The position numbers and the translations under genes are program-made. 64,000 bases of DNA, taken from the NCBI RefSeq assembly GCF_014647455.2, contig NZ_BMPF01000004.1:62001-126000 (forward strand), in the 5' to 3' direction. Positions 1 through 64,000 of this stretch are shown here, piece after piece; position 1 is the first letter of the stretch, and the number at the start of each line of letters is the position of its first letter. The notes beneath the pieces were generated by a model that ran no database searches, had not been told where the DNA came from, and saw only the letters and a list, made by a program, of their open reading frames with translations. This DNA is from Halarchaeum grantii (lineage in GTDB: Archaea; Halobacteriota; Halobacteria; Halobacteriales; Halobacteriaceae).

Positions 1-728
1 TGTTTCGGATGGTCGATGTCGATCTCCGCGGCCTCCGAGAGTCGTTGGAGAATCGACCGTGCGCCGTCCGTCGTGATCGACGGCGGCCGAATGTCCACAT
101 CGAGCGCCAGCAGCAGGTCGCGAGCGTACTCCGCACAGCGTTCAATGATTGCTTCTGGGCGTTCCCCTCGTTCGGCGAGGTTTTCCCGGACGAGCCCTGC
201 GAGCGTCCGTTGGTCGAACGTCGGAAACACCGGCCAGCGCTCCGTTGGTGGGTCCATCAACTGGCGATAGCTTCGCAACGGCGAGATCACCGGATCGGGA
301 AGGCTCGCGGCATCCCATTGCTGTTTCTTCCGGTAGACGTCCATACTCCCGTCGTCGACGGAGAGGTCCTCCCAGCGGACGCCGCGCCGGCGCGGGTCGT
401 TCGGATCGCGGAGGAGTTCGCCAACGCGGACGGCGGTGTACGCGAGGACAAACACCAGCGCCCGGTCACGAGCCGCCTTCAACGCCGCGTAGCGTGCTCG
501 CTGCTTGTCGAGGGGATCAGTATCCTCCGGGAGTGTCGTGTACGCCTCGACGGCGTCGCGGGCCCGTTCGTCGACGTGACGGGTGAGGGCGTGGCGCTGT
601 TCGGACGTCCAGGCCTGCTGGTCGCCGGGCTTGCGACCGTCGTCCTCCGGCAGCGGCGCCATCGCACTCGCTCGCTGCGCGTAGTGGGCCTCAAGATATC
701 CCTCGTTGACGCACCAGCCACACCACTG
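1..728 (-). pseudogene. Tyrosine site-specific integrase, 5'-truncated by an IS
   Basis: The minus strand is open from about 740 down to the window edge. The readable part runs through CVNEGYLEAHYAQRASAMAP, then an AYTAVRVGELLRDP segment and a PVFPTFDQRTLAGL segment. The RVGEL motif carries the first catalytic arginine of tyrosine recombinases (established for XerC/D and haloarchaeal integrases). The distal R-H-x-x-R and Tyr boxes would lie beyond position 1. The N-terminal SAM-like domain is missing because the frame runs into the left end of an IS at about 727-732. The first internal ATG (660-662) is probably not the native start. I infer a formerly complete integrase of an integrative element, broken by the IS. 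I did not find the missing N-terminal part elsewhere in the window. Confidence 0.7.
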
Positions 729-2775
729 GAAGTTGAGACTACAGTAGGTTTAGTGGGGCTGTAGTGCGTGGTTTTGACCGGATCGATGACTGGAGACTGC
801 TTCAGAACCCTCTCTAAACGACCATTATTGTTGAGGTTCCTACCATATGGACGGTTTTCTGCAACTCTCGGTAGCGTTGCCACTCAGACGACCCTCTATC
901 ACGGGTAGAGCACCGTACTACCCGATTCCGGTCTGCTTCTTCATCAGCGTGAGCGTATTATCGGCCGTCACAATGGGCGAGTGTTCGTACTCACCCGTCA
1001 ACTCGACCTGGACGAGCAAATCGACCGCTCGCCAAATCGAGTACAAGAGACACGCGAACGCGAAGTAGAAGAACCGGAGCCCGAAATCCGTGGACGTCGT
1101 CGCAGCCATGAATCGCTTGATCGATCGATAGCCGCTCTCAATCTCCCAGCGATAGCCATACTCGCTGAGGAATCCACCGCCACGGTTGGACATGAACACC
1201 GAGTACTGTCGATAGTCGTCGTGTTCAGAGTCTTCTTTCCGGCGGTAGATTAGCGTCGTCTCGTGCCACTCATTCTTGTCGAGATGGAGTTTGCGGTTGG
1301 TCTCGTACCGGTCTTGATCGCGCTGGAGCAACCGTTTGGCTTGGGCTTTCTCGCTGGCCTGCATCCGCTTCGGGACGACGTAGGAGAGCCCACGCTGACT
1401 GATCATCTCCAGGATGTGCTGGCTGTCGAATTCCCGATCCATCAGCACGTTATCGACGTGAACGAGATCCTCGGCAGAGTTGAGCAGATCCTCGACGATT
1501 TCCTTGCGGGACTCGCCTTTCCGTACCGGGCGGGCATCAAGGACGAGTGGGACTGCGTTACCGACCAACTGGACTGTCGCCCACTGGTAGGCGTATTCGT
1601 CAGTCTTCTCCTTCGTCCCGATAATTTCGTCCTCGTGGCCCGTCCTATCGCCGGTAAAGGGATCATCCTCAGTGATGTCGATCGCGACGATGCCTGCGCG
1701 GAAGAACTCCTCTGTCTCCGCGAGCTCGTTGATGAGCTGTCGGAGTGCCTGTCGGTACATCTCGCGACTCTGCTCGATGGAGAAATCTCGAATCTGGTCG
1801 CGATGACCGTGTCCGAGTGGCGTTCGATCACGCGTCGACTCGAAAATGAAACTGCGAGCGCCCTCGTTGGCGGCCAAATTCTCACGGAGTCCCAAGTAGG
1901 TCTGTAAGCTCCAGTAAGCGTTCTCGGGAATCTCACAGTCCTCACCACGATTGAGCGAGAACGCGGGGAACACGACGCGACTGACGTGGTCGGTGATCTT
2001 CCCTGCCTTGTCGAGGATGGCCTGGTCGTTTGGGTCTGATTCAGAGGTGGCGTCGGCTCGATCCGGGAGGTTTCGTTCTGGTTCGCGTGGCAGGGCGACA
2101 TCCGCGTTCTGTGCTTTGACGAGAATCGTACGAGCCGCTTTCTGGATCGTTTCCCGAAGATTTCCCGTGAATCGCTTGTTCCAGGTACGCCAGAGCGTCG
2201 ACTGATCTGGTAGTGAGTCAAGCCCGAGTTGCTCACTAATCTCGGGTGACTGCTGGAGGTATTCGACGAGCGCTGTTTCGTGGGGCCACCCGTGGAGTTC
2301 CTTGAGGAGAAATACCCGGAACAGCTGCTCCATTTCGTACTGTGTGGTCGACGAGTAGCAGTCGTGCGGAGTGACCTCGAGATACGCCAAGGGAAACTGG
2401 CAGGCAAACTCATCAACCGACTCGTGAGCATCATGTTCGAACCAGACGCTCGCTACTATTCGAACGTCTTCCTCAACAGCAGCCAGTGAGCTTCGATCGT
2501 AGAGTGGGGTCGAATCGTAGTTGGGCCATTCAGAGTAAGGGAGTCGTGCAATGTGGCGAAAAACGGTCCGCCGTGACGCGCGCGTCGCAGTCACTGTGAG
2601 AGGATAGCTACTACACTCCTAAGAACCCGTTCACTGGCTCGGACTACACTTGCCCATTCTGTTTCAAGGCACGAATCGCTCGTGCTGCCGTCAATTTAAG
2701 CAATGCAACAACTGTATCACCAACTGCTAAACCAATTCCTCCAGATTGACGCGCCTCTGGGAGGAGTGAAATATG
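727..2775 (-). mobile_element. IS4-superfamily insertion sequence, copy 1 (right end uncertain)
   Basis: The element carries one long transposase gene (918-2594). Its left end, AAGTTGAGACTACA at 730-743, matches the left end of copy 2 at 3492-3505. The left non-coding margin is about 190 bp in both copies and similar throughout. The right end could not be fixed because no clear inverted copy of the left end is visible between 2595 and 2821. The listed limit rests only on a 9-bp direct repeat at 720-728 and 2776-2784, which is weak. The element separates the integrase remnant from the MFS C-terminal half. Confidence 0.55.
918..2594 (-). CDS. IS4-superfamily DDE transposase, copy 1 (558 aa)
   Basis: The catalytic residues are visible: Asp in AIDITEDD (about residue 306), Asp in VLMDREFD (about 386) and the Y-(2)-R-(3)-E-(6)-K signature in EYGYRWEIESGYRSIK (about 479-493), which is typical of IS4-superfamily enzymes. 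The protein is longer than the usual 350-450 aa because of an N-terminal extension of about 200 residues. It is full length with no internal stop and is probably active. From about residue 200 onward it is nearly identical to copy 2, while residues 1-165 are clearly divergent. That makes it a mosaic, suggesting gene conversion between copies. Confidence 0.9.
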   Translation of the reverse strand: MTATRASRRTVFRHIARLPYSEWPNYDSTPLYDRSSLAAVEEDVRIVASVWFEHDAHESVDEFACQFPLAYLEVTPHDCYSSTTQYEMEQLFRVFLLKELHGWPHETALVEYLQQSPEISEQLGLDSLPDQSTLWRTWNKRFTGNLRETIQKAARTILVKAQNADVALPREPERNLPDRADATSESDPNDQAILDKAGKITDHVSRVVFPAFSLNRGEDCEIPENAYWSLQTYLGLRENLAANEGARSFIFESTRDRTPLGHGHRDQIRDFSIEQSREMYRQALRQLINELAETEEFFRAGIVAIDITEDDPFTGDRTGHEDEIIGTKEKTDEYAYQWATVQLVGNAVPLVLDARPVRKGESRKEIVEDLLNSAEDLVHVDNVLMDREFDSQHILEMISQRGLSYVVPKRMQASEKAQAKRLLQRDQDRYETNRKLHLDKNEWHETTLIYRRKEDSEHDDYRQYSVFMSNRGGGFLSEYGYRWEIESGYRSIKRFMAATTSTDFGLRFFYFAFACLLYSIWRAVDLLVQVELTGEYEHSPIVTADNTLTLMKKQTGIG

Positions 2776-2821
2776 ACACCACTGCCAGGCGCCTCTCAAC
2801 GAAAACTACAGAGTCCTGGTT

Positions 2822-3488
2822 TTAATCACAAGTTCCTGTGTCCGACAGAGTTTCCGTCGCGGGTGCTGGTGGTTCGTGGGTCCCGAAGTTGGGATGGGTC
2901 TCCTCCATCCAGACGTACACGATTGCCCCCGATACGAACATCAGGAGTGCAGTCGCGTAGAACGCAGCCTCGGCGCTCACGAACTCCATAGTGAGTCCAA
3001 TCAGGATCGCGCCGACGCCGTAGCCAGAGTCACGCCACATCCGATAGACGCCCATCCCGGTCGCGCGCCACGTCGGGTGGGCCGCATCGCCCGGGACTGT
3101 CATTAGGTTCGGATAGAGTAATGCCATCCCGAGACCCGACACCCCGGAGAGCACGACCCACGGGAGGTACCCGTCAACGAGAACCATCCCAAGGACGCCC
3201 ACGCCAGCGAGGAACATCCCAACGAGGACCGGCGGTCGGCGTCCGATGCGGTCGGCGAGCCCGCCAGTCGCAATCTGAAGGAAGTACATCGCGCTGTGGA
3301 CGGCCACGACAGAGCCAACGGCCGCAATTCCGAGTCCCTGACTAGTGAGATACAGTGGGACGGCAAGCCAGAACAGCGTGTCGACGAACTTCTCGATGTG
3401 CCCCGCTTGCGCCGCGGCGAACAGCGTCTTGTCGCCGTAGGTCGCCCGCTTCAGCACCTCGACAAACGGCAGGTTCGCGTCGTAGTGA
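2822..3488 (-). pseudogene. MFS transporter, C-terminal half (separated from its N-half at 15696-16329)
   Basis: About 219 codons encode TM segments 7-12 of a major facilitator protein, including GGLADRIGRRPPVLVG, which resembles the D-R-x-G-R-R loop signature. The frame is open upstream (PHYDANLPFVEVLKRATYGD) to 3481-3488, the 8-bp TCACTACG (minus-strand reading). That octamer also ends the N-terminal half at 15696-15703. Joining the halves through one copy of the octamer restores the frame (EDDDHY followed by DANLPFVEV) and gives a protein of about 430 aa, normal for a 12-TM MFS. The substrate is unknown. The 12.2 kb between the halves is therefore an insertion. Confidence 0.85.
3481..3488. 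repeat. 8-bp target-site duplication, left copy
   Basis: CGTAGTGA on the plus strand. It is followed directly by the element end GGGAAGTTGAGACTACAC. The partner copy is at 15696-15703. Confidence 0.8.
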
Positions 3489-3679
3489 GGGAAGTTGAGA
3501 CTACACCGGGTTTAGCCGGCCTGTAATGCGCGGTCTCGGACGAATCGATGAGTGGAAACTGCTTCAGGTTACTCTCCAAACGGCCACTCTTGTTAGTATG
3601 CCTACTATATGATGGATTATCGGTCCCTTTCGGTAGCGTTGCCACTCAGACGGCGCTCTATCACGGGGAGAGTACCTTA

Positions 3680-5356
3680 CTACCCGATTCCTGTCTCCTT
3701 CTTCAACAGCGTGAGCGTATTATCGGCAGTCACCATCGGTGATCGTTCGTATTCCCCGGTCAACTCGACTTGGACGAGTAGATCGACCGCTCGCCAAATC
3801 GAGTACAAGAGACACGCGAACGCGAAGTAGAAGAACCGCAGCCCGAAATCGGTCGAGGTTGTCGCGGCCATGAATCGCTTGATCGACCGATAGCCACTCT
3901 CAATCTCCCAGCGATATCCATATTCACTAAGGAAGCCCCCACCCCGGTTGGACATGAACACCGAGTACTGCCGGTGATCATCGTGTTCAGAGTTCTCCTT
4001 CCGACGGTAGATTAGCGTCGTCTCATGCCACTCGTTCTTCCCGAGATGGAGCTTCCGGTCGGTCTCGTACCGGTCTTGATCACGCTGGAGCAACCGCTTG
4101 GCCTGAGCTTTCTCACTCGTTTGCATCCGTTTCGGCACGACGTAGGAGAGCCCCCGCTGGCTGATCATCTCTAGAATGTGCTGACTATCAAACTCCCGGT
4201 CCATCAGCACGTTATCGACGTGGACGAGCTCTTCCGCCGAATCCAGCAAGTCCTCGACGATCTCCTTGCGTGATTCACCTTTCCGTACCGGACGGGCATC
4301 AAGGACAAGAGGGACTGCGTTGCCGACCAACTGGACTGTCGCCCACTGGTAGGCGTATTCGTCGTTCTTCTCCTTCGTCCCGATAATCTCGTCCTCGTGG
4401 CCCGTCCTATCGCCGGTAAAGGGATCGTCCTCAGTGATGTCGATCGCGACAATACCCGCTCGGAAGAACTCCTCTGTCTCCGCGAGCTCGTTGATGAGCT
4501 GTCGGAGTGCCTGTCGGTACATCTCGCGGATCTGCTCGATGGAGAGATCGCGAATCTGGTCGCGATGGCCGTGTCCGAGTGGTGTTCGATCACGCGTCGA
4601 CTCGTGAATGAAGCTGCGAGCGCCCTCGTTGGCGGCCAAATTCTCACGGAGTCCCAAGTAGGTCTGTAAGCCCCAGTAAGCGTTCTCGGGAATCTCACAG
4701 CCCTCACCACGGTTGAGCGAGAACGCGGGGAATACAACGCGACTGACGTGCTTGGTAATCATCCCGGCCTTGTCGAGGAGGGCCTGGTCGGCAGGGTCCG
4801 ATTCAGTAGCGTCGTCGCCTCGATCCGGGAGGTTTCGTTCTGGTTTGCGTGGTACAGCGACACCCGCGTTCTGCGCTTTGATCAAGATTAGTCGAGCCGC
4901 TTCCTGGATCGTCTCGCGGAGATCGCGCGTGAAACGCTCGTTCCATGTGCGCCACAGTGTCGATTGATCCGGAACCGTCCCCAACTCGAGGCGTTCACAA
5001 AGTTCGGGGTAGGTATCGAGGTACTCGACGAGAGGTGTTTCGTGCGTCCAGCCGTGGAGTTCTTTCAGCACGAACACGCGAAAGAGGGTATCCATCTCGT
5101 AGCATGTCGAACTCTCGTAGCAGTCGTGGGCTTCGAAGCGAAAGTAGGCCAGAGGAAGCTCGCAGACAAACTGTTCGAGTGAGTCATGATCAGGGTGCGT
5201 AAACCAGACACGTGAGACGACTCGAACGTCTGATTCTAACCCACCAAGTGAGGAGCGATCGTACAGCGGTGTCGAGTCATATTCGGGCCATTCGACGCGC
5301 TGCTGGTGTGCGATTCGTCGAAAGACGCTGCGTCGAGACTCGCGAGTCGCAGCCAC
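3680..5356 (-). CDS. IS4-superfamily DDE transposase, copy 2 (558 aa)
   Basis: Same length and architecture as copy 1. The acidic triad is D306, D386 and E486, with the Y-x2-R-x3-E-x6-K signature at residues 479-493. The N-terminal third (for example VEWPEYDSTPLYDRSSLGG) differs at many positions from copy 1, and the last two thirds are almost identical. It lies 190 bp inside the left end of the 12.2-kb element and is the likely enzyme that moved it. No frameshift is visible. Confidence 0.9.
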   Translation of the reverse strand: MAATRESRRSVFRRIAHQQRVEWPEYDSTPLYDRSSLGGLESDVRVVSRVWFTHPDHDSLEQFVCELPLAYFRFEAHDCYESSTCYEMDTLFRVFVLKELHGWTHETPLVEYLDTYPELCERLELGTVPDQSTLWRTWNERFTRDLRETIQEAARLILIKAQNAGVAVPRKPERNLPDRGDDATESDPADQALLDKAGMITKHVSRVVFPAFSLNRGEGCEIPENAYWGLQTYLGLRENLAANEGARSFIHESTRDRTPLGHGHRDQIRDLSIEQIREMYRQALRQLINELAETEEFFRAGIVAIDITEDDPFTGDRTGHEDEIIGTKEKNDEYAYQWATVQLVGNAVPLVLDARPVRKGESRKEIVEDLLDSAEELVHVDNVLMDREFDSQHILEMISQRGLSYVVPKRMQTSEKAQAKRLLQRDQDRYETDRKLHLGKNEWHETTLIYRRKENSEHDDHRQYSVFMSNRGGGFLSEYGYRWEIESGYRSIKRFMAATTSTDFGLRFFYFAFACLLYSIWRAVDLLVQVELTGEYERSPMVTADNTLTLLKKETGIG

Positions 5357-5565
5357 TGCAGAAGAATAGCCCGGAGACGCTCAAGAGTCCGTCCAACCGA
5401 CCAGTAGAGGAAGAGTTCTGTGCTCTGTTGGATCCCTCAATCGCGAACAGGACTGGTGCAGCTAATCGTTAGATATAGCTGATTTAATGACTTTCAACAC
5501 GTGCCAGCGCCGCCTCCCCTTGACCTTATCCTGAACAACAGAGACAGAGATGCTGTTAAGATTGC

Positions 5566-5769
5566 TCAATGCGCCTCAGATCCAGTTCCTGTCGCGAAGG
5601 ATACAATAAGACCGATGATGAGAACGCCAACAACGCCTAGAAGTCCCCGGATAACCAGTTTCACACTACCTGATTTTGCTGGGTCGGGGTACATGAGGAA
5701 GAGAACTGTGATTACGAATAGCAGTACAGTCATGAGACCGACACTGGCGTCTCCGAGAATTTTATTCAT
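5566..5769 (-). CDS. Small two-TM membrane protein (67 aa)
   Basis: The translation holds two hydrophobic spans (about residues 10-28 and 38-60, VIRGLLGVVGVLIIGLIVSF) joined by a short loop with PDPAKSG. I do not recognise a family. Its base composition is AT-richer than the metal-ATPase genes further right. It is transcribed divergently from the membrane-protein pair starting at 5866. Size and two-TM layout are common among haloarchaeal small membrane proteins, but this could be a chance frame. Confidence 0.5.
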   Translation of the reverse strand: MNKILGDASVGLMTVLLFVITVLFLMYPDPAKSGSVKLVIRGLLGVVGVLIIGLIVSFATGTGSEAH

Positions 5770-5865
5770 AGCCGTATTTTTGGAGATGAGTTATTATATC
5801 ATTCGGATTCGAACGCTCAGTTGTGCGACCGGTCGGCTCTTATATCGGTCGTCCAAAGGGGGTGT

Positions 5866-6222
5866 ATGGCTGAGAGTGGGCTTGCAGCAGGCTACCAACG
5901 ATCGAGTCCATGGCCCGTCTTCCTTGCGCTTGGACTTGTCCTTTCCGAGGTTGGCGTCTTCCTTGCGGGTGTACTCCTCCCGGTCGCAGTCGGTGGACTC
6001 CTACTTCTTGAGGTGTGTATTATCGGAATCTTCAGAGAATCCGGGTATGCACGTACGCTCTCGCGCCCAGCCCTTGGAATTGGGAGTCTCTTCACAACGG
6101 CCGGACTCGTATTACTCGCGGCAACAACATATTGGGTACGCGGCGTTACAGTGCTCGCTGCTGGTGTCCTGGCAGTTATCGGTGCAATTGTGTGCTGGCT
6201 CTACGAGACACGTCGACTATGA
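5866..6222 (+). CDS. Small four-TM membrane protein (118 aa), cox-cluster-like
   Basis: I chose the ATG at 5866 (MAESGLAAGYQRSSPWPVFLALG) because a TATA-like TTATAT lies about 27 nt upstream (5839-5844), as expected for a leaderless haloarchaeal transcript. The longer frame from 5821 would start upstream of that promoter. The protein has four hydrophobic segments and ends YETRRL. It resembles, by eye, the short membrane proteins encoded beside haloarchaeal cytochrome oxidase genes, but no cox gene is present here, so the function is unknown. Its stop overlaps the next start (ATGA), indicating translational coupling. Confidence 0.7.
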   Translation: MAESGLAAGYQRSSPWPVFLALGLVLSEVGVFLAGVLLPVAVGGLLLLEVCIIGIFRESGYARTLSRPALGIGSLFTTAGLVLLAATTYWVRGVTVLAAGVLAVIGAIVCWLYETRRL

Positions 6223-6500
6223 GTGAGCGCGCCCCAACCCGATCCGGTTCTCATATCGTAATCGCGATGCTCATCGTCGCCATTCTTACAGCCGCTGGAT
6301 TCGGATACGCGGTCGGTGCCTCCGTCCTTCAGAGCGCTGTTGAGAAAGGGATAGAGGCGACGCTTGGTCCGATATCGTTCGCACTCTCCCCATTCAACCT
6401 CTTCCTCTACGGGATGATTTCGGTCAGCATTGGGATGGCCGTCATACTGGGTATTGTGCTCTTCCTCTCGAAGTATGATACTGCGTCTCTGAGAGACTAG
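6221..6500 (+). CDS. Small two-TM membrane protein (92 aa), coupled to the preceding gene
   Basis: The ATG at 6221 overlaps the previous stop. MSERAPTRSGSHIVIAMLIV opens the first membrane span and a second follows (FNLFLYGMISVSIGMAVILG). A longer frame beginning at 6015 overlaps the preceding gene and is not needed. This is also the layout of the second small protein of haloarchaeal cox-type gene pairs, so the two may form a complex, which is inference only. It ends convergently, overlapping the CPBP protease gene by 4 nt. Confidence 0.65.
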
Positions 6501-7237
6501 CCGAGAAGCACTGCGGGTGCTGAAGAGAGCGAGAAATACGCGACGCCGAATTGGACCGCGTTATACGTCGCATGAACAAGTGCTGGGACGGCGAGGTTCT
6601 CTGTATATTCGTAGAGGACACCGAGGACGAGTGCGATGAGGAACACACCACCGAGGTAGACGAGCTTTCCGTCGCCGGAGAGCGAAGAGACATGCAGAAC
6701 TGCGAAGGTTGCACTCGCGATCGGGATCGCAACAGTCGGTGTGAACTCGCTACGGAGCCGTCCTTGGATGGCGCCACGGAAGAGCAATTCCTCGCCAGGC
6801 CCAACAAGGAGGTAGGAGAGCGGGATCATGAGGAGGAGGACGGCGGGGTTTTTGGCTGCCGTAGTCACGACTTGGTTTGTCGCCGAATCAAGCCCGAGGA
6901 AACTCGCCGTCATGGAGAGACCGACCCAAAGCGCGAGTGTCGCGACACTTCCAGCGACGATAATCGCGAGATCACGCCGCGATGGAACCGCTACCGGGAG
7001 TGGTGGAGATGTATTGCCAAGTCGGCTGTAGAGGAGCGCGACCCCCCCAAACGCAATACCTTGGAGAAGTGTGGCGCTAAGTACGAGTTGAATAGCGGGA
7101 CGGTCAAAGACCGGAATACCAACAACAGTGAGGAGTCCGGCTCCCGTCGCGACGAGGAGTGTACCGACACCGAACCCAACAATAGCGAGTGCGATGGTGA
7201 GAGTCACCGATCGGACACGGTCCGAGATCGCATTCAT
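6497..7237 (-). CDS. CPBP-family intramembrane glutamic endopeptidase
   Basis: About 246 aa with some eight membrane spans. The conserved CPBP/Abi motifs are present: EELLFRG (Glu-Glu and Arg), FAVLH (His) and VHATYN (His-Asn). In the Rce1/CAAX family these residues form the active site of a membrane protease. Archaeal members are linked to protein processing or bacteriocin immunity, but the substrate here is unknown. I prefer the start MNAISDRVRS at 7237 over the upstream MMVKTD (7288) because a TATA-like sequence sits at about 7291-7299 on the minus strand, which would place transcription start near 7265. Confidence 0.8.
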   Translation of the reverse strand: MNAISDRVRSVTLTIALAIVGFGVGTLLVATGAGLLTVVGIPVFDRPAIQLVLSATLLQGIAFGGVALLYSRLGNTSPPLPVAVPSRRDLAIIVAGSVATLALWVGLSMTASFLGLDSATNQVVTTAAKNPAVLLLMIPLSYLLVGPGEELLFRGAIQGRLRSEFTPTVAIPIASATFAVLHVSSLSGDGKLVYLGGVFLIALVLGVLYEYTENLAVPALVHATYNAVQFGVAYFSLSSAPAVLLG

Positions 7238-7415
7238 ACACAAAGATGTGCGTGGGCCGTAGAAATGCTGGTCGGTCTTGACCATCACTCTATTATATAC
7301 GAATCAGTTCACCCATCTGGAATAATAATATAGGGAGTTAAATTGGCAATACAGCCCATATAGACCGTTTCAGTTAACAGGTGGATTAATAACTGTATGA
7401 TGGTTATCTCCGAGT

Positions 7416-10010
7416 ATGAGCGATCCACCAGCATCAGCACACGACCATAATCACGACGATGACGACCATGATCACGACCACGATCATGGCCACGAGCATG
7501 ATGAGCCAGTGGCAGACCTGGTGAACGGAGAGGTAGTACAGTTGTCCGTTCCGGAGATGGACTGCCCGTCCTGTGCCGGGAAAGTCCGGAAGAGCGTGCA
7601 GCAACTCGACGCCGTTGAGACGGTCGACCCGCAGGTCACGACTGGTACCCTCACCGTCAGCTACGAGAAGGAGGGAACCACGCCAGAGGCCATCGCCGAG
7701 CGCGTCGAGAAGGCCGGCTATACCGTCGAATCTGGCGTCGGTGAGACGACCGAGACGTTCACCGTTCCGGAGATGGACTGCCCGTCCTGCGCGGGGAAGG
7801 TCGAGAACGCCCTCGAGGACGTCACTGGCGTCAGCACCTATCAAACCCAACCCACGACTGGGAAAGTCGTCGTCACGTACGACCAGGCGCACGTGTCGGC
7901 TGACGACGTGACACGGGCGATCGAGAGCGCTGGCTACGACGTCACTGAGACGACGGTCTCCAGGGGGGAAGGGAGTAGTGGACTGGCAGAGACTGACGGG
8001 GTCTGGCAGAGTGATCGCGCGACGAAGACATGGATTAGCGGTGGGTTTGTCGCGCTCGGCCTGCTCTTCGAATTCGTCCTGAGCGGCCAGAACTCTACGC
8101 TGATTACGGGGCCATTTACGCTCGCGCTCGCGGACGTCCTCTTCCTGATCGCAGTTTCGGTTGGTGGTCAGGAGATCATCGAGGGAGGGTATTACTCGCT
8201 GCGCAACCGGAATCTGGACATCGACCTGCTGATGTCCATCGCGATTACGGGGGCACTCGTCGTCAGTGTCGGCTTCGGCGAGGGGCTCTATATGGAGGCC
8301 GCGATGCTCGCCTTCCTCTTCAGCGTCGCCGAGCTTCTGGAGCGCTACTCGATGGACAAGGCCCGCAACTCCCTGCAGGAGCTGATGGACCTCTCCCCGG
8401 ACGAAGCCACCGTCAAACGGGACGGCGAGGAGATGACGGTGCCCGTCGAGGACGTCCGCGTCGGCGACGTCGTCGTGGTCAAGCCCGGTGAGAAGATTCC
8501 GATGGACGGCGAGGTCAGCGTCGGCGAGAGCGCGGTCAATCAGGCGCCCATCACCGGCGAGTCCGTCCCCGTGGACAAGACGGATGGCGACGAGGTGTAC
8601 GCCGGCACCATCAACGAGGAGGGCTACCTCGAAGTCCGAGTCACTTCCGAGGCTGGGGACAACACGCTCTCGCGCATCATCGAGATGGTCGAGGACGCAC
8701 AGGCGAACAAGACCGAACGCGAGCAGTTCGTCGAGCGCTTCGCCGGCTACTACACCCCGGTCGTCGTCGCGTTCGCCGTCCTCGTCACGCTCGGCACGCC
8801 GTTCGTCCTCGGGGCGACCTGGGAGCAGTCCGTCGTCTACGGCCTCACCCTGCTCGTCCTCGCGTGCCCGTGCGCGTTCGTCATCTCGACGCCCGTCTCG
8901 GTGGTGTCGGGCATCACGAGCGCCGCGAAGAACGGCGTCCTCATCAAGGGCGGACAACACCTCGAGGCGATGGGCGACGTCGAGGCCGTCGCGCTCGACA
9001 AGACCGGCACGCTCACCAAGGGCGAACTCGCCGTGACGGACGTCATTCCGCTCAACGAGAACACCGAGGACGACGTCCTGCGGTGTGCGCGCGGCCTCGA
9101 GTCGCGCTCCGAACACCCCATCGGCGCAGCCATCGTCGACCACGCCGCGGAGAACGACGTCGGGAAGCGCTCGGTTTCCGAGTTCGAGAGTGTCACCGGG
9201 AAGGGCGTGCGCGCTGACCTCGACGGCGAGACGCACTACGCGGGCAAGCCGGGGTTCTTCGAGGAACTCGGCTTCGACCTCTCGCACGTCCACGCCGTCA
9301 CCGACGGCGGGGTCGTCACGCAGACCAGCCAGCGCCTCTGCGAGCGGAACAACTGCCTCGACCTCCTCCAGGACACCATCCCCGACCTCCAATCCGAGGG
9401 GAAGACGGTGATTCTCGTCGGGACGGAGGACGAACTCGAAGGCGTCATCGCCGTCGCGGACGAAGTCCGCCCCGAAGCGCGTCGCGCCGTCGAGCGCCTG
9501 CACGACCTCGGCGTCGCGCACGTCGTGATGCTCACCGGCGACAACGAGCGTACTGCACGCGCCATCGCCGAGGAGGTCGGCGTTGATGAGTTCCGCGCGG
9601 AACTCCTCCCCGACGAGAAGGTCGAAGCCATCCAGGACCTCGACGGCGAGTACGACGGCGTCGCGATGGTTGGCGACGGCGTGAACGACGCGCCGGCGCT
9701 CGCAACGGCGACTGTCGGTGTCGCAATGGGTGCGGCCGGTACGGACACCGCCCTCGAGACGGCGGACATCGCGCTGATGAGCGACGACCTCGCACGCCTC
9801 CCCTATCTCTACGAACTGTCGCACGACGCGAACGGCGTCATCCGGCAGAATGTCTGGACGAGTCTCGGCGCGAAAGCCGCCCTCGCGCTCGCCGTGCCTT
9901 TTGGCCTCGTCCCCATCTGGGCGGCCGTCCTCGTCGGCGATGCCGGGATGACGCTCGGCGTCACCGGCAACGCGATGCGCCTCTCCCGAATCACCCCCGA
10001 GGACGACTAG
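7416..10010 (+). CDS. P1B-type heavy-metal ATPase, Zn/Cd/Pb class (864 aa)
   Basis: An ATP-driven metal exporter. A His/Asp-rich tail (residues 9-29) is followed by two HMA domains, each with MDCPSCAGK (C50/C53 and C122/C125). Next come the membrane segments, the TM6 CPC motif (484-486), the phosphorylated Asp in DKTGT (D528), HP, TGDN and GDGVNDAP. A Lys in the SLGAKAAL segment and the Asp of LVGDAGMT near the C-terminus match the P1B-2 (ZntA/CadA) pattern for divalent soft metals. An unusual stretch with Cys (RLCERNNCLDLL) lies in the nucleotide-binding loop. A TATA-like ATTAAT lies about 30 nt upstream. The CDF gene 58 nt downstream fits a zinc-export operon. The GC content is clearly higher than in the preceding genes. 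Confidence 0.9.
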   Translation: MSDPPASAHDHNHDDDDHDHDHDHGHEHDEPVADLVNGEVVQLSVPEMDCPSCAGKVRKSVQQLDAVETVDPQVTTGTLTVSYEKEGTTPEAIAERVEKAGYTVESGVGETTETFTVPEMDCPSCAGKVENALEDVTGVSTYQTQPTTGKVVVTYDQAHVSADDVTRAIESAGYDVTETTVSRGEGSSGLAETDGVWQSDRATKTWISGGFVALGLLFEFVLSGQNSTLITGPFTLALADVLFLIAVSVGGQEIIEGGYYSLRNRNLDIDLLMSIAITGALVVSVGFGEGLYMEAAMLAFLFSVAELLERYSMDKARNSLQELMDLSPDEATVKRDGEEMTVPVEDVRVGDVVVVKPGEKIPMDGEVSVGESAVNQAPITGESVPVDKTDGDEVYAGTINEEGYLEVRVTSEAGDNTLSRIIEMVEDAQANKTEREQFVERFAGYYTPVVVAFAVLVTLGTPFVLGATWEQSVVYGLTLLVLACPCAFVISTPVSVVSGITSAAKNGVLIKGGQHLEAMGDVEAVALDKTGTLTKGELAVTDVIPLNENTEDDVLRCARGLESRSEHPIGAAIVDHAAENDVGKRSVSEFESVTGKGVRADLDGETHYAGKPGFFEELGFDLSHVHAVTDGGVVTQTSQRLCERNNCLDLLQDTIPDLQSEGKTVILVGTEDELEGVIAVADEVRPEARRAVERLHDLGVAHVVMLTGDNERTARAIAEEVGVDEFRAELLPDEKVEAIQDLDGEYDGVAMVGDGVNDAPALATATVGVAMGAAGTDTALETADIALMSDDLARLPYLYELSHDANGVIRQNVWTSLGAKAALALAVPFGLVPIWAAVLVGDAGMTLGVTGNAMRLSRITPEDD

Positions 10011-10068
10011 AGCGCTCACCCAGTCGCACTACACTCTCACTGATGCGCTTCCACTCGTTCCCAAACTA

Positions 10069-11001
10069 ATGGAGAGCCACAACCACGACACGACGACAGA
10101 TTCAGACCACGACCACGGCGACGGCAACCATACCGAGCCGCGAAGTATACGTAAACTCGGCGTCGTCGCCGCGATTAACACGGCTGGCTTCGTCATCGAA
10201 CTCGCCGGTGGTCTCCTGTTCGGATCGCTTGCACTCCTAAGCGACGCCGTCCACATGCTCTTCGATGCGCTGTCGTATCTGATGGCGTTTGCAGCCACCT
10301 ATGTCGCCGACCGGTACGAGGAGCGCGATTTGTGGACGTACGGACTCCACCGACTCGAACCGTTCGCCGCCCTCCTCAACGGGGTGCTCCTCGTCCCGAT
10401 GGCGCTCGTCATCCTCTACGAGTCCTACCAGCGATTCTACAACCCCGTCGACCTCGACCCGACGATGACCGTCCTCCTCGCCACGGGCGGCCTCGTCGTG
10501 AACGTCGCGTCCGTCGGCTACCTCCACGGCGACGAACTCAGCCTGAACGAACGCGGCGCGTTCTACCATCTGCTCGGCGATACCGGGGCGTCCGTCGCGG
10601 TCATCATCTCGACCGCCATCGTCGCCGTCTTCGAGATCCGCATGGTAGACCCGATCACGGCCGCGCTCATCGCTGTCGTCATCATCTGGTCAGCATACAC
10701 CGTGTTGCGTGACAGCCTCGACCTCCTCCTCGAACGTAGCCCGATTCCGATCGCCGACCTGCAGGCATCCCTCATGTCGATCGAGAGCGTTGAGGCGGTC
10801 GAGGACTGCCACGTCTGGCAGGTCTGTAGTCGGCTTACCATCGGGACAGTTCGAGTCAAGGTCTCAGTCGATTCGCTCAATACCCAAGAGGAGCTACGGG
10901 CGACTATCCACGAGAGACTCCGAGACGCCGGCCTTGACCACGTCACTGTCGAACTCGTGAACGAAGCAACGACGCACCGCACAACTACCCATACACATTA
11001 G
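10069..11001 (+). CDS. CDF-family divalent cation (Zn) antiporter (310 aa)
   Basis: Cation diffusion facilitators exchange Zn2+ (or Cd2+/Co2+) for protons. The sequence shows a His-rich N-terminal tail (HNHDTTTDSDHDHGDGNH), six membrane spans, and the paired HxxxD metal-binding motifs in TM2 (VHMLFD) and TM5 (HLLGD). A cytoplasmic ferredoxin-like C-terminal domain (VEDCHVWQVCSRLTIG) and a short His tail follow. The HxxxD pair suggests the Zn branch, as in ZitB/CzcD. It lies 58 nt behind the Zn-type ATPase and before a second P-type ATPase, so the three probably form one metal-export operon. Confidence 0.9.
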   Translation: MESHNHDTTTDSDHDHGDGNHTEPRSIRKLGVVAAINTAGFVIELAGGLLFGSLALLSDAVHMLFDALSYLMAFAATYVADRYEERDLWTYGLHRLEPFAALLNGVLLVPMALVILYESYQRFYNPVDLDPTMTVLLATGGLVVNVASVGYLHGDELSLNERGAFYHLLGDTGASVAVIISTAIVAVFEIRMVDPITAALIAVVIIWSAYTVLRDSLDLLLERSPIPIADLQASLMSIESVEAVEDCHVWQVCSRLTIGTVRVKVSVDSLNTQEELRATIHERLRDAGLDHVTVELVNEATTHRTTTHTH

Positions 11002-11080
11002 CGACCGTGACGCCCACCATGATACAGAGACATACCCCGCTAGCTCAGGCGCGTCTCCGTTCGGACTCTACGAGGCGACC

Positions 11081-13417
11081 GTGACTACGTGTTCGTTCTG
11101 CGGCCGCGAGATCGATAGCGAGCCGATTCGTGATAACGGGGAGGTGTTCTGCTCGCGTGGCTGCCAACAGGGGGAGACGAGAACCAGTGGCGCACACATC
11201 GAACACACTCCTGAGACAACGCAGCAGACTGACGGCGAGACGGCGTATTTCTCGATCAGCGGCATGCATACGCACGCATGCGAGTCGTATCTCGAGCGAC
11301 GCGCTGTGACACTCGATGGCGTCAGCGGTGCGTCCGCGAGCTATACGGCCGAGATGATGCGCGTCAGCTACGACCCCGAGGCGGTTGAGCGTGACACCAT
11401 CGAGGACACACTTTCTGCATGGGGATATCGAGCCTCTGCGCCCACACCAGAGGAAACACCCGCCGACCGGAACGACTTCGACTTCGACCATCTCCGCACG
11501 ATTTTCTCCGTGATTGCCGTCGCACCCATCTACATCATCTATGCTGCCTTCTTCTACCCCGTCTATCTCGGACTCCTTCCGACCTCCTCACTCGATAATC
11601 ACGCAATCGTTACTGGTCTCTACGGGCCTGTCGCGATGTTCACCACGATCACTATCTTCGGCGTCGGATTCCCCATCCTCCGGTCGGCCTACATCAGTCT
11701 CCACGAACGCCAGCTTACTGTCGACGTCCTCATCTCCATCACTGCGGTGAGCGCCTACGCGTACTCCATGGTCTCACTGCTCTATCTCGACCGTCTCTAC
11801 CTCTTCTTCGATATCGCGACGGCGGTCATCGTTCTCACGACAATCGGGAATCACGCCCGTGCCCGATATAAACGCCAGGCGGTCGAAGACCTCACCGAGT
11901 TCGTCGACGAGACAGAGACCGCTGCACGCCGCCTCCTTGAGGACGGGACAACGACGATCGTCCCACCCGAGGACTGCACGACTGGGGATCGGCTTCTCGT
12001 CCGGCCGGGCGAACGAATCCCACTTGACGGCACGATCGTCGATGGCCGCGGAACGGTTAACGAGGCGCTCATCACTGGCGAGGCACGACCCCAGCGTAAA
12101 GTCGTCGGCGACACGGTCATCGGTGGCTCCATTGCCGCCGACGGCTCATTCGAAATCACGGTCGACGAGGGGGCGACGAGCACACTCGACCGACTCCGCG
12201 ACCTCGTCTGGGATCTCCAGACCGAACAGTCCCCGGCCGAGCGGCTCACGAACCGTGTGACAGCAATCTACATCCCGGTTGTCTGTGTCTTCGCACTCGT
12301 CACACTCGGTGCGTGGACGGTTGCTGGCGCGCCAGCCGAACCCGCACTTCGGACGGCACTCACCGTGCTGATTATCGCCTGCCCCGTCTCCCTCAGCCTC
12401 GTCACACCACTCGCCGTCGGTCGTGGGCTCTCAACGGCTGCCGAGCGAGACGTCCCGGTTTTTGATCAGACGATCCTTGAACGGGTGACCGACGCAGACG
12501 TCATCGCGTTCGACAAGACCGGAACACTCACCACCGGCGAAATGCGTGTCGCCGCCGTCCACGCAGTTGAGGAGTGCGATAGTAAGGCGGTTCTTCGGCG
12601 GGCAGCGGCCGTCGAGTCACGTTCGAGCCACCCGATTGCCGCCGCAATCCGCGACCGTGCACCGGACCGCTCACAAGCGGTTACGTCGTTCGAACGGTAC
12701 CGCTACGGTGTCGTGGCCGACGTGGACGCGTCGCGGACGGCCGTCGGAAACCCCGCACTCTTCGACGACCTCAACTGGAGCATTCCCGAAGCCATCCGTG
12801 ACACAATCGACCGTGTCCGTGACCGTGGCGAGCTCCCAACGGTCGTCGGCTGGGAGGGGACCGCAACAGGCGTGATCACACTCGAAGATCAGCCCCGCGA
12901 GAAGTGGACGGAAACTGTCGCGGAGCTCGCGGCCGATGACCGACAGATCGTGGTCATCACGGGCGATGATTCACGCGTTGCACGGCAGTTCGAGGCACAC
13001 CCGGACGTCTCCAAGGTCTACGCGGACGTCCCACCGGAAGCGAAAGAAGAGCTCGTCCGTCGCCTCCGCGATGAGGGTGTCGTCGCGATGGTGGGGGACG
13101 GGACGAACGACGCACCAGCGCTTGCCGCTGCTGATCTCGGTGTGGCGATGGTCTCCGGAAGTGACTTCACCGTGACTGTCGCGGACGCTCTCGTAACGGC
13201 CGACGATCTGACGCCGTTCCGCGATCTCTTCGGAATCGCGCGTGGGACACGGCGTCGCCTTCTCGAAAATCTCGGACTCGCGCTCACAGTGCCTGCTATC
13301 GGTGTCCCGCTCGCTGCCGTTGGGTTCGTCACACCGCTCGTCGCGACGACGCTAATGGCGACCGGAACCATACTCGTGCTCGCAAACAGCTACCGCCCCC
13401 TCACCAGCAACTTGTGA
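11081..13417 (+). CDS. P1B-like ATPase with atypical metal-binding residues (778 aa)
   Basis: GTG start. A TRASH/YHS-like Cys cluster (CSFCGRE and FCSRGC, residues 4-29) precedes one HMA-like domain whose motif reads GMHTHACESY, so the first Cys of the usual C-x-x-C is lost. Catalytic motifs are intact: TGE, DKTGT (D478), SSHP, TGDD and GDGTNDAP. The TM6 motif is CPV (434-436) rather than CPC. The last TM pair reads LTVPAIG and LMATGTILVLANSYR in place of the YN and MSS copper ligands of CopA. It is therefore probably a transporter, but its ion cannot be assigned. Its TGA lies at the left duplication of the nested IS5-type element. Confidence 0.85.
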   Translation: MTTCSFCGREIDSEPIRDNGEVFCSRGCQQGETRTSGAHIEHTPETTQQTDGETAYFSISGMHTHACESYLERRAVTLDGVSGASASYTAEMMRVSYDPEAVERDTIEDTLSAWGYRASAPTPEETPADRNDFDFDHLRTIFSVIAVAPIYIIYAAFFYPVYLGLLPTSSLDNHAIVTGLYGPVAMFTTITIFGVGFPILRSAYISLHERQLTVDVLISITAVSAYAYSMVSLLYLDRLYLFFDIATAVIVLTTIGNHARARYKRQAVEDLTEFVDETETAARRLLEDGTTTIVPPEDCTTGDRLLVRPGERIPLDGTIVDGRGTVNEALITGEARPQRKVVGDTVIGGSIAADGSFEITVDEGATSTLDRLRDLVWDLQTEQSPAERLTNRVTAIYIPVVCVFALVTLGAWTVAGAPAEPALRTALTVLIIACPVSLSLVTPLAVGRGLSTAAERDVPVFDQTILERVTDADVIAFDKTGTLTTGEMRVAAVHAVEECDSKAVLRRAAAVESRSSHPIAAAIRDRAPDRSQAVTSFERYRYGVVADVDASRTAVGNPALFDDLNWSIPEAIRDTIDRVRDRGELPTVVGWEGTATGVITLEDQPREKWTETVAELAADDRQIVVITGDDSRVARQFEAHPDVSKVYADVPPEAKEELVRRLRDEGVVAMVGDGTNDAPALAAADLGVAMVSGSDFTVTVADALVTADDLTPFRDLFGIARGTRRRLLENLGLALTVPAIGVPLAAVGFVTPLVATTLMATGTILVLANSYRPLTSNL

Positions 13418-13423
13418 TAAATC
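13416..13423. repeat. 8-bp target-site duplication of the nested element, left copy
   Basis: GATAAATC, overlapping the last two bases of the upstream ATPase stop codon. The partner is at 15630-15637. Confidence 0.85.
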
Positions 13424-13475
13424 GGCTCTGTTGAAATCCTCGGAGGGTTACAGGTTCGCCCGGTAGTCTGACCGG

Positions 13476-14297
13476 ATGCAGGCCCTCCCAAAGTCGCAGT
13501 TGCTTCGGTTCGTTGAGCAGGCATATCACTTGGCTCGGCGAGCTGTTGCCCGCTACTCGTCAAAGTTCTCGAAACGACGGTACACACTCCACAAGCACAT
13601 CGTCTTGCTCCGTCTCAAGGTGCGGAAGAATACGACGTACCGGACGCTCCTTGACGAACTTATCGAGATGCCTCGCATTCGGAGCGCCCTTGGTCTTGAG
13701 GAACTCCCGTCTCCTTCGACGTTGTGTAAGGCGTTTAACTGGCTCGATATGGCGGTTTGGCGTGTGCTGCTCAACCTCTCGGTTACCCTCCTCCCGACCA
13801 ACGGTGTCGTCGGTATCGATGCCTCTGGCTTTGACCGTAGTCACGCCTCGAAGCACTATACGAAGCGAACGAAGTTGACGATTCAGCAGTTGAAAGTCAC
13901 GCTTCTCGTGGACACGAGAGCAAATGCTGTCCTCGACGTACACGTAACAACAACACGAAAACACGACTCGAAGATCGCGCCGTCGCTCATCAAGCGGAAT
14001 ACCGGGGAAGTAGCAGTTCTCCTCGGCGACAAGGGATACGATGATCAGAAGATTCGCGCATTAGCCCGTGAAACTGGTGTTCGTCCGCTCATCAAGCACC
14101 GCGAGTTCTCGTCTCTTCACAAAGCGTGGAATGCTCGGTTGGATGCCGATCTCTACGGTCAGCGCAGTCAAAACGAGACGGTAAACTCTCGCCTCAAACG
14201 AAAATATGGCGCATTCGTCCGCTCACGGCACTGGTGGAAGCAGTTCCGTGAACTCGTTGTCTGCTGTCTCACTCACAACATCGACAAGGCACTTTGA
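13476..14297 (+). CDS. IS5-type DDE transposase (273 aa)
   Basis: The protein shows the haloarchaeal IS5-type order: an N-terminal helical DNA-binding part (LPKSQLLRFVEQAYHLARRA), then the first Asp in VVGIDASGFDRSH, the second Asp in LLGDKGYDDQ, and the last acidic residue in QSQNETVNSRLKRKYG-like sequence (here QRSQNETVNSRLKRKYG). These correspond to DDE catalysis. The length matches the family and the frame is intact. It lies 52 bp inside the left inverted repeat of the nested element. Confidence 0.92.
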   Translation: MQALPKSQLLRFVEQAYHLARRAVARYSSKFSKRRYTLHKHIVLLRLKVRKNTTYRTLLDELIEMPRIRSALGLEELPSPSTLCKAFNWLDMAVWRVLLNLSVTLLPTNGVVGIDASGFDRSHASKHYTKRTKLTIQQLKVTLLVDTRANAVLDVHVTTTRKHDSKIAPSLIKRNTGEVAVLLGDKGYDDQKIRALARETGVRPLIKHREFSSLHKAWNARLDADLYGQRSQNETVNSRLKRKYGAFVRSRHWWKQFRELVVCCLTHNIDKAL

Positions 14298-14340
14298 ACG
14301 TTCAATAGAGGGAATCCACCTAATGCTCTTGCTCAACGGT

Positions 14341-14949
14341 TCACTCCTGTTCTCCGCGGCAGTTCTGTTCCCACTCCTGACGAGCAATACTGTATCGGAC
14401 GGAGTCGCGTGGCTCTCCGTCGATAACGAGTTCATTACGGATTTGACCCTCTTTATGACCACCGAATCGCTCAACATATTTCTCAATGGCTTGCCGGGAG
14501 TTCGTGTTTTCAGGGTCGTGTGTAACCGTCACAATTTGGAGGTCGAGTCGGTCGAACGCGAGTTTGAGAAAACGAGCAGCTCGTTCTCCAGAGTACCCTC
14601 GTCTCCAGAAGGGCTTTCGGAGCCACGTCCCCAGTGTCGCCAGTTGACGGTCCCAATCTGGATGTATTCCAGCGAGACCGGCGAATTCGTTAGCGTGTTC
14701 GCCGTCTTTCGGTCGAATCACGTAGGTAGCGTTCTCTCCGTTCTCGAACTCCGTCCCACACTGCTCGACCCATTCGAACGCCGCTTTGGGGTGAGAGTAT
14801 GAGTTCCACGTGACGTACTCGGTTATTTCGTCAATTCCGGGCGCTCCTTCTTGGACGTGAGTATAGAGTTCGTATGGGTCAAACTCATCCTGATGGAGCC
14901 GCTCGTAGCGTAGCCGTTCACTCTCCATCTCCACTGGAAACACTGGCAT
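14341..14949 (-). CDS. GNAT-family N-acetyltransferase, IS passenger
   Basis: RimJ/RimL-type GNAT proteins transfer acetyl groups from acetyl-CoA. The sequence has the N-terminal ESERLRYERLHQDEFDP strand-helix, a central FAGLAGIHPDWDRQLATLGT segment, and the acetyl-CoA loop region around LRKPFWRRGYSGERAARFLK (the R-R-x-G-Y/x-G type A motif). HDPENTNSRQAIEKYVERFGG follows, as expected of the C-terminal half. About 202 aa from MPVFPVEMES; an upstream ATG at 14976 is also possible. The acceptor substrate is unknown. It lies inside the IS5-type element, antisense to the transposase and 43 bp from its stop, so it is probably mobile cargo. Confidence 0.8.
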   Translation of the reverse strand: MPVFPVEMESERLRYERLHQDEFDPYELYTHVQEGAPGIDEITEYVTWNSYSHPKAAFEWVEQCGTEFENGENATYVIRPKDGEHANEFAGLAGIHPDWDRQLATLGTWLRKPFWRRGYSGERAARFLKLAFDRLDLQIVTVTHDPENTNSRQAIEKYVERFGGHKEGQIRNELVIDGEPRDSVRYSIARQEWEQNCRGEQE

Positions 14950-15110
14950 TATCACTACGATTCGAGGAGCAGTCAAAATCGATTTGTCATCCCACTGACA
15001 ATATGTTCACCCACTTACGGAGTATCTGTTCTCCCCTGAATTTGGTCATGAAAACTGTCTCGGTCTGATGAATACCTTCAATAAGTACAGCGAAGAAAGT
15101 AGTCGTAGTG

Positions 15111-15503
15111 CTACGGACGGGCTGAACCGTTACGAATCCATTGCAAGGCGCTGTCGCGGTTGTCTAGTTGGAAGTATCGCATCTGGTCGGGAGCAACTGG
15201 CCAGACTGGCCGTATGGCTCGCCACTGGTGAAAGAGTAATTTTGCCCAGAACGAGTCTCCGACGCACGCATAGGAACGAATGTCGAACTCGGGTCCGTAT
15301 CGAAGGTCTGGAAGAATCCCGTGCAGATGGGTGAGATACGTCGTTGCTGTCCAGTCGGGAACTTCCTCATACACTCGGATTGACCCATGTTGCTTCGTTC
15401 GTTCAATGAGCAGCGAGTAGAACTCCTCGTAGCCGTCAGCAGTACCATTCCCGACACGTACCGCAATGAGATCGTCCTCTGTCGCGTCCAGTATCTCAAA
15501 CAT
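15111..15503 (-). CDS. SpoIIAA-like (STAS/SEC14-type) protein, IS passenger
   Basis: About 130 aa from MFEILDATEDDLIAVRVGNG. The pattern of a short strand, a helix containing YEEFYSLLIERTKQHG, a strand (IRVYEEV), a segment with YACVGDSFWAKLL and the terminal RDSALQWIRNG matches the SpoIIAA-like family, a STAS-fold group of unknown role. The start at 15503 is preferred over the upstream ATG at 15575, whose extra residues look non-homologous. It lies just inside the right inverted repeat of the IS5-type element, on the same strand as the acetyltransferase. A linked function is possible but not shown by the sequence. Confidence 0.7.
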   Translation of the reverse strand: MFEILDATEDDLIAVRVGNGTADGYEEFYSLLIERTKQHGSIRVYEEVPDWTATTYLTHLHGILPDLRYGPEFDIRSYACVGDSFWAKLLFHQWRAIRPVWPVAPDQMRYFQLDNRDSALQWIRNGSARP

Positions 15504-15629
15504 CCTTAGTGAACGAAATCGAATAAATGTATCAAAGTTCCGGTGGTCGCTCGACGGATCAGTTCGCAGTCCCACCCAACAGCTGTTTCAGCAGGAAAGG
15601 TGTGGAATCGATAGGACTTCAACAGAGCC

Positions 15630-15637
15630 GATAAATC
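15630..15637. repeat. 8-bp target-site duplication of the nested element, right copy
   Basis: GATAAATC, identical to 13416-13423. Removing 13424-15637 restores a continuous sequence from the ATPase stop codon to the right end of the 12.2-kb element. Confidence 0.85.
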
Positions 15638-15669
15638 GGATAGCGGCAGAGCCGATCGGCACCGTGTGC

Positions 15670-15695
15670 ATTGAGACAGCCAGTCTCAACTACTG
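15670..15695 (-). repeat. Right terminus of the 12.2-kb element, with a perfect stem
   Basis: TTGAGAC-agcca-GTCTCAA (15671-15689) is a perfect 7-bp stem. The outermost bases, read from the right, give CAGTAGTTGAGACT, matching the left terminus over ten bases. Confidence 0.65.
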
Positions 15696-15703
15696 CGTAG
15701 TGA
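15696..15703. repeat. 8-bp target-site duplication, right copy
   Basis: CGTAGTGA, identical to 3481-3488. It begins the intact MFS N-terminal coding sequence on this side. Confidence 0.8.
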
Positions 15704-16329
15704 TCGTCGTCCTCGACCTCTAACTCCGCAAGGTGGACCGTCTCCTTGATCAGGAAGATAGAGACGAGGAACGCCAGCACGACGACGATGGCGAGGAAGT
15801 AGAACGGCTCCGGCCGAAGGCTCGTCTGGGCGGCGATGACGCCCGTAATCCAGGCGCCGACGGCGACGCCGGTGTAGCCGAACGCTTCGTCGATACCGAC
15901 CGCGAGACCGCGCTGGTCGGGGCCTGCGATGTCGATTTTGGCGTTAATTGCCATACTCCAAGTCAACGCCTGGTTGATCCCTAGTAAGATGTTCCCGACA
16001 GTAATCCACGCCCAGCTCGGGGCGTAAATGAGGATGATGGGCAGCGGGAGTGCGGTCGCCCAGCCGAGGACGAGCACGGGCTTGCGGCCGTACTCACCGC
16101 CCCATTTGCCGGCATAGAGGTTCAGGAGTCCCTTGACGAAGCCAAACGAGACGACGAACGATCCGATGACGAGGAGTGACTCGACGCCAAGTATGTCACG
16201 TCCCAGAACCGGGACAACCGCCCGCTCAGACCCGATGGTCAACCCGGTGGCGAATACGAGCAGGACATGCAGTGAGAACTGCCCGAGGTGTTCGCGGATG
16301 CCTTGTTTGTGTGCAAAGCCCGCATTCAT
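15696..16329 (-). pseudogene. MFS transporter, N-terminal half
   Basis: The start MNAGFAHKQGIREHLGQFSL is followed by TM segments 1-6 of a major facilitator, including the loop 2-3 signature region NLYAGKWGGEYGRKPVLV (G-x3-D/E-R-x-G-R-K type). About 211 native residues end at EDDDHY, where the 12.2-kb element begins. The frame then reads some 25 foreign residues to a stop at 15619. With the C-terminal half at 2822-3488 it forms one interrupted gene of about 430 codons. A half transporter is unlikely to work alone. Confidence 0.85.
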
Positions 16330-16393
16330 GAATTATTGACCGGACTGTCCGCCACAGGTATTTGTGTCTGGTTTGAAAGAGTATCGCGTAGAA

Positions 16394-16750
16394 TCATGGG
16401 TTACTGGCGCTGGGCTCGGAAGGACTGGTGGTGCTGGTCGTCATGTAGGACCAGCCGTTCATTCCACCGACCATCCGCTTCGCGTCGTATCCATGCTCTC
16501 GAAGACGACTCGCGGCGAGCGCGGCCTTTGATCCACTGAAGCAGACAACCGCGATTTCGCGGTCTTCAGGAAGTTCCGTGAGTGAGGCGTCGAGACCGAT
16601 GAAGTTCTCGCCGCTGAGCTGGTCATAGATCGGGAGGTTGTGGCTACCTGGGATGTGCGTCTCATGGTAGCTGTAGCTTGGCCGAACGTCGAGGACGAAC
16701 GTTTCGCTGGCTTGCTCCCACACTTCTGAGGAAGTTATTGTATTGCTCAA
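16394..16750 (-). CDS. Single-domain rhodanese sulfurtransferase
   Basis: Rhodaneses carry sulfane sulfur on an active-site cysteine persulfide. The catalytic Cys is C70 in IAVVCFSGSKAA, and the CH2A/CH2B-like DVRPSYSYHETHIPG segment is present. I chose a TTG start at 16750 (reads MSNTITSSEVWEQ) because the paralogous fusion protein at 27258 begins MSNTTVAPSEV at an ATG in the same position. An upstream TTG at 16759 would add three residues. About 118 aa. An AT-rich CAATACT (16757-16763) lies directly upstream. It faces the sulfur operons on the right and follows the broken MFS gene. Confidence 0.85.
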   Translation of the reverse strand: MSNTITSSEVWEQASETFVLDVRPSYSYHETHIPGSHNLPIYDQLSGENFIGLDASLTELPEDREIAVVCFSGSKAALAASRLREHGYDAKRMVGGMNGWSYMTTSTTSPSEPSASNP

Positions 16751-16819
16751 TATACACAATACTAATTCGCTCGAAGTGATAAGCGCTTCGCTGGAAAACA
16801 GGTACGAGACGAACGGCGC

Positions 16820-17398
16820 TCAGACGAGAAGTTGGATGTCGGCGTCAGCCATGTCTTGAATGGCTGTGGCGGCGCCAACACCAGTCGTGACGCCATCGTA
16901 GAAGTCGTCCTCGTCGTAGTCCATGAGGTCGATGGTCATCTGACACGCTTGGAATTCGACGCCCATGTCGAGCGAGGTGTCAATAAGCTCCTTGATGGTC
17001 GCGGTGTCGTTGTCCGCGATGCGCTTTTCCATCATCTTCGTCGTCATTCGATCCATGCCGGGAAGCGCGGCGACGGCGTTCGGAACGGGCATGTTCGGGT
17101 TGCCGACCGAACTGAGCTTGAGACTCTTCGAACGCTCCTCGTGGAGGATATCGAGTCCCCAGAAGGTGTGGAAGACGGTGACTTCATAGCCGAACGCCGC
17201 CGCAGTCGAGGCAAGGATGAGCGGTGGGTAGGCCATGTCGAGCGTCCCTTTGGTGGCGATGATGGACATCTTCGGCTGCCCGTCGCCTCCCTCAGCCTCG
17301 AGGTCTGCAATTGTCTCCTCCAACTCTTCGACTCGCGCTTCCAACTCTGCGCGACTGGGGCTAGTCTCGTCGCCGGGAGATGGTGTGCCAGTACTCAT
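16820..17398 (-). CDS. DsrE2-like sulfur-carrier protein (192 aa)
   Basis: Start MSTGTPSPGDETSPSRAELE, then a short coiled coil (LEARVEELEETIADLEAEGG). A DsrE/F/H-type domain follows: MSIIATKGTLDMAYPPLILA, TVFHTFWGLDIL, and GVEFQACQMTIDLMD, whose cysteine is the conserved sulfur-binding residue of DsrE2 proteins. Members with TusA and rhodanese take part in sulfur transfer in thiosulfate and tetrathionate oxidation. The gene starts 7 nt after the tusA stop on the same strand, so tusA and this gene form an operon. The start at 17398 is chosen over a longer frame that overlaps tusA. Confidence 0.88.
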   Translation of the reverse strand: MSTGTPSPGDETSPSRAELEARVEELEETIADLEAEGGDGQPKMSIIATKGTLDMAYPPLILASTAAAFGYEVTVFHTFWGLDILHEERSKSLKLSSVGNPNMPVPNAVAALPGMDRMTTKMMEKRIADNDTATIKELIDTSLDMGVEFQACQMTIDLMDYDEDDFYDGVTTGVGAATAIQDMADADIQLLV

Positions 17399-17405
17399 TG
17401 TTAGA

Positions 17406-17648
17406 TCACTCCGTCTTCCGCACGTAGTGCGTGTAGACGTCCTCGCCGTCCGTCTGGTCGAGAAGTTCGACGCCGTCAGTCGTCTCGGCCCAGCCGCCGA
17501 GGTCACTCATGCTTCCGGGGTCGGTGGCGAGCACTTCGAGGATGTCGCCCTCGTCGAGATTGTCGGTCGCTTGCTTCGTCTTGACGACGGGCATCGGGCA
17601 GTTCTGTCCCTTCACGTCGAGCGTCTCGGTGACTTCGTAGTCTACCAT
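17406..17648 (-). CDS. tusA: TusA-family sulfur carrier
   Basis: An 80-aa protein with the diagnostic GQNCPMPVVKTKQA motif. C17 of C-P-M-P carries the persulfide, and a beta-alpha-beta-alpha-beta-beta IF3-C-like fold is expected. TusA proteins relay sulfur between rhodanese, DsrE-type carriers and downstream enzymes, and the adjacent DsrE2-like gene fits that role. I chose the ATG at 17648 because a 14-bp perfect palindrome (ACCCAATATTGGGT, 17664-17677) lies 15 nt upstream and looks like a promoter or operator rather than coding sequence. Confidence 0.92.
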   Translation of the reverse strand: MVDYEVTETLDVKGQNCPMPVVKTKQATDNLDEGDILEVLATDPGSMSDLGGWAETTDGVELLDQTDGEDVYTHYVRKTE

Positions 17649-17663
17649 GATATTGGCCTCACC

Positions 17664-17677
17664 ACCCAATATTGGGT
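17664..17677 (-). promoter_or_regulatory. Perfect 14-bp palindrome upstream of tusA
   Basis: ACCCAATATTGGGT lies 15-29 nt before the tusA ATG, where a TATA box or operator would be. Its core CAATATTG is related to the AGTATTG sequence at other promoters of this region. Confidence 0.5.
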
Positions 17678-17851
17678 CTATGCTGAAAAACATACCGGTA
17701 GTAGTTCAGCTATTACACACTCTCGTATTTGAGGATATTCTATTATTGTCTCGTGCGCACCTATATAGCGATTATAGCAGATGGAGTATTGTGCAGTAGT
17801 TGTACTACTATGCAAAGTCTTATTTGCGGCCGGCCGATACAGTGGAGTGAG

Positions 17852-19033
17852 ATGAGCGATAACGCATCCGCGACGACCGACGCCGCAGTTGAGGAAGTCA
17901 CGCCGGAGCGACTGAAGGACCGCATCGACGCCGGCGAGGATGTCTTCCTCCTCGACGTCCGCTCGGAGGGCGACTACGAGGAATGGCGTATCGACGGCGC
18001 GAGCGTCGAGAGCGTCAACTACCCCTACTTCGAATTGCTCGACGGTATTCCCGAAGAACTCCACGAGCGACTCCCCGACGATCGGCGGATCACGGTGCTC
18101 TGCGCGAAGGGCGGTTCCAGCGAGATGATCGCCGAAACGCTCGAAGACAACGGGTACAACGTCGATCACCTCGAACGCGGCATGAAGGGATGGGCGCGCA
18201 TTTACGAGTACGCCGAACTCGACACCGACGGTGATGCGACCATCGCGCAGTACCGGCGGCCGTCCTCGGGCTGTCTCGCATACCTCGTCGCGTCCGACGG
18301 TGAAGCCGCAGTTATCGACCCGCTGCGGGCGTTCACTGAGGAGTACGTGCAGGACGCCCGCGCGCTCGGCGCCGACCTCACCTACGCTGTCGACACGCAC
18401 GTCCACGCCGACCACATCTCCGGCATCCGAGACCTCGCCGAGGAGGTCGACGCGACGGCCGTTCTTCCTGAAACGGCCGATGCTCGTGGCGTCGACTACG
18501 ACCGTGACTACGAGACAATCGCGGACGGCGAAACCCTCCACGTCGGCGATGTCGACGTCAAGGCGATCCACACGCCTGGGCATACGACGGGGATGACGAC
18601 CTACCGCGTCGGGAACGTCCTCTTCACCGGTGACGGCCTCTTCACGGAGAGCGTCGCGCGTCCCGACCTCGAAGACCCCGAGGCCGCGAGGGACGCCGCA
18701 CGAACTCTCTACGAGAGTCTGCAGGCCCTCATCGAGCGCTTCGACGACGACGCGGTCATCGCACCCGCCCACTACTCGGACGCCGCGACACCGAACGGCG
18801 ACGGCACCTACACGGCCGACCTCGGCGCGCTCGTCGACACGATGGACGCGCTCACCATGGACGAAGAGGCGTTCGTCGACTACATCGTCGCCGACATGCC
18901 ACCGCGACCCGCAAATCACACGGAGATTATCGCAACGAACCTCGGCCAGCAGGCGCCCGACGACGAGACGGCATTCGAGTTGGAGCTCGGCCCGAACAAC
19001 TGCGCAGCGAGTGAAGACGCCATGACGAACTAA
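17852..19033 (+). CDS. Rhodanese-metallo-beta-lactamase fusion, persulfide-dioxygenase type (393 aa)
   Basis: An N-terminal rhodanese domain (residues about 15-125; catalytic C84 in TVLCAKGGSSE) is fused to a beta-lactamase-fold domain (about 135-340) with THVHADH (H183, H185, D187, H188), HTPGHTTG and GDGLF. ETHE1-like members oxidise glutathione or low-molecular-weight persulfides to sulfite using a single iron. In fusions the rhodanese domain supplies or takes sulfur. The order here, rhodanese first, is the reverse of many bacterial fusions. ATG 17852 is chosen: TTATTT lies about 30 nt upstream and AT-rich motifs precede it. It starts an operon with the two YeeE-like genes (2-nt gap). Confidence 0.88.
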   Translation: MSDNASATTDAAVEEVTPERLKDRIDAGEDVFLLDVRSEGDYEEWRIDGASVESVNYPYFELLDGIPEELHERLPDDRRITVLCAKGGSSEMIAETLEDNGYNVDHLERGMKGWARIYEYAELDTDGDATIAQYRRPSSGCLAYLVASDGEAAVIDPLRAFTEEYVQDARALGADLTYAVDTHVHADHISGIRDLAEEVDATAVLPETADARGVDYDRDYETIADGETLHVGDVDVKAIHTPGHTTGMTTYRVGNVLFTGDGLFTESVARPDLEDPEAARDAARTLYESLQALIERFDDDAVIAPAHYSDAATPNGDGTYTADLGALVDTMDALTMDEEAFVDYIVADMPPRPANHTEIIATNLGQQAPDDETAFELELGPNNCAASEDAMTN

Positions 19034-19035
19034 TC

Positions 19036-19542
19036 ATGGATGCGTTTACTCCACTCCTCGCGTCCGGGCTCGAGGGGCTCTTCCCGAGAGGAATCCTCCC
19101 CTATCTCGTGGGCGGAGTGCTGGTCGGCCTCGGCGCCACCATCATCTATCTCTCGACAGGCATCATCGCGGGTGCGAGCACGTTCCTCGAGTCGACGCTC
19201 TCCTACGTCTCCGGCGTCGAACGCTTCAACCGCTACAAGTACGTCCAATCGCGCGATTGGCGCGTCGTCTTCACACTCGGCATCATTGCCGGCGCTGCCC
19301 TCTGGGGATTCGTCCTCGCGCCCGACCCTAGTGCGTGGACCACAGACGTCCAGTGGTGGCGCCTCCTCGGCGGCGGCGTCCTCGTCGGTATCGGGACGCG
19401 CCTCGGGAAGGGTTGTACGAGCGGGCACGGCGTCTGTGGTGTGGGCTCGCTCTCCGAGACGTCGCTCGTGAACGTCGCGACGTTCATGGCGTTCGCGATC
19501 GGGACTGCACAGCTCGTCGCCGCACTCGGGGTGAGCCCCTGA
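19036..19542 (+). CDS. YeeE/YedE-type sulfur transporter, N-terminal-half subunit (168 aa)
   Basis: A membrane protein with about four spans and the signature GTRLGKGCTSGHGVCG, whose cysteines take part in thiosulfate passage in TsuA/YeeE. Full-length YeeE proteins (about 350 aa) contain two such halves. Here the halves are separate genes, and this one overlaps the second by 1 nt. It follows the rhodanese-MBL fusion by 2 nt, so thiosulfate or sulfane-sulfur uptake feeding that enzyme is a reasonable inference. Confidence 0.88.
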   Translation: MDAFTPLLASGLEGLFPRGILPYLVGGVLVGLGATIIYLSTGIIAGASTFLESTLSYVSGVERFNRYKYVQSRDWRVVFTLGIIAGAALWGFVLAPDPSAWTTDVQWWRLLGGGVLVGIGTRLGKGCTSGHGVCGVGSLSETSLVNVATFMAFAIGTAQLVAALGVSP

Positions 19543-19985
19543 TGAGCGACCAGCAGAGCCCGTGGTTCATGCCCGCCATCTTCGTCGGTGGCCTCGTCTT
19601 CGGGCTCGGGCTCGCCATCAGCGGGATGGCTCGCCCTGAAGTCGTCTTGGATTTCCTCCAATTCGACGACTTCGGCCTCCTCTTCGTGATGGGGGGTGCT
19701 GCCGTCGTGACGGGACTCGCGTTCTTCGTCGCGACGACCGTCCTTGATCGCGCGCCCCTGACGGGGACCGCGTACGCGCGGCGCGTTAAGGAGTTCGACC
19801 GGAACGTCGTCGTCGGCGGCGTAATTTTCGGCGTCGGCTGGGGACTTTCCGGCATCTGTCCGGGCGCTGCCTACGCGAGCGTCGGCATCGGCAACCTCCC
19901 GATCCTCTGGGCGATCGCGGGCATGTTCCTCGGCGCGTACGCGCAGGGCTACGTCCGCAGTCGCCTCGCGAATACCGCCAACTAA
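19542..19985 (+). CDS. YeeE/YedE-type sulfur transporter, C-terminal-half subunit (147 aa)
   Basis: The ATG at 19542 lies in the TGATGA overlap with the preceding stop. About four hydrophobic spans are seen, with GWGLSGICPGAAYASVGIGN, the second conserved YeeE cysteine motif (G-x-C-P-G). Together with the preceding 168-aa protein it reconstitutes the two-lobed YeeE/YedE fold, an arrangement common in archaea and some bacteria. Transported substrate not shown by sequence; thiosulfate is likely from the neighbours. Confidence 0.88.
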   Translation: MSDQQSPWFMPAIFVGGLVFGLGLAISGMARPEVVLDFLQFDDFGLLFVMGGAAVVTGLAFFVATTVLDRAPLTGTAYARRVKEFDRNVVVGGVIFGVGWGLSGICPGAAYASVGIGNLPILWAIAGMFLGAYAQGYVRSRLANTAN

Positions 19986-20076
19986 TCATCCATGTTTCAG
20001 CACATCCACATCGCATCCCCACGCCAGCAGAATTGTGCAGTATTGGAACTACAAGAACAAGCTATGGTGACTTGAG

Positions 20077-20226
20077 ATGCTCGGTCTCGAAACCCTCAGC
20101 GGCCCCCTACAGGCGGTGGCGACAGTTGGCATCGTGCTCGCCGAAGCGCTCGCCCTCTACGTCAGCTACGGCGCGTTGAGCCACCTCGCCCAGTCAACCA
20201 TCCTCGCCACCGTGAGGGGTGAGTGA
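20077..20226 (+). CDS. Very small one-TM protein between sulfur transporters (49 aa)
   Basis: ATG at 20077 begins MLGLETLSGPLQAVATVGIV. One hydrophobic helix (about residues 12-32) is followed by LSHLAQSTILATVRGE. It resembles short haloarchaeal proteins found next to TauE/YeeE genes (DUF7512-like, assigned from memory). Its stop overlaps the start of the TauE gene, so it is co-translated and may be an accessory subunit. AGTATTGG (20039-20046) lies upstream. Confidence 0.65.
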   Translation: MLGLETLSGPLQAVATVGIVLAEALALYVSYGALSHLAQSTILATVRGE

Positions 20227-20228
20227 CG

Positions 20229-21233
20229 ATGGAAATCCTAGGGCTGAGTCTCCTGATGGTCGGCGTGTTCGTCGGATTCGGCCTGCTGATCGGAACCCTC
20301 TTCGGGTTCTTCGGGATGGGTGGATCGTTCCTCGTGACACCCGCGCTACTCGTGCTCGGCTACCCCTCGACAGTTGCCGTCGGCAGTGGGCTTGCGTTCG
20401 TCTTCGGGACGAGCGTCATCGGCGCGCTCCGCCATCGCGACCACGGCCAAGTCGACTACAAGCTCGCGGCCATCATGACCGCCGCGATGACTGCCGGCAT
20501 CGAACTCGGGAAGAGCGTCGTGTTCTTCCTCGAGGCAACCGGCATGGCCGACCTCGTTATCAACGTCTCGTACGTCGGCCTGCTCGCACTCGTCGGCTTG
20601 TTCACTCTCCGCGACGCCTGGACGAACGAGACCGATGACGAGAGCGGGGCCAGCCTTGACCTTGCCGAGCGCGTCCAAGAAATCGAAATTCCGCCGATGG
20701 TCACCTTCCGTGGAGACGTCCGCGTCTCCGGCGTGATTGTCGCCGCGATTGGTCTCGTCATCGGCGTCCTCTCGGGCTTCCTCGGTGTCGGCGGTGGGTT
20801 CCTCCTGATGCCCGCCATGATGTACGGGCTCGGCATCCCGGCCGCCATCGCCGTGGGGACGGACATCCTCCAAATCACGATTTCCGGCGCCTTCGGCGCG
20901 TTCACTTACGCGCAGTCCGGTGCGGTCGCCTTACCCGTCGTCGCGTTCTTACTCGTCGGAAGCGCATTCGGCGCCCGCATCGGTGCCGGCGCGACGAACC
21001 TCGTCGACGAGGACGAAATCAAGGGCTACTTCGCCGCAATGCTGCTCGCCGGCAGCCTCGCCGTCGCGACGAACAAACTCGGAACCGTCTACGGCATCGC
21101 AGCGCTCAACACCGTGAGCACGGTGCTCATCTTCGGGGCTGCACTTCTCGTCAGCGGTGCCGTCGTTCTCGCTGCCGTTTGTCGCCTCCGAAATGACTCG
21201 TCCGGCACGTGGTGCCGCCTCACCACATCCTGA
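20229..21233 (+). CDS. TauE/SafE-family anion permease (334 aa)
   Basis: Eight to nine membrane spans with the two family repeats: FGFFGMGGSFLVTPALLVLGYP and LSGFLGVGGGFLLMPAMMYGLGIP, each holding the G-x-G-G-G/S-F pattern. TauE/SafE proteins export sulfite, sulfoacetate or similar anions. Here sulfite formed by the persulfide dioxygenase is a sensible candidate. ATG at 20229, although a GTG at 20223 inside the upstream stop overlap (MTMEILG) is equally possible. It sits at the end of the operon containing the fusion enzyme, the YeeE pair and the 49-aa protein. Confidence 0.85.
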   Translation: MEILGLSLLMVGVFVGFGLLIGTLFGFFGMGGSFLVTPALLVLGYPSTVAVGSGLAFVFGTSVIGALRHRDHGQVDYKLAAIMTAAMTAGIELGKSVVFFLEATGMADLVINVSYVGLLALVGLFTLRDAWTNETDDESGASLDLAERVQEIEIPPMVTFRGDVRVSGVIVAAIGLVIGVLSGFLGVGGGFLLMPAMMYGLGIPAAIAVGTDILQITISGAFGAFTYAQSGAVALPVVAFLLVGSAFGARIGAGATNLVDEDEIKGYFAAMLLAGSLAVATNKLGTVYGIAALNTVSTVLIFGAALLVSGAVVLAAVCRLRNDSSGTWCRLTTS

Positions 21234-21376
21234 CCCTCCTGCGCTGCACTCTTAGCCCCATGTAGCACTCGGAGTGTAGCAGTAGTAGCTTGGCTTCGCG
21301 TCGTCAGTCGACCTTCGATTGCGGAGGATGAGAACCACCCCCGATATTTTTCATGTCACACGACAGAGTCTGTAGT

Positions 21377-22138
21377 ATGGTCGCTGACAACTCTGTGGCG
21401 CTCGTAACGGGTGGCGGATCCGGGATCGGTCGAGAGACAGCCCTCGAATTCGCTGCGGAAGGAGCACGCGTCGTCGTCGCAGACGTTGACGTCGAAGGCG
21501 GTGAGGAAACCGTCGCTGACATCGAAGCCGACGGTGGTGATGCACTGTTCGTGGAGACAGACGTCACCGATGCTGCGGAGACGGAAGCGATGGTTGAATC
21601 CGCCGTTGAGGAGTATGGCTCCCTCGACTACGCGTTCAACAATGCCGGTATCGGCGGTGACAGTGCGCCGGTCGACGAGTACGACGCCGAGAGCTGGGAG
21701 GGCGTCATCGACGTAAATCTCGTCGGCGTTTTCAAGTGTATGCAGGCGGAGATTACGCAGATGAAGCAGCAGGACTCCGGTGGCGTCGTTGTCAACAATT
21801 CCTCGATTCTCGGCAAGGTTGGCTTCGCAACCTCTTCCGGGTACGTCGCCGCGAAACATGGTGTCCTCGGACTGACAAAGACTGCTGCCCTCGAGAATGG
21901 CGAGACGGGTGTCCGCGTGAACGCCGTCTGTCCCGGCTTCATCGATACGCCACTCCTCCGCGAGGGCGGTATGGAAGAGGGCTCCGAGCTCCGCGAACAA
22001 ATCGCGAGCAAGCACGCGATGAACCGTCTCGGCACACCTGAGGAGGTTGCGAGTGCTGTCCTCTGGCTCTGTGATGAAAACGCCTCCTTCGTTACTGGCG
22101 AGGCCCTCGGCGTCGATGGTGGCTACCTCGCACAATAG
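21377..22138 (+). CDS. Short-chain dehydrogenase/reductase (253 aa)
   Basis: Classical SDR: the TGGGSGIG nucleotide-binding motif (residues 11-18), a DVTD segment, NNAG (about 86-89), catalytic Ser in NNSSIL, Tyr and Lys in YVAAKHG, and PGFIDTPL. DVDVEGG after beta-2 suggests NAD(H) preference (acidic residue at the ribose position). Substrate unknown. ATG 21377 is chosen because GATATTTTTC at about 21344-21353 would serve as TATA box for a near-leaderless mRNA. It stands alone between two TauE-family genes, so any link to sulfur metabolism is only positional. Confidence 0.88.
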   Translation: MVADNSVALVTGGGSGIGRETALEFAAEGARVVVADVDVEGGEETVADIEADGGDALFVETDVTDAAETEAMVESAVEEYGSLDYAFNNAGIGGDSAPVDEYDAESWEGVIDVNLVGVFKCMQAEITQMKQQDSGGVVVNNSSILGKVGFATSSGYVAAKHGVLGLTKTAALENGETGVRVNAVCPGFIDTPLLREGGMEEGSELREQIASKHAMNRLGTPEEVASAVLWLCDENASFVTGEALGVDGGYLAQ

Positions 22139-22397
22139 ACACCTTGTCCCTGACCGGTCGAATCGTCGGCATCACGCTGGTGTTGCACCGCTTCGCCGCT
22201 CGTTAAAGTGCGATATTCGCAGGTATCTATGACACACATAGGAGCAGCGAAATCAGGGTTTTGGCCTCACTGAGCACGGACAAGACCGATCAGCGCCGGC
22301 GTCACGTCGTGCATTACTGCCCGAATTGCTGATTCACCGAGATGGTTAGGCGTACAGCCACTATCTCGTGATATCCGAGTCCATCGCTCTGATTCAT

Positions 22398-23318
22398 ATG
22401 AGTACACGCGAACCAACTATTGACCCGCAGCAGTTCCTGACGAACCTCCGTGCCTTCCACTATCGGGAGGTGATGATGTCCCTCGCGACACTTGCTGTCC
22501 TCGCCGGTTCGATTCTGCTCTTCCCGGGCTGGGGGAACGTCACGAAGGGTGTGCAGTCGACTGTGACGACCGAACTACTCGCTCTCTTCGTCGTCGTCGC
22601 CGTCGTCGCCGGTGCAATCAAAGGTATGCTTGGCTTCGGCTACGCACTAATCACAACGCCAATCTTCGCCTCGGTCATTGACCCGACGCTCGCCGTCGTG
22701 GTGCTTGCGATTCCACCGTGGATGATCAATATGTTCCAAGTCGGCGAGACGAAGACTGGCGTGTCCTTCATCCGTGAGGAGTGGATTCTGGTCGCCTTGG
22801 CGATCATCGGCTCGGTCGTCGGTGTCTACTTCCTCGCACAGTACAACACCGGGCCGATCGTGCCGTTCCTCATCGGCCTCATAATCCTAGCCTACGTCGT
22901 CTTCCAGGTCGTCCAGAACTTCGTCACCATTGAGGAAGCACACCACCCGATCGCGCTCAGCACCGCTGGCTTCCTCGAAGGCTTCTTGCTCGCGGCGTCG
23001 AACCTCGGCCCGCTCCTCCCGGCGTACTTCCACACGTTCGAGCGCGACACCGAACGCTACATCGGCGGACTCTCGATGGTCCTCGGCATCATATTCACGG
23101 TGCGTCTCGTTCAGATGGCGCTGTTCACCGACCTCCTGACGACGTATCGGATCTGGCTGGGTTCGACAATTGCCGTCGTCACGATCGTCGGCCTCCTCCT
23201 CGGCACCTATCTGCGGCGCCTCGAGATTGACCAGCGGCGGTTCAACTGGTTCGTCATCACGCTCCTCTTCATCATCTCGCTCAACATCTTCCGTAACACC
23301 ATCCCCGCGCTACTCTGA
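22398..23318 (+). CDS. Second TauE/SafE-family permease (306 aa)
   Basis: Start MSTREPTIDPQQFLTNLRAF at 22398; an upstream in-frame ATG at 22368 adds residues with no obvious role. An N-terminal cytosolic part of about 25 residues precedes eight or nine spans. The family pattern is seen in AGAIKGMLGFGYALITTPIF and STAGFLEGFLLAASNLGPLL. It is divergent from the first TauE protein, so it is not a recent duplicate. Substrate unknown; sulfite or another sulfur oxyanion is likely from context. It converges on the interrupted DsrE gene with a 1-nt gap. Confidence 0.83.
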   Translation: MSTREPTIDPQQFLTNLRAFHYREVMMSLATLAVLAGSILLFPGWGNVTKGVQSTVTTELLALFVVVAVVAGAIKGMLGFGYALITTPIFASVIDPTLAVVVLAIPPWMINMFQVGETKTGVSFIREEWILVALAIIGSVVGVYFLAQYNTGPIVPFLIGLIILAYVVFQVVQNFVTIEEAHHPIALSTAGFLEGFLLAASNLGPLLPAYFHTFERDTERYIGGLSMVLGIIFTVRLVQMALFTDLLTTYRIWLGSTIAVVTIVGLLLGTYLRRLEIDQRRFNWFVITLLFIISLNIFRNTIPALL

Positions 23319-23319
23319 G

Positions 23320-23592
23320 CTACGGTGTGAGGTAGGCGTACCCATCACTTTGGAGGCGTGTGAGCTCCCCGACACCAGACGGAACGAGCTCAACGCCGTC
23401 GATAAGGTCGGCCGTCGTGACGTCCGTTCCCTCGATGGTATTCTGACATTGCTTGATTGTGACGTCGCGCTTGAGGAGGCGTTCGACTCGTACTCGCTCC
23501 GGGGAGTCGGTCGTGACGAGCTGGAGGCCGCCACTGTTCGTGACGAGCGCGACGTCGTCAAGGTCAATCGTTTCGTCCTCGAGGAGATTCAC
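23320..23592 (-). pseudogene. DsrE-family protein, C-terminal part (cut by a TnpB element)
   Basis: The frame reads VNLLEDETIDLDDVALVTNS, then ERLLKRDVTIKQCQNTIEGT and SGVGELTRLQSDGYAYLTP. The Cys in IKQCQNT matches the conserved DsrE/peroxiredoxin-like position. The first 22 codons lie at 24988-25053 on the other side of the TnpB element. Joining the two gives a continuous protein of about 112 aa (VVNN-VVNLLEDE). The GTG at 23590-23592 could still start a truncated product. Confidence 0.85.
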
Positions 23593-23723
23593 AGGCAGTA
23601 GGAGGCGGATGCCCCGACCCTTGAGGTCGGGGAGGAAGCCGACTCCAGATGAGACAAATCACGCTACGATGGCGGGCCGACTCCCCACCGTATAAGGAAC
23701 ACCGCCAGTATATGTGAAACAGA

Positions 23724-24938
23724 GTGGAGTACCGTCGTACCGCCGTCATCAAACTCGACACTTCCGAAGGAGCTGACGCCTCCCTTCGGGAGACTGTCGA
23801 GCAGTTCAAACACTGCGCCAACACCGCGAGCGAATGGTGCTGGCACGGCGACGATGGCTCCCACGTCACCTCGAAAGCCAAAGCCGAACGCGCCCTCTAC
23901 GACCGACTCCGCGACGAAACCGACCTGACCGCGAATCTTGTCCAGAAAGGGATTCGTAGGGCGGTCGAAGCCGTCAAAAGCGGAGTCTCACGTCTCGAAC
24001 GTGGTGAGAACACGTCACAACCGTACTTTTCTGCCGATAGCGCGGTCTACGACAAGCGGAGTGCGACGTTCCACCGCGACTACGTTTCCCTTTCGACCGT
24101 GGATGGGCGCATCGAGTGCGACTACATTCTCCCCGACGACTCGGAGACACCGCCGACCAAATACGTTTCCGACGAGGACTTCGAGTTTCGGATGGCGCAC
24201 TTACAATATCGAGACGGTGACTGGTATCTCCACGCCTCAATGCGGAAAGTCGAAGCAGCCGACGAGTCTGAATCTGAATCCAAGCACAGAACAGTCCTTG
24301 GTGTGGATTTGGGCGTGAACAACCTCGCCGTCGCTTCGACCGGGCGATTCTGGTCGGCAGACGAGTTCAACCACTGGCGACGAGAGTACGAGAAGCGTCG
24401 TGGCTCGCTCCAGCAGTGTGGGTCTCGTCACGCCCACGAAAACATCGAGTCAGTCGGGCAGAAAGAGTACGGACGCTTCGAGATCCACTTGCATACGGTG
24501 GCGAACGAGCTCATCGAGGAGGCCGTCGAGAACGACTGTTCGCAGATCGTGTTCGAGGACTTGACCCACATTCGGGAGAACATTCCCGAAGCAACGTGGC
24601 AACACGTCTGGGCATTCCGACGTCTCTACGAGTACGTCGAATACAAAGCCAAAGAACACGGTGTCGAAGCCGTACAGGTTGACCCGCGCAACACATCGAA
24701 GCGGTGTTCGACGTGTGGGTTTACCCACGACGATAATCGCCACCAAGAGGTGTTTGAGTGTCAACAGTGTGGGTACGAGAACCACGCCGACTACAACGCT
24801 TCCAAGAACATCGGTTTGCAGTATCTCCGTCGCAGGCAAAACGCAGGCGATGGAGGCGCACCCGTAGATGTGCGCTTGAATCGCGGGACGCTGAACGTGA
24901 GCGGGGAGTACGTCCCCCCTGCCTCTATTGAGGCATAG
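23724..24938 (+). CDS. tnpB: TnpB RNA-guided nuclease (404 aa)
   Basis: GTG start (EYRRTAVIKLDTSEGADASL). RuvC-like catalytic residues are all present: D195 in LGVDLGVNNLA, E278 in IVFEDLTHIRE and D356 in NHADYNASKNIG. Between them lies a zinc ribbon with CSTCGFTHDD and CQQCGYEN. TnpB proteins use an RNA from the element's right end to cut DNA next to a short motif identical to the insertion target, here probably TTCAC. The length is typical and the frame intact. With no tnpA in the window, mobility would depend on a transposase in trans. Confidence 0.92.
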   Translation: MEYRRTAVIKLDTSEGADASLRETVEQFKHCANTASEWCWHGDDGSHVTSKAKAERALYDRLRDETDLTANLVQKGIRRAVEAVKSGVSRLERGENTSQPYFSADSAVYDKRSATFHRDYVSLSTVDGRIECDYILPDDSETPPTKYVSDEDFEFRMAHLQYRDGDWYLHASMRKVEAADESESESKHRTVLGVDLGVNNLAVASTGRFWSADEFNHWRREYEKRRGSLQQCGSRHAHENIESVGQKEYGRFEIHLHTVANELIEEAVENDCSQIVFEDLTHIRENIPEATWQHVWAFRRLYEYVEYKAKEHGVEAVQVDPRNTSKRCSTCGFTHDDNRHQEVFECQQCGYENHADYNASKNIGLQYLRRRQNAGDGGAPVDVRLNRGTLNVSGEYVPPASIEA

Positions 24939-24987
24939 AACGGGAGTCCACGCGAAAGCCTCAGGGCTTGACCCCGAGGCGATTTAC
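24850..24987 (+). ncRNA. Candidate omega (reRNA) of the TnpB element
   Basis: In characterised TnpB elements the guide RNA covers the 3' end of tnpB and the right end, with the guide supplied by flanking DNA. This region includes the last codons of tnpB and the right-end stem GCCTCAGGG-cttga-CCCCGAGGC. The guide would then come from dsrE sequence starting at 24988. Position is inferred by analogy, and the 5' limit is unknown. Confidence 0.4.
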
Positions 24988-25053
24988 GACGTTGTTGACG
25001 ACACGAGCATGCAGTTCGGCATCGTCGTTCGAGTGGTGGAAGACAGCCCGCAT
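24988..25053 (-). pseudogene. DsrE-family protein, N-terminal 22 codons
   Basis: ATG at 25053 opens MRAVFHHSNDDAELHARVVN and stops at the TnpB element border after NNV. The stretch is too short to stand alone. It is recognised only because it completes the fragment at 23320-23592 in frame. It follows the DUF2270 gene by 68 nt on the same strand, so the two were probably co-transcribed. Confidence 0.8.
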
Positions 25054-25121
25054 ACAGTCGTGTTTCGCCCGAGTTCGCGATAAGGACTGGGATTTAAGTG
25101 CCGTCGAAGGATCGAGATCGC

Positions 25122-25808
25122 TTACTCGTCCTTTCGGAGGCGCTCTTCGAGGAGCTCGCCGCGCGTATGCCACGTCCGGGGGCGACACGCGACAATGAGC
25201 GCGCCGAGGAAGAACGCCGCGACGAGGGTGACGATGACGGGCCCGGGGATCATTCCGATGGCTGCGGTCTGGAGCCACGACTCGGGGGAGAAGGCGGTGA
25301 TACGGACGAGCCACGCGACGAGGAGGATTGCGAATAGCGGGAGGTAGATGCGCCGCAGGCGGTGTGCGATAGCTTCCTCGGCGGTGATCTTGACGGCGGG
25401 CTCGCGGTAGTCGTCGCCGAGTCGCTCGCGCCACTCCGGGTCCGCGACGTCGCGTGAGGGATCGAGGCCGACCGCCCAGACGTTCTCCTGGAGGGTGCGG
25501 ACGCGCGAGCGCCAGATATCATAGCCGCGGTAGCGCCGCGCCTCAATTGTGAGGAAGACGCCCAGCATCGCAATGCCGATGAGGAGTATGTAGTGGGGGT
25601 TGTCGGGGCTGGAGAACGCCCACGTGAGGATGGCAGCCATAACAATAACTGCCCAGTTGGTGGTCTTGTCGAGGCGTTCGCGCCAGTACTTCATCCGGTG
25701 GATTTCGCCCCGGTAGAGGTGCGCCATCGCGCCGCTCGGCCCCATCTCCTCGTCGAGGAGCCCCTTCCCGACGTCGCGATCCGTCTCATCTTTCGTGTCC
25801 TCGGTCAT
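25122..25808 (-). CDS. DUF2270 membrane protein (228 aa)
   Basis: The conserved N-terminal MAHLYRGEIHRMKYWRERLDKTTNWAV segment and RRYRGYDIWRSRVRTLQENV identify the DUF2270 family, predicted integral membrane proteins of unknown function. Four hydrophobic spans are visible (about 53-68, 75-92, 157-175, 188-208). The protein starts with an acidic, charged tail. It lies upstream of the interrupted dsrE gene on the same strand. Confidence 0.85.
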   Translation of the reverse strand: MTEDTKDETDRDVGKGLLDEEMGPSGAMAHLYRGEIHRMKYWRERLDKTTNWAVIVMAAILTWAFSSPDNPHYILLIGIAMLGVFLTIEARRYRGYDIWRSRVRTLQENVWAVGLDPSRDVADPEWRERLGDDYREPAVKITAEEAIAHRLRRIYLPLFAILLVAWLVRITAFSPESWLQTAAIGMIPGPVIVTLVAAFFLGALIVACRPRTWHTRGELLEERLRKDE

Positions 25809-26095
25809 TGTCGTCCCATTTCGAGTCGGTTGTGGGCTTGTGATGCGGTCATCGATGGGAGGAGTGTTGCGTCATCATTCTCTAGTATAGTAGCTATTGG
25901 ACATTGCCGGGCATACGGTTTACCGGTTGTGCCCAGTTAGGGCGAGACGTGTGATACGGTAGGACTATCGTCACGACTCTCGGCTATCTTCCGTTCTTAG
26001 ATGTATTGTGTATGTATTTGAGCCGGGTCTTTAACCCAGTATTGTACTATATACGCAAACACTTTTGCGTGTGTAGGTCGTAATGTGAGTAACCA

Positions 26096-26497
26096 ATGGC
26101 TGATTCAATGAGTGAGATGCTCCGGCAGGATATGGAGTGTGAGGGGCTGCTGGAGTGTTTTCATGACCTGAAGGCGCTCGACAAAGAGATATTCCAGGTG
26201 CTCTGCGACAGTGCGGAGCCGCTGACTGTTGACGAGATCGCCGAGCGAGTTGACCGGGAGCGCTCGACCGCATATCGTTCGGTTCAGCGCCTTCTGCAGG
26301 CGGGATTCATTCAGAAAGAGCAGGTGAACTACGAGCAGGGCGGCTACTACCACGTCTACAAACCGCGTGATGGCGAGGAGATCGCCCAAGATATGCAGCG
26401 CACCCTCAACGACTGGTACGCGAAAATGGGCCAGCTCATCGACGAGTTCGACGAGAAGTACAGCGAGCAGCGCCAGCACGCGCCCGCAGAGAGCTGA
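26096..26497 (+). CDS. Winged-helix transcriptional regulator, TrmB/ArsR-like (133 aa)
   Basis: A winged helix is seen at about residues 25-90: LKALDKEIFQVLCDSAEPLT, DEIAERVDRERSTAYRSVQRLLQAGFIQKEQ (recognition helix), then a wing with YYHVYKPRDG. A C-terminal helix (DMQRTLNDWYAKMGQLIDEF) could dimerise. C41 and the early C14 could in principle sense thiols or metals, but there is no clear pair. AGTATTGT and a TATA-like ACTATATAC (26038-26053) lie about 45 nt upstream. Placed in the middle of the sulfur region, it is the best candidate local regulator. Confidence 0.82.
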   Translation: MADSMSEMLRQDMECEGLLECFHDLKALDKEIFQVLCDSAEPLTVDEIAERVDRERSTAYRSVQRLLQAGFIQKEQVNYEQGGYYHVYKPRDGEEIAQDMQRTLNDWYAKMGQLIDEFDEKYSEQRQHAPAES

Positions 26498-26555
26498 TCG
26501 GATCGAGTCAATATCTCAATCACTTTCCGCTGAAACAGCTGTTCGGTAGGTCTAC

Positions 26556-26999
26556 TTATTGGTCGTCAGATGTGGAGGTGAATGCGTTGAACTGTCGGCC
26601 GGTAATTGCGGTTGGCGGTAAGCGATAGTAGTCCATTCTGACCTCGTCAGGTGTCGTTTCGGGGTAGACGTTCAGAGTTGGAATGGAAGCGTTTTCTGCG
26701 ATTGCTGTGGCGGCCTTGGTTTCGTCCGCTTCGGGGACAGGTTCGATCGGGCCCTGCACGATGACGCTTTGTGCTGGCTGTTCGTCGTAGACCGTCAACG
26801 TCGCGGTATCCGTCGTTTCGAGAAAGGCGATCTTCTTACTATCTTGTTTGTAGACGAACTGGAAGTACAGTATCTCACCGTCGTAGCCGAATGATTCGGG
26901 AATCGAATACGCTTCTGTACCGTCAGTGAGCGCTAAGACGCCCACGCCCGACTCAGAGAGTACTGTATCACACTCTCTCTTCGATAGCTCAGTAGTCAT
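26556..26999 (-). CDS. Pyridoxamine 5'-phosphate oxidase-like flavin-binding protein (147 aa)
   Basis: The split-barrel FMN-binding pattern is seen in GVGVLALTDGTEAYSIPESFG, ILYFQFVYKQDSKKIAFLET and TATLTVYDEQPAQSVIVQGP. Haloarchaea have many such small proteins of unknown specific function, including stress-linked ones. It converges with the winged-helix gene. No particular role in sulfur chemistry can be read from the sequence. Confidence 0.82.
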   Translation of the reverse strand: MTTELSKRECDTVLSESGVGVLALTDGTEAYSIPESFGYDGEILYFQFVYKQDSKKIAFLETTDTATLTVYDEQPAQSVIVQGPIEPVPEADETKAATAIAENASIPTLNVYPETTPDEVRMDYYRLPPTAITGRQFNAFTSTSDDQ

Positions 27000-27257
27000 A
27001 CGGTTACGTACTCGCTATATCACAGAGCGTGTTTTGGCCATCGATTCATCAAATAGTCCCTCATCTGGATTTATAGCCCCAGTTAGGCTCTATGAGCCAT
27101 CGAGGACATCAACAGTTCCGGATATCTCTATTTCTCCGCGCTACAGGACTGTGTCTGTCTAGACTTCCACTAACGGCCTTTTCGACTGGTGCTAATTCCG
27201 GAAGCCATCACGTTGGGCAGTATATTTATCCCTCTGTATTGTGTAGTGATGGATAGA

Positions 27258-28379
27258 ATGAGCAATACTACTGTTGCCCCGTCAGAGGTCGCCCGACGCG
27301 TTGAGGAAGATGATACGGAGGATCTCTTCGTTCTTGACGTCCGGAACGAAGACGCCTACGAGGAGTGGCGCATCCCGACGAGCACGAACCTCCCGATCTA
27401 CGACGAACTATTAGATCACGACTTCTCAACGCTCGCGGACCACCTCGATGATCTTCCCAAGAGTCAGGAGATTGCCGTCGTCTGTGTCGGCGGCGTCACG
27501 TCCGCGCGCGCTGCTGAGTTCCTTCGGGAGGAGGGCTTCGACGCGAAGTCAGTCGATGACGGAATGAACGGATGGGGGCGCGTGCACCGCGAGTATGACG
27601 GTGCCGCCGACGACGTCATTCAGCTTGTCCGTCCTGGCACCGGATGTGTCTCGTACATTGTCCACAACGATGGTGAGGCAGTCGTCGTTGACCCCTCACA
27701 GTATATCGGTCAGTATCTCGACGTCGCGGACGCACACGGCTTAGAAGTCGTCGGTGTCGCAGATACGCACGCACATGCCGACCACATTTCGGGGGCGCGC
27801 CGCCTCGCCGGTGAACTCGACGTCCCCTACTACCTCCACGGTGAGGACGCGGGCGATCTCGGCGAAGTGACCGAACTTGAGCACGGGGACGCTATCGCCG
27901 TCGGCGAGCGCGAACTCGATGTTTACCACACCCCCGGACATACGCCCGGGAGTGTCTCCTTCGCCTTCAGTGATGCACTTCTCTCGGGAGATACGCTCTT
28001 CCTCCGGAGCGTCGGCCGTCCCGACCTCGAGGATTCCTCAGAGGCCGCCATCCGTACTGCTGCGAGCGAACTCTTCGACAGTCTCGATCGACTCACCAAC
28101 CTCGACGAGACGACTGTCGTCCTTCCGGGACACTTCAGCGACGAGTCCGTCCGTCCGATCGCCACTGAACTCGGCGAGCTTCGAGCTGAGACGACGAATG
28201 AACTCCTGAGTTTCGTCGCCGACGACGATGAGGAGGAATTCGTCGAAACGATCGTTGAGAGTCTCTCGGAGGAGCCCGCGAACTACAACGAGATCAAGCA
28301 GATCAACTGGGGGAAGGAACAGCCGGGTGGTGACGCCGAAGCCCTCGAACTCGGCCCGAACAACTGCGCCGCGAACTGA
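27258..28379 (+). CDS. Second rhodanese-metallo-beta-lactamase fusion (373 aa)
   Basis: Start MSNTTVAPSEVARRVEEDDT; an ATG at 27249 is a close alternative. The rhodanese domain (about 5-115) has C76 in AVVCVGGVTSARAA. The beta-lactamase-fold domain has DTHAHADHISG (H171, H173, D175, H176), HTPGHTPG and SGDTLF. The ending LELGPNNCAAN is shared with the first fusion (ELGPNNCAAS), so the two are paralogs, but internal divergence is substantial. Probable persulfide dioxygenase/sulfurtransferase. A TATA-like TATATTTAT (27219-27227) and GTATTGT (27236-27242) precede the start. Confidence 0.88.
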   Translation: MSNTTVAPSEVARRVEEDDTEDLFVLDVRNEDAYEEWRIPTSTNLPIYDELLDHDFSTLADHLDDLPKSQEIAVVCVGGVTSARAAEFLREEGFDAKSVDDGMNGWGRVHREYDGAADDVIQLVRPGTGCVSYIVHNDGEAVVVDPSQYIGQYLDVADAHGLEVVGVADTHAHADHISGARRLAGELDVPYYLHGEDAGDLGEVTELEHGDAIAVGERELDVYHTPGHTPGSVSFAFSDALLSGDTLFLRSVGRPDLEDSSEAAIRTAASELFDSLDRLTNLDETTVVLPGHFSDESVRPIATELGELRAETTNELLSFVADDDEEEFVETIVESLSEEPANYNEIKQINWGKEQPGGDAEALELGPNNCAAN

Positions 28380-28457
28380 ACGTAGTTGAATACCACCCCA
28401 CAGTATTGCCTATATTGAGCACAACTATTTATTGCGTCGGAGCGTAGTTAGACCTGC

Positions 28458-28844
28458 ATGAGCACCGAGCATAGTACCGACCGTATTGACCCGACGACCG
28501 TCGAGAATCAGGCAGATCGTGTCGTCGTCTCCTTCCGCTCACCAGACGCTGATCCGGATACCGATGACTGGTGGATCGCGGACAGTGACTGGCTCCACGA
28601 CGGGCTGACCACGTCCTCCTATCTCCGCTATCTGCACTGGGCACATGCTGGGCCTGTATCAGTAGACGACGAGTGGGAGGAGTTCGTCAATTGTGGCTGT
28701 GCAAGCCCCCAAGACGTTATCCTCCGTGTCGAGACAATCGACGGAAACCCTGCAATCGGCGACCAGACGACTATCGAAATCGTCTCCCGAAAGGCAGTTC
28801 TCGAGGATACACCTGGGTCCGAGGACTCGGACACCGAATGCTAA
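28458..28844 (+). CDS. Unrecognised acidic protein with NCGC motif (128 aa)
   Basis: No family recognised. The protein is acidic, with WWIADSDWLHDGLTTSSYLR, EEFVNCGCASPQDVILRVET and a serine/aspartate-rich C-terminus ending DTEC. The vicinal Cys pair (NCGC, about residues 78-81) and C128 could bind metal or sulfur, which would fit the neighbourhood, but this is inference. AGTATTGC (28402-28409) and ACTATTTATT precede the gene. It converges with the next rhodanese gene 6 nt away. Confidence 0.7.
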   Translation: MSTEHSTDRIDPTTVENQADRVVVSFRSPDADPDTDDWWIADSDWLHDGLTTSSYLRYLHWAHAGPVSVDDEWEEFVNCGCASPQDVILRVETIDGNPAIGDQTTIEIVSRKAVLEDTPGSEDSDTEC

Positions 28845-28850
28845 TAACGG

Positions 28851-29219
28851 TCAGGGACGCAGCCGGCTGAGGACAGAAGCGATTCGGTACACGAGAGTAT
28901 TTTTCTCGTATTGTCGCCATCCCATGTAGCCACCAGTGAGGGTCGCGACATCGTAGCCGCGAGCGTCCAGCGTCTGTGTCGCTGTCTTCGCGACGACGCC
29001 GGCTTTGCAGACGGTGACGACCTCTGCCTCCGTCGGGATATCATCAAGGTATGCGTTAAGTGCGTCAGTCTCTCCACTGCGGAGCTCGTGATAGACTGGC
29101 GCATTATAGCTCCCATCGATGTGGCCCCGCTGATAGTCCGACTCCGGACGAACGTCAAGGACGAACACGTCATCCTCGGAGCGTACCGTATCAAGTTGTG
29201 ACGGGGAGACGCTACGCAT
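28851..29219 (-). CDS. Single-domain rhodanese (122 aa)
   Basis: Start MRSVSPSQLDTVRSEDDVFV; DVRPESDYQRGHIDGSYNAP is the CH2A-like region and the catalytic Cys is C71 in EVVTVCKAGVVAKT. The active-site loop C-K-A-G-V-V differs from the other rhodaneses here, which suggests a different acceptor. The start overlaps the end of the methyltransferase gene by 8 nt, so the pair is translated from one mRNA. Confidence 0.87.
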   Translation of the reverse strand: MRSVSPSQLDTVRSEDDVFVLDVRPESDYQRGHIDGSYNAPVYHELRSGETDALNAYLDDIPTEAEVVTVCKAGVVAKTATQTLDARGYDVATLTGGYMGWRQYEKNTLVYRIASVLSRLRP

Positions 29220-29775
29220 CGAGGTCCCCCACGACCAAAAATGTCTCACGTCGGGCCGCACGGAATTCGATTCGGAAGCCAGCGTCGCGGAGAGTCGTCA
29301 CGACGCCGTCGACATCAAAACGCGTCTTGAGTGGTGGGCCCGCTTCGCCATCGCCAGTAGCTGCCCAGTCGACGATAACGAGACGACCACCGGGTTCGAG
29401 TACGCGGACGAGTTCTGCAAGCGCGTCGTCACTCGCGAACTCGTGATACGTCATCGTTGAGAGAGCACCGTCGAGTTCGTCGTCCGCGAGTGGTAGATCC
29501 GCGACGTCAGCTTCGACTAACTCCACGTTCGCGGGGAGGCCCTTCTCATGATAGTGGTCGTGCATCTCAGCCTGCACGTCAATCCCGTAGACGTAGCCGA
29601 CGTAAGGTGCGACATCGTCAGTATAGAACCCGGTCCCGCTTCCGAGGTCAGCGACAGTCTCGTCTCCGTCAGGACTGAGCGCCCAGAGTAACTCTTCACG
29701 AGAGAGATAGCGGTATCGTTGGGCTGCATCCTCAAGCTTCGAGGCGTTCTCCGTGTCGAAGGTGGTCTGATCCAT
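29212..29775 (-). CDS. Class I SAM-dependent methyltransferase (187 aa)
   Basis: Motif I VADLGSGTGFYTDDVAPYVG, motif II acid in VYGIDVQ, and ALSTMTYHEFASDDALAELVRVLEPGGRLVIVDW (motif III/post) place it in the UbiE/Methyltransf_11-like group. The N-terminal helix YRYLSREELLWALSPDG is typical of small archaeal members. The substrate is unknown; haloarchaeal thiol or metal(loid) methylation is possible, but no specific residue supports it. A TATA-like ACTATAC (minus strand, 29777-29783 region) lies just upstream, and the rhodanese follows in the same operon. Confidence 0.85.
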   Translation of the reverse strand: MDQTTFDTENASKLEDAAQRYRYLSREELLWALSPDGDETVADLGSGTGFYTDDVAPYVGYVYGIDVQAEMHDHYHEKGLPANVELVEADVADLPLADDELDGALSTMTYHEFASDDALAELVRVLEPGGRLVIVDWAATGDGEAGPPLKTRFDVDGVVTTLRDAGFRIEFRAARRETFLVVGDLDA

Positions 29776-30239
29776 ACTGTATAGTTATGGGTGTACTCCG
29801 ATGTATTCATTGGTCACCTAGACTGATGGGCAATTCTCCTTAGGCGGGCTTAGCGATACCTGTGGTCGAATAGTTCTTCGGGGATAAGTACCAGATCAGA
29901 AATACTGCCGTTAACTCGTGGAGTGCTCCCCGTCGTCGAACTGTCTCGCGACGCACTCGCCCCATCCTCGGCGAGTATGAGCGCCGTCTCTACGACGAGA
30001 TCGCCGGACAGCCCTACGACTAGCACGCCCAGAGTATAGTTGATATAGTACAGTACTAGATCGGGTCGCTGTGATATGTACCACATCGAATACTCCGGAA
30101 TATTGCCATTCATTCTCTGTATACGATGTTTCTTGTGTTGGTCGTTGAATCGAATTAGTCATCCGCAGACATAGTATTGTCTGAGTTGTACAAGACACAC
30201 AAAACAATAAAGTACCTCCCGCCCGTATTCTGGGGCACG
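29776..30239. other. Intergenic region between divergent operons (464 bp)
   Basis: AT-rich. It contains the promoter of the methyltransferase operon on the left and AGTATTGT (30173-30180) for the thioredoxin operon on the right. A GC-rich stretch (about 29930-30020) has plus-strand coding look, ending EYERRLYDEIAGQPYD and a stop, and may be the tail of a lost gene. I cannot name it. Confidence 0.4.
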
Positions 30240-30647
30240 ATGGCAGAACGAGAGCCAGACGAAATCGAATCGCTACGAGCGAAACGGCGCGAAGATCTGA
30301 TAGAGACTGCTGAGGCTCCGTCGACACCGGACGATCCGGTATACGTGAATAGTCAATCAGAGCTTGAGGAGGCGGTCGGGGAATACGACGTCGTTCTTGT
30401 GGACTTCTACGCAGACTGGTGTGGTCCATGTCGAATGCTTGAGCCGGTCCTCGAGAGTCTCGCGACGAAGACAGACGCGGCTGTCGTGAAGGTCGACATC
30501 GAACAGAACCAGCCGCTCGCGACCCAGTACGGCGTACAGGGCATACCGAACGTCGTCGTGTTCGCGAATGGAGAGCCGGTCGAACGCGTCGTCGGCGTCC
30601 GCGACGAGGACTACTACGCAAATCTTGTTTCGGAGGCCGGACGCTAA
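30240..30647 (+). CDS. trxA: Thioredoxin (135 aa)
   Basis: The thioredoxin domain follows a charged N-terminal extension of about 40 residues. The redox motif WCGPC is at C61/C64 in VDFYADWCGPCRMLEPVL, and the cis-Pro is in QGIPNVVVF. Thioredoxin can reduce disulfides and persulfides, and it pairs with the reductase encoded immediately downstream (start adjacent to stop). ATG 30240 is preferred over an upstream frame start at 30177, which precedes the likely TATA region. Confidence 0.92.
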   Translation: MAEREPDEIESLRAKRREDLIETAEAPSTPDDPVYVNSQSELEEAVGEYDVVLVDFYADWCGPCRMLEPVLESLATKTDAAVVKVDIEQNQPLATQYGVQGIPNVVVFANGEPVERVVGVRDEDYYANLVSEAGR

Positions 30648-31652
30648 ATGCAGGTGCATAATGTCACAATCGTCGGGTCGGGGATGGCCGGTCACTCGGC
30701 CGCAATCTACACCGCTCGCGCTGACCTAAACCCGATCGTCATCGCGGGTCCTGATCCCGGCGGACAGCTCACTCTCACGACCGACGTCGAAAACTACCTC
30801 GGGTTTCCCGGCGGTATCGGCGGAGCGGACCTCGCCCAGCGTGGTCGTGCACAAGCTGAACAGTTCGGTGCGGAGTATCGGAACGGCCGCGTTATTGGCG
30901 CCGATCTCGACGGCCGTCCGTTCACACTCCATCTCGCGTCTGGGGAAACAATTCGAACCCGTGCGTTGATCGTGGCGACGGGGGCGAGCGCCCGCTGGAT
31001 CGGCGCCGAGAACGAGGACGACCTGATGGGATACGGCCTCTCAACGTGTGCAACCTGCGACGGTGCCTTCCACCGGGGCCACGACGTCCTCGTCGTCGGC
31101 GGTGGCGACTCCGCAATGGAGGAAGCTACATTCCTCACGAAGTTCGCGGACACCGTCTACATCGCCCATCGTCGCGACGAACTCAGCGCCTCCGAAATCA
31201 TGCGTCAGCGTGCGTTCGAAAATGATGACGTCGAAATCCTCTGGAATACCGAACTCCTCAAACTCCAGGGGAGCCATGACGACGGAATCACCGGTGTAAC
31301 GCTCGTCACACATCCAGAGGGCTACCCACGGGAGAAACTCGACGCCGGAGACGACGTTGAGCAGCAGGCTCTCGACGTACAGGGCGTCTTCTATGCTGTC
31401 GGCCATACCCCCAATACTGCCTTCCTTGAGTCGGCAGCCGTCCCGCTCGACGAGAACGGCTACGTCGACACGCTTGACGGACTGACGACTGCGACAGCCG
31501 TCGAGGGCGTATTCGCCGCCGGCGACGTCATGGATCACGACTATCAACAAGCCATCACCGCTGCGGGACTGGGGAGTATGGCTGCGCTCGACGCCGAAAC
31601 GTGGCTCAACAAGCAGGAAACCACCACTGACACCCGCGCCACAGCAAAGTAG
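30648..31652 (+). CDS. trxB: Thioredoxin reductase (334 aa)
   Basis: Low-molecular-weight TrxR: FAD-binding VGSGMAGHSAAIYTARA at the N-terminus, the redox-active CATC (C134/C137), the second dinucleotide motif VVGGGDSAMEEATFL with HRRDELSAS for NAD(P)H, and the C-terminal FAD motif GVFAAGDVMDHDYQQ. Length and order are normal. It starts directly after the thioredoxin stop, giving a complete thioredoxin system in an accessory region. A chromosomal system is presumably present too, so this one may be dedicated to persulfide or metal stress. Confidence 0.92.
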   Translation: MQVHNVTIVGSGMAGHSAAIYTARADLNPIVIAGPDPGGQLTLTTDVENYLGFPGGIGGADLAQRGRAQAEQFGAEYRNGRVIGADLDGRPFTLHLASGETIRTRALIVATGASARWIGAENEDDLMGYGLSTCATCDGAFHRGHDVLVVGGGDSAMEEATFLTKFADTVYIAHRRDELSASEIMRQRAFENDDVEILWNTELLKLQGSHDDGITGVTLVTHPEGYPREKLDAGDDVEQQALDVQGVFYAVGHTPNTAFLESAAVPLDENGYVDTLDGLTTATAVEGVFAAGDVMDHDYQQAITAAGLGSMAALDAETWLNKQETTTDTRATAK

Positions 31653-31673
31653 CCTCCACCCCAATCTCCCGAT

Positions 31674-33125
31674 ATGACCGATTTTACTCGTCGTCGCTTC
31701 CTCGCTGCCTTCACCGGGACGGGACTCTCAGCGTTCGCTGGCTGCGCCACACCGTTCTCTAGAGGTGGTCGTGGGCCGAGTCCACCAATCGGCGAAGGCG
31801 ACCAAGACAGCGACGAGACGTTCAATCCACCAACGTACACACCACCTGAGCCGACGCCACTCCCAGACCCGGACGTTAAGCGAACCCTCCGAGCGACAGC
31901 CGCGACGATTACTCTCGGTCCGAACGCGACGAGTCAATCATGGGTCTACGATGGCCAGTATGTCGGGCCCGAGCTCCGTGTCAGCGAAGGCGACATCGTT
32001 GAGGTGGCACTCCAGAACGACCTGCCAGCGGTGACGACGACACACTGGCATGGAATCCCGCTGCAGAACGCGATGGACGGCGTCCCATACGTCACACAGG
32101 ACCCCGTTACTCGAGGTTCATCGTTCACCTACACATTCCGTGCTGAACCACCAGGAACGTACTTCTACCACAGTCACGTCGGCCTGCAGCTCGACCGGGG
32201 ACTCCTCGGTCCACTCATCATTGAGGAAGACGACCCCCACATTGACTACGATCGCGAGTTCACCGTCATCTTCGACGACTATCTCAACCAGCCACCCGAG
32301 CCCCTCTCAGATGATGGGCGAGACGGGATGGGTGGTATGGGAGGAATGATGGGCAGCGATGTCCGTCCACCATATACGGGACTGCTGGCGGACGGCCGGC
32401 TTCCATCGAACCCACGGACGCTTGATGTTGCAGAGGGGGAGCGGATTCGCTTCCGCTTCGTGAACGCCGCAAGTGCAACGGAATTCCGGACACGACTCGC
32501 CGGCCATCAAATGACCGTTTCACACGTCGATGGTCGCCCTGTCGATCCCGTGCCTGTCGACGAGTTCGTCTTCGGACCAGGCGAACGCTACGACGCCGTC
32601 GTCGAGCTGACGAACCCTGGCGCATGGCAACTCCGCGCAGCAGCCGTCAAGGGAGATGAATCACCAGCACGCCTCGATGTCCGATACGGTGGACACGACG
32701 GTACTCCGCAAGCACCCGACTGGGGTGGACGGCGTCTCCAATATCATGATCTGCACGCCAGAGATAAGATCTCCGTATCGGGTTCGCCAGACCGAGTGTA
32801 CGACCTCACGCTCTCACGCGCTGGCAGGTCCTACACGTGGCTCATCGACGGACAGGCATACCCCAACGCCGAGCCACTCGATATACGCGAGGGTGAGCAC
32901 GTTCGGTTCAGGCTGAGGAACCACAGCCCGGTGACGCACCCGATGCATCTTCACGGACACTTCTTCCGCGTCGGGGACGCTCTCATGGACACCATTCGTG
33001 TCCCTGGTCATATGGGGCAAGTCTCCCTCGACTTCCGCGCCGATAATCCTGGAAACTGGCTCTTCCACTGCCATAACCTCTATCACCTCGAATCTGGCAT
33101 GGCTCGTGTTATCAGATATGTTTAG
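31674..33125 (+). CDS. Tat-exported multicopper oxidase, lipoprotein (483 aa)
   Basis: Start MTDFTRRRFLAAFTGTGLSA carries a twin-Arg signal, and FAGC (C24) is a lipobox, so the enzyme is probably lipid-anchored outside the cell. Copper sites: HWHG (124-127), HSH (166-168), HPMHLHG (422-428), HCHNLYH (465-471) with axial Met476. About 450 mature residues fit a three-domain laccase/CueO type. A Met-rich stretch (DGMGGMGGMMGS, 217-228) resembles CueO's copper-binding insert, pointing to Cu(I) oxidation. It lies 21 nt after the reductase gene and is probably the last gene of that operon. Confidence 0.9.
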   Translation: MTDFTRRRFLAAFTGTGLSAFAGCATPFSRGGRGPSPPIGEGDQDSDETFNPPTYTPPEPTPLPDPDVKRTLRATAATITLGPNATSQSWVYDGQYVGPELRVSEGDIVEVALQNDLPAVTTTHWHGIPLQNAMDGVPYVTQDPVTRGSSFTYTFRAEPPGTYFYHSHVGLQLDRGLLGPLIIEEDDPHIDYDREFTVIFDDYLNQPPEPLSDDGRDGMGGMGGMMGSDVRPPYTGLLADGRLPSNPRTLDVAEGERIRFRFVNAASATEFRTRLAGHQMTVSHVDGRPVDPVPVDEFVFGPGERYDAVVELTNPGAWQLRAAAVKGDESPARLDVRYGGHDGTPQAPDWGGRRLQYHDLHARDKISVSGSPDRVYDLTLSRAGRSYTWLIDGQAYPNAEPLDIREGEHVRFRLRNHSPVTHPMHLHGHFFRVGDALMDTIRVPGHMGQVSLDFRADNPGNWLFHCHNLYHLESGMARVIRYV

Positions 33126-33461
33126 AAATTGCTATTTCAGCCCTCTCGATTCTAACACAGACTAGCCACATTGAGCGATAAATAATCGAGTACCTCGATC
33201 TAACTAACTAGTGCCGACCCGACAGCAATAGGTCTCGACCGGTAATGCTCTATTTGTTTATTTATTCGCTAGAGAAGTAGCAGAAGACTTTTACTTTCGC
33301 TTTGGTTATGCCGGCGCGGATGCATCGAGAACGGACCGGTGTATCGCGGTTTATCGCCGTCACCCAGACGACCGATAGCGTGGCTGCTCCCCAGAGCAGC
33401 CCACACCCCTTTCGACAACCGCGAGTGGTCCAGCAACACCAGCCGTCCGCCTCACCTATTC
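33126..33461. other. Intergenic region before the conjugation-like operon (336 bp)
   Basis: AT-rich in its left half (CTATTTGTTTATTTATTCG around 33250-33268), which probably holds the promoter of the downstream operon. No gene is supported. Composition changes sharply at about 33310, where the GC-rich operon begins. Confidence 0.4.
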
Positions 33462-33878
33462 GTGACACACTCAGATTCCCCCGCTGACGAACGCTCCACC
33501 ACGAACCACACAGCGCTCACAAAGCAACTTCCCCACCGTCTCATCACCGGGCTGATTCTGTTCAGCCTCCTCGCCGTCGAGCCAGCTGCGGCCCAACAGT
33601 CGGCGGTCTGCAACGCGGACAAGCTCCCGAGCATGATTGAGGGGTTCTTCCAGCTCACGACGGCGCTGGGCATCGTCGGGCTCGCCGTCGTCTGGCAGGC
33701 GAACTCCCTCATCGATATGTTCACGCTGAGCCCCGACCAGAAGAAGGGCCTGAAGCGCCACAAACGCTCGGCGCTCAAATCCGCCACCGTCCTGGTCGTC
33801 CTCGGCCCGCTCTACACGGTCGCGGGCTCGATGATGGGCCTCCCGCTCGCCCAGTGCGTGAACCTCGTCCCCTGGTAA
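33462..33878 (+). CDS. Small secreted two-TM protein, first gene of the conjugation-like operon
   Basis: About 138 aa from a GTG at 33462. A charged N-terminus is followed by a hydrophobic segment ending AAAQQ (signal-like), then two membrane spans (FQLTTALGIVGLAVVWQANS and ATVLVVLGPLYTVAGSMMGL) separated by a basic loop KKGLKRHKRS. One Cys lies before each helix pair (VCNAD, QCVN). Size, signal and two helices recall VirB2-type pilins, but there is no sequence proof. The start is uncertain: the frame is open from 33339. It is followed 16 nt later by the surface-protein gene. Confidence 0.6.
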   Translation: MTHSDSPADERSTTNHTALTKQLPHRLITGLILFSLLAVEPAAAQQSAVCNADKLPSMIEGFFQLTTALGIVGLAVVWQANSLIDMFTLSPDQKKGLKRHKRSALKSATVLVVLGPLYTVAGSMMGLPLAQCVNLVPW

Positions 33879-33894
33879 CCACGAGCCGTCCACC

Positions 33895-35622
33895 GTGTCC
33901 CGCCTGACGCGCCGTGTCCTCCCCGCCCTCGCAGTCACACTCCTCGTGTCCGCGACGGTCATCGGGCTCGCAACCGCCAGCCATCCCCGTCCAGGGTCAG
34001 AAGACAACGGGCTCTCGCCGAACCAGTCCGCGACACTCTGGTCACGGGATAGCGACGCCTACACGAGCGAATCGGCCTACCAGCAACGCTACGGCACCCA
34101 GCGCACCGCCCTCCAACAGCTCGCGGACGGCACGGACATCACGTTCACGCGGCCACCCGCGACTGCGTCGACGTGGACGCGACACGACTTTCGCGACCTC
34201 CCGACGAGCGACCCACAAACGTCGATTCGCCCGGCGAACGCCGACGTCGAGGACGGAGTGTTCATCGCGGATGCTCATGCGACGATTTTCGCGGCGCAGC
34301 CCTCGACGCGCGCACACCGGAGTTCCGACGAAACCACGACGTATCTCGCACCGGACGGAACGCTCCGTGGTTTCATCGACTATCGCGTCCGCCACCCGAA
34401 CACCACCGGAAACACGAGTGCCAACTGGACGCTCACCGACCACCAGATTTCGAGCATCACCCTTCAGCAGGACGGCGAGACGATTGCACGCACCGCAAAC
34501 ACACAGACACCAGTTCTCGACTATCAGCTTGAGACGGCACGCCGGACGGAGCTCACGCTCACAGCGACAATCGAGGTCTCCGTACAGAAAACGGTCCAGC
34601 CGAACGGTACACAGCAGGCTGTGGGCTCGACGACGCGCGTGGAGACTATCACCGTCTCGGACTCACTCTCGGCGTCGGTCTACGACCTCTGGGCGTACCC
34701 CTACTACGCGCAGTATCCGAACGGGGACGCGGGCGTCGCGATCTTCCAGTCGCGTCCCTGGCAGGGGTATACGCTCACCCAAGACGGAAACGCGAGTGCG
34801 CGTGGCGTCTGGCGGTTCTACACCGCCCGTCACACCGGCTGGGACACGCTCATCACGAGTACGCGCGACGGCGAGACACGCACCGACTCGGACGCAATCC
34901 CAGTCTCCGTACATGCGTATCCGTCACGAATCGGGCCAGTCGCCGACCCCGTCCGAACCGGCCCAGAAATCGTCGAGACGTGGGGAATCAACCGGTCGTC
35001 GCCCGCCTCAACGCTCGCCGAGAACGTCCATATCGACGTCGTCAACGGCACCTACACGACGACGTATGGCGTCGCCGTCCGCGCCGCTGACGTCGATCGG
35101 CACGCGCTCCGTGTCGGCGGTATCGTCCGTGGCGTGAACGCGACGATTATCCAGCCACAAGCCGGGTCGACACGCCACCTCCGCGAGAGCAACCTCACCG
35201 CACGCGTGCTCTCACAGAACACCTCGGCAGCCACAGTCCGCCTCGAGCTTCGCGACAACCGGACGGGCGCCCCGATCGACCTCTCCGAGAACCAACGGGG
35301 CCGGCCACTCGCCAGTTCGCCGGATGGCTATATTTCGATCGGCGGCCGGCACGTCGAGACGAACACGTCGGGGGTCGCTGTCGTCACGCTCGACCAGCCT
35401 GGCGTCTACACCGCACAGTACCATCCTGCATCGTGGCTCGGCGCCAATCCCGCCTACGTCCGCGATCAGGCGAGCGTCCGCTGGCACCCACTCGGCACCA
35501 TCCGGGGCTGGTTCCAGCTTGCCTTCGAGGTCGGCTGGCAGCTCGTCCCGTTCGTGGTGATGTTCTACGCCGGCCAGCGCCTCCTCCGCATATTCGGCCT
35601 CAACCGCTTCCAGAACCCATGA
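33895..35622 (+). CDS. Large secreted surface protein with C-terminal TM anchor (575 aa)
   Basis: GTG start; MSRLTRRVLPALAVTLLVSA is a Sec-type signal. The body is Thr/Ser/Asp-rich beta-type sequence with many N-x-S/T sites (for example NTTGNTSANWT), consistent with a glycosylated haloarchaeal exoprotein. A single hydrophobic helix near the C-terminus (FEVGWQLVPFVVMFYAGQRLL) would anchor it with a short basic tail. No enzyme motif is seen. Its place between the pilin-like gene and the VirB6-like gene suggests a cell-contact role, which is inference. Confidence 0.75.
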   Translation: MSRLTRRVLPALAVTLLVSATVIGLATASHPRPGSEDNGLSPNQSATLWSRDSDAYTSESAYQQRYGTQRTALQQLADGTDITFTRPPATASTWTRHDFRDLPTSDPQTSIRPANADVEDGVFIADAHATIFAAQPSTRAHRSSDETTTYLAPDGTLRGFIDYRVRHPNTTGNTSANWTLTDHQISSITLQQDGETIARTANTQTPVLDYQLETARRTELTLTATIEVSVQKTVQPNGTQQAVGSTTRVETITVSDSLSASVYDLWAYPYYAQYPNGDAGVAIFQSRPWQGYTLTQDGNASARGVWRFYTARHTGWDTLITSTRDGETRTDSDAIPVSVHAYPSRIGPVADPVRTGPEIVETWGINRSSPASTLAENVHIDVVNGTYTTTYGVAVRAADVDRHALRVGGIVRGVNATIIQPQAGSTRHLRESNLTARVLSQNTSAATVRLELRDNRTGAPIDLSENQRGRPLASSPDGYISIGGRHVETNTSGVAVVTLDQPGVYTAQYHPASWLGANPAYVRDQASVRWHPLGTIRGWFQLAFEVGWQLVPFVVMFYAGQRLLRIFGLNRFQNP

Positions 35623-36476
35623 CCGACAACTCACCATCCATCGACCGTCGCAGCGCCCTCCAAGCACTCGGCAGTCTCACCCTCGCCGCCCTCGCCGGCT
35701 GCACCGGCAACGGAAATTCGGGAACCTTGAGTACCTCGACGACTAGTACTGCTGGACCGTTCGCGAGTCTCGGCGTCCAGGGGACGACGCTCGTCGCCGA
35801 ACTCGAGAGTGACGCGGAGGTCGACCACGTGAATCTCGTGAAGCCGAACGGATCGCTGTTCGGTACACGCGACGTCGCAGAGGGCGCAAGCCGCGTCTCC
35901 TTCGACGTCGGCACCACCTACACTCCCGGCGAGTACACACTCGTCGCTGTCACCGGCGATCAGACCGTCGGCACGACGACGCGGGTGCTCCGTCCTGACC
36001 TCCAGATTCTCGACATGGGAATCGGTCGGAACCAGCCCGAAAAGATGTGGAATGGGACTGAGCGGGAGATTGCAGACGAGGCGTATGTGGTCGTTGAGAA
36101 TCGTGGGAGTGGGCCGGGTGCAGTCACGAAGCTGCTCTTCATCGGTGATGTTCCGCTCCCGTCTACGGAGAACGGGACGAACTACGTGAACAACAGCGAC
36201 GTGAGTGGCATCTACGACCCGGAGACGGATTCGACAACCCAGACTGTCGTGATTCCCCCTGGAGAACGACGGACGGTCTATAGCGCAACCTCGCCGTTCG
36301 GGTTCGCACCCGGTGGCGCCATCACCTGTATGGATCACAGACAGACTGGGTCGTTCAAACTCGTTCTCAAGACGAGTCTCGGCGACTCCCTCTCAACTAC
36401 GTACGACGTCACATATTCGGCGTCAGAGCAGGTCGACAACTGTTCAATCAGCATTAGCGAGGCGACCGATGGTTGA
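35619..36476 (+). CDS. Tat lipoprotein of the conjugation-like operon (285 aa)
   Basis: The ATG at 35619 overlaps the previous stop (ATGA). SIDRRSALQALGSLTLAALAGC shows a twin-Arg signal with a lipobox Cys, so it is probably membrane-anchored outside. Beta-rich domains follow (LGVQGTTLVAELESDAEVDH and VVVENRGSGPGAVTKLLFIG), resembling Ig-like or CARDB-like folds. Two Cys (ITCMDH, DNCSIS) could form a disulfide. Unknown function. It also overlaps the next gene by 8 nt. Confidence 0.75.
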   Translation: MTDNSPSIDRRSALQALGSLTLAALAGCTGNGNSGTLSTSTTSTAGPFASLGVQGTTLVAELESDAEVDHVNLVKPNGSLFGTRDVAEGASRVSFDVGTTYTPGEYTLVAVTGDQTVGTTTRVLRPDLQILDMGIGRNQPEKMWNGTEREIADEAYVVVENRGSGPGAVTKLLFIGDVPLPSTENGTNYVNNSDVSGIYDPETDSTTQTVVIPPGERRTVYSATSPFGFAPGGAITCMDHRQTGSFKLVLKTSLGDSLSTTYDVTYSASEQVDNCSISISEATDG

Positions 36477-37536
36477 TCTTATCGATGTCGTCCTGCAGGG
36501 ATTCAAGGACGCCGTCAACTGGTTCATCAGCCTGTTTATGCAAGGCCTCACGAGCGGCTATCAGCAGCTCTCAGTTCACATGTTTGGAACACCGACCCCA
36601 CAGACGGGTGGCCCGTTTGTATTCGGCCAACCTACGAACGCTCCCTGGGAGTCCATCCACCACGCTCTAATCGGCGGCGAGATCATGGTCGTCTCGCTCC
36701 TCCTCCTCGTGATTTGCGTACAGGGCAGACATCTCATTCGGATTTTCAATATCGGCAGTGCGTATGAGTCTCGACGGACACGCAAGACCGCGTGGGTCGG
36801 CGCCTTCTTAATCATCACGTGGTACTGGATCAGCGTTCTCACCCTCTACCTAGTGAATGGATTCACGATTGCACTTCTCCCGAGTCTCCAGTCACTCGGT
36901 CAGGCAATGCTCAATCTCATCGGGTTCTCTCTCCAGAATGCTGGTCTCTCACTCGTGTTCGCGCTCCTCGGTGGGCTCTCGATGTGGGCGTTGGAAGCAC
37001 TCTACTACATCCGAGAAGTCCTCCTCTACGTCTACATCTACGGGATGCCGATTGCGTTCGCGCTCGCCTACGGGAACGTTCCCGTACTCTCGGACGTCGC
37101 GATGGGGTTCAGCAAACGCTTCGTCCCGCTCGCAATCCTTCCACTCCCCGCTGCAGTCGTGTTCAAAGGCTACGACTTGCTCTACTCGCAGCACGCGCTC
37201 TCGCCGGGCAGTCCGTTCTTGAAGTATCTCGTCGCGGTTTCCCTGCCGCTCGTCGCCCTGGTGGTGACGTGGAAGACGTTCCAGTACGCGACGCCGCTCA
37301 CCGCGAAAGCGCTTAGCACTGCGGGTCGTGGCGCCGCGCTCGTCGGCGGGGTTGCTGCCGGCGCCTACGTCGGTAGCGCGAGCGTCGCGACGACCGCCGC
37401 CCGCTGGGGGCCGAAAGCCGCCGCCGGCCAAGCGATCGCCGAACACGCCGACCGCGGTGACGATGCAGAAGAGGACGAGCAGTCTCCGCCGTCGTATCGC
37501 CGCACCGAGAACAACCCCAGTAACTACTATCTATGA
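36469..37536 (+). CDS. Polytopic membrane protein, VirB6/TrbL-like (355 aa)
   Basis: ATG at 36469 (MVDLIDVVLQGFKDAVNWFI). Seven or eight membrane spans run between residues 70 and 290, then a Gly/Ala-rich helix and a charged, disordered C-terminus (HADRGDDAEEDEQSPPSYRR). Topology and place just before the VirB4-type genes match VirB6/TrbL channel proteins of type IV secretion systems, though primary-sequence evidence is only the general pattern. Its stop overlaps the next start by 4 nt. Confidence 0.65.
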   Translation: MVDLIDVVLQGFKDAVNWFISLFMQGLTSGYQQLSVHMFGTPTPQTGGPFVFGQPTNAPWESIHHALIGGEIMVVSLLLLVICVQGRHLIRIFNIGSAYESRRTRKTAWVGAFLIITWYWISVLTLYLVNGFTIALLPSLQSLGQAMLNLIGFSLQNAGLSLVFALLGGLSMWALEALYYIREVLLYVYIYGMPIAFALAYGNVPVLSDVAMGFSKRFVPLAILPLPAAVVFKGYDLLYSQHALSPGSPFLKYLVAVSLPLVALVVTWKTFQYATPLTAKALSTAGRGAALVGGVAAGAYVGSASVATTAARWGPKAAAGQAIAEHADRGDDAEEDEQSPPSYRRTENNPSNYYL

Positions 37537-38651
37537 CAACAGACCCAGACGCCGCCGCACGACGCATCATGCATCAGTTCGGCGAGGAGAGCCGCATCCC
37601 CTACCTCAACATCGAGGAGGGAGACGTCGGCGTTCTCATCGCCTTCCCCATCATCGGGCTTTTCCTCGCCGCGATGACCGGCATCGACTCGCTCGCGCTC
37701 CCGTTCGTCGCTGGTGGATTCGGCCTCGGCGTCGCCATCATCTACGTCGCCCCGAGCCACCTCACCGCCTGGACGTGGGCCACCGACGTCTACCAATACC
37801 TCAAACGCCCCCGTGTCACCTTCAGCGCACCCGACGAACCAGACTCTGGGACGAACGAGGCTCTTCGGAACGAGGGCGGGCTGGCGAACTATACGCCGTT
37901 CCAGCCGGACGAACGCACCCAAGACCTCACCAATATCGAACGTGCGTGGCCCGGCGCCGGCGCCATCCAGCGCTCGGACGGCACGATGGAGGCGTTCGTC
38001 GAAGTCGACCCCGACAACATGGACTTCGCGATGGCCGAGGACTGGGCCCAGTTACAGGAGGCGGGCGCGGAGTTCGCGAACAAGGAACTCGACTCGAAGC
38101 TCAAACTCCACGCCACCACTCGCGAGTTCCCCGTCGAGCAAGTCGTCGAGAACATCCAGGACCGCCTCGACGACGAGGACGTTCAGGAGAATCCCGTCTT
38201 CCGCGAACTCCTCGAAGAATATCTCGAAACGCGTCCGCGTGAGATGCGCGAGCGCGGCATCCAACAGCTCCACTACTACATCGGCGTCGAGGTCTCCCCG
38301 ATGGAGGTCTACGACCGCTATCGCGACGAATCCACTCCCGCCGAGAAACTGACCGAGCTCCCCGTCATCGGCTTCCTCTTCAACCCGTTCGTCACCCGCC
38401 GGGAGAACCTCCAAGCGGCTGAGCGGCGCGCGCGGATGTTCGACACCTTGGACGACCGCGTCGCCGCCGTCCGAAGCGAGTTCGTCCAGCAGGCGAGTGG
38501 CTGGTCGGCACGCCGTCTCACCACGGTCGAACTGTTCACGCTCGCGATGGACTTCTGGAACGGCCACGACCACGACTACGACAATCCCGACTCGCTCATC
38601 CGCCAGCAACCCACCATGAATCACCAGACACGCGAGGACACCGATGCATAA
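37533..38651 (+). CDS. Membrane-associated VirB3/PrgI plus VirB4-N-like protein (372 aa)
   Basis: Two hydrophobic spans at about residues 33-50 and 58-75 (DVGVLIAFPIIGLFLAAMTG) resemble a PrgI/VirB3 module. A soluble part follows with AWPGAGAIQRSDGTMEAFVE and a long helical, charged stretch, as in the N-terminal domain of VirB4 ATPases. No Walker motifs are present; those are in the next gene. It appears to be the split N-terminal portion of a VirB4-like system. It overlaps both neighbours by 4-8 nt. Confidence 0.6.
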   Translation: MTTDPDAAARRIMHQFGEESRIPYLNIEEGDVGVLIAFPIIGLFLAAMTGIDSLALPFVAGGFGLGVAIIYVAPSHLTAWTWATDVYQYLKRPRVTFSAPDEPDSGTNEALRNEGGLANYTPFQPDERTQDLTNIERAWPGAGAIQRSDGTMEAFVEVDPDNMDFAMAEDWAQLQEAGAEFANKELDSKLKLHATTREFPVEQVVENIQDRLDDEDVQENPVFRELLEEYLETRPREMRERGIQQLHYYIGVEVSPMEVYDRYRDESTPAEKLTELPVIGFLFNPFVTRRENLQAAERRARMFDTLDDRVAAVRSEFVQQASGWSARRLTTVELFTLAMDFWNGHDHDYDNPDSLIRQQPTMNHQTREDTDA

Positions 38652-40833
38652 CGCCCTCCTCCCCGCTGCGACCGGGTTCAGCGACCAACTCACACAGTGG
38701 GCGCTCAACCCCACCACGCCCGGCGGAGTCCTCCTCTACCTCCTCGCCGCCGTGACCATCACCGCGACCGCCGTCGTCACGTGGACGCGCTATCGGGCCC
38801 GCGACGATGAGCCCACCGTCGAGTTCGCCGACGTCCTCGACGAGGAAACGCTCGAAGACGGCCACGCGGAGGGTCGCCTCCTCGACGAAATTTCCGAGTC
38901 ACATAAGACGGCAATCGCCCCGGCAGCCATCGAGTGGGAGACGCGTGCCGCCCGTGTTGGCGAACAGTGGACGTCGACGCTCTACATCGCCGAGTACCCC
39001 GACTATCCGAGCGACGGCTACCTCAGCGAGCTCTTCGAGTTGACCGACGTCGAGTTCGACGTCACCGCCCACGTCACCCCGAAGAATCAGGAGCGAGCTC
39101 GCACCGAGCTTGAGGAGATTGCCGACGACCTGCAAGTCGATGCGGACCTCGAACAGAGCGTTCGGAGTTCCTACCTCCAAGAGCGCGCGAACGAAGCCGC
39201 AGCCACCTACAAGGCCGTCGAGAGCGGTGCGACCGTCTTCGACCACGGCGTCTTCATCACGGTGCGCGCCGACGACAAAGACGACCTGCAGGACGCCGTC
39301 CGCACCGTGAAGAGTACACTCCGTGACGACCCCGCAAACCTCACGCCAAAGACCGCCATCTGCCGGCAGGACGTCGCCCTCCAATCTGCTGCGCCCATCG
39401 GCGACAACGAGTTCGGCCGTGAATCCATCGCCCTCGGCGGCGCTGTTGGCGCGCTGCTCGCGTCACCGCATAACGCGACGATTCTCGAGGAGGGTGGCGT
39501 CGAGTTCGGCATCCACAAGGACAACCAGAGCCCCGTCGTCATCGACCCCTTCGAGCGCGACAACGGCTACGCCATGTTCACTGTCGGGGACACGGGTTCT
39601 GGGAAGTCGTTTGGCTCGAAGCAGAACTTTATCCGGTCGATCGAGCAGGATAGCGACCGCATCGGCATCGTCCTCGAACCCTTGAACAACTGGGCCGGCG
39701 TCTCTGAGGCCCTCGACGCCCAGCGGATTACCGTCGGTGGGACACTCGGCCTGAATCCCTTGGAGATTCGGCAGACGCCCGAGCACGCCCAGCGCGCGAT
39801 GGGCGAGGACGCCAGTCCGTTCAACGAGAAGCTTGATGACGCGATGAGCTTCCTCACTAACTTCTTCGCCCTCCGCGGCATCTCGCTCGGCGACAAGCGG
39901 ACGACGCTCGAACTCGGCTTGCGCTCGGCGTACGCCCAGCAGGGGATCACCGACGACATCGCCACCCACGACAACCCGAGTCCGACGATTCGGGATATGC
40001 TCGACGTCTTCGAGGAGATGGTTGAGGACCCCGAGGAGTTCGTCGTCCGCTCGGAGTCGGAGGCGGAGAAGATTCAGGCGGACGCGACGTGGCTTCTCGA
40101 CCAACTCCGGCCCTTCGAGGAAGAGGGGCGGCACGCGAATCTCGGGAAGGCCTCCGCATTCGACATTCGGGACGAGAAGACGATCTATCTCGACCTCGCC
40201 CAACAGGAGGGCAGCGTCGATTCGAGTACAGCACTCACGATGCAGCTCCTCATCTCCCTCGTCTACGAGCGCGCGAAGGAGACCGAGAAGGAGGTCGTCT
40301 TCGTCATCGACGAGGCCCGCTACATCATGCAGGACGCCGCGAGCCTCGCCTTCCTCGAGACAGTCTTCCGCCATCACCGCCACCACGACCTCTCGATTCG
40401 TCTCGTCACGCAGACCGTCGACGAGTTCTTCGAACACACCGAAGCCGAGGCCATCCTCGACCAGTGCGCCGTCAAGCAATTCCATCGGCTGGATGGGATG
40501 GACGAAGAGTGGGCCGACGAGTTCGGCCTGAATCACGCCCAGATGCGCTACGTCCAAGACGCCGTCCCCGGCAACGAGGACGCCGGCTTCTCCGAAGCAT
40601 TGGTCGGTGTCGACGGCGAGTGGCGGGGCATCCAGGTCGAGGCGATGCCCAAGGAGAAACAGGTCATCGACTTCGACCCCACCACACAGACTCGCGACGA
40701 ACTGCCCGGTGCAACCAGCGGCGACACCGAGTCAGCGATGCATTCGTTCCAGCAGCAACTCGCCGAGCAGGCTGCCGAATCGAGCGAGGAATCGGAGCAG
40801 ATCGCCGAGACGGACGGTGGTCGGGATGAGTGA
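38644..40833 (+). CDS. VirB4/TraC-type conjugation ATPase (729 aa)
   Basis: An N-terminal membrane helix (GGVLLYLLAAVTITATAVVT) precedes a VirB4-like N domain. Walker A is GDTGSGKS (315-322) and Walker B with the catalytic acid is VVFVIDEARY (D556/E557). RLVTQTVDEFFEH and the preceding FLETVFRHHRHHDLS match the motor-domain motifs of VirB4/TraC. These ATPases energise type IV secretion and pilus assembly. The C-terminus is Gln/Glu-rich and overlaps the next gene by 8 nt. Full length with no disruptions. Confidence 0.88.
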   Translation: MHNALLPAATGFSDQLTQWALNPTTPGGVLLYLLAAVTITATAVVTWTRYRARDDEPTVEFADVLDEETLEDGHAEGRLLDEISESHKTAIAPAAIEWETRAARVGEQWTSTLYIAEYPDYPSDGYLSELFELTDVEFDVTAHVTPKNQERARTELEEIADDLQVDADLEQSVRSSYLQERANEAAATYKAVESGATVFDHGVFITVRADDKDDLQDAVRTVKSTLRDDPANLTPKTAICRQDVALQSAAPIGDNEFGRESIALGGAVGALLASPHNATILEEGGVEFGIHKDNQSPVVIDPFERDNGYAMFTVGDTGSGKSFGSKQNFIRSIEQDSDRIGIVLEPLNNWAGVSEALDAQRITVGGTLGLNPLEIRQTPEHAQRAMGEDASPFNEKLDDAMSFLTNFFALRGISLGDKRTTLELGLRSAYAQQGITDDIATHDNPSPTIRDMLDVFEEMVEDPEEFVVRSESEAEKIQADATWLLDQLRPFEEEGRHANLGKASAFDIRDEKTIYLDLAQQEGSVDSSTALTMQLLISLVYERAKETEKEVVFVIDEARYIMQDAASLAFLETVFRHHRHHDLSIRLVTQTVDEFFEHTEAEAILDQCAVKQFHRLDGMDEEWADEFGLNHAQMRYVQDAVPGNEDAGFSEALVGVDGEWRGIQVEAMPKEKQVIDFDPTTQTRDELPGATSGDTESAMHSFQQQLAEQAAESSEESEQIAETDGGRDE

Positions 40834-43800
40834 GTACCTCCGCGTCACGCCGACCTCCGAAGAACTGGACCCGTCGGGGATTCCGCGACTCCTCGAGAGC
40901 CTCCACAAACTCACTCGCGAGGAGTCTGGCTTAGGGTCGACGCTGAATCCGTTATCGTCCTCGACGCCGCCGCGCTTCGAGTTCCTCGCGCTCAGCGACG
41001 GCGACGACGCGCCCGTCGAGTTCTACTACGGCGCCGACGATGGCCTTGAGACTGTTGAAGAGCGCCTGCAGTCGATCTATCCGACAACCTTCGACATCGA
41101 ACGCGTCGACCTCGATGTCGAGTCTCGTCTTGTTCAGCCGGCCGAGTACTCACGCGAGGAGTTCGTCGACGCCTACCAGCAGGGCGACCTCCAGTACGAG
41201 TTCGACGAGGACGAGCAGTACGAACTCACCGATGAGGGGGAGGCTGAGGCCGCGGACGTCGATGTGACTGCGGACAGCGTGGTGTCCGTCGGCGAGACCG
41301 CACTCGAACTCGATGTCGCGGATAACGCACCGGTCGAGAAGCCGACGGTGACTGAGCGTGGGTCGATTCTCGCCCGTCCGGCGACCGAGACGGTGTCGCC
41401 CTATGGCGTGCGCTGGCAGGGTGCGGCGACGCGCAAGAAAGACTGGATGACGTCGCTCACCCCATTCACGGACGGCGAGGACGAGGAATCACTCTCGGCA
41501 GTCAACCAGCCGGGCGCCGCGCTTGCCTCGCTGATTGACCACGTGAACGACGCCACAGAGCCACTCGCGTTCCAAGTCGTCTTTGAGCGGCGTGAGAGCT
41601 GGCAGTCGGATGCCGCACTCCGGAAGGAGGACATCATCGATAGCCGAGATACGCGGGCGCAGCGAATCGTCGGCGACCTACTCGAGTTCGCGGAACTTGA
41701 CGACCACGGCGACCGTGAGCTGAGCGACCTGGTCGAACGGCGGCTCAACGCAATCGAGGCGATGAATCCCCAGCGCTCGTTCACGGTGAACGTCCGGGCA
41801 GTCGGCGTGCCGACCAGCGACACTGGGACAGAGTCGCTCGACACACGGCTGTCGTCGCTCGCCCCGGTGTTCGACCCGCTTGATGGTCCCTTCTACGACG
41901 TCGAACCCAAGCGAATCCGTGAGAGTGGCTTTCGCGCCGCAAAGAAGGAGAAGAACGCACGCAAAGCCCTACAGCGTCTCCTTGACCGCGACATCGTAAC
42001 TGGCCGTGGGAAGACACGACCCGACTTCGTGCTGAGTGGGCGCGAGCTCGCGAACTTCCTCCTCGTCCCCTCCTCCGAACAACTCACGATTGAAGGCTCT
42101 CGTGGGACACGGGCGGAACAGCAGAGTCGGAATCCGCTCCCACGCCCGAATCCGGATCTCCGCGAGCAGTTCCGCGACGGGATGGCCATCGGCTACGCGC
42201 TCGACGAAACGGGAGAGACAGAGGACGAGCCAGTCCGCATTCCGCCCGACTTGCTCACGACCCACTACGGGCGCTTCGCGTCGACTGGTGCCGGCAAGTC
42301 GAAAGCAATCATCAACGACGCGCTCTCCCTCCGTGAGACGACCAGTGGCCCCGTCGTCATCGTCGACCGAAAGGGCGACGGCATGTGTCAGAACTATCTC
42401 CGCAGCCACCACGCACAGTTCGACGATATAGAGGACGTCTACCACTTCCGCGTCCCCGAGACCATTCCCGCGTTCTCCTTCTTCGACATCCGGCCCGCAC
42501 TTGCGGCCGGTCGGAGTCGTGAGGACGCCGTCCAGGATAAGGTCGATCACTTCCACGATATCCTGCGGATGATTCTCGGCCGGGAGAAACACGAGCGGGC
42601 GTTCGTCGCCAACGAGATTCTCAGCCAGCTCATCAAGGCGCTCTTCGACGCCGAGTACGGCAGCGACGTCTTCGGACTCAACGACCTCTTCACTGCAGTC
42701 CGCCGGATGCAGGACGAACAGACGATTCCCCCGATCTCGATGGCGAACCAACCAGTCGAGGAATCCTTGACCCGCCACCTCTCGAAGGAGGAATCACAGT
42801 TCCAAGCGTCGATGGACGCCGCCGGGAACCGCCTCGAACAACTCCGCGAAAGCCCCCACCTCCGACGTGTCTTCAACCATACGCCCGCGCAGAACGACGC
42901 CGGCGAATACGTCGAGAACCACTTCGACTTCCGGAACTTCCTCGACGAGGACGTCACCATCCTCCTCGACTTGGGCGACCTCCGCCCCGAAGCACAGCAG
43001 GCAGTCACGCTCCTCCTGTTGAGCAACCTCTGGGATGCCGTGCAGGTGCGGCGGCGCGACGGCCAGACCGACTACGAGAACCTGACCAACCTCATCATCG
43101 AGGAGGCCGCGCCGGTCGCATCGACGCGACTCGTTTCCGAGCAGCTCCTCCCCCAGGGCCGGTCGTTCGGCCTGAGCATGGGACTCGTGATGCAGTTCCC
43201 CGGCCAAGTCCGCAATCGCAGTGAACGCGCCTATGACGAGGTCTTGAACAACATCAAGACGAAGCTCATCGGGAACATCTCGATGGAGCGAGACCTCGCT
43301 GAGTCGCTCGCACACGAGGGATTGAGTCCGACCGACCTCCGGAATCGCGTGAACACACTGCCGAGTGGCGAGTGGATCGCCCAGCTTCCGAGCCCGGCGT
43401 TCGGCGAAACCGGCCCGTCGCCGTTCTCGATGAAGCCACTCCCCATCGCTGAGGGCCACCCGGAGAGCGACACTCCGCTCACCGAGATGGAAGCGTCCCA
43501 GTTCGAGTCGGTAACACTCCCGCGTATCGTCGAGCGGACGCAACGCCAGTACGGCCTCAGCGCAGAATCCGATACGGCCGCGGACAACGGCTGGGGAAGT
43601 GGCTCTAACAACTCCACATCACCGGAGGTGGAGACCACTCATTCGGAGTCGACGATGCTCGGTGGCTCACCCGGCGAAACCAGTAGTGACTCCACCGCCA
43701 CCGAGAGCAGTCCACTTCTCGGCGGTGGAGACTCCCCAGACAACTCGGGGACCAATGCCTCCGAGTCGGCCTCTTCGGAGTCAGAAGCCGATACATCGCC

Positions 43801-44539
43801 AGTTGACGCTGGTGGAGTGTCCGTCCCTGATGCAGAGTTGGAGCGGCGCGGACTCAGCCGCGACGACGCGCGCTTCCTGCAGGACGTCCTCGACGTGATG
43901 AACGGCGCCGACGCCGCCCAATCCCTCCTCGAGCCGATGAGTGAACTCCGCGACGAGTACGCCGATCTCGACGTTCAGCGACTCCTCGATCAAGACTTGC
44001 TCACGAAGGCGTCTGCTTGTGGACGGACCTACTACACCGTTCTCCCAGCGGGCCGTGAACTTCTCGGCGAGCGACTCACAGTCGGTCCCGGCCAAGGCGA
44101 TATCGGTGAACGAACACCCCACAAGGTCGGTGTCGAACTCCTGCGTCGCTGGCTCCAAGACCACGAGTCCGTCACGCGTGTCGAAACCTACTACGAACAC
44201 GACCCGGAGACAATCTTCGACGTCGCCGGCTTCGACGACGATGGAACGCTCGTCTGGGTCGGTGAAGTAGAGATGGCGAGTCACAACAACGACGCGCCAA
44301 TCGGGGACTACGACAAAATGAGTGTCGTCGACGCGGACGTCGTCTGGGCGTTCAACAGACGCTCGTTCGCCGTCGAAACCATCGACACGCTCGCCGACGC
44401 GGATCGACTCGCAGACAACGTGAGTGGACGCGCCACTCGCTCGTTTGCAGGTATTCGCGATGCGGTGAGTAAACTGGATGCCGCCGGGCTAACCACCGTT
44501 CAGAGCTTCAACCATCTCGACGAGACCTATAACGAATGA
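40826..44539 (+). CDS. Giant VirD4/HerA-like coupling ATPase (1237 aa)
   Basis: An N-terminal region of about 450 residues, acidic and without recognised motifs, precedes the ATPase core: Walker A STGAGKSK (486-493), an IVDRKGDG segment typical of VirD4/TraG-like proteins, Walker B-like TILLDLGD (about 711-718), and LPQGRSFGLSMGLVMQFPGQ. A Ser/Thr/Glu-rich linker (about 930-1000) leads to a separate C-terminal domain (about 1010-1237) with winged-helix-like sequence and FDVAGFDDDGTLVWVGEVEM. The length is far above the usual 500-700 aa. It probably couples DNA to the secretion channel; the C-terminal domain may act on DNA. Overlaps the primase gene by 4 nt. Confidence 0.82.
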   Translation: MSEYLRVTPTSEELDPSGIPRLLESLHKLTREESGLGSTLNPLSSSTPPRFEFLALSDGDDAPVEFYYGADDGLETVEERLQSIYPTTFDIERVDLDVESRLVQPAEYSREEFVDAYQQGDLQYEFDEDEQYELTDEGEAEAADVDVTADSVVSVGETALELDVADNAPVEKPTVTERGSILARPATETVSPYGVRWQGAATRKKDWMTSLTPFTDGEDEESLSAVNQPGAALASLIDHVNDATEPLAFQVVFERRESWQSDAALRKEDIIDSRDTRAQRIVGDLLEFAELDDHGDRELSDLVERRLNAIEAMNPQRSFTVNVRAVGVPTSDTGTESLDTRLSSLAPVFDPLDGPFYDVEPKRIRESGFRAAKKEKNARKALQRLLDRDIVTGRGKTRPDFVLSGRELANFLLVPSSEQLTIEGSRGTRAEQQSRNPLPRPNPDLREQFRDGMAIGYALDETGETEDEPVRIPPDLLTTHYGRFASTGAGKSKAIINDALSLRETTSGPVVIVDRKGDGMCQNYLRSHHAQFDDIEDVYHFRVPETIPAFSFFDIRPALAAGRSREDAVQDKVDHFHDILRMILGREKHERAFVANEILSQLIKALFDAEYGSDVFGLNDLFTAVRRMQDEQTIPPISMANQPVEESLTRHLSKEESQFQASMDAAGNRLEQLRESPHLRRVFNHTPAQNDAGEYVENHFDFRNFLDEDVTILLDLGDLRPEAQQAVTLLLLSNLWDAVQVRRRDGQTDYENLTNLIIEEAAPVASTRLVSEQLLPQGRSFGLSMGLVMQFPGQVRNRSERAYDEVLNNIKTKLIGNISMERDLAESLAHEGLSPTDLRNRVNTLPSGEWIAQLPSPAFGETGPSPFSMKPLPIAEGHPESDTPLTEMEASQFESVTLPRIVERTQRQYGLSAESDTAADNGWGSGSNNSTSPEVETTHSESTMLGGSPGETSSDSTATESSPLLGGGDSPDNSGTNASESASSESEADTSPVDAGGVSVPDAELERRGLSRDDARFLQDVLDVMNGADAAQSLLEPMSELRDEYADLDVQRLLDQDLLTKASACGRTYYTVLPAGRELLGERLTVGPGQGDIGERTPHKVGVELLRRWLQDHESVTRVETYYEHDPETIFDVAGFDDDGTLVWVGEVEMASHNNDAPIGDYDKMSVVDADVVWAFNRRSFAVETIDTLADADRLADNVSGRATRSFAGIRDAVSKLDAAGLTTVQSFNHLDETYNE

Positions 44540-45417
44540 CGTGGCGCGCCGCGACTCGCGACGACCTGGACACGTACTATACCGACGAATTCCCCGACTA
44601 CGTCGACGACCTGCCGTCGTTCATCACGGCGACCGGGCCCAAACAGTACGCACTCGCGTTCGACCACCCTCATCCCGTCCGAAAAGACGAGGTGCCGGAC
44701 AAGGACTTCGTTCGACGGGATACGTGGCAGACCGATGCCGCCGGTGAGCGCCAGCAGGCGGAGTTCGATGGATTCGACGACGTCCTTGACTTCATCCAGC
44801 ATCCCGCACGGAACGACCCGCTCGGCGGAAGCGAATTCGCACTCGCCGACCCCGGCCTGCTTGACCAGCCGGACCCGCGTCCGGATGCAGTCTACTACGC
44901 CCTCGATAACTGGGAGCGCCCCTGGGTGCTACTCGTCGACATCGACGCGAAGACAATCGCTCGCGAACGCGCCGCAGACGCACTCCCACAGGACACGAGC
45001 GACCGTGACGACGAGGCGCTCCTCGAAGCGACCGGCATCCTGGGTGCGGAGCCAGCCGGCTATCCGTACGCCTTCGAGGATATCGACCAAGCAATCGAGT
45101 ACGGGTTCGAGGTGCGAGATATCTTCGCGGACGACTTCGACGCCGAGAAGACGATGGTCGTCTACAGCGGCCAAGGCGTCCACGTCTACCTCCTCGATAC
45201 CGATCTCGCCCATCGCTACGACGCACAGAGTCGTGAGGTCCTCAACGACCTCCTCCTCGAGTCATACGACATCCCGATCGATCCAGTCGTCACTGCTGAT
45301 CGGCGTCGCGTCGCCCGCCTCCCCTACTCGCTCCACGCTGATGTTTCCCGTATCGTCCAGCCGATCGAGTCTCCGCAGTTCGACCCACGGACTGCCACGC
45401 CAGCCTTCCTCGACTGA
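44536..45417 (+). CDS. Archaeo-eukaryotic primase, PriS-like (293 aa)
   Basis: The AEP catalytic motifs are visible: motif I LLVDIDAKTIA (D135, D137), motif II VVYSGQGVHVYLLD (S-G-x-G-x-H, H216) and a third conserved region with PVVTADRRRVARLPYSLHAD. PriS makes primers in replication. A plasmid copy in a conjugation operon would suit second-strand synthesis in the recipient, which is inference. Start and stop overlap both neighbours (ATGA and A of TGATGG). The protein is shorter than chromosomal PriS and lacks an obvious zinc motif. Confidence 0.85.
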   Translation: MTWRAATRDDLDTYYTDEFPDYVDDLPSFITATGPKQYALAFDHPHPVRKDEVPDKDFVRRDTWQTDAAGERQQAEFDGFDDVLDFIQHPARNDPLGGSEFALADPGLLDQPDPRPDAVYYALDNWERPWVLLVDIDAKTIARERAADALPQDTSDRDDEALLEATGILGAEPAGYPYAFEDIDQAIEYGFEVRDIFADDFDAEKTMVVYSGQGVHVYLLDTDLAHRYDAQSREVLNDLLLESYDIPIDPVVTADRRRVARLPYSLHADVSRIVQPIESPQFDPRTATPAFLD

Positions 45418-46934
45418 TGGCTACCACAACCCCCACGGACGACGAACGCACCGCCTACCAAGTCGCCGCGCTCCCCACCGAATACGGCGAGATTCGGATT
45501 AACCAGCTGTTCACGCGCGGGTTCAACCGCTATATCGTCGACGGCGAGGACCAGCCCCAAGACCTCCTCGACGACCTCGAACGCTTCGGGACCGCCGCGT
45601 TCAAAGACGACGTCCGGGATACGGCGGCTCGGGAGCCGTTCGTTGACGAGCCGGGCACACTTGCAGTCCTCGCGACGCTGAGTGCGATCTGCATCAAAGC
45701 CCACCCGAAGTTCGAGGACGTCCCCCCGCGGAAGGTCCAGCCACTCTACGACGTCCGCGAACTCTACGTGAACAATCTCGGCTCACTCATGCGCGACTAC
45801 AGTGACGGTGCGCTCCAGCAGGACATCGCGGAGGTCCTCTACGCGAAAGATCCGGGAGAGGATGGCCCGCACCCGGGACGTGTCTGCACCGGAATCAAGG
45901 AGATGCCCGAGTTCGACGGCGGCCTCTACCTCGAAATCCCGATGGCCGCCGCCTCCCGGAAATGTCTCGTCCGCGACGACCAACGGCCCAGTGATGAGGG
46001 TGAGACGGCGGAGATTCGGACGCGTGTGAAGGACAACAACCTGTACGTGCCGGCTGGTGATTTCGACGAGAAATACAGCGAGTACGCACGAGACGCGTTC
46101 AAGACACTGCTCCGCGAGCAGGAGGGTGGACTCTCTGAGGACCAGCAGACGTGGTTGGTGGCGAACGAGTCGGCAATCACCGAGCGGATCGACCGGTTCC
46201 TAGAGGGTGGCAATCACGACCGAATTTGGCGAGACTGGGACCGAGGTGAACGTCTCGTTCGCGTCCTTCGAGAGGCAGTCACCCACGCTGCGGATGACAC
46301 GGCGACGGTTGGGGCGTTCCACTCCGCGCAAGCGCTCTATGACGCGCTGGCTGCCTACGACCCGGAAGCAGCGTGGAAACAGAGCATCCAGAATCGGGTG
46401 TCGAGTCCGCGCAGTCTCGGCAATCTCCTCGTCTCGCAGCAAGACCACCGCAGGCTCACCGTCAAGCACGACCGGGAAACGAACCAGTATCGGATCGATG
46501 CGTCGTCACGTGGCGCTCACCCGATCACCGTCGAGTCGATTGAGGATCTCTTCGAGCTGCCCTGCATGGCCAACATGGCCGAACGCCTCCAGGAGAAAAA
46601 GCCCGTCCGGAAAGATCTCTACAACTTCGTGCGGATGGTGATGTGGCTCCCCCAGTACCAGGAGAGTAGTCTGGACGAAATTGTCGCCGATCTCAAGGAC
46701 GTCTTCTCTCGGTGGCCGTGGTACGACGAGCAGGAAACTGAGTACCAGATCCGCTACGAGTTCTCCAACACCATCAACGGCGACACCCCGCTTCCGATGA
46801 ACTGCGATAACGATGACCTCCAACGCTACTGTATCGGCCAGGATCAGTGCGACTACTCGATCTGGGGTAGTGTCCCCTTCCCGGACGAAATGTACGACCA
46901 ACTCGACGGGCTAGATTCCGCCAGCGAATTCTAG
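45417..46934 (+). CDS. PriL-like primase large subunit with Fe-S domain (505 aa)
   Basis: The C-terminal 140 residues hold four cysteines spaced as in the PriL [4Fe-4S] domain: C383 (LPCMAN), C463 (MNCDND), C472 (RYCIGQ) and C478 (DQCDYS). The motif RKDLYNFVRMVMWLPQYQES lies between the first two. The N-terminal part is helical with AICIKAHPKF early on. It overlaps the PriS-like gene by 1 nt, so both subunits are made together. The Fe-S domain has a second, detached copy at 56187-56606 with very high identity. Confidence 0.82.
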   Translation: MATTTPTDDERTAYQVAALPTEYGEIRINQLFTRGFNRYIVDGEDQPQDLLDDLERFGTAAFKDDVRDTAAREPFVDEPGTLAVLATLSAICIKAHPKFEDVPPRKVQPLYDVRELYVNNLGSLMRDYSDGALQQDIAEVLYAKDPGEDGPHPGRVCTGIKEMPEFDGGLYLEIPMAAASRKCLVRDDQRPSDEGETAEIRTRVKDNNLYVPAGDFDEKYSEYARDAFKTLLREQEGGLSEDQQTWLVANESAITERIDRFLEGGNHDRIWRDWDRGERLVRVLREAVTHAADDTATVGAFHSAQALYDALAAYDPEAAWKQSIQNRVSSPRSLGNLLVSQQDHRRLTVKHDRETNQYRIDASSRGAHPITVESIEDLFELPCMANMAERLQEKKPVRKDLYNFVRMVMWLPQYQESSLDEIVADLKDVFSRWPWYDEQETEYQIRYEFSNTINGDTPLPMNCDNDDLQRYCIGQDQCDYSIWGSVPFPDEMYDQLDGLDSASEF

Positions 46935-47160
46935 CACCAGCCGAATATCTACACATCTAGATAGGTAAGTAGTAATAGGTGTTATGGAAGGTTCCAATTC
47001 TCGTCGTGCAGTTTTCTTCGGGTTTCACGCTCTCTAGACCCTAATTCTCTAATTCAGATCTGAGGGCCCGCTCAAAGCCAGGGGTTGAATGCTAGTCCGT
47101 GATCCGTGTAACAGGGTCGGTATTTTGGCTTTACCCGCGATTTCGAGGATCTAAACCCGC

Positions 47161-47238
47161 CGTCGCGCAGAATTTCTATTTCTACTTGAAACCCCGTTGT
47201 CGTCGCGCGGATTTCTATCAGCTTAAATCTGCGCGACG
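47161..47238. repeat. GTCGCGC-type repeats with a 14-bp inverted repeat
   Basis: CGTCGCGCGGATTT (47201-47214) and AAATCTGCGCGACG (47225-47238) are inverted repeats with one mismatch and a 10-nt loop. The same core occurs directly at 47161-47175, and a shorter relative (CCGTCGCGCAATTTTC) lies at about 59436-59451. Confidence 0.7.
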
Positions 47239-47446
47239 AACCTCTACCAGATTTTAAGCCCGTTATTTTGCTCTCTGTACCTTCGAGATCGTCCAAAGGA
47301 AGGTAGAGGTACAGGGTGCAGATGCCACGGGCTATGACTGGCTGGAGGATGGGATTTAGTTCTGTTCAGCCGATATTCACATCTGTATATTAGGATGTTT
47401 CTGTGAGGGGTGTACTGAGGAGAAGCGGCATAGCGATGCGCCGTGT

Positions 47447-47487
47447 TTAACCAACAAATTGGGGAGCCCCGTCCGGACGTTGGTTAA
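47447..47487. repeat. TTAACCAAC inverted repeat, copy 1
   Basis: TTAACCAAC (47447-47455), 23 nt, GTTGGTTAA (47479-47487). It lies 256 nt before the Fic-like gene. Perfect 9-bp arms about three helical turns apart. Confidence 0.85.
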
Positions 47488-47742
47488 CAGTGAGGGGAGG
47501 TTCGGATAGTGTATTCAGTCTCAGTTTCGAAGCTGCCGGCGGTCTGTGGTATTTGCCTTCGACGAAATAGAGTGCATGCTCGCTACAGTATTGATGGTGC
47601 GATGAGCGTGTTCAGCAGCTCACTCAATCGGCTACTAAGAACTTCCAGAAGGAGCGGCGTCCGCATGCAATACTGGAGGGTTGGATGAACTCCCGGTGGA
47701 AACCGTGGGTGCTCAAGGGCGTGGCGGGAGTGATGCGGCGTA

Positions 47743-48243
47743 ATGGGGTTTGCCGATCCGGCATCGCAACCACGAATCACCGATCTGTCGGGAATTGATC
47801 CGATCGACTTCAAGATTCAAAATACACAGTTCCTGAAGAGCGATGCGGAGTACGAGCAGACCGGCGCAGAACAGTTCGATGTACTCCGTCATCGAATCTG
47901 GGTGACGCGCAATGGCGATATTCAGCGTGTGCTTGATGAGTTCCCGCGAGATGCACCATTGTACGAGCAGTGTGCTGGCTGGATACATGCAATCGCCGGG
48001 AAGCACTTCTTTCCAGACGCGAACCATCGGACTGCACTCGTTCTGCTCCGCGAACTCCTTCGCCAGAACAACCTTACTCCAGGACAGTGGCCGGCGTCCA
48101 TCTCGCGAGAAACCGTCCTACACTCTCATCAAGTCCGTCGACAGCTCCCCCCAGTCCGACTAGATACGCTCTATCGGCACGATCGACTCTTCCTCGTCTG
48201 GCTCCTCTACTTCAAAATCGTGCTGCAAAATGCCGCTCGGTGA
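47743..48243 (+). CDS. Fic/Doc-family protein (166 aa)
   Basis: The Fic-family motif reads HFFPDANHRTALVLL (H88 to T97), close to the Doc form H-x-F-x-D-A-N-K-R-T. Fic enzymes transfer AMP or phosphate to proteins, and Doc is a plasmid-addiction toxin. The protein is short and has the Doc-like helical arrangement around the motif. Start MGFADPASQPRITDL. No inhibitory S/TxxxE(G/N) helix is seen in the protein. A small gene convergent with it (48265-48441) could be a partner, but the orientation is unusual for a toxin-antitoxin operon. Confidence 0.8.
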   Translation: MGFADPASQPRITDLSGIDPIDFKIQNTQFLKSDAEYEQTGAEQFDVLRHRIWVTRNGDIQRVLDEFPRDAPLYEQCAGWIHAIAGKHFFPDANHRTALVLLRELLRQNNLTPGQWPASISRETVLHSHQVRRQLPPVRLDTLYRHDRLFLVWLLYFKIVLQNAAR

Positions 48244-48264
48244 TGTCGTGTCGGACAGGCCGAG

Positions 48265-48441
48265 TTACTCCTCGTCGTCCTCGGGTGTCGCCGCGAACGC
48301 CTCGTACAAGTCTTCGTTCTCCGCCACATCCCGATTCATGCGGCGTTGGGCGTCTTCATGCATCGTATCCCTGTCTACGGCGCTCGTGGATTTAGTCTTT
48401 CGGGGATCGACGCCCGCACACTCATTGATGGGGCAGTCCAC
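48265..48441 (-). CDS. Small acidic protein (58 aa)
   Basis: The minus-strand frame from a GTG at 48441 reads MDCPINECAGVDPRKTKSTS, then HEDAQRRMNRDVAENEDLYE and a terminal ATPEDDEE. Codon third positions are GC-rich and the acidic composition is typical of haloarchaeal proteins, which supports real coding. Two Cys (C3, C8) lie near the N-terminus. It converges on the Fic/Doc gene with a 21-nt gap. Unrecognised; a regulatory or antitoxin role is only a guess. Confidence 0.5.
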   Translation of the reverse strand: MDCPINECAGVDPRKTKSTSAVDRDTMHEDAQRRMNRDVAENEDLYEAFAATPEDDEE

Positions 48442-48576
48442 TTCGGAGCGGCGGACTGTCGCGACGGCGCCTCAGATGCACGACTACTCATCAGGGAGTC
48501 AACGACGAGACGCTTCAAGGGTCGTGGTACTCGGTTATGCGCCTTCCTCAGTCGTGTGTCTCCGCCGGTCGTGTTT

Positions 48577-48603
48577 GTCGCCCCTAGTAGGGGTAGAGGG
48601 GCC
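48577..48603 (+). promoter_or_regulatory. GTCGCCCC...GGGG motif, copy 1
   Basis: GTCGCCCC-tagta-GGGGT-aga-GGGGC ends about 24 nt before the ATG at 48627. Related sequences precede the genes at 59910 and 60473. Confidence 0.55.
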
Positions 48604-48626
48604 ATTGAGCGCCTCCTCAAGCAATT

Positions 48627-49049
48627 ATGTCCGAGCACGACCAGCGACACGGAACGCGGCGTCGCGATGCAGAACTCGAAACGGAACAGCGCCCACGAAC
48701 ACCACTTCAACTCCACGTGCCCAACGACGTCGGCGAGTTCGCGATCCGGCGGTTCGTCGAAGGGATCACCTCGACGCTGAAGCAGTCTCCCGTCGGGGTG
48801 GAGTACACGTCGACGACACTCCTCGGCGTGACACGCACGCAGTACATCGCGCAGGACTCGGGGACGATGTTCCAGAAGCGACTGTATAACCCACGGCTGG
48901 GGTGGCGCGAGGAGTCCGTCCGCCAGCTCACCGTGCAGGATGAACTCGTCGCCCGACTCACGCTCGATCGGCCGGTCGAGGACGGCCAGTGGGCGCGACG
49001 CCGCGACTGCTGTCGGATTCGTCCCGTCGGCGTTCTTCGGCGTCGCTAG
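48627..49049 (+). CDS. Haloarchaeal plasmid protein of a two-copy family (140 aa)
   Basis: No named family recognised. The central part VGEFAIRRFVEGITSTLKQS, then VTRTQYIAQDSGTMFQKRLY and REESVRQLTVQDELVARLTL, aligns by eye with the protein at 59910 (STRTQSVARDDVGEQFQKRH), so these are paralogs. The C-terminus is basic (RRRDCCRIRPVGVLRRR). Both copies are preceded by the same GC-rich motif and followed by a TTAACCAAC inverted repeat, forming a duplicated cassette. Function unknown. Confidence 0.65.
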   Translation: MSEHDQRHGTRRRDAELETEQRPRTPLQLHVPNDVGEFAIRRFVEGITSTLKQSPVGVEYTSTTLLGVTRTQYIAQDSGTMFQKRLYNPRLGWREESVRQLTVQDELVARLTLDRPVEDGQWARRRDCCRIRPVGVLRRR

Positions 49050-49057
49050 ACGAATTC

Positions 49058-49098
49058 TTAACCAACGCTCTCCGGTTCATCGATCATCCGTTGGTTAA
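49058..49098. repeat. TTAACCAAC inverted repeat, copy 2
   Basis: TTAACCAAC (49058-49066), 23 nt, GTTGGTTAA (49090-49098). It lies 8 nt after the 140-aa gene and about 90 nt before the gene at 49188. Confidence 0.85.
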
Positions 49099-49187
49099 GC
49101 CTGAGACTGCGCACGCAGGATTCGGGAGTTGGTGGGAAGGTTCACAAGCGCATCGGTCGTACACTCAGCCACGGCCATCAAGTCCCA

Positions 49188-49448
49188 ATGACGCGCTTCT
49201 CAGATCCATCCGACCCACGACCCCCACTCCCAGACTGGGTGCAAGAAGCCTACCAGCTGCTCGCGGATGCAGCAGATGGCCCGCAGAGCGCCCTCACGTA
49301 TGAGGAGGCGTATGCACTCCTCGATGAGGCAGATACATTCTCTGCGGACCATAGTGATAGCGAGTACGCCGTCAAGCGCCTCCTCAACCGTGGCTATCTC
49401 TACGAAGCCAATGGCACGCTCCGTGTCACCGAATCCGTATTTAAGTGA
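49188..49448 (+). CDS. Small haloarchaeal plasmid protein, winged-helix-like (86 aa)
   Basis: ATG at 49188 opens MTRFSDPSDPRPPLPDWVQE. The helical pattern with LTYEEAYALLDEADTFSADH and SEYAVKRLLNRGYLYEANGTLRVTES (helix, turn, beta-wing) resembles a small winged-helix domain. It is downstream of a TTAACCAAC repeat that may act on its promoter. Unrecognised beyond this; similar short proteins are common on haloarchaeal plasmids. Confidence 0.65.
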   Translation: MTRFSDPSDPRPPLPDWVQEAYQLLADAADGPQSALTYEEAYALLDEADTFSADHSDSEYAVKRLLNRGYLYEANGTLRVTESVFK

Positions 49449-49713
49449 AGGACTATCAGTCGGCCGTTCCGTTCAGAGAATCGACTTGACTCTGACGACG
49501 AGTGGCAAGAAGACTTCCAGCGCTATTGGTATCCCAGACTCCACGACTCGCGTGGGTGGTCGAGTGGGGGACGACCTTGACTCGGCACGTCAATCCTCCT
49601 AGCGGGTGACACGGCAGCCGATCGAGAGTTGATTACAGGCTGAAAATCCTGTGGGAGAGTAATGCCTATACGGGTGGTGTTTTGAAAGTGTAAGAAACTG
49701 AAAGCACCCTCGT

Positions 49714-49783
49714 ACCCTCCAAAAGTACGAGTCGTCCAATGCACCCTCCAAAATGCGTCTGAAGCAGTTAACACCCTCCAAAG
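49714..49783 (+). repeat. Three direct repeats ACCCTCCAAA spaced 29-30 bp
   Basis: ACCCTCCAAAA at 49714-49724 and 49743-49753, and ACCCTCCAAAG at 49773-49783. A partial ACCCTC lies at 49706. The regular spacing (29 and 30 bp, close to three helical turns) is iteron-like. Confidence 0.7.
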
Positions 49784-50192
49784 GTGGAAATGAACTTGCT
49801 CCGGTAGACGTGCTTTCAGGAAGCCGTCCCGTTGTCAGGGGGCTACAACTATTCTAAAGAGGTTTGAGTATATACACTTGTCGTGAGTCTGAGAAGCATA
49901 GCTCCGAGAGAAGGCGCCACACAATCCCGCAGACGTCTCACTGAGCGCCTACCGTGAACGACCGGAGGGAGCGAACGGACCAAGAGCCGACCAAAGGGAG
50001 ACTCGTGGGCGTGTAGTCGACCCTTCCCGGCGAGCCAACAGCGAGCGCAGGAAAAAGCTCGCACACTAACCAATCATCTGTTCCGGTAGAGCTAGTCCCG
50101 GACCAACAGGGTCGAAATCCCATGACACAGCTTCGCGGCTAATCGCTAGTGACGATACCCGTAGCGGCGCTGCCAGCTATGGACTATCCGTC

Positions 50193-50234
50193 TTAACCAA
50201 CAGACGCAGCAATTACGGATAATCTGTTGGTTAA
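50193..50234. repeat. TTAACCAAC inverted repeat, copy 3
   Basis: TTAACCAAC (50193-50201), 24 nt, GTTGGTTAA (50226-50234). It lies 97 nt before the gene at 50332. Confidence 0.85.
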
Positions 50235-50331
50235 GACGTGGGGTGCTTGACCAGTCGTATTCGTCGCGTAGTCGTTTCTCGGCGCCACCGAGTGCTGCGG
50301 CGCGCACACCACGCGTCGTGAGTTCTCATCG

Positions 50332-50616
50332 ATGACTGGACCCGATCGATACGACGACACGAGCGACGACGCCGAGCGCTTCGAACACAACCAACTCGCC
50401 CGCGACCGCGATCACGGACTCCAAACGGACGACCTCACCGAGGCAGACGCCCGCACACTGATCGCCGACCTTCTCGAGGACGACGTCGTGGTGGCAGTGC
50501 CGACCGACCGCGTGCTCGTTCACGCGCCGACGAACACAGTCTTCGAGGACGTCGTCCAGCTCGCCGCCTACCACCAGGGTTGGGAAGCCGGTCGCGACGA
50601 CGGGGCGGATGCATGA
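50332..50616 (+). CDS. Small acidic plasmid protein (94 aa)
   Basis: Start MTGPDRYDDTSDDAERFEHN. A helix with EADARTLIADLLEDDVVVAV and a strand-rich DRVLVHAPTNTVFEDVVQLA follow, ending EAGRDDGADA. I recognise it only as a type seen on haloarchaeal plasmids next to the CxxC protein that follows. Its stop overlaps the next start by 4 nt (ATGA), so they are coupled. Confidence 0.72.
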   Translation: MTGPDRYDDTSDDAERFEHNQLARDRDHGLQTDDLTEADARTLIADLLEDDVVVAVPTDRVLVHAPTNTVFEDVVQLAAYHQGWEAGRDDGADA

Positions 50617-51002
50617 GCCAGCAGACACTCGAGGGCTGTGCGTTCTGCGACGCCGGCCCCGACGTCCGCCTCGGCCAAGCCGGGTCATGGGGTACGGACG
50701 AACTCATCACCCACCCAATCTGTGTGGAGTGCGCGCTCCGCGAGCACCCAGACCCGGCCGAGAAACATCGCTTCGCGTGCGATGGCTGTGGCTGTCTCGT
50801 CGACGCCGTCGCCGCCCTCACCCGCTATCGCGTCCAACTCGCCCACCTCGAAGGCACGCTCCACCTCTGCGCTCGCTGCAGTCCCACCGGACCGACAACC
50901 TACTGGACTCGCGACCTTGAAGCACATCTTGTTCGAAAGAGATGGCTTGGCCCGACCGCACCGAGAGGCGCATCACCCCTAAATGGGTTACACAATATTT
51001 GA
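50613..51002 (+). CDS. Multi-CxxC zinc-ribbon-like plasmid protein (129 aa)
   Basis: Four Cys pairs or near-pairs: CAFCDAG, ICVECAL, CDGCGCL and CARCSP, suggesting two zinc-binding knuckles. GQAGSWGTDELITHPICVEC and TYWTRDLEAHLV are recognisable blocks of a haloarchaeal plasmid protein of unknown function. After EAHLV the sequence (RKRWLGPTAPRGASPLNGLH) looks unrelated and overlaps the end of the AT-rich lipoprotein gene, so the C-terminus may have been altered by a recombination junction at about 50940-50990. Confidence 0.72.
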   Translation: MSQQTLEGCAFCDAGPDVRLGQAGSWGTDELITHPICVECALREHPDPAEKHRFACDGCGCLVDAVAALTRYRVQLAHLEGTLHLCARCSPTGPTTYWTRDLEAHLVRKRWLGPTAPRGASPLNGLHNI

Positions 51003-51395
51003 TTCTATTGTGATATTACCATCTTCTGCAACTATTGTTGCACCTCCAAATGAATCGTCAACAAGTATAGTAGTCGTGGCAGACGCGTAGTTACTATTGA
51101 CAGATGTTTTATACTTAAGGTGAGGTTCTGAATAAGTAAAGACATCAGGAATTTCTGTGACTCCACCTGCTGAAACGGGGACAGTTGTATCAACTACTAC
51201 AGACTTATCTTGAGACACCGTAACTGAGAATGATATTTTCTGATCGCTAGTATTCACTACATCAAGATTGCGTATATCTGGCGACAGTGTTGTATTCTCA
51301 TCCCAGCCAGAGAATGCATCATTCTGCGTTGAGCAACCGGATATGAGCGTCAAGCCGATCGTTCCAGTTGCCAATAGCGTCTCACGTCTCTGCAT
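50988..51395 (-). CDS. Small lipoprotein in a low-GC patch (135 aa)
   Basis: Start MQRRETLLATGTIGLTLISG; ISGC (C21) is a lipobox after an R-R, so it is probably Tat- or Sec-exported and lipid-anchored. The rest is beta-rich (IRNLDVVNTSDQKISFSVTV, VVVDTTVPVSAGGVTEIPDV), like short haloarchaeal cell-surface proteins. Codon use is far AT-richer than in the adjacent genes, which points to separate acquisition. It converges with and slightly overlaps the CxxC gene. Confidence 0.7.
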   Translation of the reverse strand: MQRRETLLATGTIGLTLISGCSTQNDAFSGWDENTTLSPDIRNLDVVNTSDQKISFSVTVSQDKSVVVDTTVPVSAGGVTEIPDVFTYSEPHLKYKTSVNSNYASATTTILVDDSFGGATIVAEDGNITIESNIV

Positions 51396-51529
51396 ACAAG
51401 GATTGGTTCCCAAATATGTATATTCTTTCTGTCTATTGATGAACTCGGTGTGCGACACAGTAAGCGCCTAACGGGCCGGAAGACGAGTCCTATAATCGCT
51501 CGCGGTCGGTTCATGCTGAGTGTCGGTGC

Positions 51530-51778
51530 TCAGTCGTCCTCGGCGGCGAGTTCGGGGGAGGGAAGCCCGGCGCTCGTGATGGCGTACGTTAGCCACTCCT
51601 TGACGAGGGAGTGGATCGCGACGAAGAAAACAGTACAGACGACGATGAGGAACGCGACGGCGCCAATGAGCGCTAGCACGCCGCCAGTACTGAACAGGTC
51701 GAGCGCGAACACCGCAGCGAAACCAGTCGCGGTGACAATCGTCGCAATGTAGCCACCGATGGAGGGTTTCGAGGCCAT
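51530..51778 (-). CDS. Small two-TM membrane protein (82 aa)
   Basis: Start MASKPSIGGYIATIVTATGF; two hydrophobic spans (about 8-30 and 34-58) are followed by a charged C-terminus ending PELAAEDD. A longer frame upstream to 52045 overlaps the opposing HTH gene and is not needed. No family recognised. It is divergent from the HTH-PIN pair. Confidence 0.65.
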   Translation of the reverse strand: MASKPSIGGYIATIVTATGFAAVFALDLFSTGGVLALIGAVAFLIVVCTVFFVAIHSLVKEWLTYAITSAGLPSPELAAEDD

Positions 51779-51899
51779 CTGGGCGCTGTTGACCGACGCA
51801 TACCTAAGAATTCCGTCAACAGATGATATAGACAGATTCCATGGTAGTGAGCGTATACTAACCAATAGTCTGAAGTTCATAGACCTCGGACTACAGGGT

Positions 51900-52598
51900 A
51901 TGCCCGACGAGCCGACAGACGATCTGCTCCGGCCGGACGGTGGCGTGAATGCACTCCCCGGAGACGCCCTCACCACAGAGTCACTCGCTCCCGAGCGGCT
52001 CGCCCAGAATGCACCGGGGCTTGAGACTGTCGTCGAACTCCTCAATCACCCAGCGCTCACGCGCGTCTACGTCTACATTTGTTACTGGGGCCCGACGACA
52101 CCACCCGACGTCCAAGACGACCTCGACCTCTCGAAATCGACGGCCTACGAATACATCGACCAGCTCGTCGACCTCGGTCTCATCACGCGGGACGATTCAA
52201 CACGGCCACAGCGACTGACGGCCGAACCGATTGCTGTCGTCGACGAACACGCACCGATCGTCATCACGCCGACCGTCCTCCACGCGTTCGCCCTCCAAGA
52301 GATCGATACGGACGTCGCGTACTTCCTCGACCGCTACGGCATCGGGAAACTCGTCGCCGCACTCCGTGGTGCCGGCCTCCACTTCGCGGGCCAGACCACT
52401 CAGCGGATGGTCGCCGACGACATCGACGTTCGCGAGACGGAAGCGATGATGATCATCTACGCACTCGTCCCTGCCCTTGCCGTCGGCCGAGACCACGACC
52501 CCTATTTCGAGTATCTCTTCCCCGACGTCCACGACGCGATGGAGCTTCCCAATCTTGACGAGCGGGAGACGACACCGTCCCCACCGGACGACGGATGA
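51900..52598 (+). CDS. Winged-helix regulator paired with a PIN protein (232 aa)
   Basis: ATG at 51900 (MPDEPTDDLLRPDGGVNALP). A winged-helix domain spans about residues 45-105: TRVYVYICYWGPTTPPDVQD, LSKSTAYEYIDQLVDLGLITRDD (recognition helix). A second helical domain follows with VAYFLDRYGIGKLVAALRGA. This matches a haloarchaeal family (DUF7437-like, from memory) that precedes PIN-domain genes. Its stop overlaps the PIN start by 4 nt. A CTAACCAAT half-site lies about 45 nt upstream. It may repress its own operon. Confidence 0.75.
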   Translation: MPDEPTDDLLRPDGGVNALPGDALTTESLAPERLAQNAPGLETVVELLNHPALTRVYVYICYWGPTTPPDVQDDLDLSKSTAYEYIDQLVDLGLITRDDSTRPQRLTAEPIAVVDEHAPIVITPTVLHAFALQEIDTDVAYFLDRYGIGKLVAALRGAGLHFAGQTTQRMVADDIDVRETEAMMIIYALVPALAVGRDHDPYFEYLFPDVHDAMELPNLDERETTPSPPDDG

Positions 52599-53125
52599 GT
52601 GCAGACTCGCCACTCGCACCCGACCAAGACGTCCTCGTCGACGCGAATATCTTCTTCGCAATTGGGCATCCCTCAAACCCACAGTATCAGCGGTTTCGAC
52701 GCGCAGTCCGGCGTGCGAGCGTCGTCCTCCAACTCCCGCAGCGTGTTGTCGGTGAACTCGGTGGGCCGAATCGAGACCGCGTCCGTCGCGCACTCGATGA
52801 AGGCTGGGCAGAGATCATCGATGCGCCAGACCCGACAGCAGGAGATGCCGTCGCTGCGAGCGACATCGCACGGCGAACAATCGCCGACGTCACCGGCCAA
52901 CCCGAACACGAGGTCGAGAAAACCGACGCAATCATCGCCGGGCTCGCCATCCAGTACGTCCGCGAGCAGGCATCCACCGACGTCGTTGTTCTCACCGACG
53001 ATGGACCAGCACGCAACGGCGTCGAAAACGCAGTCCGCGCACAAGGCTATACCGATACGATCACCGTCTACGGCCGCTCGGACATCATCGGCGACGACTC
53101 CGGCGACACAATGCGCCTCATCTAA
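52595..53125 (+). CDS. PIN-domain ribonuclease-like protein (176 aa)
   Basis: PIN-fold acidic residues: first Asp in VLVDANIFFAIG, Glu in QRVVGELGG, Asp in EKTDAIIAGLAIQY, and a final DD in VVLTDDGPARNGV. PIN proteins are RNases, often the toxins of VapBC systems. This one is longer than VapC (about 130 aa) and has a winged-helix partner rather than a VapB-type antitoxin. It is co-translated with the upstream gene. Confidence 0.82.
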   Translation: MSADSPLAPDQDVLVDANIFFAIGHPSNPQYQRFRRAVRRASVVLQLPQRVVGELGGPNRDRVRRALDEGWAEIIDAPDPTAGDAVAASDIARRTIADVTGQPEHEVEKTDAIIAGLAIQYVREQASTDVVVLTDDGPARNGVENAVRAQGYTDTITVYGRSDIIGDDSGDTMRLI

Positions 53126-53158
53126 TCGTAACAGCCACCAGCATGCTCGGCTGGCCTA

Positions 53159-53680
53159 TCAGTCGACGTGACGCGATTCGAGACGGCGTTTCGCTTCGTG
53201 GAGTTCAGACAGCCGTCGCGTGATCGTTCGCCACTCACTCAATCGGTCGTAGGCCTCGTCACGGTCGTCAGAGTCGACGTCCGCGAGTGCGACAGCGTCG
53301 GGCGAGGCTGCTTCGAAGGACGCTGCGAGGTCGCGCTCTCGCTCACGATACTCCGTGATTGCGTCCGCGATTGCCGCCGGCGTTTCGAACTCCCGCGTCA
53401 GTTCGGTAATCCGGCGGAACTCGACGTACGCCTCATTACGCACGAAGCCCACCGGGTCGTCCGTGGCTTTCTCGAGGATGCCGCGTTCGACGAGCCACTC
53501 GAGATGTGGCCGTGCCTCCGCCGTCGCGCAGTCAGCCCGCTCTGCAATCTCCGTAGCCGACGTCGGCGCCGTCGACGCCATCGCAACCTCGGAGACGCGC
53601 TCCACCACCGTTCGTGCTTCCAGTCTCGTCTCCCACTCTCCGGTGAGGTCGAGATCTGGCGGGGTTTCCTCCGACATCAC
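53159..53680 (-). CDS. Winged-helix protein with coiled-coil tail (173 aa)
   Basis: Winged helix at about residues 30-85: VAMASTAPTSATEIAERADC, TAEARPHLEWLVERGILEKA, then a long helix (ITELTREFETPAAIADAITE; YRERERDLAASFEAASPDAV) and a C-terminal helix. It resembles the haloarchaeal DUF7342/TrmB-like group (from memory). Start ATG at 53680, or the next codon. It converges on the PIN gene. Likely a transcription regulator with unknown targets. Confidence 0.75.
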   Translation of the reverse strand: MMSEETPPDLDLTGEWETRLEARTVVERVSEVAMASTAPTSATEIAERADCATAEARPHLEWLVERGILEKATDDPVGFVRNEAYVEFRRITELTREFETPAAIADAITEYRERERDLAASFEAASPDAVALADVDSDDRDEAYDRLSEWRTITRRLSELHEAKRRLESRHVD

Positions 53681-53972
53681 CCGTCACTACGTCGTTGACC
53701 CCCAGTAGTTTGTGGGTGCTCGACTTGCTGAATGGCAGAGTCGGAAGCAGGGACCGCTCGCTTCTTCACCGACTTTACTGGAAACGGTGGTGTGTCGAAC
53801 GCTCCAATTAGCGGTCTAAAGCGCCTTTCCAGACCGTGATCCACCGGCCTCGGTGTAATACTGCTGGAGGCGGCACTCGGATCGCGACGGCGGGTGCGTC
53901 GTCGTGTTAAGCCCGGCTGGGTGGTTCGATTCGGCTTGACGTCAGCCTCCCTCAATAGGGGAGGAGCGTCAA

Positions 53973-54260
53973 TCAGTCGTCAGCTGTGTAGGCTCCGCTC
54001 CGGTGTTCGATTCGGTGAACTTCAAGGACGAGCGCGTCCCGGTCAAGAACACACGCAAGTCGATACTGCCCGACGCGAAGCTTCTCGAACGGGCCACCAG
54101 TCAGTGGTTCAAGATAGTCGTCCGGATCCCGCCATGGGTCGTCGACAATCTCGTCGAGCTTTGAAACAATCCGATCCTGAACGTGGTGTTCCAGATTGTC
54201 GAACTGCGTGGCAGCGCGTGGTGTGAACTTCCACGTCCACTCGTCATCCTTACTCCCCAT
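53973..54260 (-). CDS. RelE/ParE-superfamily toxin (95 aa)
   Basis: The fold pattern is clear: WTWKFTPRAATQFDNLEHHV (strand-helix), DPWRDPDDYLEPLTGGPFEKLRVGQYRLACVLDRDALVLEVHRIEHR (strands with K/R residues used for mRNA or ribosome contact in RelE). The Y/R-rich C-terminal HRIEHRSGAY fits. It overlaps the antitoxin gene upstream by 11 nt, as usual in such operons. Probable mRNA interferase; could be a gyrase-targeting ParE type. Confidence 0.88.
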   Translation of the reverse strand: MGSKDDEWTWKFTPRAATQFDNLEHHVQDRIVSKLDEIVDDPWRDPDDYLEPLTGGPFEKLRVGQYRLACVLDRDALVLEVHRIEHRSGAYTADD

Positions 54261-54546
54261 CCGTACCGTCGTCCATCATCGCCAGCACGTCCTCACGAGA
54301 CACAAGCTCCTCGTCCCCAGTCCGAAGTTCGTGTTCGCTTGCGGCAATCTGCTTCCAGCCCTCACGCGAGAACTCCGGATGCTTGACCGCGTCTCGTGCT
54401 GCATAGCGGAGGAATTCACTTCGTGAATTGAAGCCTTGTTCTTCCCACGTCGTGTCGATATCATCAAGGAACGCTTGCGTGAGTCGGAGATTAATTTGGA
54501 CAGTCTCCGGCCCGTCATTCCCCGTTGAGCTTTCGGCATCAGACAT
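54250..54546 (-). CDS. Ribbon-helix-helix antitoxin (98 aa)
   Basis: An RHH DNA-binding domain is seen at about residues 14-58: ETVQINLRLTQAFLDDIDTT (beta strand and helix 1) and GFNSRSEFLRYAARDAVKHP (helix 2). The C-terminal tail, acidic (LVSREDVLAMMDDGTDGE), would bind the toxin. It is the first gene of the RHH-RelE operon. A TATA-like TACTAGTATATC lies close upstream (54549-54562 region, minus strand), allowing autoregulation. Confidence 0.85.
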   Translation of the reverse strand: MSDAESSTGNDGPETVQINLRLTQAFLDDIDTTWEEQGFNSRSEFLRYAARDAVKHPEFSREGWKQIAASEHELRTGDEELVSREDVLAMMDDGTDGE

Positions 54547-55151
54547 GATATACTAGTGCTTTACGTCCGTATATCAGATAAACATTCCCCACGAGAGTCT
54601 AGCCCGTCAGACGCTGGCGGACTCGTTTCTGAGTGTGCTGTCCGGTTCGTACCAGACTCACAACGGCAATACGCCGATTAGGGGCACACTCGGTTGACCG
54701 GTGTGACGCGACGGTTCGCCGCGCTCGGCGCGTGCCGCCGGTCGCCTGCTCACGGTTCACGGTGTTCACCGTTCGCGTCGCTCGCGACCGACCAGTCCGG
54801 GCATGCGGGCGCTCTCCGCACCGCCCGCGCCCGGTCCGGGCTAAAATGGATATGGTCTCGACGCCAGCGCTTCACCCGTTCGGGTCCAGAGGACCGCGGC
54901 GTTGCCGCCCGCGACGGACGGGGTTGCGTCGCGGCGAACGGGGAATGCGCTGGCCGCTCGCTCCCGGCGGGTCGCCGCGCGCGGCTGGATAGTGGCCGCT
55001 GTGTCGAGCGCTCTCGCTCGCCCCCACGGGGGGCGAGGCGAAGGCGCGAGCGAGAGCGCAGAGACGTCACTGTCGGTCGTTGTGCCGAGGCCCCCGCGAT
55101 GTTGGAGCATCGCGGGCGTCAGCGCGTAAGCGCCTTCAGAGGATTACTGCA
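54547..55151. other. GC-rich non-coding region before the RPA-like gene (605 bp)
   Basis: Long open frames exist here but have no protein-like composition. The region is very GC-rich with many CG-rich inverted runs. The clearest structure is a perfect 14-bp stem at 55008-55059. Confidence 0.45.
55008..55059. repeat. Perfect 14-bp inverted repeat upstream of the RPA-like gene
   Basis: GCGCTCTCGCTCGC (55008-55021) and GCGAGCGAGAGCGC (55046-55059) with a 24-nt loop. It lies about 93 nt before the RPA-like start. Confidence 0.7.
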
Positions 55152-56042
55152 ATGTCGAGTCAGAACGCGAGTCAGAAGGTTGTTTCGGTGGATGAACAGT
55201 TTGGCGGCGGCGAGCGCGAGACGGTCGACGAAGACGGCCTCACGGTCGTAGCGGAGACGCCGGCGTTCCAGGCCACGGTCCAAGAGGAGACGCAGGCGAA
55301 GGTCGACGCGAACCACCCGGACGGAATCGCGGACGCGAGTCAGGAGCGGATTCCCGGTGTGACGCTTGCACAGGAGGAACGCATCAAGGCGCGTGAGGCA
55401 GAACTTGAGCGGATCAGCTCTCAGGCGGAGCTGGGCGAGCAGGAGGGACGTGCCGAGCGGGCGCGCGACGTCGCGGCCGAGCGGAGCGCCGCGTGGAGCA
55501 GGGAGTTCGAGCGGCGCGCCGCCAGCGTGGACCAGTCGCTGAGTCCCGATCACGACCCACGTGAGCAGCTCTCGCAGGACGAACTCGGGGCGGTGAACGA
55601 GCAAGCCTCCAGGTTGGCGGGCGAGCTCGATGGGTGGTCGCGAGCGGCGGTCAGCCGGCGGCTCGCACAGGCGGTGCGCGACGGCGCGGACATCCCCAGT
55701 GCCGTCCTCGACGTGAAAGACGAACTTGAGGCCGCACCTGGACAGATCATCCCCATCGATCGGGTTGGCGATGTCGATCGGCAGGAGGTGAGTGTTCGCG
55801 GACGCGTGAAGACGCTCTGGACGCCCTCGAGTGCAAAGATTGCCCAAGTCGGCCTCCTTGAAGATGACTCTGGGACGGTCAAGTTCACGGTCTGGGAGAA
55901 GAGCGCGCAACCAGCGGTAGCCGAAGGCGAGACCGTGTGCATTCGGGGAGCTGCCCGAAGCTGGTACCAAGGCCGGGTGTCCGTCACGTGCACCGGCTGG
56001 ACCACCATCAACTTCCCTGGGCGCGGCCGCTACTGGGAGTAG
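55152..56042 (+). CDS. RPA-like single-stranded DNA-binding protein (296 aa)
   Basis: ATG at 55152 (MSSQNASQKVVSVDEQFGGG). A long charged helical region (EERIKAREAELERISSQAEL and following) leads to a C-terminal OB fold: GQIIPIDRVGDVDRQEVSVRG, TLWTPSSAKIAQVGLLEDDS, TVKFTVWEKSAQPAVAEGE, CIRGAARSWYQGRVSVTCTG. These strands match the nucleic-acid-binding domains of haloarchaeal RPA. Such plasmid copies lack the multiple OB folds of chromosomal RPA. It stands just upstream of a detached PriL Fe-S domain, which suggests a replication-related segment. Confidence 0.82.
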   Translation: MSSQNASQKVVSVDEQFGGGERETVDEDGLTVVAETPAFQATVQEETQAKVDANHPDGIADASQERIPGVTLAQEERIKAREAELERISSQAELGEQEGRAERARDVAAERSAAWSREFERRAASVDQSLSPDHDPREQLSQDELGAVNEQASRLAGELDGWSRAAVSRRLAQAVRDGADIPSAVLDVKDELEAAPGQIIPIDRVGDVDRQEVSVRGRVKTLWTPSSAKIAQVGLLEDDSGTVKFTVWEKSAQPAVAEGETVCIRGAARSWYQGRVSVTCTGWTTINFPGRGRYWE

Positions 56043-56186
56043 CACGACCAGCGTAGCCTCTTTCTTTTTGTCTGCCGGACCAGACCAAGCCCCGCCGTCC
56101 CACCCTCCGCTCCGTGCTCGCTCCCACACGGGTCGCTGCGCGCGCAGCCACAACCCGAATCGGGGGAGTCAGAACCGGCGCCGAGC

Positions 56187-56606
56187 AGATTCGAGGTCCG
56201 GGAGATCGAGGACCTCTTCGAACTCTCCTGTATGGCGAATATGGAGAAGCGACTGCACGAAAAGAAGCCCGTCCGGAAGGACCTCTATAACTTCGCACGG
56301 ATGGTGATGTGGCTGCCGCAGTACCAAGACAGCAGCCTCGACGAGATTGTCGCGGACCTCAAGGATGTCTTCTCCCGGTGGCCGTGGTACGACGAGCAGG
56401 AGACCGAATACCAGGTTCGCTACGAGTTCTCGAACACCATCAACGGCGACACGCCGTTGCCGATGAACTGCGATAACGACGATCTGCAGCGCTACTGCAT
56501 CGGTCAGGACCAGTGTCCCTACTCGATCTGGGGCAGTCTCCCGTTCCCAGACGAGATGTACGAGCAAGTTGAGGAGGAATCAGCTGGGCCCACTGAGCAA
56601 TTCTGA
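56187..56606 (+). pseudogene. Detached PriL Fe-S domain (duplicate of the end of the 45417-46934 gene)
   Basis: The frame from about 56187 reads RFEVREIEDLFELSCMANME and continues to a normal stop at 56606. It matches the C-terminal 130 residues of the PriL-like protein almost throughout and keeps all four cluster cysteines (SCMAN, MNCD, RYCIGQDQC). The N-terminal 370 residues are missing and there is no obvious start until ATG 56232, which falls after the first Cys. It is probably a remnant of a second primase gene. A functional stand-alone domain is less likely, but the perfect preservation of the cysteines leaves it open. Confidence 0.75.
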
Positions 56607-56676
56607 ACTACAGATGTGTTATCGTTCTTGACCTACATTACTGGCTGAAAGGCCGGCATTTATTCCTGAGGCAGAC

Positions 56677-57318
56677 TCAAGCTATCTGAACCTGCGTGGA
56701 GTCCTGGAGACGTTTCTTCACCCCGGCACGGTGAAGAGCACCGATGACAAGTAGTGCATCCTCAACAGAGTTCTCCTCGCTGTACTCCTCAACGTCGTAG
56801 GCCATCCTCATGTCTCTGGCAGCCATCGTTCCAGTGGCGAAAGCACCGAATATCAGAACAGCAGCCGCGACAAAGACAGAGGGGACAAGTACAGGGATTG
56901 GCACCCACTGAAACGTCTCAACGACCTTCGGCAAAGCGAATATCGCCAACATCACGATGCCATAGTGAACCAGCATCCACAGCAGCCGGTACTCATCGAT
57001 CACATCAAAAAGATCCAAGTCCACCTCCACGATCTCCGCGTCGTATTCCTCCGCCAAGTCGTATACGAGATGAGAATCATGGAAGCCTGCGATCTTGAAC
57101 AATTTCTGGCCCAGCAGCATCAGGTACAGAGCTGCGACCAAGAGAGGGACCATGATCAGGTTCGCCAGGTGCTCTAATTTCCTAGGCCTCTTTGCCAAGG
57201 GTGCCTCGACAAAGATGACATCAAGCCGGTCGAAATCATTAGCATCCGAGTCTTTTCTTCGGGAAGGGAGAGTGATATGATTCCCGCCGGAGATATGGAG
57301 CTCTGTTCCAGCCATCAC
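56677..57318 (-). CDS. Unrecognised membrane protein (213 aa)
   Basis: Start MMAGTELHISGGNHITLPSR or the next Met. Three hydrophobic spans are visible (about residues 53-70, 115-132 and 142-162). A soluble segment between the first two holds HDSHLVYDLAEEYDAEIVEVDLDLFDVIDEY. The LDVIFVEAPLAKRP and EEYDAEIVEVDLDL phrases faintly recall TraB/PrgY-type proteins, but I cannot assign it. Base composition is lower in GC than the surrounding plasmid genes. It is divergent from the three-gene operon that starts at 57371 and shares its promoter region. Confidence 0.6.
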   Translation of the reverse strand: MMAGTELHISGGNHITLPSRRKDSDANDFDRLDVIFVEAPLAKRPRKLEHLANLIMVPLLVAALYLMLLGQKLFKIAGFHDSHLVYDLAEEYDAEIVEVDLDLFDVIDEYRLLWMLVHYGIVMLAIFALPKVVETFQWVPIPVLVPSVFVAAAVLIFGAFATGTMAARDMRMAYDVEEYSEENSVEDALLVIGALHRAGVKKRLQDSTQVQIA

Positions 57319-57370
57319 TGAGTATGTGTACGGGAAATGGTTTATAAGGCCATCCTCAGTCTATTCGAGT

Positions 57371-57853
57371 ATGCCAATCGACGTAGATTCTGAAGAGTGG
57401 AAGAAGGGCCGCCGACTGGATCCGCTTGAAGTCCACATCACTGACTTTCTACGTCACAATGACGAGCAGGCCTTCACGTTAGAAGAAATAACAGACCACA
57501 TTATCGAGGACGAGGCGGATGCCCTGTTCCTGTTAGACGGCGTCGACGAAGAGCAGGCACTCGAAGAAGTGGACGAGGAGACGTACGGATTGATCAAGTC
57601 CCGTATCGCGATGAAGCTGGAAGATCTCGGTTGGAGAAATTTCATCGAATGGAAGGTCATAGGGTACGAGGACGACGATATCGGCACAGTCTACTTTACG
57701 AACTCGGACAAGGAACCGGTTTCCCCCCTCGCCAAGATTCAGGACGTCTATCCACGCAAATTCAGTGGCATAGAAGAAGACATTGAGGATCTCGCTGACG
57801 ATGTAGAGGAACTGCAGTACGCGGTCAACAATCTCCGCAGAGAGAACTATTAG
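57371..57853 (+). CDS. Unrecognised acidic helical protein (160 aa)
   Basis: ATG at 57371 (MPIDVDSEEWKKGRRLDPLE) is chosen because TTTATAAGG (57341-57349) lies about 25 nt upstream as TATA box. The first half looks like a winged helix (VHITDFLRHNDEQAFTLEEI; YGLIKSRIAMKLEDLGWRNF). The second ends in a coiled coil (IEEDIEDLADDVEELQYAVNNLRRE). Possible DNA-binding or scaffold subunit. It is followed 8 nt later by the PLD-like gene, in one operon. Confidence 0.65.
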   Translation: MPIDVDSEEWKKGRRLDPLEVHITDFLRHNDEQAFTLEEITDHIIEDEADALFLLDGVDEEQALEEVDEETYGLIKSRIAMKLEDLGWRNFIEWKVIGYEDDDIGTVYFTNSDKEPVSPLAKIQDVYPRKFSGIEEDIEDLADDVEELQYAVNNLRRENY

Positions 57854-57861
57854 CCCAGAGA

Positions 57862-58887
57862 ATGAATGAATCCGACCGAAAAATCCGTAGAGAGGTCCTG
57901 AAGTACATCTACGACAAGTTCGAGGAATCGGTCCTCGACAGGGCAGGTACAGAAGGCCTCTACGGAAAACTGGACGAGGTTGACCAGAACGAGATTAATT
58001 ACAACGTTGTCCGCTTGAGAGATGAGAGGCAGATCGACTTCGATATCTCAACGGGCGGAATATACGGTTTGGAAATAACTGCGGACGGAATCGAGAAGCT
58101 GGATCAAGACGGCTACGAGACAGTCTTAGAGGACCAGATTCGGTACGATATACTGAAGCTGCTGTACGAGGCTGACCGCGAACATCCGTTCCGGTCGGTC
58201 AAACTCTCCAGCGAGGAGATAGCTGAAGAATTAGATGTCGATGAGGACCGAATCCTTCCCGCAATTGGATACTTGGATATGAAGGAGCTCGTTGATGCAG
58301 CTGTAGGATCTAGGCCTGAGGCCACGTACCGTGGAGTCGAAATCACGGGGAGAGGTCGGAATAAGTACGAACTACACGTTGAAGATGGGACTTCCATTCC
58401 GAACACGCAGCCGCTGACACGGTGGACACAGCATTCGGTAGGGCCAAATGAACCCGAGAAGGCCCAAAACCTGTTCCAGAGCGTAGTCGAGGTCGCCCAA
58501 GAGAAGATTACTATCGTCGATTGGTACTTCAAAGAACCTGCCTACGATCTTTTGGAGGGAGTTCCGGACACGGTCAATATTGAAATTCTTACATCGGAGA
58601 GAGCGTTCGATGATGAAAGCAAGTACCGCGACTTGGTAGCTGACTTTTCGGAAGGCAGATCCGGCGAGGTCGATGTCCGGTATGTCGAGTACTACGACTT
58701 CGAAGCCCGACTGTTCCATGCTAGGTATCTCGTGAGGGATGAGATCGAGGGATGGACGTGGGATCAGTCGTTCAAAGATGCAGGAGAGACTCAGCATACG
58801 GTCAGCGAGGTCAGGCCTGTGAACTTGGAGTCGACGATGGAGACCTTCCAGGCGGCCTGGGAGCAAGGTGAGCAAGTCAATGGTTAG
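57862..58887 (+). CDS. Double winged-helix protein with PLD-like C-terminal domain (341 aa)
   Basis: Two helix-turn-helix-like segments occur at about residues 8-80 (REVLKYIYDKFEESV to GLEITADGIEKLDQDG) and 92-165 (RYDILKLLYEADREHP, SSEEIAEELDVDEDRILPAI). The C-terminal part (about 205-325) resembles a phospholipase-D-like fold: ITIVDWYFKEPAYDLLEGVP, VNIEILTSERAFDDES, LFHARYLVRDEIEGWTWDQSFKDAG. The usual HxK is replaced by HAR, so catalysis is uncertain. Such wHTH-PLD proteins are found among archaeal regulators and defence-associated proteins. It overlaps or abuts the zinc-ribbon gene. Confidence 0.68.
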   Translation: MNESDRKIRREVLKYIYDKFEESVLDRAGTEGLYGKLDEVDQNEINYNVVRLRDERQIDFDISTGGIYGLEITADGIEKLDQDGYETVLEDQIRYDILKLLYEADREHPFRSVKLSSEEIAEELDVDEDRILPAIGYLDMKELVDAAVGSRPEATYRGVEITGRGRNKYELHVEDGTSIPNTQPLTRWTQHSVGPNEPEKAQNLFQSVVEVAQEKITIVDWYFKEPAYDLLEGVPDTVNIEILTSERAFDDESKYRDLVADFSEGRSGEVDVRYVEYYDFEARLFHARYLVRDEIEGWTWDQSFKDAGETQHTVSEVRPVNLESTMETFQAAWEQGEQVNG

Positions 58888-59335
58888 TAAGCCGATTACA
58901 ATCGCCTTGCCGAGAAGTGAGGATGGAATGACGGGGCGTCAATGCCCTCGCTGTGAAGGAAAATTCAGGGTTCATCTACCGACTGTTGAGGACCAATGTT
59001 ACCTGAATCTACGGTGTCCGTACTGCAGGTTCATCGATCGCTTGGACCGTTTCTTGACTGGTGAGCAACGGGCATACTGGGAGGCTATTGGACGTGATGA
59101 AACCCTCCAATTAGCATCTGATGTCACGGAGGAGGTCTTCTCAGAAGCCTTTGATGATCTGGATGGCGGCGGCCTACTCGATTTCGAGGTAGAGACAGGA
59201 AGTGTAGATTTTGGAGGTACTCATATCCCATCCTGGCAGCTGGATGTGATGACCGAGGAGGTTATCTGCGGTGAATGTTCCTTCCGCTTTGCAGTGGAGG
59301 AGGATCGGGATGGCGTTTGTCCAATCTGTCGCTGA
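58880..59335 (+). CDS. Zinc-ribbon protein of the unrecognised cassette (151 aa)
   Basis: ATG at 58880 (MVSKPITIALPRSEDGMTGR), inside the end of the preceding gene; a GTG at 58868 is an alternative. Two treble-clef-like Cys pairs open it (CPRCEG and CPYCRF) and a second ribbon closes it (CGECSF and CPICR). An acidic middle (EEVFSEAFDDLDGGGLLDFE) separates them. Translation is coupled to the PLD-like gene. Function unknown; an adaptor or nucleic-acid-binding subunit is possible. Confidence 0.68.
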   Translation: MVSKPITIALPRSEDGMTGRQCPRCEGKFRVHLPTVEDQCYLNLRCPYCRFIDRLDRFLTGEQRAYWEAIGRDETLQLASDVTEEVFSEAFDDLDGGGLLDFEVETGSVDFGGTHIPSWQLDVMTEEVICGECSFRFAVEEDRDGVCPICR

Positions 59336-59909
59336 GTTACTCGTTTGGCTATTCAGCATGTCATCTGCAATTCACCACAACTAATGAATTGTAACGATTC
59401 CGTTAAATAGTAGAAGCTGATCCTACTGAATCCCCGTCGCGCAATTTTCAGCTGCTAACACGCCCGGGATCGGGGAAACAGGGGTGTTTCTGATTCGAAG
59501 TGCTGCACTGGGAGTACCTCGAGGGGCTCAGAACAGGTGAAGGAGCAACCCAGAGAAATTCAGATACGTTTGATATTATCCCCGTTACCCCGCCGTCGAG
59601 CAATTTTAGCAGTCGAAGAGCAATTCTCGAACTCGTCAAGGTATTTTCTACCGCCTCAAATCGGCCCGACGGGATTCTTCTGCGATTTGAGCACGTGATT
59701 TCGCCTTGCATATCGCGGTTTTCGTCCAAACAAAGAGGCGATATGCAGTGTGCGAAGGCCGCCGGCTCTCTCAGGCCGAGGGGCCATCACAGGAGGAGCG
59801 GAACTACGGACGTGTCAGATGTAGCGTATAGGTTGACCGGGTACGTTTCGGTGGTGTCTGTCGCCCCCGCGAGAGGGTGGTGGGGCGCATCACGTGCCCC
59901 CGATAGACG
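59336..59909. other. Intergenic region (574 bp)
   Basis: No supported gene. The left part is AT-rich; CCGTCGCGCAATTTTC (59436-59451) and GCCGTCGAGCAATTTTAGC (about 59592-59610) echo the repeat core at 47161-47238. The right end holds the GC-rich motif before the gene at 59910. Confidence 0.4.
59859..59886 (+). promoter_or_regulatory. GTCGCCCC...GGGG motif, copy 2
   Basis: GTCGCCCCCGCGAGAGGGTG followed by GTGGGGC, ending about 24 nt before the ATG at 59910, the same distance as copy 1. Confidence 0.55.
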
Positions 59910-60320
59910 ATGGCTTCGGAACAACGCAGGAAGACACGAGCAGCGGATCACGCAGGAACTACCCCCGACGATGAGGCGCCGTGGGCGGACCTCGAGATGG
60001 CGGTTCCGACCGACCGGGATCACGCGTCGGTCGTCGCCCTCGTGGAGTGTGCCCTCGTCGAACTCACGCACGAGACCGTGGGCGCCGTCTTCGTCGCCCA
60101 CCAGGTCGGGCGGTCGACGCGGACGCAGTCCGTCGCCCGCGACGACGTCGGTGAGCAGTTCCAGAAGCGGCACGTCGACGACCCGTTCAAGACGAGCGCA
60201 TCACCCAGCTCACGCGGTCGGCATCGACACGAACCGACGGGCTGCGGACCGAACGGGAACCGGCCCCAGCTTCACCGGCAAATCGGGGATGCCCTCGAGA
60301 CCCCCCGACCGTCGGCTTAA
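59910..60320 (+). pseudogene. Paralog of the 48627 gene, probably frameshifted
   Basis: Start MASEQRRKTRAADHAGTTPD; VVALVECALVELTHETVGAV and STRTQSVARDDVGEQFQKRH match the 140-aa paralog. After DDPF the frame turns into low-complexity sequence, whereas a neighbouring frame reads DERITQLTRSASTRTDGLRT, which fits the paralog's EESVRQLTVQDELVARL. A one-base loss near 60190 (TTCAAGACGAG) explains this. The product as read (136 aa) has an abnormal C-terminus. It ends inside the fourth TTAACCAAC repeat. Confidence 0.6.
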
Positions 60321-60357
60321 CCAACAACTCTGTGTTCCCCGTCGAAGCGTTGGTTAA
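60317..60357. repeat. TTAACCAAC inverted repeat, copy 4
   Basis: TTAACCAAC (60317-60325), 23 nt, GTTGGTTAA (60349-60357). It lies about 116 nt before the TFB start. Confidence 0.85.
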
Positions 60358-60404
60358 CACCTCGGCGCCGTCGACGTCGGAGTTGCGTCGACAGCTGTCC
60401 AGTT

Positions 60405-60430
60405 TGTCACCCCCGAGAGGGGTGCGGGGC
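60405..60430 (+). promoter_or_regulatory. GTCACCCC...GGGG motif, copy 3
   Basis: GTCACCCCCGAGAGGGGTGC then GGGGC, ending about 43 nt before the TFB ATG. Confidence 0.5.
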
Positions 60431-60472
60431 GCGCTGCATCGGCGTCGCCGCGAGAAGGTGACACTGATGACG

Positions 60473-61393
60473 ATGAGCGAGATCTACGATCGTGATTTCG
60501 ACGAGGACGTCCAGTGCGGTCCAACTGATCCCTGTCCCGAGTGTGGTGGGCAGGTCAGAACGAACACGGCCGAAACCGTCTGTGACGACTGTGGCCTCAT
60601 CATCGGCGAGCAGGCAATCGACCGCGGGCCAGAGTGGCACGTCGACGAGGGCGCCGACACGGCGAAGCGAACCGGCGCGGCACTCACGCCCGCCCGCCAC
60701 GATCGCGGCCTCTCGACGGAGATCGGGACGCACCAGGACGCGAACGGTAACACCCTCTATGGCGAGACGCGTCGCCGCCTGTCCCGGCTCCGCCGTGAAC
60801 ACGCACGCAGTCGCTGGCGATCCAAACAGGAACGCAACCTCGGGCATGGCCTGACAGAGATCCGGCGGATCGCGAGTGCACTCGGCCTGAGCGACTCGGT
60901 ACGCGATCAGGCGTGTCAGCTGTTCCGAACGGCGCAGGACCAGCACCTCCTCCCCGGGCGATCGATCGAGGCGATGGCGGCCGCGAGCGTGTACGGCGCC
61001 TGTCGGTGCAACGGGCAGTCGTGGCTCATCGCCGACGTGGCGCCGATGGCGCAGGTCGGACAGGAGCGTGTTGCGAACGCCTATCGCGTGCTCAACGAAG
61101 AGCTGGGGTTGCCGACATCGCCTATCCAGCCGACACAGTTCGTGCCGCGGCTGGCGTCCGAGCTGGGGTGTACAGATGCCGTCCGACGACGGGCAGAGCA
61201 GCTTGCTGAGCAGGCCATCGACGCCGGCGTCACAACCGGGGTACATCCCGCAGGCTTCGCTGCTGGGTGTCTGTACCTGGCGGCGTGTGCCCACGACGCC
61301 CCGTTGACGCAAGCCGATGCGGCAGCGGTGGCGGACGTGACGGTTGAGACCGTTCGAAGCCATCGCGATCGGCTGCTCTCCGTTGTGGAGTAG
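60473..61393 (+). CDS. tfb: Transcription initiation factor B (306 aa)
   Basis: Archaeal TFB recruits RNA polymerase to TBP-bound promoters. The N-terminal zinc ribbon is CPECGGQ...CDDCGLI (about residues 17-38), followed by the B-reader/linker region (DRGPEWHVDEG, TGAALTPARHDRGLSTEIG). Two cyclin repeats follow: LTEIRRIASALGLSDSVRDQ to EAMAAASVYGACRCNG, and QFVPRLASELGCTDAVRRRA to GFAAGCLYLAAC. Haloarchaea carry many TFBs, and this is an accessory copy. ATG 60473 or 60467 (MTMSEIYD). A TTAACCAAC repeat and a GC-rich motif lie in its upstream region. Confidence 0.92.
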   Translation: MSEIYDRDFDEDVQCGPTDPCPECGGQVRTNTAETVCDDCGLIIGEQAIDRGPEWHVDEGADTAKRTGAALTPARHDRGLSTEIGTHQDANGNTLYGETRRRLSRLRREHARSRWRSKQERNLGHGLTEIRRIASALGLSDSVRDQACQLFRTAQDQHLLPGRSIEAMAAASVYGACRCNGQSWLIADVAPMAQVGQERVANAYRVLNEELGLPTSPIQPTQFVPRLASELGCTDAVRRRAEQLAEQAIDAGVTTGVHPAGFAAGCLYLAACAHDAPLTQADAAAVADVTVETVRSHRDRLLSVVE

Positions 61394-61839
61394 GCGAGAT
61401 ACGCTTTCGAACTTCAGGACCCCTGTTGACGGAAGGAGGCTGACATCCTCACACGACTGAAGTCGTGGATTCCACGGTCACAGACCGTGCCCCGACCTCG
61501 GGAGGTTCCACACTCGTGTAAACTACCCCACTCTACTCCCTTGGCGTGGTCCGAGGGAGCAAAGCTCTCTCGGCATCACGAGACGGCTTTCGTGGTCTCG
61601 AACGACTCCACGCTTCGGTCATTGAGGGTGTCGTCAGAACGCGTCGCGTTCTGATTGCTAACTAGAAATCGGAGATCCCTGATGATGGGGCTTTGCTGTG
61701 GGCTCCCGGCAATCAGTCTCCAGCAGTAGGCAGGTGCGTCTCCACTCCCCGACGTGGGCGAGGAGTGAAGTTTGTGGTGTTGCTTTCGAGCGTACTACGT
61801 CCCGGCGTTCTTCGCGACGGTGGAGGCCACATTCACCGG
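61394..61839. other. Intergenic region with relic IS605-type hairpins (446 bp)
   Basis: No gene supported. Adjacent perfect 7-bp stems lie at 61452-61467 (CACGACT-ga-AGTCGTG) and 61473-61489 (CACGGTC-aca-GACCGTG). The context TGACATCCTC before and TTCC after the first stem resembles the left end of the TnpB element in reverse. Confidence 0.5.
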
Positions 61840-62424
61840 CTACCCGTCCATCTCGTCCTCGAGGAACGCGGCGAGGGTATCGGAGAGACGGACGAGATAC
61901 GTCGTCCCCCACGTCGCGACGAGTACGGCGCCCACCGCGTTGAACAGCATGTCCGTGATCGTGTCGTCGATGCCGCGCTGTGCGAGCACGGCCTCGACGC
62001 CGAGATGGCGGGCGCTCTGATCGGCGAAGAACTCCAGTATCTCCCAGGCGACGCCCATCGCTACGACGAACACGATCGTGAACGCGAACATCGCCCACGG
62101 CGGGAGATACACTGACGGGACGTGGAGGTGGATCACTCGGAGCGTCGTGTACCCTGCGGCGGCGATGACGGTCGCCGAGTAGAGGTGCGTGAGGGTATCC
62201 CACTGCGAAAGCACGTCGTACAGGCCGACGGTGCCTAGGGCGTGGAGGAACACGGCACTCGTGATCCACAACGCGAGTCCCGGTTCGATCGGGATGCCGT
62301 AGTCGCGCTCAAGCACAGCGGGCAGGAACGTGATTCCGAGCATCGTCCCGGCGTTGACCAGCAGCGGGAGCTGACGGGTCCAGAGCCCGTAGAGGAACAC
62401 GAGACCGAGCATGGCCTGCATCAC
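61840..62424 (-). CDS. YjdF/DUF2238-like membrane protein (194 aa)
   Basis: About six membrane spans. The conserved blocks are WDTLTHLYSATVIAAAGY, AWEILEFFADQSARHLG and RGIDDTITDMLFNAVGAVLVA, with the D-T-x-T-H and D-T-x-x-D motifs typical of this family. Function unknown in archaea. Start MMQAMLGLVFLYGLWTRQLP. It overlaps the end of the upstream membrane-protein gene by 4 nt, so the two are translated together. Confidence 0.8.
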   Translation of the reverse strand: MMQAMLGLVFLYGLWTRQLPLLVNAGTMLGITFLPAVLERDYGIPIEPGLALWITSAVFLHALGTVGLYDVLSQWDTLTHLYSATVIAAAGYTTLRVIHLHVPSVYLPPWAMFAFTIVFVVAMGVAWEILEFFADQSARHLGVEAVLAQRGIDDTITDMLFNAVGAVLVATWGTTYLVRLSDTLAAFLEDEMDG

Positions 62425-63122
62425 CGCCGCGATTCGTCGTTGGCGCGCCGTCGAGAGGCTGAGCCGATCACTGATGAGCGCAGCTTGGGGGTCTCAGTCG
62501 GCGGCGTGTCCTCCGCAGCGATCCGGGAGTCGGGCGATCCGGGTGTGCGCTGGAAGTACCGGTAGAAGGCGACGCCGGCGACGACGCCCGCGACGGCGAC
62601 GGAGAGGAACTCGATCATCACCGCCCTGTTGATCGCCATTCCCGATCGACCGTCGAGCAGGAACGACGTCCCGAGCAGGACGTCAGCGCTCCAGCGGAGG
62701 ATCTGGCGGACGCTGGCCACCGCCAGCGTGACTAGGACCGTCAGCACGACGCTCAGCCACGGAACCAGCCGGAGGTCCGTGAACAGGTGGAGTTCGACCA
62801 CGAACAGCAGTCCCAGCGTGGCCGTCGAGAGGCTCGGAACGATCGCCGTCGCCGGACCGCTCGGGATGAACACCTGCCAGAGCAGGGGGAGACAGATCAG
62901 GCCGAGGAACTGCCACGGTGGCACGACGGTGGGGTCGCGAAACGCGACGGCAGGTGCCAGGACGATGGCGATAGCGATGATAGTCAGTAGTGTCGCCCCG
63001 TACTGACCGGTCGACACGTCACGGGCGAGAGCACCGATCAGTACTGCGACGAACAGCCATGACAGTACGGTATTGGCCGTCGAGTTCGTAAAGAGCGCCG
63101 CGAGCCTGTCGGTCTCCGCCAT
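62421..63122 (-). CDS. Membrane protein coupled to the YjdF-like gene (233 aa)
   Basis: Start MAETDRLAALFTNSTANTVL at 63122 is preferred over a longer frame from 63176. Five or six hydrophobic spans are visible, for example TLLTIIAIAIVLAPAVAF, PWQFLGLICLPLLWQVFIP and VMIEFLSVAVAGVVAGVAFY. The C-terminal tail is basic and disordered (KLRSSVIGSASRRRANDESR). It looks like the YjdF-type N-terminal partner but no family is certain. A relic hairpin lies upstream (63192-63211). Confidence 0.72.
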   Translation of the reverse strand: MAETDRLAALFTNSTANTVLSWLFVAVLIGALARDVSTGQYGATLLTIIAIAIVLAPAVAFRDPTVVPPWQFLGLICLPLLWQVFIPSGPATAIVPSLSTATLGLLFVVELHLFTDLRLVPWLSVVLTVLVTLAVASVRQILRWSADVLLGTSFLLDGRSGMAINRAVMIEFLSVAVAGVVAGVAFYRYFQRTPGSPDSRIAAEDTPPTETPKLRSSVIGSASRRRANDESRR

Positions 63123-63181
63123 GGGCGACGGGTCGTTCGGCTGAGTGCCGATTAAGCGTTCTGCCGAAGACGACACCCCAC

Positions 63182-63216
63182 TTGACCTCCTCCCACCCCT
63201 GAAGAGGTGGGGTTCC
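63182..63216 (-). repeat. Relic IS605-type terminal hairpin, second copy
   Basis: TTGACCTCCTCCCACCCCTG with AAGAGGTGGGGTTCC; the stem CCCACCCCT/AGAGGTGGG has one mismatch. It has the same frame sequence (TGAC-TCCTC, TTCC) as the hairpin at 61441-61473. Confidence 0.5.
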
Positions 63217-63228
63217 GCTCGCTACGTG

Positions 63229-64000
63229 TCAGAACAGGCCGGGAACCAGAACGTACGTCAGCAGCATCCCGAACAGGCCGGCGAAGACGGCGAACAGCGC
63301 CATCGGGACGATCGCTTTCCGCAGGAGGTCGCCTTCACGCCCAGTGATTCCAACGACGCCACAGATAGCGGCCACGTTCAACACCGAGACCATGTTTCCG
63401 AGGCCGCCGCCGACGTTCTGCAGGCTGACGGCGATCACCCGGGAGACGCCGACCGTCTCGGCGGCGTTGTACTGGAGTACGCTGAAGAGGATGTTTGAGG
63501 ACGTGTTGCTCCCCGTCATGAACGAGCCGATAGCGCCGATCCACGGCGAGATGAGCGGGAGCAGGCCGCCGGCGCCCATCGCGAGCGCGCGGCTGAGTGC
63601 CTCCATCATGCCGAGGAGGTCGGCGGTGTTCGTCTGCGACTGAATCATTATCTGTGTCATCGAGACGGCGATAATGAGCGTGAGGGCGGCCGGAGCGATC
63701 TGCTGGATCGACCGTTGCCACGCTGCCCCCATCTGTGTGGTGTCCATCTTGTGAAGGAAGCCGGTGAGGATCGCGATGGGGATGAACGGCATCGTTCCGG
63801 GGAGATAGAGGTACTGAAGAGTGTATCCGAGTTCAGTACCGAGGATCGAGTCGAGACCGACGGAGAAACTCTGGATCCAGTCGAGGACGGCGACGCCGGC
63901 GACGGTGAGGTCCGGCCACCGCGTGACGAGCAGTGCGAGCGCAACGAGCAGGTACGGCGTCCACGCCAACAGCACAGACATCTCCTTTTTGGGTTGGTCA
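63229..64000 (-). CDS. L-lactate permease family (LctP), C-terminal half, partial
   Basis: The frame is open to the window edge (upstream residues DQPKKE before MSVLLAWTPYLLVALALLVT), so the 5' half is outside. Conserved LctP blocks are seen: LPGTMPFIPIAILTGFLHKM, GGLLPLISPWIGAIGSFMTG followed by SNTSSNILFSVLQYNAAET, and SLQNVGGGLGNMVSVLNVAA. LctP proteins are proton symporters for lactate or glycolate with about 14 spans. The visible 257 residues fit the second half, with the C-terminus LLTYVLVPGLF intact. Confidence 0.9.
   Translation of the reverse strand, partial: DQPKKEMSVLLAWTPYLLVALALLVTRWPDLTVAGVAVLDWIQSFSVGLDSILGTELGYTLQYLYLPGTMPFIPIAILTGFLHKMDTTQMGAAWQRSIQQIAPAALTLIIAVSMTQIMIQSQTNTADLLGMMEALSRALAMGAGGLLPLISPWIGAIGSFMTGSNTSSNILFSVLQYNAAETVGVSRVIAVSLQNVGGGLGNMVSVLNVAAICGVVGITGREGDLLRKAIVPMALFAVFAGLFGMLLTYVLVPGLF

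Follow-up and report, generated by a model that had tools for sequence, protein, structure and literature searches.

Insertion sequences (ISs) are expected to carry only what their movement needs, and IS5 elements are usually about 0.8–1.6 kb long, with only a transposase between their ends. In the window analysed here, a 64-kb stretch of DNA from Halarchaeum grantii, a sequence-only reading suspected a single unusual IS5-type element, with a GNAT acetyltransferase gene and a SpoIIAA-like gene as cargo. The questions raised by this locus are whether the two genes are genuine passengers, whether the element stands alone, and how such cargo is acquired.

The whole unit spans positions 13424–15629 (2,206 bp), and the two copies of the 8-bp target-site duplication (TSD), GATAAATC, lie directly outside it at 13416–13423 and 15630–15637. 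The duplication is perfect and abuts both ends of the element. The left terminal inverted repeat (TIR), GGCTCTGTTGAAATCCT (13424–13440, + strand), and the inverted right TIR, GGCTCTGTTGAAGTCCT (15613–15629, − strand), differ by one mismatch in 17, and no other site in the 64 kb matches them with three or fewer mismatches (chance expectation for such sites, 0.07). The DDE transposase at the left end (13476–14297, + strand; 273 aa; PF01609) was assigned to the IS5 family by an NF033579 score of 209 bits versus a cut-off of 140, and is 97% identical in amino acid sequence to that of its nearest relative. Inside the ends, on the strand opposite to the transposase, lie two complete genes, encoding the GNAT acetyltransferase (14341–14949; PF13302, E = 8e-16) and a SpoIIAA-like (STAS-SEC14 domain) protein (15111–15503; PF11964, E = 9e-11), the starts of which were taken from the annotation of an identical Halarchaeum plasmid. 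The 16/17-bp inverted ends, the flanking 8-bp duplication, the IS5-type transposase at one end and the two opposite-strand genes unrelated to transposition had all been described in the sequence-only reading, and each was found again here. An ordinary right end near 14300 would have refuted that reading; no TIR within three mismatches exists there. With its two cargo genes and its length, the element departs from the usual IS5 layout, and it is by this departure that it is classed as a transporter IS (tIS). Although extra right-end copies occur in some relatives, a compound transposon or nested insertions can hardly be credited here, because the unit has a single transposase, one pair of ends and a right end without a second IS, and because the 64-kb window holds no other full copies.

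Comparison with relatives divides the unit into modules. The conserved left module ends at 14298–14314 (+ strand), where conservation falls to background by approximately nt 895 of the element, about 20 bases past the transposase stop, and the relatives are unrelated beyond it. On the other side, similarity among the relatives has dropped to background about 70 nt inside the tip; the right-end module itself is 66 bp long and includes the right TIR (15564–15629, + strand). The SpoIIAA-like gene lies in a sharp-edged cassette (15086–15563) common to six contexts, and the junction between the two cargo genes (14950–15085) weakly resembles, in a by-eye/MAFFT comparison, the 92-bp sites that flank the SpoIIAA cassette in another locus, L232. 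The idea that the left boundary is itself a cryptic right end, which would place a TSD immediately behind the left module, was rejected, with four near-matches versus four in a control region.

The element is inserted at the stop codon of a gene for a heavy-metal P-type ATPase. The identical 2.2-kb unit is present on two plasmids of Halarchaeum sp. CBA1220, at the same site and in the same flank; the upstream sequence is identical over 4,008 bases, that beyond the right duplication over only 58 (15638–15694). Because site and flank are shared, these copies represent the same insertion event copied together with its flank, and were rejected as independent jumps. Upstream, the CDF transporter and P-type ATPase genes at 10069–13417 are identical on the two plasmids, which have an additional P-type ATPase gene upstream of this pair; this region and its CBA1220 counterpart suggest a putative mobile metal-resistance block. 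Divergence starts at 15695, which looks like the end of what may be another mobile or recombined segment. An MFS transporter gene at 15619–16329 (− strand) is truncated to its N-terminal half (profile positions 2–180 of 347), and its homology in relatives begins at 15695.

No independent insertion of the exact 2.2-kb unit was found, either in its own genome or among database copies; its mobility is inferred, and carriage as one unit has been shown for its relatives, as described below. The own genome contains no second copy of the GNAT or SpoIIAA DNA, and was therefore rejected as the source of the cargo; for the same reason, the cargo probably arrived together with the element, as far as can be judged from these comparisons. 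That genome does contain a decayed copy without cargo (C7, L002), and in a second case (C9, L003) a left end is fused to a gene for a membrane protein, a relative of which, recognised by eye on translations, adjoins the SpoIIAA cassette in G015. GNAT homologues with 65–78% DNA identity are present in 89 other genomes of the 394 sampled, the best of them covering only the reading frame, a pattern that would be as expected for a common host gene.

Of the 394 Halobacteria genomes sampled, 198 contain the left module (end and transposase, about 890 bp), and these represent 66 of 86 genera. For 144 distinct left-end copies, drawn from genome contigs, plasmids and retrieved regions, the 8 bases outside the left end were taken, and a right end bordered by a second copy of them was sought downstream. 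A TSD-matched right end, mostly with a perfect match, was found for 72 of the 144, whereas by estimate a match of this kind would arise by chance in fewer than 1 copy in 10,000. The remaining half had no TSD-matched right end in reach, which counts against the transporter-IS reading. The 72 TSD-bounded elements are 1,176–5,124 bp long; de-duplication left 67, with interiors of 218–4,166 bp (median, 639). These interiors are mutually unrelated in nearly every case, save for the last ~66 bp, which establishes the position of the slot between the transposase and the right-end module. The existence of an archaeal IS5-type element with GNAT and SpoIIAA-like cargo is thus supported by its anatomy and by its relatives, but it is not a single oddity: cargo is the rule in this transposase clade and varies from copy to copy. 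In the records seen, the clade members are labelled by PGAP only as 'IS5 family transposase'.

The sequence-only reading had also looked to copies at other sites with different 8-bp duplications, and these exist for relatives, but not for the exact unit. In one genome, an identical cargo-bearing element occupies different sites with different TSDs (L215/L216), and in three genomes another (L178/L179 and the related L042) is found at sites with different TSDs. The cargo-bearing elements L224 and L226 are 99.7% identical and have different TSDs, and the identical copies L225 and L228 have exchanged flanks, as a putative recombination between two copies would leave them. By the comparison of these copies, the cargo-bearing relatives are shown to move as one unit. 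It remains conceivable that an ordinary IS lost its right end and trapped two host genes up to a stray end, as the decayed cargo-free relatives L110 and L002 and the lack of a known second site for the exact unit would allow. Such a one-off accident is nevertheless highly improbable, given the perfect TSD around so long a unit and the recurrence of this architecture across 67 de-duplicated elements, and the survey already disfavours it.

The interiors contain complete genes far above chance. For 60 interiors, the longest complete ORF fills on average 67% of the length, versus 41% (sd between null sets, 3.3) in 300 length-matched sets of random host DNA taken from the loci concerned, none of which (0/300) reached the observed value. 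This comparison demonstrates that the cargo genes are, as a rule, complete. Pfam families among the cargo include a PLP enzyme (PALP), TehB-type and O-methyltransferases, RibD_C reductases, Redoxin, a hexapeptide acetyltransferase, MatE and CorC transporters, HTH_10 regulators, an alpha/beta hydrolase and a pilin-like protein, and many cargo proteins have no Pfam family. A few elements contain fragment-like cargo (C-terminal Amino_oxidase in L104 and L186), and no convincing ORF is present in some of the short interiors (L091, L096 and L009). The main cargo ORF runs opposite to the transposase in 42 elements and along it in 22. The commonest family, DUF7344 (PF24035; L114, L165 and others), accounts for 4 of 70 cargo proteins, and 3 of 70 match the PADLOC model mad2, although an overlap between the two groups has not been established; a link of both to regulation or defence is possible. 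The contents are diverse, and nothing specifically indicates resistance functions. The cargo as a store of defence genes was rejected, since only those three proteins match a PADLOC model, and viral carriage was rejected because no match was found in phage records or viral contigs. A search for the L103 cargo elsewhere on plasmids gave no match.

ISH28, the nearest named relative, with a transposase 45% identical in amino acid sequence, served as a control. It resembles the window element in its IS5 transposase, its similar ends (GGCTCTGGTGAATCGC) and its 8-bp TSD, but has a fixed length of 938 bp, its right end finishing 32 bp after the transposase stop, and no copy examined carries cargo. 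An exact 8-bp TSD was found at 937–940 bp in six of the nine ISH28-like loci; of the others, one (L316) has ends at 937 bp without an exact TSD, and two gave no clear ends. None of the nine has cargo (0/9). About 50 ISH28 matches in 195 genomes are collinear from end to end. In a tree, 55 cargo-clade transposases were separated from the nine ISH28-like ones with a split support of 100/100. Because the control is fixed in length and cargo-free, and because the two clades are fully separated, the variable slot is a property of one clade, not an artefact of the method. As for the cargo-free 1-kb relatives, for which the sequence-only reading had allowed, those within the cargo clade are only decayed (L110 and L002), and no cargo-free 0.95-kb copy with a TSD was seen among the 144 distinct copies; it is the sister group that is uniformly cargo-free.

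Comparisons between close relatives demonstrate that the cargo turns over. Only one of the 45 pairs of elements with the most similar left modules (identity about 90% or higher) shares its interior, and many of these pairs have unrelated right ends. The similarity of the left modules is only weakly correlated with that of the right ends (Mantel r = 0.23; 2 of 1,000 permutations as high), and for L095 and L223 the left modules are 96% identical and the right ends 49%. In L186, L072, L058 and L187, additional cargo and a second right end lie beyond an inner, partly mutated one. Conversely, the window element and L103, its nearest relative, are 97.4% identical in the left module and 98.5% in the right end, but have different cargo, and the ends were likewise kept while the interior changed in L115/L171 and L216/L095. 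The same cassette is also found in different element lineages: the SpoIIAA cassette is 87% identical between the window element and L073, whereas their left modules are 73% identical and their right-end types differ.

Taken as a whole, the window unit is quite probably a cargo-carrying IS of one haloarchaeal IS5-family clade with an exchangeable gene slot. In the proposed mechanism, the DDE transposase would recognise the two inverted ends of 12–17 bp and move all the DNA between them, leaving an 8-bp duplication behind. The slot, which lies behind the transposase and ahead of the 66-bp module, accommodates one or two complete genes of host type, with frequent replacement on an evolutionary scale. 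For this replacement, the most likely route, which is inferred, is right-end switching: a left end would pair with a different, more distant right end (that of another copy or of a MITE, or a solo end), the DNA up to that right end would become the new cargo, and the previous cargo and the old right end would decay or be deleted. This route is ranked first because its putative intermediates are visible. It is supported by the unrelated right ends on the 96% identical left modules of L095/L223, by the L186/L072/L058/L187 composites, and by L235 (G017:C12, 6462–6583), an approximately 122-bp MITE in which two right-end modules meet head to head around a palindromic centre. A decayed pair similar to this MITE was seen in L236, and L029 (868–1595) has two inverted right-end copies around its cargo, plus an outer right end. 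Right-end switching alone, however, does not explain the clean left boundary of most elements, the different cargo behind the same right end in the window element and L103, or the SpoIIAA cassette shared by the window element and L073, each of which keeps its own right-end type.

Precise cassette exchange is therefore kept open as well. In that case, a dedicated, integron-like recombination would insert cargo units with defined edges, and swap them, in the stretch from the left boundary to the right-end module, and the IS would merely carry the slot. The two pairs just named, with their lineage-specific right ends or with ends conserved around a different interior, fit such an exchange, as do the edges of the SpoIIAA cassette (..ACAGC.. 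and ..ATCAGTTCGCA), which are identical in six contexts: the window element, L073, G015, G042, pHTIA of Halorhabdus tiamatea, and G089, where the right end is decayed. Because these contexts share the same sharp edges, the cassette may, as they suggest, be exchangeable as a unit. Two of them (pHTIA, 276.7 kb; G042:C3) have no recognisable IS ends, but may be decayed IS copies; a distant IS5 transposase (43% aa) is encoded 1 kb away from the pHTIA cassette (L310). In L232 (G015:C57, 11621–12770), SpoIIAA and membrane-protein genes stand in a row, array-like, with direct repeats of ~90 bp between them. The 92-bp repeats on either side of the SpoIIAA cassette, two copies of which are 71% identical and a third of which was recognised by eye, would also favour exchange; they start like the IS right-end module and finish like the left boundary. 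Nevertheless, the element encodes no recombinase, and a hairpin or inverted repeat joining the slot edges was rejected, since it pairs no better within than between elements (854 of 5,000 permutations did as well; in a duplex test, 162 of 5,000 did). Cassette exchange is thus considered unlikely as the explanation of the slot. The broader idea of a haloarchaeal cassette-exchange system, with cassettes that also reside in direct-repeat arrays outside ISs and are swapped precisely into the fixed slot of an IS5-type carrier, is doubtful but deserves to be kept in mind; if true, it would correspond in function to integrons, with a DDE transposase as its basis.

Gap-repair filling, which has been proposed for Pack-MULEs, would also leave both ends in place around a changed interior, as in the window element/L103, L115/L171 and L216/L095: a break left after excision would be repaired on another template, and foreign DNA would be gained inside the element. 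Haloarchaea are polyploid, which would suit this process. It should, however, often yield gene fragments, whereas the interiors are enriched in complete ORFs, and it does not account for the recurrence of the same cassette with identical edges; it is accordingly judged improbable.

The cargo clade reaches half of the haloarchaeal genomes sampled, and the complete gene that it carries changes with almost every copy; its sister clade carries no cargo. Heavy gene exchange is known in haloarchaea, and the clade offers a simple route for it, in what looks like a widespread vehicle moving single genes between haloarchaea. Genes within these elements are currently annotated as ordinary host genes, and the clade provides a clean system for how an element of about 1 kb gains and trades cargo.

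Among known systems, mobile insertion cassettes and MITEs have ends in common with the window unit and could be moved in trans, whereas the window unit has its own intact 273-aa transposase. Integron cassettes are similar in that diverse single genes stand beside a mobility gene and the same cassette occurs in different backbones. In contrast to integrons, the window unit has no IntI tyrosine recombinase, its sole mobility gene being the DDE transposase, and it uses DDE transposition with a TSD. As for attC sites, none was found in the absence of an attC model; 92-bp direct repeats do flank the same cassette in L232, and in the window they are only weakly visible. Archaeal integrons have been reported in nine phyla, and Halobacteria are unmentioned in the text of that report (PMC9668308). 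No report of a haloarchaeal IS5 transporter case was found in the literature outside subscription journals and ISfinder. The tISs are an accepted category of passenger-bearing ISs (PMC3129680), and the window element shares with them IS-like ends, one transposase and passengers unrelated to transposition. Unlike in tISs, the passenger of the window clade differs in almost every copy and occupies a fixed slot before the conserved 66-bp right-end module. On the sequence evidence, the window element would be a variant of the known tISs, one not previously reported as far as found.

Follow-up and report, generated by a model that had tools for sequence, protein, structure and literature searches.

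A conserved pair of overlapping genes for a winged-helix PLD-fold protein and a zinc-ribbon protein in a transferred haloarchaeal cassette: a candidate immune module

Introduction

A role of PLD-family proteins in haloarchaeal immunity is documented by the APAP (pAgo-AgaP) system, in which AgaP restricts plasmids by means of its own catalytic centre (PMC11442185). The PLD domain of AgaP is N-terminal, with an HxK motif and a remote GSxN, and the protein is encoded next to pAgo, whereas P0003, the protein with which this work is mainly concerned, is likewise a haloarchaeal protein of the PLD family in which the domain is C-terminal and carries HxR; no adjacent ORF of pAgo size is found in the window. 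The combination of a winged helix with a PLD domain is known from the fusion endonucleases Aba4572I and CbaI, which share both elements with P0003 but have them in reverse order and are described from bacteria, while P0003 has two winged helices. It is also known from the regulators TrmB and TrmBL2, in which a winged helix is joined to a PLD-like domain as in P0003; these have one wHTH, lack HxR in the alignment and have no zinc-ribbon partner.

Two PADLOC candidates, PDC-S05 and PDC-M14, are the closest entries in a defence catalogue. The PDCs were obtained by guilt-by-embedding, and the majority are without validation (PMC12988326); neither PDC-S05 nor PDC-M14 is more than an unvalidated candidate. 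With PDC-S05, P0003 shares the PLD-fold C-terminal domain, and a haloarchaeal PDC-S05 relative (L136) also has HDR...D, whereas the tandem winged helix of P0003 and its zinc-ribbon partner lie outside the match. Subunit A of PDC-M14 matches the N-terminal zinc ribbon of the partner P0004, but over model positions 4-86 of 152 only, and no M14B partner is seen among P0001-P0003 or the neighbour families listed. The accessible portions of the literature on PDC-M14, PDC-S05 and VPA1262 hold no description of the P0003-P0004 pair, nor is it mentioned in the part of PMC12839542, on BREX-related systems, that was available.

The window considered here is a stretch of 64,000 nucleotides of Halarchaeum grantii (contig NZ_BMPF01000004.1). 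A first-pass annotation had marked in it a cassette of four genes, P0001 to P0004, and proposed that they form a transferred functional unit, possibly an undescribed defence or stress module.

Results

Composition, layout and transfer of the cassette

P0001 to P0004 are four intact ORFs without internal stops at the coordinates given in Table 1. P0001 is on the minus strand and P0002, P0003 and P0004 on the plus strand, in agreement with the earlier description of three genes on one strand and a divergent membrane gene, and some 25 bases ahead of P0002 there is a TATA-like TTTATAAG. The start of P0002 is probably ATG 57371, since the homologues begin with MPI or MPV there. The G+C content of the cassette is 51.7% (52.8, 50.9, 51.8 and 51.5% for P0001 to P0004 in order) against 60.0% for the whole window, which confirms the AT-richer composition noticed at first; on either side of the cassette it is 63.2% (54000-56600) and 65.1% (60000-62500), and among 246 sliding windows as long as the cassette three are equally low, all of them overlapping it. 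In three copies (window, Halobellus and Haloplanus) dN/dS is 0.05-0.15 for all four genes, so that these are genes and not chance ORFs, and all four are under purifying selection.

Table 1. Features of the cassette and its flanks (positions in the window)
Feature	Position	Strand	Remarks
Left flank: 3' remnant of 'primase-associated protein' gene	56155..56606	+	conserved in haloarchaeal plasmids
P0001, membrane protein with TraB/PrgY/GumN-like motifs	56677..57315	-	start ATG 57315
P0002, small wHTH-like protein	57371..57853	+	160 aa from ATG 57371
P0003, two winged-helix domains and C-terminal PLD-fold domain, PDC-S05-like	57862..58887	+	341 aa
Tandem winged-helix module of P0003, residues 1-182	57862..58407	+	predicted model, fold matches
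PLD-fold domain of P0003, from residue 185	58414..58887	+	fold and profile matches
HxRx4D motif of P0003 (H286, R288, D293)	58717..58740	+	aligns with HxKx4D of Nuc (1BYR)
ATGGTTAG, overlap of P0004 start and P0003 stop	58880..58887	+	
P0004, double zinc ribbon, PDC-M14A-like	58880..59335	+	151 aa from ATG 58880; 155 aa from GTG 58868
Right flank of cargo site	59422..60183	+	conserved in haloarchaeal plasmids

The cassette is a foreign unit. Window positions 56155-59354 are 90.3% identical in nucleotides to Halobellus clavatus over 3.2 kb, and 56662-59354 are 88.7% identical to a plasmid of Haloplanus rubicundus over 2.7 kb, with different surroundings in both cases, as expected of the transferred unit that had been proposed. 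In the window and in Halobellus the cassette has the 3' end of the 'primase-associated protein' gene on one side and a conserved flank on the other. The flanks are found repeatedly on plasmids (the flank query has matches in 107 records, none of them covering 80% of it), and among seven plasmids opened the insertion site is empty, with the flanks close together, in two (L157, L160) and filled with other cargo in five; the site behind the 'primase-associated protein' gene is thus a plasmid cargo site. Seven cargo proteins from it were scanned against PADLOC and, one HTH protein excepted, gave no match, which leaves the idea of a defence hotspot at this site unsupported.

Elsewhere in the window, conjugation-type genes (36313-46934) include TrbL/VirB6 and VirB4-like matches with a primase-like gene downstream, two small overlapping ORFs (53973-54546) resemble, by eye, a RelE-type toxin and antitoxin, and a gene for a TFIIB-family transcription factor (60422-61393) lies beside the cassette.

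The P0003-P0004 pair

Co-occurrence was searched in 391 Halobacteria genomes. P0003 has matches in 13, near-full-length in 10 and limited to the N-terminal module in 3, and P0004 in 11, namely the 10 with a near-full-length P0003, in each of which the two genes are adjacent (10/10), and one weak match. This weak match, in genome G355, was dropped as sitting within an unrelated long ORF, and a second one, in G226, was dropped too. The start of P0004, refined to ATG 58880, overlaps the stop of P0003, and the same overlap is found in 13 of 13 readable junctions (window, L002-L004, L027-L033, L035 and L095). The other two genes behave differently: homologues of P0001 occur in 22 of the 391 genomes and those of P0002 in 25, and in either case only two, this genome and Halobellus, also have P0003. 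Of the 10 pair-bearing genomes, 8 have neither gene, so that the pair does not seem to need them, and the complete set of four was seen only in this genome, H. clavatus and H. rubicundus. Of the proposed co-occurrence, therefore, the link between P0003 and P0004 stands, while the four-gene functional unit has to be rejected because the P0001 and P0002 families are scattered and occur apart from P0003-P0004. The core of the cassette is P0003-P0004 (57862-59335).

At one of the 10 loci (L035, 7263-9361) a transposase-type ORF interrupts P0003 and the downstream P0004 is open; at the MAG locus L095, P0003 is split between frames. Viral contigs and phage records were searched for P0003 and none was found to carry it; one P0004 relative (25%) was found in the viral search.

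Domains, predicted fold and motif of P0003

The structure of P0003 was predicted with AlphaFold2 from 11 sequences (mean pLDDT 78.5, pTM 0.53), and the model has a PLD-like domain preceded by two winged helices; it shares the joined wHTH and PLD-like domain with the TrmB regulators, by fold matches, and, as predicted, the PLD fold with the PLD-family nucleases. The PLD domain of the model superposes on NucT with Z 12.9 (rmsd 3.1, 134 residues), on the TrmB sugar-binding domain with Z 12.8, and on Nuc and SauUSI with Z 12.3 each, so that on the predicted model these four are tied. In Foldseek the best PDB match of the P0003 model is TrmBL2 (E 1.5e-8), which is also closer than Nuc in the profile search with the PLD domain (E 3.4e-5 against 6.3e-4).

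H286, R288 and D293 are invariant across the aligned P0003 homologues and are kept in the more distant PDC-S05 relative L136. In the HMMER alignment the H and R of HxR fall over the H and K of the Nuc HxK, while TrmBL2 is gapped there. The HxKx4D...GSxN signature is not found in the homologue alignments, which have HxRx4D instead and no clean GSxN; the first-pass annotation was therefore right in seeing no clear HxK in the PLD-like protein, HxR being the invariant form in this family. A likeness of HxR to human MITD1 was unconfirmed, as MITD1 is absent from the fold and profile match lists.

All 12 P0003 sequences are matched by PDC-S05 of PADLOC, at best with E 1.9e-16. The window protein has E 4.7e-10, in a partial match of residues 200-326 of 341 over model positions 182-297 of 306; a full-length match including the N-terminal part of the model is not obtained with P0003. 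In Pfam no family, TrmB included, matches P0003 at E<1, and the VPA1262 N-terminal domain of NCBIfam scores 25.3 bits, below its cut-off of 80.

P0004 and the two attached genes

PDC-M14A matches 12 of 12 P0004 sequences (window protein E 3.4e-11), and the match is again partial, covering the N-terminal zinc ribbon. M14B has no match among P0001-P0003, and none was seen among the 25 of 157 neighbour families listed. With P0003 and P0004 matching PADLOC candidates, and with TraB-family motifs in P0001, the statement that no family could be named is overtaken. P0004 relatives with a long C-terminal extension are encoded by a viral contig and by bacterial plasmids (L096, 1953-2996, and L098-L100); in 2 of 3 plasmids opened their neighbours are genes for AbiH and WYL proteins or for a P-loop NTPase. 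Since those on bacterial plasmids adjoin other genes, the zinc-ribbon family is wider than P0003-P0004.

The TraB pattern consists of GxxH, E, R followed by D/E/N, and a further GxxH, and is seen too in the TraB proteins compared. The homologues of P0001 have GxxH near the start, E, R then D/E/N, and GxxH near the end, with G12, H14, E38, R168, G193 and H196 invariant in the family (8 sequences). Against five haloarchaeal TraB proteins hhalign gives E 4.2e-5 (69.6% probability) over the N-terminal half only, Pfam PF01963 scores 12.5 bits, below the cut-off of 26.8, and the P0001 model has no PDB fold match at E<=0.001 in Foldseek. Judged by sequence, P0001 looks TraB-like and divergent, and we do not call it a member of the TraB family. 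P0002 belongs to a small haloarchaeal family with varied surroundings (10 loci read), mostly away from P0003.

Neighbourhood of the pair

Matches to PADLOC defence models lie near 7 of 10 pair loci. The neighbours are an Mrr-like endonuclease (L003), a TmtA-like ATPase and PDC-S11 (L028), pAgo and a Cas4-like protein (L030), a QatA/PifA-like NTPase (L031), type I restriction (L032) and a DndD/LmuB-like ATPase (L095), and in L033, where a transposase-like ORF is also present, the pair has an HmaB-like gene on one side and an HmaC-like gene on the other, and a DrmD/HmaA-like helicase adjoins these. The pAgo of L030, several kb from the pair, is the only one among 91 neighbour ORFs. The protein-by-protein PADLOC scan covered 20 neighbour proteins; L004, L029 and L035 have no specific defence neighbour, with one protein each scanned singly in L004 and L035 and none in L029. 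The 91 ORFs near the pairs (10 loci), selected with a heuristic based on length and acidity and then amended by hand through four additions and a few removals, so that some genes may be missed, match 157 PADLOC families at 1e-6, against 57 for 105 ORFs from 10 arbitrary control stretches; the contrast is a rough one, because the control positions were hand-chosen, not random, and one protein can match many models. Many of the control matches listed are to GajB models, with one matching member each.

The tandem winged-helix module in other proteins

A profile of the N-terminal module of P0003 (12 rows) matched 12 of 217 genomes, two of them weakly (E about 5e-4). The module occurs with a Schlafen AlbA_2 domain (L036, 7152-8228), with PQQ-type beta-propellers (L037, 8417-14641; L152, 7737-11885), both with such a propeller and with a kinase and propeller (L038, 2939-8293 and 9109-12798), with N-terminal hydrophobic segments (L153, 7631-8491, and L154), and alone, with a trypsin-like protease gene adjoining (L155, 6915-8178). 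Adjoining the module-bearing propeller protein of L152 is a long protein (12100-15903) with an N-terminal HTH, a P-loop-like segment and TPR repeats, which may be akin to STAND-type NTPases. In the accessible part of a paper on effector-associated domains (PMC7159879) neither PQQ nor Schlafen occurs.

Discussion

P0003 and P0004 travel together, often beside antiviral genes, and are thus probably a little-studied immune module. The early suggestion of an undescribed defence module gains weight for these two genes, by their PADLOC candidates and defence neighbours, and loses it for the four-gene unit. In the explanation that we favour, which stands about an even chance of being right, P0003 is a predicted nuclease-type effector and P0004 its zinc-ribbon partner in an antiviral or anti-plasmid module, whose mechanism we infer from fold, motif and neighbours. 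The two proteins would be translationally coupled and carried as cargo of haloarchaeal plasmids and defence islands. The tandem winged helices may recognise invading DNA or a partner protein, and the PLD-fold domain, probably dimeric as in Nuc, would cut nucleic acid, H286 acting as the putative nucleophile and R288 standing where a lysine is usual, while P0004, through its two zinc ribbons, may bind nucleic acid or restrain the effector. For P0002 the likeliest role is that of a small regulator, and for P0001 that of a membrane protein resembling TraB, inherited together with the rest in the present form of the cassette. The favoured explanation draws on the invariable pairing, the overlap at all junctions read, the predicted PLD fold with its invariant HxR site, the PDC matches, the low dN/dS, the mobility and the defence neighbours, with AgaP as a haloarchaeal precedent. 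The missing HxK and clean GSxN, the PLD sequence nearer to TrmBL2 and the partial PDC matches weaken this defence reading; so do the absence of specific defence neighbours at L004, L029 and L035 within the few proteins scanned there, the PADLOC matches in the control stretches, the other cargo of the plasmid site with its single HTH match, and the P0003 broken by a transposase gene in L035.

The same observations bear on the main rival, that P0003 is a TrmB-like transcription regulator whose PLD-fold domain is a non-catalytic ligand sensor, with P0004 as co-regulator, which we hold to be fairly unlikely, as we do the operator binding that its winged helices would then perform. TrmBL2 as the best match by fold and by profile, the TrmB sugar-binding domain at Z 12.8 and the joining of a wHTH to a PLD-like fold in TrmB proteins all point that way; on the other hand, an HxR that is invariant in the P0003 homologues and gapped in TrmBL2 is what would be expected of a kept active site, P0003 has two winged helices instead of one, the Pfam TrmB family gives no match at E<1, and a strict coupling to the zinc ribbon amid variable neighbours does not suggest a fixed regulon. 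If the domain does cut, P0003 could be a type IV (modification-dependent) restriction enzyme, its winged helices reading a DNA modification and the PLD domain cutting nearby. The match to SauUSI, an ATP-dependent restriction endonuclease, and methylase genes near some relatives (L033, L036) agree with this, which is nevertheless quite unlikely given that published fusions run from PLD to winged helix, whereas in P0003 two winged helices precede the PLD domain, and that the zinc-ribbon partner is left unexplained. A coupled two-gene operon on plasmids could as well be an addiction or plasmid-maintenance pair with P0003 as toxin and P0004 as antitoxin, without any antiviral role, and the disrupted P0003 beside a still open P0004 in L035 would fit it; the usual and commoner gene order of toxin-antitoxin pairs is antitoxin first, however, and a defence neighbourhood is not predicted by it, so that we consider it very unlikely.

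The varied partners of the tandem winged-helix module lend support to an adaptor role but fall short of showing it. It is conceivable, if unlikely, that in haloarchaea the module serves as an adaptor of an undescribed kind, similar to the effector-associated domains, and that P0003-P0004 would be one effector arm of such a network. Effectors able to replace one another (HxR-PLD with zinc ribbon, Schlafen AlbA_2, trypsin-like protease, transmembrane segments) would then be coupled to large kinase/beta-propeller sensors sharing the module, a scheme that we put forward as doubtful.

Archaeal immunity beyond CRISPR and restriction is poorly described. Two unvalidated PADLOC candidates, each matched separately, are joined here into one conserved gene pair, for which a putative active site can be named and the carrier is mobile, and which is small enough for tests in Haloarcula or Haloferax. 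If the module were indeed an adaptor, a modular sensor-effector network would be revealed in haloarchaea.
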